This document shows positions 1-20,935 of a stretch of DNA of 20,935 nucleotides, in pieces. Numbering within the stretch: the first letter of the stretch is position 1; each line of letters opens with the position of its first letter. Source of the DNA: a virus; the IMG/VR virus record IMGVR_UViG_3300035199_001101, positions 1 through 20,935 of that record; one strand, 5' to 3'. The notes beneath the pieces are model-generated. The model ran no database searches. It had not been told where the DNA came from and worked only from the letters and a program-made list of their open reading frames with translations. The translations under genes were made by a program, and so were the position numbers.

Positions 1-1
1 C

Positions 2-226
2 GAGCGACGGGTTCGTTCCCTCGCAAAACAGGTTTTTGAGGATGAGATTGAGCGATTTTGCAAAAGTAGGGATTTTAAGAAGAAGGTTTCCGAGATAATC
101 GAAAAATCCTTAAAGGATCGAGCCACACGGGATGAGATTGTCGCTGTTACAAAGGGTGTTTTGAAGAATTTTTACCGTGAACTTTCCGTTAACTATCCCG
201 CTTTAATAAATCGAATCCAAGCATAA
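2..226 (+). CDS. C-terminal end of a helical phage protein (partial)
   Basis: The window opens inside an open frame that reads 74 codons to a TAA at 224-226; the start lies upstream of the window. The visible part is rich in Lys, Arg, Glu and Asp and looks wholly alpha-helical, with a pattern of charged helices and no Cys pair, membrane segment or catalytic motif I can name. It ends in ...NRIQA. Frame integrity over the whole stretch and the following hairpin at 278-298 support a real gene end. Given its position in front of the probable virion block it may be a structural or head/tail accessory protein, but that is inference from context only. I do not recognise the family. Confidence 0.6.
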   Translation, partial: ERRVRSLAKQVFEDEIERFCKSRDFKKKVSEIIEKSLKDRATRDEIVAVTKGVLKNFYRELSVNYPALINRIQA

Positions 227-277
227 TTATGGTATCTTTTTATAATATATGCCCTCTTCGTACAAGGAAGGCAGTTC

Positions 278-298
278 GAAGCCGCCTGCGGCGGCTTC
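278..298 (+). terminator. perfect GC-rich hairpin, possible terminator
   Basis: Positions 278-286 (GAAGCCGCC) and 290-298 (GGCGGCTTC) are exact reverse complements around a 3-base loop TGC. This is the strongest inverted repeat I noticed in the window. It lies between the stop at 226 and the next start at 324. Only two T follow directly (299-300), so as an intrinsic terminator it is weak on the plus strand. It could also be an RNA-processing or 3'-end-stabilising hairpin. A TATAAT at 241-246 lies upstream, without a clear -35 partner. Confidence 0.45.
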
Positions 299-323
299 TT
301 AAAGGTTAAGGGGATGGGGGCCG

Positions 324-929
324 GTGGGATTATCTATTAAAAGCGTTGCGTTTAGGGAGATGCCAAGGAAACGATGGTTCATTTCGCCCCATCATAAAGA
401 CTGGTTCTATCACATAGATCGACAATCACCGCCATCACCGATTTTAATGCGTTGGCTTGATCACCTAGACCCCCAGATCGCCCCACTGATTAATTTTTTC
501 CAGGAAAAAAACATTCTCACGCTTCCCAGTTGCGCTGGACACTATAGAACAAATAGGTGGTGCGACAAAGCGTTCGGGAACCTTCGTCGAGATGAAGAGA
601 TCATTAAAAAAGAAGGGCTACCATTAATCGACGTTGAGACTGGTGAGACATTGAAGTTTAAAAAACGCGATTGGAGCCTGCCATTCAATAAAAAGCAGTT
701 CGCCGAAGCCGCACGCGGCTCTGAGGGCATACCGGAGGGGTATCTGGCACTTGGCGAGTCGGGGGATGATGTTATCCATGGGTTAAATAAAGCAGTGACC
801 CAGACACCCTGCTGTAGGCTTATTAAACGTCCTAGTCACCTAGAGTTACGAGTATTCGGTGGCAGTCAGCAGGGACAAAATAAGGCTTGGGGAATGCTAT
901 CAGATTGTATTAAGAAACATGTTAAATAA
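324..929 (+). CDS. uncharacterised phage protein with SCAGH motif
   Basis: A 201-residue protein. The chosen GTG at 324 sits after a G-rich stretch (AAGGGGATGGGGG); an in-frame ATG at 360 is possible, but its AGGGAG abuts the start codon. The notable motif is LPSCAGHY at about residues 67-74, followed by further Cys at 80, 163 and 164. Small phage proteins with a T-x-x-S-C-x-G-H core are common and uncharacterised, and the core looks like a nucleotide- or metal-binding turn, but I cannot assign an activity. The N-terminus is rich in aromatic residues and His (WFISPHHKDWFYH). No signal peptide or membrane helix is seen. It is a single gene between a hairpin upstream and the TMEM65-like gene downstream. 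Function unknown. Confidence 0.75.
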   Translation: MGLSIKSVAFREMPRKRWFISPHHKDWFYHIDRQSPPSPILMRWLDHLDPQIAPLINFFQEKNILTLPSCAGHYRTNRWCDKAFGNLRRDEEIIKKEGLPLIDVETGETLKFKKRDWSLPFNKKQFAEAARGSEGIPEGYLALGESGDDVIHGLNKAVTQTPCCRLIKRPSHLELRVFGGSQQGQNKAWGMLSDCIKKHVK

Positions 930-1003
930 TGGTGGGGAACGAAAAACATAGCGAGAGATAAGTATTTTTACGCGCTATAGAGAAAATTAGTTAAGGATAT
1001 ATT

Positions 1004-2386
1004 ATGAGTACTGTAATATTAACAAAGAGACAGCTAGAGGAAGCAATCCATAGAACCACGGAACCAGTATTAAGCGAACTTGTAATCTATAGGGTTAAAA
1101 GCAAAGCTCAGGTTATCCTAGAGAGCGATGAGCTTCTTCGTAGTTTCGTTTATAATTCTCCCCCTACCGTTTACCGACACAATAACGCGCAGGCTATTCA
1201 AGAGGCTCTACTGTTGGAAGCCCTTATTCAGGAAGGGTTTAGGGAATGGTTCAAAAATGCTTTCGATGCTGTGGGTGAAACATTTACAAGTGTAAAGAAG
1301 GGTGTGACAAAGAAAGCGGTAAAGGCATGGAAAGCGGGGGTATCAAAGTTAGATTTGGACGCGCTTCGTATGCGGATTGCTAAAAGTGCAATTAAGATGG
1401 CTGTTAACCCAATTTTAAGAGGTGACCTTCCAAAGAAAATTCGGTCGAGAATGAAAGCTGGAATAGCAGGAGGCGTTCGAGAGGGAATGTTGCATGAGGC
1501 ACTGACTGATGAACAATACAGGGCAGCAATGGGAGCCCTATATCTCGATAAATCTCTTACTCCGACTCAATTTCGTCAGAAGGCGGATGAGTTGGGAATG
1601 TTGACGAAGGCAGAAGGTCAAGAGGTTGGAAACGAACTGGTAGATGCGATAACAGAGAATATTATAGGAGAAAGTGTTGCTGCTGCGGCGGGAGCGGGAG
1701 CGAAAGTTTTACCGGAGTCGTTTTTAGGCAAAGTTAAAATGCTATGTCATATGATGGTAAAGTCATTTGTGTTTGGTTTCCTTGATAACTTTATTATGGT
1801 TATTTGCGGGGCCTCTCTAGATACTACGATTCAAGCGACGATGGGGATTACGGACGCCGCCACGGCCACACTGGTGGCTGGTGGATTTGGAAATACAATA
1901 TCTGATGCTGTTGCAGAATATTTGGCAGATGCGATGGAAAAGAAAATGGATGATAAATTCGGTGTTCCGCCAGATATTCCTGAGGAGGAACTCGCAGGAT
2001 TGAACATAATCTGGAAAGTTCTTTTTAGAAATCCGTCCGTCGTCGGAATTACACTGGGTTGCCTTGTAGGGCTTGGGGTTGGTATGGCTATTATGGGTTA
2101 TTTCGGTATTCCTATAATGGGGGCGCTAATAGGGTTTGCAGGTATTTTAGGACTTAAAGTGGGCGTAGATAAACTTAGGGGTAAGAAGCGAAGCGATCGA
2201 TGGGGAAGCAAGAGCCAGGAAGAAAGAGAGGCCGAGGCTGCTGAAAGAGCCAGGGAAAGGGCTGAAAAAGCTGGTGAAACGGAAACCGAGCCAGAAACTG
2301 TTACTGCTGGTTTTCAACGCGAAAATGATCTTCTAAGGGAATACATTCGATCAACATTCCATAGTATTAATATAGATACGAAGTAA
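1004..2386 (+). CDS. membrane protein with TMEM65-like domain, probable virion protein
   Basis: 460 residues; ATG at 1004 preceded by AAGGA at 993-997. Domains in order: an N-terminal short helix (ILTKRQLEEAIHR, 5-17) resembling the terminal motif of neighbouring genes; an amphipathic Lys/Ala region with TKKAVKAWKAG at about 102-112; a membrane region at about 252-300 that reads FGFLDNFIMVICG (257-269) and then GFGNTISDAVAEYLAD (294-309); two more hydrophobic helices at about 345-366 and 368-388; an E/R/A-rich tail; and a C-terminal NDLLREYIRSTF helix. The pattern F-G-F-x-D-N-x-I-M, a short loop, a Gly/Ala-rich helix and G-N/Q-x-x-S-D-x matches my knowledge of the TMEM65 family (PF10507), whose human member is a mitochondrial inner-membrane protein linked to sodium/calcium exchange. 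In a phage it may sit in the virion and act on the host membrane at entry, or be made late; that is inference. Family call moderately sure, role unknown. Confidence 0.7.
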   Translation: MSTVILTKRQLEEAIHRTTEPVLSELVIYRVKSKAQVILESDELLRSFVYNSPPTVYRHNNAQAIQEALLLEALIQEGFREWFKNAFDAVGETFTSVKKGVTKKAVKAWKAGVSKLDLDALRMRIAKSAIKMAVNPILRGDLPKKIRSRMKAGIAGGVREGMLHEALTDEQYRAAMGALYLDKSLTPTQFRQKADELGMLTKAEGQEVGNELVDAITENIIGESVAAAAGAGAKVLPESFLGKVKMLCHMMVKSFVFGFLDNFIMVICGASLDTTIQATMGITDAATATLVAGGFGNTISDAVAEYLADAMEKKMDDKFGVPPDIPEEELAGLNIIWKVLFRNPSVVGITLGCLVGLGVGMAIMGYFGIPIMGALIGFAGILGLKVGVDKLRGKKRSDRWGSKSQEEREAEAAERARERAEKAGETETEPETVTAGFQRENDLLREYIRSTFHSINIDTK

Positions 2387-2400
2387 AAGTGAAATAAAAT

Positions 2401-2562
2401 ATGCTTTATAGATTCTGTCGAGGTTATTTGATTGGATTATCGATTGTTAGCGTTTACTGGGTCCTACCCCATATACACCCAATAGCCCAGGTTGGATTAG
2501 GAATTAGCATCGGCGTAGTTAGCATAACTTTCCTTAAGTCAATCATGCAGGAAGATAAATAG
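2401..2562 (+). CDS. small two-helix membrane protein
   Basis: ATG at 2401 to TAG at 2560-2562 encodes 53 residues beginning MLYRFCRGYLIG. Two hydrophobic segments at about residues 9-26 and 30-47, separated by a Pro/His turn (LPHIHPIAQ), and a charged end (MQEDK) suggest a small two-pass membrane protein. It lies 14 bases after the stop of the TMEM65-like gene, which also encodes membrane helices, and is on the same strand. No good Shine-Dalgarno sequence is visible (the upstream run is AT-rich), which lowers confidence, but the frame has no alternative use and fills the gap. A small holin-like or membrane accessory role is possible but unsupported by any motif. Confidence 0.5.
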   Translation: MLYRFCRGYLIGLSIVSVYWVLPHIHPIAQVGLGISIGVVSITFLKSIMQEDK

Positions 2563-2573
2563 GTTTCCATAAC

Positions 2574-2588
2574 CATATTTAAAATATG
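2574..2588. repeat. 15-base inverted repeat across a start codon
   Basis: CATATTT at 2574-2580 and AAATATG at 2582-2588 are exact reverse complements around a single A. The right arm contains the ATG at 2586 of the next gene. It could be an operator or an RNA hairpin over the start, or simply AT-rich chance; the gene has no Shine-Dalgarno sequence here. Confidence 0.3.
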
Positions 2589-2861
2589 AGCCTATGTGAG
2601 ACGGGTACGTGTCGTTTCTGTCGCGATGCTGATAAGACACCGGTAATTAGATTAAGAAAAAAAGTTGTTGTTCACGATGCGAACGATGGTCCACAGGTGT
2701 TCATGGTAGAATTTGTTAGACATAACAACGATAGAGTAACCATGGACATATACTATAATTCAAAAATGATAGTGTCCATTCCAAATCAGAATGAGTGGTA
2801 TAAACTAATGGATTTCTTTGAGAATCTTAACAGTGTTACAGACACGGTTCCAAGCATATAA
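2586..2861 (+). CDS. small protein with N-terminal Cys cluster, function unknown
   Basis: 91 residues from ATG 2586. The N-terminus carries three cysteines at 4, 9 and 12 (CETGTCRFC), a spacing that could hold a metal if a fourth ligand such as Asp or His joins. The rest alternates charged and hydrophobic residues and looks like a beta-rich small domain (VFMVEFVRHNNDRVTMDIYY), ending in an aromatic helix (EWYKLMDFFENL). There is no clear Shine-Dalgarno sequence; the upstream inverted repeat at 2574-2588 covers the start. It is in line with the neighbouring probable virion genes. I do not recognise the family. Confidence 0.6.
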   Translation: MSLCETGTCRFCRDADKTPVIRLRKKVVVHDANDGPQVFMVEFVRHNNDRVTMDIYYNSKMIVSIPNQNEWYKLMDFFENLNSVTDTVPSI

Positions 2862-2886
2862 CCGCTAGTAAAGCATATTTATACAC

Positions 2887-3450
2887 ATGAATGTTTTTGA
2901 ATTTATTCTACGCAAAAAACTAAATGAAGATTCTGACCTGGGATTTATGCCAGGGCCCTACTCAACACAGGCCACAGCCAAGGCCGGAGAATCAAAACCA
3001 ACGCTAACACAGGCCGAGAAGGAAGAGCTAGAATCACAGCTTCAGGGTCTATTAAAGCAAAAACAGGATGCTACAAATAGTGGCGATGCCACCACGGCTT
3101 CTAATCTTGGTGCGCAAATAGAAAGACTAAGAAAACAAATTGACCAATCCGTTACAGAAAGCTTTAAAACCATAACAACCGTTGGCCATATAAAGGATAA
3201 AATTTGTAGGCGACTGTTTGAATATGCAGTCCCACAGGGGTTTAGTCTTGATAGGTGGCTCAAATATAGAAAAGACAGCAAGACAACAAACGTCGAGTAC
3301 CATAAACGGCATCCAGATAAAAAATGGAAAGTTGTTTATGCTCATTCGAAAAAAGGTAAACATAAGCGTGGGGAGCCCATGGAAGGCTATGATCGAGTCA
3401 GTTATAATAGGGCCCTTAAAAGAATTAGAGCGGAGAAGGCAGGAGGTTAA
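2887..3450 (+). CDS. coiled-coil protein with basic C-terminus, probable virion component
   Basis: 187 residues from ATG 2887. It begins with a short amphipathic helix (FEFILRKKLNED, 4-15) of the kind found at the ends of its neighbours. A coiled coil follows at about residues 40-93 (repeating E/Q/L/K pattern, e.g. ELESQLQGLLKQKQD and GAQIERLRKQID). The C-terminal third is Lys/Arg/His-rich with aromatic residues (DKKWKVVYAHSKKGKHKRG at about 144-162), like a nucleic-acid- or scaffold-binding tail. It is followed five bases later by the GTG start of the next gene, whose AGGAGG lies inside this gene's last codons, so the two are probably translated as a unit. Exact function unknown; a structural or scaffold role is inferred from composition and position. 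Confidence 0.65.
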   Translation: MNVFEFILRKKLNEDSDLGFMPGPYSTQATAKAGESKPTLTQAEKEELESQLQGLLKQKQDATNSGDATTASNLGAQIERLRKQIDQSVTESFKTITTVGHIKDKICRRLFEYAVPQGFSLDRWLKYRKDSKTTNVEYHKRHPDKKWKVVYAHSKKGKHKRGEPMEGYDRVSYNRALKRIRAEKAGG

Positions 3451-3454
3451 TAAG

Positions 3455-4576
3455 GTGGCTAAAGAAATACTTGTGGAAGGTCTAAACAATAGAGTTTTGC
3501 TAAAGGAAACGCACGAGATGGCCCTCGATGATATCTCTACACTTGTTATTTTTCCTTATCCCCGTAAGGAAATGATGCTTGAAATGCAAAAAAATATGCC
3601 CATTGAGCTTTTAATTGAAGGCAATGAGATTGATACAGAGAATGATCTTGACGTTATTGAGGTCGTTACCGAATTAGACAAGGTGCATGTTTCAATGTTG
3701 GAAATTAGAGAAGTATGCCTTACTAGAAGAAGGCAGATGATGGAACAGGGTAAACAGGTTTCAGATGAGACATTTGACCGTATTGTATTTGAAGCTATAT
3801 CGAACACATTTCCACAATTAAATGAAATCTTACCAGTTTTGGGAGCCATCGGCCGGGGTGTTGTTGGGGCAGCAAGGGCGGTTGGTAGTGCCGCGGTGGC
3901 TGGGGTAAAAGCGGTTGGTAAAGGAGTTGATGTGGCTGCAAAGTGGGCGGCAAAGAATATTGGACCAATGGCAAAGAAAGCTTGGGGTGTTATTAAGGAC
4001 ATCGGGCTTGAAGGGTGGAAGGGTATTAAGAAGGTAGCTGGTGAATCTTGGGAGGTGATAAAGAACCTGTCAGATAAGTTAGTTCCAACAGCAAAAAAGG
4101 CCTGGGCGGCAACAAAAAATGTTGTTAGCAAGGGTAGAGATGCAATTGCTAAATCATGGGGTGAAATTTCCCCAGATTTAAAAAAGCTTTCCGATGGCCT
4201 TAAAGGGAAAGCTGGCGATTTGGCAAATAATTTTAAGGCGATGGAAAAGAAAGCTCCACAAACAATGCAAAAAGCGATGCGAGATTCTGGGCTTCATCCA
4301 AAGGATATGAGTAAGGTAAAGGCGCAGCTTGCTGATCCTGCGGCATTATCAAAAATGATTAGCGGTGCGTCAGCAGCTGGAGATAAACCAGATCCTGAAG
4401 CACTGCAGTTTGCTATGATGTTGCCATTTATGATGATGATGATGACAATGATGACAGCCCAACATGCACAGACGGGCCAGGGACAACTTGCGGCTGGCCG
4501 AAAAATATCTAAGCGTAGGGTACAGCAAATAATAAACGAAGAAGTAAAAAAACAATTTTATACCATAAACGGATAG
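3455..4576 (+). CDS. probable virion protein with amphipathic Trp repeats and poly-Met segment
   Basis: The start is GTG 3455 because a perfect AGGAGG lies at 3441-3446, eight bases upstream; the frame stays open to 3218, but that part runs through the preceding gene. The product is 373 residues. Residues 1-125 are mixed alpha/beta. Residues about 128-240 are Gly/Ala/Lys/Val-rich amphipathic helix with Trp at 164, 177, 188, 199, 217 and 235, so three Trp are spaced exactly 11 apart (177, 188, 199). This resembles 11-residue membrane-binding repeats in general form. Residues 321-334 are a Met-rich hydrophobic stretch including MMMMM. The C-terminus carries RKISKRRVQQIINEE (349-363), the recurrent terminal motif of this block. 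Such a protein could bind or insert in membranes at infection (inference). I recognise no named family. Confidence 0.7.
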   Translation: MAKEILVEGLNNRVLLKETHEMALDDISTLVIFPYPRKEMMLEMQKNMPIELLIEGNEIDTENDLDVIEVVTELDKVHVSMLEIREVCLTRRRQMMEQGKQVSDETFDRIVFEAISNTFPQLNEILPVLGAIGRGVVGAARAVGSAAVAGVKAVGKGVDVAAKWAAKNIGPMAKKAWGVIKDIGLEGWKGIKKVAGESWEVIKNLSDKLVPTAKKAWAATKNVVSKGRDAIAKSWGEISPDLKKLSDGLKGKAGDLANNFKAMEKKAPQTMQKAMRDSGLHPKDMSKVKAQLADPAALSKMISGASAAGDKPDPEALQFAMMLPFMMMMMTMMTAQHAQTGQGQLAAGRKISKRRVQQIINEEVKKQFYTING

Positions 4577-4586
4577 GGGTATTTGA

Positions 4587-4792
4587 ATTATTAATATCGG
4601 GGACATTGTAGTGTATAAAAACCCAAGAAGATTACTAAGTTCTCGACAAAGTATTCCATGCGGAATTATTGTATCTACAGACGGATTTTTTTTGCAAAAG
4701 TTTTATGGTCCGATGGGATAATTTGTTTGGAAGATTTGGATATATTAAAGGTATATAAATCAAAAACGGAAATAGATAATGAAAATAAGTAA
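4587..4792 (+). CDS. small phage protein interrupted by a -1 frameshift at T8
   Basis: Two overlapping frames join into one sensible small protein. Frame A runs from just after TGA 4584-4586 through NIGDIVVYKNPRRLL and GIIVSTDGFF to TAA 4719-4721. Frame B (-1) begins after the T8 run at 4686-4693 and reads AKVLWSDGIICLEDLDILKV to TAA 4790-4792. Joined, they give about 68 residues. Small phage proteins of the form GD-x-V ... GI(I/V)VSI-x-G ... KVLWSDG ... DLE(V/I)I are common, so both halves belong together. The start is not obvious: AGGGG at 4575-4579 is seven bases before ATT 4587, so an ATT start or the GTG at 4611 are options. Function unknown. It could be a programmed frameshift, a decayed gene or a homopolymer sequencing error; the sequence alone does not decide. 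Confidence 0.55.
4686..4694 (+). other. T8-G slippery site, U UUU UUG heptamer
   Basis: Eight T at 4686-4693 followed by G form the heptamer T TTT TTG in the zero frame (codons TTT 4689-4691 and TTG 4692-4694), a classical -1 slippery sequence. A one-base backward slip continues at GCA 4694-4696 and opens the frame encoding KVLWSDG. I see no strong pseudoknot just downstream by eye. Confidence 0.45.
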
Positions 4793-5036
4793 ACAACAGC
4801 TACAAAATATTATTATGGAAGAAATGGAATCATTTGCCGAGGACCGATTGTTACGTAAATGGGATAAAGATGATTCACGAATACCGCATATCCAATCCTA
4901 TGAAAAGGTTATGGGGTTTTTAGGTAGAAATCCAGATCTTGTATGGAAAGGTATAAAAAAGGTTATGGATATAACTGGTTCGACATGTCCAAGATCGACT
5001 GCTATAGCTGTATCAGATTATTTGGCTAAATTATAA
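4779..5036 (+). CDS. small protein with N-terminal KISKQQLQNIIMEE motif
   Basis: 85 residues from ATG 4779. It begins MKISKQQLQNIIMEEMESF, an almost perfect copy of the terminal motif seen at the C-terminus of the protein at 3455-4576. The remainder is a small helical domain with an aromatic core and the sequence STCPRSTAIAVSDYLAKL at the end. It overlaps the frameshifted gene upstream by 14 bases and its TAA shares an A with the next ATG (TAATG at 5034-5038), so it is translationally coupled to the lectin gene. The short length plus terminal motif suggests an accessory virion protein held to a larger particle by that motif (inference). The globular part is not recognised. Confidence 0.65.
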   Translation: MKISKQQLQNIIMEEMESFAEDRLLRKWDKDDSRIPHIQSYEKVMGFLGRNPDLVWKGIKKVMDITGSTCPRSTAIAVSDYLAKL

Positions 5037-5737
5037 TGCGAGATGTTATACGAAATTTTTTAATTGAATTATCTGGCCATAAAAGGGTTTATGGTGATAT
5101 TAGACTGGACGATTTTTCGGAAGACCTCGGGGTTTCCAAAGCTCATGGAGCAACAGAGTTAGTATTTGACGAATTAAATAAAAAGAAATTTGCTAGACTA
5201 ACATCTCATCGTAACCAAAACGGAATATTAAAAATAAGCGACACCCTAACATTTGGTGAAGATGGATTTATAAAAATTAAGTGCACATTTAAAATTTCTA
5301 AAGCTGGAGGAGCATCGGATGCAGACGGTTCAGGCGCTGATGGAATTAAGTTAATACTAGCTGGAGATAAAGGCGAAGTAGAAGTATTTATTGACACCTA
5401 TCACAATGTAGAGGATGAATCCGGAAATCATATTGACCTTACTTTAAATGGTAATAAGGTGGGGGAAGCATACCATAAAGATCGATTAAATAATGATATA
5501 GCTTATATACTTATGGTGGAGGTTAGGAACGGGGTGATCACGGTAGGTATACAAAAAGATCTACAGTCTGAGGATGACGAACCAATGTCAAAACCGCTCA
5601 TAGCACAACCGATAGATGCATTAAAAGACCTTGGAAAAAATTTTACAATTCAATTCATAGGAATTACGGGCGAAGGATATCAAACGCAAGATATTCTGGG
5701 GTTATCATACCAATCAAATTATCATCTAGATTTTTAG
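5036..5737 (+). CDS. L-type (legume-type) lectin domain protein, probable virion glycan binder
   Basis: 233 residues, start ATG 5036 overlapping the previous stop. Residues 1-12 (MRDVIRNFLIEL) form a short amphipathic helix. The rest reads as a concanavalin-like jelly-roll: a beta-rich start with FARLTSHRNQNG, KCTFKIS at 82-88, GADGIKLIL (100-108), then FIDTYHNVEDESGNHIDL at 118-135, NGN, VEVRNGVITVGI, and FTIQFIGITGEGYQTQDIL at 203-221. In L-type lectins the corresponding segments are GADG(I/L)AF, V-E-x-D-T-x-x-N-x-x-D-x-x-x-NH-(I/V)G-I, and the GF-x-A-x-TG strand. Asp120, Tyr122, Asn124, Asp128 and His132 fit metal- and sugar-site positions; the usual Glu two residues before the Asp is Phe here. 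It may bind host-surface glycans from the particle. The family call is fairly sure, the target unknown. Confidence 0.7.
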   Translation: MRDVIRNFLIELSGHKRVYGDIRLDDFSEDLGVSKAHGATELVFDELNKKKFARLTSHRNQNGILKISDTLTFGEDGFIKIKCTFKISKAGGASDADGSGADGIKLILAGDKGEVEVFIDTYHNVEDESGNHIDLTLNGNKVGEAYHKDRLNNDIAYILMVEVRNGVITVGIQKDLQSEDDEPMSKPLIAQPIDALKDLGKNFTIQFIGITGEGYQTQDILGLSYQSNYHLDF

Positions 5738-6070
5738 TTATTTAAATTGTAGAATTAAAATAACTGTAGCTAGTACTAAGCATATATGAGTATTTAGCGT
5801 CATATCTTCATTCATATGAATACGAGTTAATATAGCAAAGATAATTGTTCCAACCGCAAAAGCCATTAATTTTAGCGGCCATAGTTTATAAAAATATCCG
5901 TATCCAATTTCAGTAAATTTTATTGCGAGCCAAGATACCAGTATACCGCTTGAAGCGACTAAAACGCTATTTTCTTTTATGGTTTTAGATAAAAATTGTC
6001 CATTACTAGAATACCAAATAATGACTTGCATTATTATCATTATTAAGAAACAAGCTATTAGGTTTTTCAT
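5738..6070 (-). CDS. small four-helix membrane protein (DMT-like size)
   Basis: 110 residues on the minus strand, stop abutting the lectin stop at 5737 with no spacer. Four hydrophobic segments at about residues 2-19, 36-52, 66-82 and 93-108 predict a four-pass membrane protein. Features include SNGQFL (22-27) after helix 1, SWLAIKFTEIGYGYF between helices 2 and 3, and a conserved-looking KLWPLKLMAFAVGTIIFAIL. I have seen small phage membrane proteins of this general pattern, but no function is established for them. Its start overlaps the end of the DUF192 gene by four bases (6067-6070), placing it last in a minus-strand operon of four genes. It may be a transporter-like or envelope-modifying protein; this is a guess from topology. 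Confidence 0.7.
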   Translation of the reverse strand: MKNLIACFLIMIIMQVIIWYSSNGQFLSKTIKENSVLVASSGILVSWLAIKFTEIGYGYFYKLWPLKLMAFAVGTIIFAILTRIHMNEDMTLNTHICLVLATVILILQFK

Positions 6071-6444
6071 TTAAAATCTATTGCTAATCCTGGGTAAACT
6101 TTATTTCTGTTGCAGAATCCGGCGGTCACTTCAAGAATATATTTGCATGGAGCCTTTGATACTATGTTCTTTATAGAAAGTGGTTTCGCGTTTTCGTATA
6201 TATCTACAATTTTTTTATCTTTATCTATAAAAAGCATGTCAAGTGATATAAAAGTATTTTTCATCCAAAACCTATGACACTTTGATTCTGGCATTAGGAA
6301 TAACATTCCTTCGTTATTTCTTAGCGGTATCATTCTATACATTAGTCCTTTTGCAATATCTTGTTTTGAACTACAAACTTCAACCAACATTTGTAAATCA
6401 ATATCAGAAAAGTATATAGATGTTGTTTTTAATCCATTATACAT
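6067..6444 (-). CDS. DUF192 family protein
   Basis: 125 residues. DUF192 (PF02643) signatures run through most of it: GLMYRMIP (33-40), EGMLFLMP (45-52), FWMKNTFISLDMLFID (59-74), DIYENAKPLS (81-90), and KYILEVTAGF (101-110). These match the family pattern G-L-M-x-R, G-M-L-F, W-M-K-N-T-x-I-x-L-D-x-x-F-I-D and the C-terminal L-E-x-x-A-G. Bacterial and archaeal members are small beta-barrel-like proteins, often exported, with no settled function. Here no N-terminal signal peptide is visible, so it is probably cytoplasmic or the start is different. It overlaps the 67-residue gene upstream by eight bases and the membrane protein downstream by four. DUF192 genes are found in other phages; role unknown. 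Confidence 0.9.
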   Translation of the reverse strand: MYNGLKTTSIYFSDIDLQMLVEVCSSKQDIAKGLMYRMIPLRNNEGMLFLMPESKCHRFWMKNTFISLDMLFIDKDKKIVDIYENAKPLSIKNIVSKAPCKYILEVTAGFCNRNKVYPGLAIDFK

Positions 6445-6640
6445 TTTTATCTTTTTCTATTGCTTGTATAGTTTTATTTACTTCGTGAAATATTAATTTT
6501 CTTAGATTTTGCTCTGTGATCTTTAAAGTAGAATTAACTTTATTTTTTTTATTTATCCACTGTTTATCTGAAATGTTCATATCTGATAATGATATACCTT
6601 GCTCTGCTATAACGCTTTCCATAAATTCTTCGTATGTCAT
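6437..6640 (-). CDS. small protein with C-terminal KITEQNLRKLIFHE motif
   Basis: 67 residues in the minus-strand operon, overlapping both neighbours (6637-6640 upstream, 6437-6444 downstream). The N-terminus (MTYEEFMESVIAEQGISLSD) is acidic and helical, the middle is Lys/Asn-rich, and the last third carries KITEQNLRKLIFHE at residues 40-53, the same pattern as the terminal motifs of the plus-strand structural block (KISKQQLQNIIMEE and KISKRRVQQIINEE). This suggests that it docks to the same partner, although it lies in the envelope cassette. No known family recognised. Confidence 0.6.
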   Translation of the reverse strand: MTYEEFMESVIAEQGISLSDMNISDKQWINKKNKVNSTLKITEQNLRKLIFHEVNKTIQAIEKDKNV

Positions 6641-6882
6641 TTTCCGCGGGAAACCTTTATAAATTGTCCAAACCTTGCATTTAATAAGTTTTTTACTGTA
6701 TCAAACGCTGTTTTTGTAACGATGTTCATAGAATAAATAAACCTATTTTCCTGATTAAAACTACGTTTTTTAAATTTTATTCGATTTAGTCGAAGATACA
6801 ACAACGCCATCGAAATATCGTTCTTTAATCCCAAAAGTTTAATTTTATTCATTATTATAACCCATTTTTTTATTGAAACCAT
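6637..6882 (-). CDS. small basic hypothetical protein, first gene of minus-strand operon
   Basis: 81 residues if ATG 6880-6882 is used; an in-frame ATG at 6850-6852 gives 71 residues starting MNKIKLLGLKND. Neither has a strong Shine-Dalgarno sequence. The product is basic (many Lys, Arg, Asn), with a central pattern RIKFKKRSFNQENRFIYSM that reads as a beta hairpin followed by a helix (TAFDTVKNLLNARF) and ends in SRGK. No catalytic or binding motif is evident. It overlaps the next gene by four bases (ATGA type) and is the first gene transcribed leftwards from the divergent region at 6883-6965. Function unknown. Confidence 0.55.
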   Translation of the reverse strand: MVSIKKWVIIMNKIKLLGLKNDISMALLYLRLNRIKFKKRSFNQENRFIYSMNIVTKTAFDTVKNLLNARFGQFIKVSRGK

Positions 6883-6965
6883 CTGAGATAAATCTCATAT
6901 ACATATGTATTCATAGATGGATCTAACAATGCCATTAATAATATCTAGGAATGCGTTAACCAGTA
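6883..6965. promoter_or_regulatory. divergent intergenic region with 12-base palindrome
   Basis: This 83-base AT-rich spacer separates the leftward operon (6882) from the PAP2 gene (6966). It contains a small hairpin GAGAT-AA-ATCTC at 6885-6896 and, three bases on, a perfect 12-base palindrome ATACATATGTAT at 6899-6910. Both lie close to the leftward start. A symmetric site in a divergent promoter region could be an operator, but I cannot point to convincing -35/-10 pairs. Confidence 0.4.
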
Positions 6966-7595
6966 ATGAAATATATTTTAAGGAGTAGACTAAAATCTTC
7001 AATACTTTTACTGCTTTTTATTTTTACCACTTATTTCTTTACACAACTAATATCCCACGCTAACGATACGATATTTTTACTATATATTGATGATAAAATT
7101 CCGCTGGTAACTGAGTTTGTGTGGATATATCACACCCTTATACCAGTTATGGCATTTGTTTTAATTAGATGTGTTCAATCAAAACGACTTTTTCTTACCA
7201 GCTATTTATCCACGGTGTTAGTTGTGGGAGTACTAGCGGCTCTGTATATTTTAGTTCCTGCATCGTATCCAAGACCAGACATTACAAGTACAGATATTTC
7301 TTCAATGATTTTAAAAATGACATATGAATGTGATGGGTCTAATAATACATTTCCATCGGCTCATGTTGCGCTTGCACTAATTTGTGTATTAACATTTATA
7401 AACTGTAAACTTTGTAAAAATAACATGTGTAAAACCCTTGCATGGATTTGGTTTTTTTGTATTTGTGCATCTACGTTATTATTAAAACAACATCATATCG
7501 TTGACGTATTCGCAGGAGCTTTTGTATCACTTGGAGTTTTTAAAATTATCAATGGAAGTGAATATTTTAATGAAATTAATATGTTAAATTATTAA
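6966..7595 (+). CDS. PAP2-family membrane phosphatase (Aur1/Ipt1-like type)
   Basis: 209 residues with about six hydrophobic segments (about 11-30, 33-42, 51-69, 79-97, 132-147, 155-173, 180-194). Phosphatase motifs are visible: YPRP at 101-104 (C1-like Arg-Pro), NTFPSAHVA at 127-135 (C2 motif PSAH, with the catalytic-type His133), and STLLLKQHHIVDVFAG at 169-184 (C3 motif S-x-x-x-K-x-H-x-x-D, His177 and Asp180). The K-Q-H-x-x-x-D form and the tyrosine/arginine pair recall the PAP2_3 (Aur1/inositolphosphotransferase-like) branch. These enzymes dephosphorylate or transfer head groups on lipid phosphates in the membrane. In a phage it may alter host lipids or cell-surface lipid carriers (inference). 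It stands alone on the plus strand; its stop is one base from the stop of the convergent protease gene. Confidence 0.85.
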   Translation: MKYILRSRLKSSILLLLFIFTTYFFTQLISHANDTIFLLYIDDKIPLVTEFVWIYHTLIPVMAFVLIRCVQSKRLFLTSYLSTVLVVGVLAALYILVPASYPRPDITSTDISSMILKMTYECDGSNNTFPSAHVALALICVLTFINCKLCKNNMCKTLAWIWFFCICASTLLLKQHHIVDVFAGAFVSLGVFKIINGSEYFNEINMLNY

Positions 7596-7596
7596 T

Positions 7597-8358
7597 TTAA
7601 TTTGAGGAATTTATTTCCTTAAGAGATAATCTATTTTGATATTTTTGTAAAAAATCATATAAAATTTGAAAAGATACACTGAGCGAAATATTTTCTATTC
7701 CACCAAACTTACTATGAACAACACCTATTAATTGAAACCTATCATTAAAAATTGGAGATCCTGAACTTCCACCTTGGACGGGAATTGTATAAAGTGATAC
7801 TCCTGGCCTAGCATTTCCTGAATAAAAACCCTCGAAGGTTGGAACCATTCCTTCACTAAAAATTCCTAGGGGTGCCGCAAGATTATAAACTCTTTCGCCC
7901 ACCCTGGGCGATTGTTGCGATACTGGGACCGGCGGTAAAAATTTTTCTTTTATTAAAACAAGACAAATATCATGTTCAGACTGGCTGTCGACCATTTCTA
8001 TATTTTCATATGAATTTCCCTGATAATCAATTATTTTCATATGGAATGAAATGGTATAATCATTGATCGTTTCAGTTTGATTAAGTCGATTACAAATATG
8101 CTCTGCAGTTAAAATAAGCGTTCCCTCCTGTAACCTTAATACAGCAGCCCCCGAACCTGAAAATGCATTTATCTGTGCTCTTTCGCATTTATCTTCGGTA
8201 CATCTTTTTGCATATACTTCTGTGTATATTTTAACGAAAGAATGATATAATGTAGGTGGAACGCTATTAACCCTTTGTGGTCGTGTTGTACAACAAGACA
8301 TCATAGTCAAGCAGAATATAAAAACCAGCGAAACATTATACGCTTTAAAATAGTGCAT
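7597..8358 (-). CDS. secreted trypsin-like serine protease, putative lipoprotein
   Basis: 253 residues. Residues 1-22 form a signal peptide with a lipobox-like end (FCLTMMSCC), so Cys22 or Cys23 may be lipidated and the protein anchored to a membrane facing the periplasm. The chymotrypsin-fold triad is readable: His87 in LTAEHIC (usual TAAHC), Asp130 in SEHDICLVL, and Ser199 in QGGSSGSPIF (G-x-S-G-S-P), followed by LIGVVHSKFGG. The NLAAPLG segment at 159-165 is typical of S1-type bacterial trypsin-like peptidases (Trypsin_2). Extra Cys at 53 and 58 may form a disulphide. No Shine-Dalgarno sequence is clear upstream. A host-surface protease or superinfection-blocking lipoprotein is plausible; substrate unknown. 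Confidence 0.85.
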   Translation of the reverse strand: MHYFKAYNVSLVFIFCLTMMSCCTTRPQRVNSVPPTLYHSFVKIYTEVYAKRCTEDKCERAQINAFSGSGAAVLRLQEGTLILTAEHICNRLNQTETINDYTISFHMKIIDYQGNSYENIEMVDSQSEHDICLVLIKEKFLPPVPVSQQSPRVGERVYNLAAPLGIFSEGMVPTFEGFYSGNARPGVSLYTIPVQGGSSGSPIFNDRFQLIGVVHSKFGGIENISLSVSFQILYDFLQKYQNRLSLKEINSSN

Positions 8359-8537
8359 ATTAATACATATCGAAAAAAAATATTATACATTCCTGGTTCG
8401 CTATTTTATTTTTAATTTGAACCAGTTTAAACCAGCATCTGTAACACTGCTTTTACTTTAACTTATTTTAGAAAACAATTAGTTTATAAACTGTTATCTA
8501 CTGTATAGAATACAGATAATATTCTTAGAGGAACAAT
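8359..8537. promoter_or_regulatory. divergent intergenic region with direct repeats and hairpin
   Basis: 179 bases between the leftward protease gene and the rightward GAPDH gene. Visible structures are a direct repeat AACCAGTTTAAACCAG at 8419-8434 (AACCAG twice), and a hairpin CTGTAT-AGA-ATACAG at 8501-8515 that can extend by TTAT/ATAA around a CTA bulge. AGAGGA at 8527-8532 is the ribosome binding site for the ATG at 8538. I find no convincing full sigma-70 promoter. The hairpin just before the ribosome site could regulate translation or mark the RNA start. Confidence 0.4.
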
Positions 8538-9605
8538 ATGAATATATTGGTTATAGGTACTGGGACAATTGGTGAACCTTTAATAGGATTACTGGCTGAT
8601 AATAAACAGTCACTTGGATTTAGTAATCTTGTCTTTCATAAAAGAACTCCTTTAAGCGATGAAAAAGCTAAAGTCAATTCGTTAATTGATAGGGGTGCTA
8701 AGTTAGCTGTAAATAGTAGCTGTGTTTCAGAATTTAAAGACCTTGGTCATAAAGTATCATATGTTTTTGAGGATGCTTTAAATCAATCCGATGTTGTAAT
8801 TGATTGTACACCTGCCGGCTTAAAACATATGGATAGTTATTATTTACCGTTATATTCCAGCGATGATAAAAGAAGGTTCTTTATAGCTCAGGGTAGTGAA
8901 AAGAACTTTGGTGTACCGTTTGCGTATGGTATAAACGATAAGGTTTTAAGTGAAATAAAGCAGAACTTTATACAAGTCGTCAGTTGTAATACTCACAATA
9001 TTTGTTCGTTAATGAATACGTTGTCAGGTAAAAATATATCGAATATATTATTTGCTGATTTTGTGTGTATTAGAAGAGCGAATGATATAAGTCAAGATAA
9101 CTCGTTCATCGCCTCACCCCATGTGGGGGTTCATAATACCACAAATTTTGGTACACACCATGCGCAAGATGCGTATGACCTGTTTAGAACATTAGGACAC
9201 ATTCCAAATATTTTTTCAAGTGCCATAAAAACAAACACGCAGTATATGCATACAATAAGGTTTAATATTACGATTAAGGGTTCGGTTACAAATAAAAATG
9301 TTGTTGAAATGTTAACGGAGAATAAATACACGGCGGTAACAGAAAAAACATCTGCTAATAAAGTTTTTTCTTTTGGAAGGGACCACGGATATTACGGAAG
9401 AATTTTAAATCACACCGTTGTATCATTACCCACGCTGTGTGTTACACAATTGGCTGGATTAACAAGAATATCGGGATTTTGTTTTACACCACAAGACGGC
9501 AACTCTTTATTAAGTAGCGTAGCAGCCGGAATGTATGGTATTCACAATGATAGTTATGAAAACCATATACAATGTTTAGATAAATATTTATTTCAGGAGA
9601 TATAA
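8538..9605 (+). CDS. archaeal-type (class II) glyceraldehyde-3-phosphate dehydrogenase homologue
   Basis: 355 residues; ATG 8538 with AGAGGA five bases upstream. The N-terminus is a Rossmann fold, NILVIGTGTIGEPL (2-15), comparable to VLVNGYGTIGKRV of archaeal GAPDH. VVIDCTPAGL (86-95) is the equivalent of VVDGAP-x-x-IG. The catalytic segment QVVSCNTHNIC (146-156), with Cys150, matches archaeal VVSCNTTGLC, and CIRRANDISQD (177-187) matches VRRAADPNDD. The His pair in NFGTHHAQD (203-211) corresponds to PSHHGPD, and QYMHTIRFNITIKG (235-248) to LMHMHTLMVEVDG. The length is close to the about 340 residues of the class. The reaction would be NAD(P)-dependent oxidation of glyceraldehyde 3-phosphate. 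As a phage gene it would be an auxiliary metabolic gene. It overlaps the next small gene by one base. The tail of the protein is less conserved, so substrate shift is possible. Confidence 0.7.
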   Translation: MNILVIGTGTIGEPLIGLLADNKQSLGFSNLVFHKRTPLSDEKAKVNSLIDRGAKLAVNSSCVSEFKDLGHKVSYVFEDALNQSDVVIDCTPAGLKHMDSYYLPLYSSDDKRRFFIAQGSEKNFGVPFAYGINDKVLSEIKQNFIQVVSCNTHNICSLMNTLSGKNISNILFADFVCIRRANDISQDNSFIASPHVGVHNTTNFGTHHAQDAYDLFRTLGHIPNIFSSAIKTNTQYMHTIRFNITIKGSVTNKNVVEMLTENKYTAVTEKTSANKVFSFGRDHGYYGRILNHTVVSLPTLCVTQLAGLTRISGFCFTPQDGNSLLSSVAAGMYGIHNDSYENHIQCLDKYLFQEI

Positions 9606-9784
9606 TGGATTCAAATAAAGTAGAGATGATCGTACAATTACGACAATGGGTCATAGATAGGTTTGCAGAACTACAGGTAAACCAGCCGACTGCTCAAATA
9701 ACGCATAAGGAAGTTGGACAGTCGCTTGAGACTATTATTAGAAGTTTAGAAGACCTCATAAGAGATGATGTAAACTTTGAATAG
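9605..9784 (+). CDS. small helical hypothetical protein
   Basis: ATG 9605 (shared A with the GAPDH stop TAA, TAATG) to TAG 9782-9784, 59 residues. AGGAGA at 9595-9600 is well placed upstream. The sequence starts MDSNKVEMIVQLRQWVIDRF and ends in acidic helix (RSLEDLIRDDVNFE). It is probably a single helical hairpin, perhaps a small dimer or regulator. Translational coupling to GAPDH suggests a joint expression unit. No family recognised and no catalytic motif visible. Confidence 0.6.
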   Translation: MDSNKVEMIVQLRQWVIDRFAELQVNQPTAQITHKEVGQSLETIIRSLEDLIRDDVNFE

Positions 9785-9794
9785 TTTAATTTGT

Positions 9795-9814
9795 CCTGTA
9801 ATATTTACTACAGG
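9795..9814 (+). promoter_or_regulatory. hairpin abutting the HAD-Nudix start codon
   Basis: CCTGTA at 9795-9800 and TACAGG at 9809-9814 are exact reverse complements around an 8-base loop, and the right arm ends directly before ATG 9815. The only Shine-Dalgarno-like bases (AGG) are in that arm, so the hairpin could hide the start region until melted by a translating ribosome or a regulator. It could also be chance. Confidence 0.35.
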
Positions 9815-10711
9815 ATGTATAATAGGATAGACATATATGATTTTGATGAATCTCTTGTTCATCATTTATCAATTGACGCGGCAAAAAATAAATATTATAA
9901 AAAACATAATAGAGAATGGCCGTATGTTAACTGGTGGGAAGTCCCTTCCTCACTGGATCCGTCTATGGGAATGTCTGTAAATCTTGATATATTAAATGAG
10001 GCCCTTATATCCCAGGCCAGTCATGACGTTTTGTTTATTATTATGACTGGTCGCGTATTAAAATTAAAAAACCAAGTAAAGAATATATTAAAAATCCTTG
10101 GATTAAAGCCAAATATTTTACTTTTATCTCCAGACGGATTTACGTTACCCTTTAAAGCAAACGTATTAAAATTTTTTATAAAAAAATATCCAACAACCCC
10201 TATTAGAATGTACGAAGATAAACCTGAATATGCTCAAGAATATACACGCATATTGAAAGATAATAATGTTTTAGGTGATTTAATTTTGGTACAACCAAAA
10301 AATACGATTCCAATTGAAAGATCATTTTTTTACGATCCGCTACCTACTACAGCAGGTTTTATATCACGAATTAACGATAAATTATTTACCCTAGTTACAA
10401 ATAATAATATGCTCGATTTTCCGAAGGGCGGTATAGAAAAAAATGAATCTATACAACAAGCTGCAGTCCGGGAATTCATGGAAGAAACTGGAACAATACC
10501 TTATTTTCCAGATTACAGTATAAAATTTAGAATCGGTAATACCGTGTTATTTCCGTGTAGCGTAAAAGGAAAACCTGTAATACGAAAAAATCCAAGAACG
10601 AATGAATTTGAGCATAGGGACTATATTATAATAGATCCAGTTGATGCAGAGAGTCTTATGATACCATATTTAAGATCAGCAGTAGTTGCATGTTATAAGG
10701 GTAATATTTAA
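9815..10711 (+). CDS. HAD-superfamily domain fused to Nudix hydrolase
   Basis: 298 residues from ATG 9815 (a TTG at 9791 would add eight residues; neither has a strong ribosome site). The N-terminal half is HAD-like: motif I YDFDESL (8-14, Asp9 and Asp11), motif II IIMTGR (75-80), Lys114 in PFKANVLKFF, and motif IV MYEDKPEYAQEY (132-143, Glu134/Asp135). The spacing and the WWEVP segment fit the HAD_SAK-type group, which is linked by context to nucleic-acid or nucleotide repair. From about residue 180 a Nudix domain follows, with the box GGIEKNESIQQAAVREFMEE then TG (205-226), matching G-x5-E-x7-R-E-U-x-E-E-x-G. It may hydrolyse a nucleoside diphosphate derivative and remove a phosphate in turn. 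Substrates are unknown. The fusion is seen directly; the joint pathway is inference. Confidence 0.75.
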   Translation: MYNRIDIYDFDESLVHHLSIDAAKNKYYKKHNREWPYVNWWEVPSSLDPSMGMSVNLDILNEALISQASHDVLFIIMTGRVLKLKNQVKNILKILGLKPNILLLSPDGFTLPFKANVLKFFIKKYPTTPIRMYEDKPEYAQEYTRILKDNNVLGDLILVQPKNTIPIERSFFYDPLPTTAGFISRINDKLFTLVTNNNMLDFPKGGIEKNESIQQAAVREFMEETGTIPYFPDYSIKFRIGNTVLFPCSVKGKPVIRKNPRTNEFEHRDYIIIDPVDAESLMIPYLRSAVVACYKGNI

Positions 10712-10712
10712 T

Positions 10713-11180
10713 ATGGATTGCATAAAATATTTAACAGAGTTCATATCAGAAGTGACTCGCACGGAAAAGAAATTAACCTATACATATTCGTATATTAGAA
10801 TAATTTCACCCGCTTCCGCAAGAATAGATAACATACTTTTACAAATGAGAGCAATACCCGGTGTGGTCGTTGTTAGCCAACGAAATCAGGTTAGAATGTC
10901 AGATATTGTCAGTAGAGCTATAGACGTCGTAGTAAAATCTTATAAAGGAACAATGTCTGAAGATAAATTTAACCAATTCTTGAAAGATGAAACAATACGC
11001 ATTAAAAATGTAAATTCTGTTATTTTAAAAACTAAACAGGAAGTAGAGGGTGGAAAATCAAAAGAGGAAAAGAAGTATGACCCCATCCAACGAATAGCCA
11101 CCCCAAAGAAAAGAGTAGAAACGTTACCATCAACAAAAAATGAACCAGAAAAGAAACAGGTGATAGTAAAAGGTTTATAA
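10713..11180 (+). CDS. small alpha/beta protein with Lys/Glu-rich tail, function unknown
   Basis: 155 residues from ATG 10713, one base after the Nudix stop. A first helix (MDCIKYLTEFISEVTR) is followed by a beta-alpha-beta pattern YSYIRIISPASARIDNILL and then AIPGVVVV, reminiscent of a ferredoxin-like fold with a helix carrying RIDNILLQMRAIPG. After this comes a helical segment (MSEDKFNQFLKDET) and a disordered, Lys/Glu/Pro-rich tail of about 45 residues (EEKKYDPIQRIATPKKR...). I do not recognise the family. It sits directly in front of the chaperonin-like gene (seven bases between), so a partner role, for example substrate or co-factor, is conceivable, but it does not look like GroES. Confidence 0.6.
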   Translation: MDCIKYLTEFISEVTRTEKKLTYTYSYIRIISPASARIDNILLQMRAIPGVVVVSQRNQVRMSDIVSRAIDVVVKSYKGTMSEDKFNQFLKDETIRIKNVNSVILKTKQEVEGGKSKEEKKYDPIQRIATPKKRVETLPSTKNEPEKKQVIVKGL

Positions 11181-11187
11181 TACCTTT

Positions 11188-12489
11188 GTGCATACAAAAA
11201 CGGTACATTTAGAACAATACAAACAATCGTTATTGGAAGAATTAAGAAAATTTTCCAATAATAATAATTATTTATATTCCACCAACGGAAAATCATTTTT
11301 TACAAATAGAAAATTTTCGATAATTGAAAAGTATAATTCTTCTGATAAAAACATCGTTAGAAGTATATTTTTATCATCAATGTTTCAAGCTGAGCAAAAA
11401 GCCCCAGAAGTATCCAATATTTTTATACCGTTATATTTGGATCTATACGATAGTGATAAAAAAATAGATATAGCTAATATATCTAAATTATTAAGAAAAT
11501 TATCTTATATACCAGATAGACAATGGATAAAGACTTACATACAACAAAGTATATCTGATAAAACACTATATGATATGTTATTAAATGCGTTGGATTTTGC
11601 TGGATTGTATGGAAAATTAAGTATAGATTACACAGATAGAAATGAGCATAGGCTGGATTTATACACCGGAAATAGATTTTCCGTAGGGTTTTCTCATGAT
11701 TTTACGCAACTACAACAAGTTATAAGAACTAATCCAAGGATTCTTATTGTAGATGGAATCATAGAAAAAACATCTCAGATAGATCACTGGTTACAAGAAT
11801 CTTTAAAGCGAAATGAATCAGTTGTAATATTTTGCATTGGGATGTTACCAGATGTAATCCAGACATTAAGCTTAAATTTTAAGTTAAAGAAACTGGATGT
11901 AATTCCCATAATCGTTTCATTAAATAACGAAACGGTAAATACTTTAAAGGATATTTCTATAATTTGTAATACAAGATATGTAACCATAGATAGAGGAGAC
12001 GTTTTATCTACAATTAAGTATGATGAGTTTTCTACCATACCGTCGATCGTACTTACGAGGTCAGATATTACTATAGAGAACCCCAGGAATAGCACAAATA
12101 TCGAACTTCATATTTCGCAATTAAGGCAAAAAGCCACCAAGGGTGAGGATATGGCAAAACAATTTATTGAAAAAAGAATTAAGTCGATGTCATCACAAGT
12201 TGCAAATTTATATATTGCATCTTCCACCCCCGCTAATAAATTAAAGAATCTGGAAGAAATAGATAGGACGTTATTAATGTTACCACAAATTTGTAATTAC
12301 GGTATTATAAAATTCGATGATAGGCTTATTGCTTTACTTGAAAAAGAATTAAACTGTAAACTTACTATGACAAAAAAAGTGGTACTTAATACTGAAAAAT
12401 CGTATTCCATGCTTTTATCTACACTTTATTTTGTAAAATCAACAATTAATACCATTAAAAATACTAATTTTGCTGTTCTTGAAGATTGA
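11188..12489 (+). CDS. divergent GroEL-like chaperonin (HSP60) lacking the ATP-site motif
   Basis: 433 residues; GTG 11188. From about residue 142 it follows the GroEL order. GKLSIDYTD (142-150) and LYTGNRFSVGFSHDF (158-172) correspond to GxITVEEG and E(V/L)VEGMQFDRGYLSPYF. RILIVDGIIE (184-193) matches the apical ILIxDKKI, and LKDISIICNTRYVTIDRGD (253-271) matches LEDIAxLTGGxVIxEExG. FIEKRIKSMSSQVANLYIAS (326-345) matches LxERxAKLxGGVAVIxVGxAT. The C-terminus STINTIKNTNFAVLE matches ASxxxTTExxVAE. This is the apical and intermediate domain plus the second equatorial half. The N-terminal equatorial half is shrunken: the nucleotide signature GDGTTTATVLA is absent, with APEVSNIFIPLYLDL (72-86) in its place. 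It may be a non-ATPase subunit or a fold-keeping relic. Length is about 110 below GroEL. Identification by motif order is good; function unknown. Confidence 0.7.
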   Translation: MHTKTVHLEQYKQSLLEELRKFSNNNNYLYSTNGKSFFTNRKFSIIEKYNSSDKNIVRSIFLSSMFQAEQKAPEVSNIFIPLYLDLYDSDKKIDIANISKLLRKLSYIPDRQWIKTYIQQSISDKTLYDMLLNALDFAGLYGKLSIDYTDRNEHRLDLYTGNRFSVGFSHDFTQLQQVIRTNPRILIVDGIIEKTSQIDHWLQESLKRNESVVIFCIGMLPDVIQTLSLNFKLKKLDVIPIIVSLNNETVNTLKDISIICNTRYVTIDRGDVLSTIKYDEFSTIPSIVLTRSDITIENPRNSTNIELHISQLRQKATKGEDMAKQFIEKRIKSMSSQVANLYIASSTPANKLKNLEEIDRTLLMLPQICNYGIIKFDDRLIALLEKELNCKLTMTKKVVLNTEKSYSMLLSTLYFVKSTINTIKNTNFAVLED

Positions 12490-14110
12490 ATAATCGTTTT
12501 TTAATCATCCACGCCGCTTCTGATAGCTCATACATTTGACCCTCAACAAATAGGTTAAGATCTGCTTCTCCACCAGCTTTTCCTATAATTTTATTAAGCT
12601 TTTGTCCAAGATATCTACCTATACCCTTTTTTCTATATTTTTTACCATGAACATATCTTTGTAGAATTTCTTTTCCGACAACGCTCTTCTTACCTTCGAG
12701 TTCTTTAACTGCGGTAGCTAATTTATCGGGGTCATCTTTCAATTTCTCTTTAACTAGGTCTATCACTTTATCAGCAACCCCTGTAAGAGTAGAATCATCC
12801 ATCCCCGTAATAGCCTCATCCGCAAGTTCCCAACCTTTTCGTCCATCCCCGCCTTGATCTTTACCCTGCTTTAAAGCTTTTGCAAATTCAGAATCTACAT
12901 CTATTCCAAGATCCGCAAGTTTGATGGTTCCAAGTCTAACCTTATCTTCTCTTTCTACCTGGACATCCCCGGCAAACGCATCAACAGGAGCCTGAGCAGC
13001 AATATCTATTTGGCTTTGTTCATTTTCTGGTACCGGAGGAAATTTTTGTGGTTCTTCCCCATGAAGTCCCTTGATGCTCATAAATTGAAGTCCAGCAGGA
13101 GATACGACATTTAGTTTTCCAAATATCGTCCACTTAAGCTCTTTTGGTGGTTTAACCTTGGCCTTAATTGCTTTTCCTACCTGCGCAATCGCTTTTTTGA
13201 CTTTTCCACTAATCATTTCAGCCTGTATTCTAACTTCATCAGAGACTTCATCTCTCGGAAAATTATTGTCTAGTACGCTGGGATGAAATGCAAGCAACGG
13301 TAGGCTTTCCAGCCTCGCCGCTTCGTCCTTTTCAATTTTAGTTACGTCTATGTTTATTAAACTTCCAACTTCTTCTTGAACACCTCTACTTAGGGCAACA
13401 GAAGCCTGTTTCATTGCAAACTCGATTGTTATTGGGTCGGGAAGTGTTGAAAACATTCTACCTATACTTGCCATAAATCCTCGTTCTATGATAAGTTCCA
13501 ATGCATCTATTACTTTTTCGTATTCTTTTGTGTTAAACATTCTAGGATTTGTACTCGGAAATACTAGGTTTTTTCCCTCTAGAAACGGATTTCCCATTTT
13601 AGAATTTGCAGTAAGGTTTTTATTGTAGGTTTTCATATCTTCGAACTGCTTCCTCGCTAATTTTAATAGCTTAACAGCCCCAGCTCGTTCTTCCTCGGAT
13701 ACTTTTCTCGATACTGATCTTTCATTGATATATTTAACCAATGCCATAGAATATTCTGCTTCGTTTAATGATGTATGAACATCGTTACTATCAACCAGGG
13801 TTTTAGTAATATTTTCAAACAATGTTAGATTATTATAGCTTTTTTGTGCCGCGTAGTTAGCTTTAAGCTTTAGGGACTCTATAATAATATTTTTTCGTAG
13901 AGAGTCAATTTTATCTTTTTTTTCATCAATCGCTTTTGATTCGTTGATGGTTTTGATGATCATCTCATAAGATTTTTTATGCTTATTATCATATACTGTA
14001 TTTATTTTATCGTTATTTTCTATAAGCCTTCTGCTTACAATGGGGTTATCTAACATTAAAAGATTAACAAACAGTTTCTTTGCAATCTTATCTTCCTCAA
14101 GGTATTGCAT
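12464..14110 (-). CDS. large helical protein, probable virion structural component
   Basis: 548 residues on the minus strand; start ATG 14108-14110 chosen because AGGAG ends five bases before it, whereas the ATG at 14111-14113 is only two bases away. The first 170 residues are helical and Lys/Glu/Asn-rich. A short run ASIGRMFSTLPDPITIEFAM (about 214-233) and the Pro-rich PPVPENEQ (about 366-373) break it. The middle contains basic IAQVGKAIKAKVKPPKELKW. The C-terminal part is charged helix and ends SEAAWMIKKRLFNLQEQ, similar in kind to the terminal helices of the plus-strand structural proteins. No catalytic motif. It is alone on its strand, its stop overlaps the convergent chaperonin gene by 26 bases, and a plus-strand gene starts 74 bases beyond its start. 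A large head or tail protein is likely, but I do not recognise it. Confidence 0.65.
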   Translation of the reverse strand: MQYLEEDKIAKKLFVNLLMLDNPIVSRRLIENNDKINTVYDNKHKKSYEMIIKTINESKAIDEKKDKIDSLRKNIIIESLKLKANYAAQKSYNNLTLFENITKTLVDSNDVHTSLNEAEYSMALVKYINERSVSRKVSEEERAGAVKLLKLARKQFEDMKTYNKNLTANSKMGNPFLEGKNLVFPSTNPRMFNTKEYEKVIDALELIIERGFMASIGRMFSTLPDPITIEFAMKQASVALSRGVQEEVGSLINIDVTKIEKDEAARLESLPLLAFHPSVLDNNFPRDEVSDEVRIQAEMISGKVKKAIAQVGKAIKAKVKPPKELKWTIFGKLNVVSPAGLQFMSIKGLHGEEPQKFPPVPENEQSQIDIAAQAPVDAFAGDVQVEREDKVRLGTIKLADLGIDVDSEFAKALKQGKDQGGDGRKGWELADEAITGMDDSTLTGVADKVIDLVKEKLKDDPDKLATAVKELEGKKSVVGKEILQRYVHGKKYRKKGIGRYLGQKLNKIIGKAGGEADLNLFVEGQMYELSEAAWMIKKRLFNLQEQQN

Positions 14111-14183
14111 CATTTCTCCTTATACTATGGTACTAATACTACATATTATTTATCTAGCGCAACGTATAGGAGGTAACAAAAAA

Positions 14184-14411
14184 ATGAGTTTAGAACTAGA
14201 CGTACAAAAAGAAATCAACGTTCTACGCGATACTGTAAAAAGTACGGTGTACACTAATTTAGTAAAAGCGAGTAAAGCTGGAAGGGTTTCTTTAGATCTA
14301 AAACAGGTAACGGATATACGAAGTTTAATAGAGTCTTCTATTAACCAGGCATTCACCAACGGTCGAAGTGGGGTTAGCAAGGCAATTTCTCATTATGTAT
14401 CCAAGGTATAG
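14184..14411 (+). CDS. small helical protein, function unknown
   Basis: 75 residues from ATG 14184, chosen for the perfect AGGAGG at 14168-14173 ten bases before it. The sequence MSLELDVQKEINVLRDTVKS leads into basic Ser/Ala/Val-rich helices (VKASKAGRVSLDLKQVTDIR, then SSINQAFTNGRSGVSKAI). No known motif. It is divergent from the minus-strand structural gene (start 14110), so 14111-14183 should hold promoters for both. It overlaps the following gene start (14395) by 17 bases, suggesting coupled translation. Confidence 0.65.
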   Translation: MSLELDVQKEINVLRDTVKSTVYTNLVKASKAGRVSLDLKQVTDIRSLIESSINQAFTNGRSGVSKAISHYVSKV

Positions 14412-14865
14412 TAAACATCTTGTGGAGTGCGTGTGTACTTTACCGCAATATCAATCCATTGATCCTGTAGTGTATCATAAGTTTACCGTTTTTTCTACAA
14501 TGGATGAAAACGGTGTCGTAAATCCTAAGTTGGTGACATGTAATAACTGCGAAATAATTCACAGAATTAGTGATGTTTGTAAGTCGGACATTCTTCACGA
14601 CGGATCTGGTAGATACGGAGTACGAACAATCGATGATGTAAAAAGTGGTTTACCACCTTCTCTTGTAAAATTAGTCGATAAAAATGAATTAAACTTAGCA
14701 ACGTGGGAAGAAATAGAGTATAAATTTAAAAACCAAGATTCCAGTCCTATAGTTTTAGGAAAAGAACATGTCAAGGGTGATGTGTTTGGAAAATATTTAG
14801 AAATTAAAAGTTTAGATGATTTTTTTATTGGTGATTTTCATAGAAACGATGCTATAGGAGAATAA
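14395..14865 (+). CDS. Cys-rich putative zinc-binding phage protein
   Basis: 156 residues from ATG 14395, inside the tail of the previous gene. The N-terminal part carries ECVCTLP (Cys12, Cys14), then TCNNCEIIH (Cys49, Cys52, His56) and VCKSD (Cys62), a set of ligands consistent with a zinc ribbon of about 60 residues. The C-terminal half is acidic with a helix TWEEIEYKF and hydrophobic strands KYLEIKSLDDFFIGDFH. Related Cys-x-Cys ... CNNC small phage proteins occur next to ClpP and helicase genes, to my knowledge without function. Here it precedes a small helical gene and ClpP (14867, 15125) on the same strand in a tight cluster. It may bind nucleic acid or a protein partner; not assigned. 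Confidence 0.65.
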   Translation: MYPRYSKHLVECVCTLPQYQSIDPVVYHKFTVFSTMDENGVVNPKLVTCNNCEIIHRISDVCKSDILHDGSGRYGVRTIDDVKSGLPPSLVKLVDKNELNLATWEEIEYKFKNQDSSPIVLGKEHVKGDVFGKYLEIKSLDDFFIGDFHRNDAIGE

Positions 14866-14866
14866 A

Positions 14867-15124
14867 GTGGTAAAATTATATGACGATGATTCTAGTGACT
14901 TAAAGAAACTAAAAAATTTACAGGTATGTCGTGATATTGTTAAAAAAATTAATGATTTTGGAGTATCACAGCAGCAAGTGTTAAATTTGATTTATTTACT
15001 CGCTCTTGAGCTGGATAACGCTGATTTAATGAAACGAATAGTGAAAGCAATATCAGAGGATAGACCGATAATGGCATCTGACGATGATCAAGGGTCTTTC
15101 ATTATAACAAACCAGGAGGACTAA
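14867..15124 (+). CDS. small acidic helical protein upstream of ClpP
   Basis: 85 residues, GTG 14867 with AGGAG at 14856-14860 six bases before it. The pattern CRDIVKKINDFGVSQQQVLN then LIYLLALELDN is a helix-turn-helix-like pair of helices with a hydrophobic core, ending in an acidic tail (SEDRPIMASDDDQGSFII). No enzyme motif. It ends at 15124, directly against the TTG start of ClpP, and its last codons contain the ClpP ribosome site AGGAGG (15114-15119). This arrangement suggests coupled translation and perhaps a partner for the protease, but this is inferred only from position. Confidence 0.65.
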   Translation: MVKLYDDDSSDLKKLKNLQVCRDIVKKINDFGVSQQQVLNLIYLLALELDNADLMKRIVKAISEDRPIMASDDDQGSFIITNQED

Positions 15125-15727
15125 TTGGGAAGATTAAAATCGAGTAGTTTATCTACTGAAGAAATTATAATGGCGTCCAGCGGCCAGCAACAGACAGTTA
15201 ACCAAGAGGATGAGAGACTAGTATATCTTACAGGAGAGATTAATGAAGCAAGCGTTACAAATACTATAGCACAATTATTTGCATTTGCAAAAAGAAATTC
15301 GTATAAACCAATCTACTTAGTCATTAGTACTTACGGTGGTTCTATAGATGAAATGTTTTCGTTATACGATGCAATTAAATTTGTAAAACCCCCCGTTTAC
15401 ACTGTCGGTCTAGGGAAAATTATGTCTGCTGGTGTGCTATTACTATCGGCGGGTCAAGAAGGTCATAGATTAATAGGTAAAAATGCAAGAATTATGATAC
15501 ACTCTTCCTGGGGCGGCGCGATTGGAAATGTTTTTGAAGCAGAAAATGAAATGAAAGAATGGAAGCGTCAACAAAAGCAAATGGAAAAACTTTTGGCTAT
15601 CGAAACGAATAAATCTATTGATGAAATTAGCAAAATCATGGAAGAAAAAATAGATAGATATCTAGATTCGAGTGAAGCAATTGATTTTGGTATTGTCGAT
15701 GGACACCTAAATGACAATAAGTTATAA
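15125..15727 (+). CDS. clpP-like: ClpP-family serine protease (S14), possible head maturation protease
   Basis: 200 residues; start TTG 15125 chosen because AGGAGG at 15114-15119 lies five bases upstream (ATG 15170 is the alternative, without a comparable site). ClpP fold elements are VYLTGEINE (33-41), IYLVISTYGGSIDEMFSLYDAI (63-84), then the active-site segment LGKIMSAGVLLLSAG with Ser101, ARIMIHSSWGG with His126, and EAIDFGIVDG with Asp192, completing the Ser-His-Asp triad. Length is close to bacterial ClpP (about 200). It would cut peptides in the cytoplasm, or act during capsid maturation as in other phages; no ClpX-like ATPase is in the window. It ends inside the helicase gene start (overlap 15711-15727). 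Confidence 0.9.
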   Translation: MGRLKSSSLSTEEIIMASSGQQQTVNQEDERLVYLTGEINEASVTNTIAQLFAFAKRNSYKPIYLVISTYGGSIDEMFSLYDAIKFVKPPVYTVGLGKIMSAGVLLLSAGQEGHRLIGKNARIMIHSSWGGAIGNVFEAENEMKEWKRQQKQMEKLLAIETNKSIDEISKIMEEKIDRYLDSSEAIDFGIVDGHLNDNKL

Positions 15728-17330
15728 ATGGTTACAGTTTTTTCCTCATCCATCTCCCAGACAACAACAAATAGATGCCATAAATTTTACCCTAGATAAG
15801 ATATTAAATAACAATAAGAAGTTTATAATTTTAGAACTTGGAACAGGATGTGGCAAGTCTGCTGTAGGGGTAACAGTTGCGAATGCATTATACGATAAGC
15901 AACCTATAAAATCCTGCGAATCTGGAGCGTACATACTTACTACACAAAAAATTCTACAACAACAATACGTTACTGATTTTGGAAATAAGGGCTTATGCGA
16001 AATTAAGTCCGCCAGTAATTATATTTGCAAACGTATGAAGCAAAATTCATGCGCACAGGTTAGAAGATCATTTATAGAGCCCACAGAAACTTCAAAAAAT
16101 AAAATAGCCCAGTGCAGAAATGATTGTAGATATAAGTCAAAAAAGAACAAGTTTTTGAAATCAGAACTAGGAATTACAAATTTTTCATATTTTTTAGCTG
16201 AAACGCAATATGCTGGTGAGCTTAAAGAAAGAGACGTTTTAATAATTGATGAAGCTCATAATACAGAAAATCAATTATCAAGATTTCTTGATATATCAAT
16301 TTCAGAAAAATTTTGTACTAATATTTTACAGCTAGATATTCCGTCCGTCTTAAGCCAACAAGCATTCCATGGATTTATACGAGATTTATATTTTAAAAAA
16401 TTACAGTTATATCTTGATGATTTTCGTAAAAAAATAGAAGGTTTAAAATCAGTTGGTAATGTAGAGGGTACATCAAAATTAATAAAACAATTTGAAGCAT
16501 TAGATAAGCATGAGTGCAAGATTTCTCGATTTATTACAACTTACGATAAGGATAACTGGATCCTAGATATAAGCTTTGATAAAAATAACATGAGACATAT
16601 ATCATTTAAGTCTATCGATATATCACATTTTTCTGAAGAATTATTGTTCAGTAGGGCTAAACATGTAATACTAATGTCAGCGACTATAATAGATAAGGAT
16701 ATTTTTTGTGAATCATTAGGAATAGACAAATCCAACGCAGCTTTTTTAAGTATTCCGTCCCCCTTCCCCACCAAGAATAGGCCTGTTATGTATCACTCCG
16801 TGGGATCTTTAAACAGGGAAAATTTAGACAAGAATTTACCAAACCTTGTTCAAGCCGTTCAACAGATATTAGATATCCATAAAGGTCAAAAGGGAATTAT
16901 TCATTGTCATACATACAAAATAGCGAGGTTTATAAAAGCCAATGCAAATAATAAACGTCTAATTCTTCATAGTCCAGAAAACCGTGAAAAAGAAATAGAA
17001 AGATACATAAAGTCAAAATCCGATGTTGTATTATTATCACCTTCATCCACTGAAGGCCTTGACTTATACGGAGATAGAAGTAGGTTTCAAGTAATATGTA
17101 AGCTTGCATATCCCTATCTTGGTGATAAATTAGTAAGGTTACGAAAAAAAAGAAGGGATAGGTGGTACGAATATGAAACAATCAAAACACTTGTACAGTC
17201 GATAGGTAGAAGTATTCGAGGAAAAGATGATCAGGCAATTACCTATATTTTAGATGGATCATTTGAATGGTTTTACAGAAAAAATTTAGATATTTTTCCC
17301 CCTGATTTTACAGAAGTGCTTATTAAGTAG
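15711..17330 (+). CDS. DinG/XPD-like superfamily 2 DNA helicase with Fe-S cysteines
   Basis: 539 residues, ATG 15711 overlapping the ClpP end. Motifs in order: PSPRQQQIDAI (14-24, Q-like), Walker A ELGTGCGKSA (42-51), four cysteines at 106, 114, 135 and 139 (ICKRMKQNSC and AQCRNDCRY) in the place and spacing of the XPD/DinG iron-sulphur cluster, DEAH box VLIIDEAHNTE (176-186), motif III-like VILMSATI, and C-terminal helicase motifs STEGLDL (about 444-450) and QSIGRSIRG (about 497-505, motif VI). The activity is ATP-driven DNA or RNA unwinding, 5'-3' in DinG relatives. Many large T4-like phages carry such a helicase near ClpP and PhoH. It follows on from ClpP and precedes an Hc1-like gene 48 bases later. 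Confidence 0.9.
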   Translation: MTISYKWLQFFPHPSPRQQQIDAINFTLDKILNNNKKFIILELGTGCGKSAVGVTVANALYDKQPIKSCESGAYILTTQKILQQQYVTDFGNKGLCEIKSASNYICKRMKQNSCAQVRRSFIEPTETSKNKIAQCRNDCRYKSKKNKFLKSELGITNFSYFLAETQYAGELKERDVLIIDEAHNTENQLSRFLDISISEKFCTNILQLDIPSVLSQQAFHGFIRDLYFKKLQLYLDDFRKKIEGLKSVGNVEGTSKLIKQFEALDKHECKISRFITTYDKDNWILDISFDKNNMRHISFKSIDISHFSEELLFSRAKHVILMSATIIDKDIFCESLGIDKSNAAFLSIPSPFPTKNRPVMYHSVGSLNRENLDKNLPNLVQAVQQILDIHKGQKGIIHCHTYKIARFIKANANNKRLILHSPENREKEIERYIKSKSDVVLLSPSSTEGLDLYGDRSRFQVICKLAYPYLGDKLVRLRKKRRDRWYEYETIKTLVQSIGRSIRGKDDQAITYILDGSFEWFYRKNLDIFPPDFTEVLIK

Positions 17331-17378
17331 TTTACAATGTCGTTCATAGTTTTAAAATAATAGAAAAGGAGGTTTGAA

Positions 17379-17567
17379 ATGTCAAACTTAAATAATCTTT
17401 GGGAAGAAATGAAAGTTCTAGTTGATACCGTCGAAGTTGACGTATTTAAAAATAACGCCGGTAATAAAGCTGCGGGAGTACGTGCAAGAAAAGGATTAAG
17501 AGATATTAAGAGTAAGGCTGGTGAGCTTGTGAAGGTTTCTTTAACCGCAGATAAACAATCATCTTAG
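17379..17567 (+). CDS. histone H1-like (Hc1-type) small basic protein
   Basis: 62 residues, ATG 17379 with AAGGAGG at 17366-17372 just upstream. After an acidic helix (NLWEEMKVLVDTVEVDVFK) comes the signature AGNKAAGVRARKGLRDIKSKAGEL at about residues 28-51; the Hc1-type/H1-like bacterial family reads KGNKAAGTRVRKALQDIKKLAQELR, so the match is direct. Such proteins bind DNA non-specifically; in phages they may compact host or phage DNA, or act at low copy in the virion. The length is normal for the short form without the Lys/Ala tail of chlamydial Hc1. The end overlaps the convergent sigma-like gene by nine bases. Confidence 0.8.
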   Translation: MSNLNNLWEEMKVLVDTVEVDVFKNNAGNKAAGVRARKGLRDIKSKAGELVKVSLTADKQSS

Positions 17568-17813
17568 TTGTCCAAGGGAAAATTTTATTTTTTGTAGTAT
17601 ATTTTTTTCCATCTGACATATTCTCATTCTTGTAACCCCAAAAACATCTCCAATTTCTTGTAGCGTTTTTGGTCCACTAGCAGCCCCTATTAAAACACAG
17701 TTACGATGTTTTTTAGAATTTACCCATTGTCTACATGCTGTGTTTTGACACGCTTTTTTACACTGGGAAACATAATAAAAGCATGTGTTATGTTTTTCGT
17801 TACTATTGTCCAT
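17559..17813 (-). CDS. Cys-rich sigma region 4-like helix-turn-helix protein
   Basis: 84 residues, ATG 17811-17813. The N-terminal half has five cysteines at 11, 18, 22, 27 and 39 (CFYYVSQCKKACQNTACRQW), likely a zinc or other metal site. The C-terminal half is a helix-turn-helix of sigma-70 region 4 type: GPKTLQEIGDVFGVTRMRIC then QMEKNILQKIK (47-77), comparable to LxEIGxxFGVTRERIRQIExxALxKLR of sigma factors. A small regulator that mimics sigma region 4 could contact the -35 element or RNA polymerase to redirect transcription. Similar small Cys-plus-HTH proteins occur in marine phages to my knowledge. A perfect extended -10 (TGCTATAAT) lies six bases before the start, so the transcript may be leaderless. 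Confidence 0.8.
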   Translation of the reverse strand: MDNSNEKHNTCFYYVSQCKKACQNTACRQWVNSKKHRNCVLIGAASGPKTLQEIGDVFGVTRMRICQMEKNILQKIKFSLGQLR

Positions 17814-17830
17814 GCTTTTATTATAGCATG
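17811..17830 (-). promoter_or_regulatory. extended -10 promoter, possibly leaderless, within an inverted repeat
   Basis: On the minus strand 17820-17825 reads TATAAT and is preceded by TG and one base (TGCTATAAT, 17820-17828), a perfect extended -10 element. Transcription would begin about seven bases on, at or next to ATG 17811-17813. CATGC 17811-17815 and GCATG 17826-17830 form an inverted repeat around it. No -35 consensus is seen, as expected for extended -10 promoters. Confidence 0.5.
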
Positions 17831-17867
17831 ATTATGTGATATTTATAATTGAATATTGGTGGTAAAG

Positions 17868-19100
17868 TTGACTAAATCAATAAAAAGCTATGTTTTTGAT
17901 ACAAGCACCCTGATAGATGATCCAGACATCATTACACAGTTCATCGTAGATGGGAAGATTATATTATGTGACAGGGTAATATCTGAACTTGATAATTTAA
18001 AAACCATAAGCGGTAAAACAGGATATCAAGCAAGAAGATGTATTCGACAAATATACGATCTGGTATTTGTTAAACAAGAGTCAAATATAGTATTTCAAGA
18101 TACTAAAATCAGCGGTGATATATTAAACGATGACGTAATTCTTTCTTGCGCAAAAGAAACAAAGTCCATACTTGTCTCATCTGATCTGAATATGCTTTTA
18201 AAAGCAAAAATGTTCGATATAGAATCAATTAACAGTAATGATCTAACAACCATTCATTCTTTTTATACTGGAAAATTAAAAGTACCAGTTTCCGACAACA
18301 TTGTTGATGAAATTTATGCACAGGGGTTTGTTCTTAAAAAGAAAATATCAAAGCAGTTATTAATAAATCAATATGTTACGTTACAAAGTCCGGCGGGAAA
18401 AAGCGCACTTTGTAAAGTGGTAAAAAATAAGGTTACCAAAATAAGAACTATCGAGTCGGTATGGGGAATTTCTCCAAGGTCTTCTGAACAATATTTTGCC
18501 ATAGATGCGTTATTAGATCCAACAATTCCCCTGGTGTCATTAATTGGACCAGCAGGCACCGGCAAAACCCTGTTGGCTATAGCCGCAGGCATAAATGCCG
18601 TAATTGAACAACAAAAATATGAAAGAGTAATCGTTACAAGGCCAATTCAGCCTTTCGGAAATGATATAGGTTATTTACCCGGAACGCTACAGGAAAAGAT
18701 GGCTCCGTGGGTTGCTCCAATATTTGATAACCTGGATGTATTATTTTCTAATGATAGCGCCAAAGCCATGATGGAAACTTATATAGACAGGGGATTAATT
18801 CGTGTGGAAGCAATGCCCTATATTAGGGGAAGGTCTATACCATCGTCTTTTATTATTGTTGATGAAGCCCAGAACCTAACAGCAAATGAACTAAAAACAA
18901 TAATAACAAGAGCGGGAGAGGGAACGAAGGTTGTTCTTACGGGTGACGTACAACAGATAGATAAAAAATTCCTTGATCCAATTACGGATGGAATTGTTTA
19001 CGTAATCGAAAAATTAAAAAATAATTCGCTATATGCTCATGTATCTTTGGATCGTGTCCAAAGATCCCCATTGGCCGATCTTGCCGTAAAGGTCCTATAG
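17868..19100 (+). CDS. phoH-like: PIN-PhoH fusion protein (PhoH2-like RNase/ATPase)
   Basis: 410 residues from TTG 17868, chosen for GGTGG five bases before it and because the protein then starts MTKSIKSYVFDTSTLIDDP, the usual PIN start; upstream GTG 17859 and TTG 17856 are alternatives. The N-terminal PIN domain shows acidic residues Asp11, Glu40 (DRVISELDNL) and Asp106 (LVSSDLNML), in the usual Asp/Glu metal-ion pattern. After a linker, the PhoH domain has Walker A SLIGPAGTGKTLLA (224-237), TRPIQP, GYLPGTLQEKMAPW (268-281), Walker B FIIVDEAQNLT (328-338), and LTGDVQQID (357-365). PhoH2 proteins unwind and cut RNA in an ATP-dependent way. PhoH-type genes are widespread in marine phages; the PIN fusion makes it an RNA-degrading candidate. 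Confidence 0.9.
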   Translation: MTKSIKSYVFDTSTLIDDPDIITQFIVDGKIILCDRVISELDNLKTISGKTGYQARRCIRQIYDLVFVKQESNIVFQDTKISGDILNDDVILSCAKETKSILVSSDLNMLLKAKMFDIESINSNDLTTIHSFYTGKLKVPVSDNIVDEIYAQGFVLKKKISKQLLINQYVTLQSPAGKSALCKVVKNKVTKIRTIESVWGISPRSSEQYFAIDALLDPTIPLVSLIGPAGTGKTLLAIAAGINAVIEQQKYERVIVTRPIQPFGNDIGYLPGTLQEKMAPWVAPIFDNLDVLFSNDSAKAMMETYIDRGLIRVEAMPYIRGRSIPSSFIIVDEAQNLTANELKTIITRAGEGTKVVLTGDVQQIDKKFLDPITDGIVYVIEKLKNNSLYAHVSLDRVQRSPLADLAVKVL

Positions 19101-19105
19101 CAGTA

Positions 19106-19687
19106 ATGAATAAAATTAATAAATTATTAGGATATCTATACTTTGCCCCCTTAATTTTCTTATGGTTAAGACTATGGAGTAAGTTCTATCAGTTTTTATT
19201 TTTAAGAAAATATTCTTCCACCAAACTATTCGCGCATCTTCATCCTCACGAAGCACAATCAAATATGAATATGTTGCAGTGGAAACCCGATGGCTGGAAG
19301 GAATTAAAAGATGTAATTGTATCTGCAGAATATGTACAGGTACAGGTAAACAGAACACAAACCCATCAATCACAGTTACCGGGCCCACTGGATTGCGACG
19401 ATTTTGCAATATGGGCGTCTAAAGTTGTAATGTCGTATTATAATCCACGTATATTACTTGTGTCGTATATCAAATCCGACGACTCTCTTGGTGGCCATGC
19501 AGTTTGTCTATGTCGTGATGACAACAAGTTTTTTCATATCGGTAACTGGGGTCATTCTATTAGGTTTTACAGAGAGTATGATGTTATAAACGATATTTTT
19601 AAAAGATCTAATGCAAAAAAGTTTATTGGATGGGCAATTCTTGATAAAAATTTAAAGTTAAAAAAATGGAGTAGAAAATTAAAATGA
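19106..19687 (+). CDS. membrane-anchored transglutaminase-like cysteine peptidase
   Basis: 193 residues, ATG 19106. Residues about 8-33 form a hydrophobic N-terminal segment rich in Leu and Phe, so the protein is probably anchored in a membrane. The catalytic core has LDCDDFAIWASKV with Cys97 (96-100, D-C-D-D-F-A), GGHAVCLCRD with His131, and FFHIGNWGH with Asn147, giving a Cys-His-Asn/Asp arrangement like BTLCP/transglutaminase-like peptidases (D-C-E-D-F-A ... G-H-A ... D-N). The C-terminus is basic (LKLKKWSRKLK). It overlaps the glycosyltransferase gene by four bases (ATGA), so the two are co-translated, suggesting work on a common surface polymer or glycoprotein. The substrate is not evident. 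Confidence 0.65.
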   Translation: MNKINKLLGYLYFAPLIFLWLRLWSKFYQFLFLRKYSSTKLFAHLHPHEAQSNMNMLQWKPDGWKELKDVIVSAEYVQVQVNRTQTHQSQLPGPLDCDDFAIWASKVVMSYYNPRILLVSYIKSDDSLGGHAVCLCRDDNKFFHIGNWGHSIRFYREYDVINDIFKRSNAKKFIGWAILDKNLKLKKWSRKLK

Positions 19688-20935
19688 ACTTTGGTGATTC
19701 TATATTTGAAAAAAATAACCAAAAGATGCAAAAAATTTGTGATAGCATTAAAGAAAAAGACGTAATATTTGTTGCTGATTTATTTGTTGATGAATATAGT
19801 GGTGGTGCAGAGTTGAGTACTGATGCGCTCATTAGTGATAGTCCAATGAGCGTATACAAACTAAAATCCTCCGATGTCTGCTTGGAAACTCTAGAAGCCG
19901 GCCATAAAAAATTCTGGGTATTTACTAATTTTTCGGGTATGGATTTAGATTATGTTCCAACCATCATAGCAAATCTTAATTACGGCATAGTCGAATACGA
20001 TTATAAGTTTTGTAAGTATCGTTCCATAGAAAAGCATGAAGCAGCTACATCTAGCAAGTGCGATTGTGATGAAGGAAACCACGGAAAGTTAATATCTGCA
20101 ATGTTTTTAGGGGCAAAGCATGTTTGGTGGATGGCAGAAGATCAGAAAGACCGATATATTACCAGGTTTCCTTTTTTAGAAAATGTAAGGACCACCGTTT
20201 TATCGTCTATATTTGATGATGAGTCTCTTGCAACGATAAAGCACTTAAACGAAAATAGGGATAACCCTAAAAAAGGATGGCTGGTCCTTGGATCAAATTC
20301 ATGGATCAAGGGTGCATCTGCGGCAGAGGAATGGTGTAAAGAAAACAATAAAGAGTATGAAATTATATGGAATTTACCATATTTTGATGCGTTACAAAAA
20401 TTATCAACAGCTGAAGGATTTGTGTATTTACCCGAAGGTGGCGATACATGTCCAAGAATGGTAATAGAAGCAAAGCTTTTAGGATGCAAACTACAGTTAA
20501 ATGATAACGTTCAGCATGCAAAAGAAATATGGTTTGACACAGATGATGAAGAGGATACATGGGCATATTTGTATATGGCAAGATCAAGATTTTGGAACTG
20601 TGTAAAGTTTATTACACAGTATAGTCCAACGATTTCAGGATATATGACAACGCTAAACTGTGAAAAGCATAGGTATCCATACAAGCATTCGATTTATTCC
20701 ATGCTACAGTTTTGTGATGAGGTCATCGTCGTAGATGGCGGTTCCGCGGACTCCACGTGGTCAGAACTTCAAAAGCTCGCGGCCAAAGAAGATAAGCTAA
20801 AAATATACGAGAATAAACTAGACTGGTCCTCAAAACGTTTTGGTGTATTTGATGGAACACAGAAGGCACACGCAAGAAAGTTATGCACCGGTGATTTTTG
20901 TTGGCAGATGGATGCTGATGAAATTGTTTTAGAAA
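19684..20935 (+). CDS. two-domain glycosyltransferase (GT-B-like then GT-2), partial
   Basis: ATG 19684 overlaps the preceding stop; the frame is open to the window edge (417 codons) and continues beyond. It starts MNFGDSIFEKNNQKMQKICD. The N-terminal domain (about 1-310) is GT-B-like: SGGAELSTD early, KGWLVLGSNSWIKGASAAEE (about 200-219), and FVYLPEGGDTCPRMVIEAKL (about 247-266), the donor-site E-x(n)-E pattern of GT4-type enzymes. From about residue 340 a GT-2 (GT-A) domain begins: FCDEVIVVDGGSADSTW (344-360) and CWQMDADEIVL with the DxD-like Asp pair at about 410-412. It may build a surface or capsid glycan using nucleotide sugars. The tail is missing, so the exact length and final domain are unknown. 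Confidence 0.75.
   Translation, partial: MNFGDSIFEKNNQKMQKICDSIKEKDVIFVADLFVDEYSGGAELSTDALISDSPMSVYKLKSSDVCLETLEAGHKKFWVFTNFSGMDLDYVPTIIANLNYGIVEYDYKFCKYRSIEKHEAATSSKCDCDEGNHGKLISAMFLGAKHVWWMAEDQKDRYITRFPFLENVRTTVLSSIFDDESLATIKHLNENRDNPKKGWLVLGSNSWIKGASAAEEWCKENNKEYEIIWNLPYFDALQKLSTAEGFVYLPEGGDTCPRMVIEAKLLGCKLQLNDNVQHAKEIWFDTDDEEDTWAYLYMARSRFWNCVKFITQYSPTISGYMTTLNCEKHRYPYKHSIYSMLQFCDEVIVVDGGSADSTWSELQKLAAKEDKLKIYENKLDWSSKRFGVFDGTQKAHARKLCTGDFCWQMDADEIVLE

Follow-up and report, generated by a model that had tools for sequence, protein, structure and literature searches.

Four packaged proteins of phage T4, IPI, IPII, IPIII and Alt, bear an N-terminal capsid-targeting sequence (CTS; the N-terminus of both IPII and IPIII reads MKTYQEFIAEA) in which residues 4 and 7 serve targeting and residues 8 and 10 processing, and are cut by gp21, a protease that cleaves after L/I-x-E (PMC9026906). 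Alt has a C-terminal propeptide too (PMC5694885). In phage P1 the first 30 residues of DarB suffice for sending a reporter to the capsid (PMC9024508), and in SPN3US the diverged paralogs gp53 and gp54 are identical over their first 15 residues (PMC5694885).

Here we analyze a 20,935-nucleotide stretch of viral DNA (IMG/VR record IMGVR_UViG_3300035199_001101, hereafter the window), in which a sequence-only reading had noticed a recurrent motif at the ends of otherwise unrelated proteins, and we describe the peptide, leader A, to which that motif belongs. Like the T4 CTS, leader A is an N-terminal peptide common to unrelated protein bodies (15-22 residues, against 10-19 in T4), with hydrophobic or aromatic residues at i, i+3 and i+4, Glu at i+6 and an [LI]xE motif, its L8, I11, I12 and E14 being spaced exactly as Y4, F7, I8 and E10 of T4; its phages further share with T4 a Gp23 head, an S77 protease and fast-changing carrier genes. 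Unlike the T4 sequence, it has a consensus of its own (MKITKxQLxxIIKEE), is basic, places Leu or Ile where T4 has Tyr or Phe, often has a second LxE site and can head 20 or more proteins in one genome rather than four; and whereas T4 CTS-bearing proteins are packaged, leader A proteins are predicted to be so, as judged here from sequence. T4 itself holds no strict leader match, and the peptides are too short for homology to be argued beyond spacing. A likeness between leader A and DLIKEEK in T4 gp67 was dropped at a matrix score of -21. P1 DarB resembles the putative role of leader A in having an N-terminal packaging signal, but the Dar proteins show no common consensus and belong with another head and another protease. 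The propeptides of the SPN3US and phiKZ ejection proteins offer a comparison for the predicted processing of leader A, since a gp21-like protease there cleaves head proteins behind a Glu motif, but their motif is AxE or SxE, they mostly exceed 100 residues and they come from a different phage lineage.

Copies of leader A in the window

Candidate copies were scored with a matrix of 15 positions, derived from IMG/VR copies and containing no window sequence, the degenerate search pattern behind it being itself modelled on the motif as first noticed; across 300 composition-shuffled windows, the best score per window has a mean of -0.4, a 95th percentile of 5.2 and a maximum of 10.0. Three of the four copies originally proposed exceed that maximum and thus lie beyond chance: KISKQQLQNIIMEE at the N-terminus of an 85-aa protein (4782-4823, plus strand, 30.7 bits), KISKRRVQQIINEE in a 373-aa protein, 10 residues ahead of its C-terminal end (4502-4543, plus strand, 24.9 bits), and, weakest of the three, KITEQNLRKLIFHE toward the C-terminus of a 67-aa protein (6482-6523, minus strand, 13.4 bits), where His replaces the near-invariant E14 of the leader. 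The fourth, ILTKRQLEEAIHR at the N-terminus of a TMEM65-like protein (1016-1054, plus strand), was rejected at 0.7 bits, a value inside the null distribution of the 300 shuffled windows. The sequence-only reading had located all four peptides exactly, and its statement that the motif sits at protein ends is true of the window, but the C-terminal placement of two of the three supported copies is unusual compared with other loci, and only the 85-aa protein carries the motif as a short N-terminal peptide.

The 85-aa protein (4779-5036, plus strand), with the N-terminal leader MKISKQQLQNIIMEEMESFAED (4779-4844, plus strand, 30.7 bits), is the standard leader case within the window. Its AlphaFold2 model (mean pLDDT 70) predicts a helix at residues 5-27, a linker and then a separate three-helix body; a fold search with the model gave no match, and no relatives of the body were found in IMG/VR or in annotated phages. 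For the 373-aa protein (3455-4576, plus strand), whose N-terminus MAKEILVEG contains an [LI]xE motif too, profile matches are weak and tape-measure-like only, and no relatives were found in IMG/VR. On the precedent of T4 Alt, the chances are about even that the two C-terminal copies act as C-terminal propeptides. More speculatively, T4-CTS-like spacing may be read in two further N-termini: that of the 67-aa protein (6437-6640, minus strand), which starts MTYEEFMESVIAEQG and follows h..h[LI].E, and that of a 233-aa protein, MRDVIRNFLIE (5036-5068, plus strand; I5, F8, L9 and E11). This spacing class reaches 10.1% at the N-termini of untagged genes versus about 4% elsewhere.

From 7.6 kb onward the genes of the window match three large leader-carrying phages (G014, 293 kb; G011, 273 kb; and G015), several of them in the same order. 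This region (7597-20934) encodes a trypsin-like protease, a helicase, a sigma-like protein, PhoH and a glycosyltransferase, with the helicase, sigma-like protein and glycosyltransferase 44-57% identical to those of G014 and G011. The leader genes of the window adjoin the trypsin-like gene, as does the array of about 19 leader genes in G014 (47.6-57 kb, next to a trypsin-like gene at 58.6-59.2 kb). The 20.9-kb fragment includes no capsid gene and no prohead protease gene, the head region falling outside it. Also present in the window are a phage protein with a TMEM65 domain (1004-2386, plus strand; PF10507, E 2e-12), a family best known from mitochondria, for which a pattern scan found no relatives in IMG/VR; a 549-aa protein, likewise with no relatives found in IMG/VR; a 355-aa protein that starts like a dinucleotide-binding one (GTGTIG; 8538-9605, plus strand), 54% identical to a G015 gene and with no match in a Pfam search; and a HAD_SAK_1 domain fused to a NUDIX domain (9791-10711, plus strand).

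Leaders A and B on unrelated proteins

Across IMG/VR, the degenerate DNA pattern for MKI[ST]KxQLxxIIxEE finds at least 193 sites in at least 119 stretches, which strongly supports the earlier remark that MKITK-type ends occur in many marine phage proteins; among the matches listed, each site opens a reading frame, and there are often several per contig. The IMG/VR copies give the consensus MKITK[SRQ]QL[KR][QR]IIKEE; a weaker LxE, which the seed pattern had left free, comes after it at residues 20-22, and information content reaches background level by about residue 24. Since the seed pattern fixed I11, I12, E14 and E15, the conservation of these residues partly reflects how the copies were selected. 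Twelve carrier contigs, together 1.8 Mb with 2,205 ORFs, hold 105 genes that score at least 12 bits, whereas reversed or shuffled proteins give none; about 103 of the 105 have the motif at a possible start, although plain longest-ORF calling leaves some gene starts uncertain. The motif as first written gives 42 matches in these 2,205 genes and none in the reversed proteins. Among the loci listed, the matrix places 760 sites of at least 14 bits at N-termini versus 21 at internal or C-terminal positions. The pattern without an initiator occurs in only 66 IMG/VR stretches, mostly a few residues from the start and with a few true C-terminal cases; rare C-terminal copies outside the window include those in L245, L237, L088 and L114. 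Two loci (L240 and L168) carry tandem leaders on one N-terminus, and hxE precedes 12 of the 21 internal copies, as if the tag were excisable from both sides.

The leader is phage-specific and nearly absent from prokaryotes: a collection of 84,980 prokaryote species yields only 8 stretches with it. They come from four MAGs, and a Gp23 capsid is encoded in two of these. The two are Methylococcaceae and Halobacteriovorax MAGs with several leaders each (NHDW01000006.1 and PBIO01000025.1; L282, L283 and L285-L287), and the contigs concerned are probably phage contigs binned with bacteria. A tblastn search of annotated phages with the leader gave one weak match, in a 484-kb phage, the low-complexity filter being possibly limiting; a strict match is absent from T4, S-CAM4, RM378, Mel-JY01 and immuto, all of which have T4-type capsid genes. 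Our literature search found no paper with either leader string.

The bodies behind leader A are mostly unrelated: among the loci listed, 415 distinct leader proteins fall into 287 body clusters, 237 of them singletons, and within one contig the DNA similarity among leader genes is confined to codons 1-15. Leader genes are also arrayed, 71 of 104 adjoining another leader gene where 10 would be expected. Bodies occur without the leader inside larger proteins as well; the match between L080:3240 and a 1,030-aa G015 protein, for instance, starts just past the leader. Because unrelated genes acquire it, the leader appears to work as a portable address label, and the initial proposal of a short, end-located tag common to unrelated phage proteins is strongly supported. 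The bodies are more acidic than other proteins from the same phages, and a protein-family search with 100 leader proteins could assign almost none to known families; ClpP matches in G005 and G009 were set aside as chance, as were a few low scores. The T4-type late promoter TATAAATA is not enriched upstream of leader genes. One small domain, around EWVxxKITxxxDYLxxVxxYL, is found behind leader A and also inside larger proteins of carrier phages (L025:3975-4577, G011:240536-243400, G001:177676-178281 and G006:74824-75399).

Comparison of leader A bodies also uncovered a second, T4-CTS-like leader on unrelated proteins, leader B (MKLIMEN[WF]RxF[LIV]xE; consensus MKLIMENWRxFLxE), whose W8, F11, L12 and E14 have the same spacing as in leader A and the T4 CTS. 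Its carriers among the IMG/VR matches listed include L065, L076, L079, L097, L213 and others, and five leader B genes lie close together in G015 (150638-154868). Among the matches listed E14 is present at 66% and conservation stops there, the pattern having fixed residues 1-8 only. Leader B bodies include guanylate-kinase-like, zeta-toxin-like, AAA and acetyltransferase domains. A body starting IDLDIE or a close variant stands behind leader A in L050 and L088, and domains homologous to it are found within G015 proteins headed by leader B: that homologous bodies sit behind both leaders is our strongest argument that A and B do the same job.

Association with T4-type heads and competing explanations

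All 12 carrier contigs of at least 150 kb encode both a T4-type Gp23 capsid and an S77 prohead protease; in the 34 large carrier contigs Gp23 is found in 23, S77 in 24 and an HK97-type capsid or S78 protease in none, counts that cover carriers alone, so that the link could partly reflect lineage. Conservation of leader A stops at [LI]xE, the cut motif of the T4 protease, with [LI]12-x-E14 in 95% of the copies analyzed, and hxE occurs at residues 16-28 in 71% of leader proteins versus 20% further in. Directly after the S77 gene, moreover, a small conserved gene (128-148 aa) starts MKKSxLKxxIKPLVKECIxEVLxEEG, an N-terminus that scores weakly with the matrix except in G011 and G014 and whose design seems related to leader A. 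Because T4-type capsid and protease genes in all of the largest carriers, CTS spacing, the [LI]xE end and the protease-adjacent N-terminus converge, the head is favored as destination; of the two places originally suggested for the tag, head and baseplate, nothing points to the latter. We consider it probable that the motif serves head-delivered proteins as a capsid-targeting propeptide, much as in phage T4.

The leader might instead be a docking helix for some other partner, be it the baseplate or tail, a replication or host-takeover complex, or the membrane, unlinked to the head. Such a role would suit a basic, hydrophobic-striped helix (whose helical moment is not exceptional given its composition), bodies almost without known function, and the position of the largest array, which in G014 lies more than 100 kb from the head genes. 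It would leave unexplained, however, the exclusive link to the T4-type head and protease, the T4 CTS residue spacing, the [LI]xE where conservation ends and the related N-terminus beside the protease, and we regard it as unlikely.

It is very improbable that the three window copies belong to a common helix type and resemble leader A by chance: the 67-aa copy does lack E14 and the TMEM65-like one is at background, but the two strongest copies far exceed the null maximum and the relatives of the window are rich in leaders, and for the 85-aa and 373-aa copies chance is already disfavored.

Leader codons are identical at a rate of 0.60 versus 0.42 predicted from codon usage, indicating that some copies are recent, and this excess could also be expected if a shared 5' end were kept for DNA or RNA reasons, as a recombination cassette or translation enhancer, and not for the peptide that it encodes. 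Against this, about 40% of shared leader residues differ in codon within the same contig, upstream DNA similarity does not extend past a weak ribosome-site signal, leader B, a different peptide, keeps the residue spacing and precedes proteins that contain homologous domains, and C-terminal copies exist, making such an origin extremely improbable. A leader peptide of RiPP or toxin type, with processing that serves secretion or modification, would account for a conserved leader, variable followers and small-gene arrays but is extremely improbable in view of bodies of up to over 400 aa, an L,D-transpeptidase domain among them, the co-occurrence of carriers with phage heads and a cut motif that suits the prohead protease.

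A candidate route into the head and its implications

On the capsid-targeting reading, carrier proteins would attach late in infection to the protein core of a T4-type prohead, held by L8, I11 and neighboring hydrophobic residues of their 15-22-residue leader helix, and would be enclosed as the shell assembles. The S77 (gp21-type) protease would cut after [LI]xE, at I12-x-E14 or L20-x-E22, within the leader or at its end, and the body thus freed inside the head would be injected together with the DNA; for leader proteins we infer each of these steps, from binding to the core and cleavage to a place in the virion and injection. More broadly, we lean towards a picture of general head import in large marine T4-type phages through at least two interchangeable leaders, A and B, with dozens of unrelated proteins per virion, some of them C-terminally tagged, and with the whole injected set readable from sequence alone.

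To our knowledge, the proteins injected at the start of infection are known for few phages, and proteomics is needed to identify them. Should the leader prove to be a head address, hundreds of orphan genes of abundant marine phages would become predicted injected effectors, for takeover or anti-defence, the T4 CTS would be a single instance of a widespread code, and a short tag would be at hand for packaging chosen proteins. One sequence signature may thus reveal which proteins large marine T4-type phages inject.
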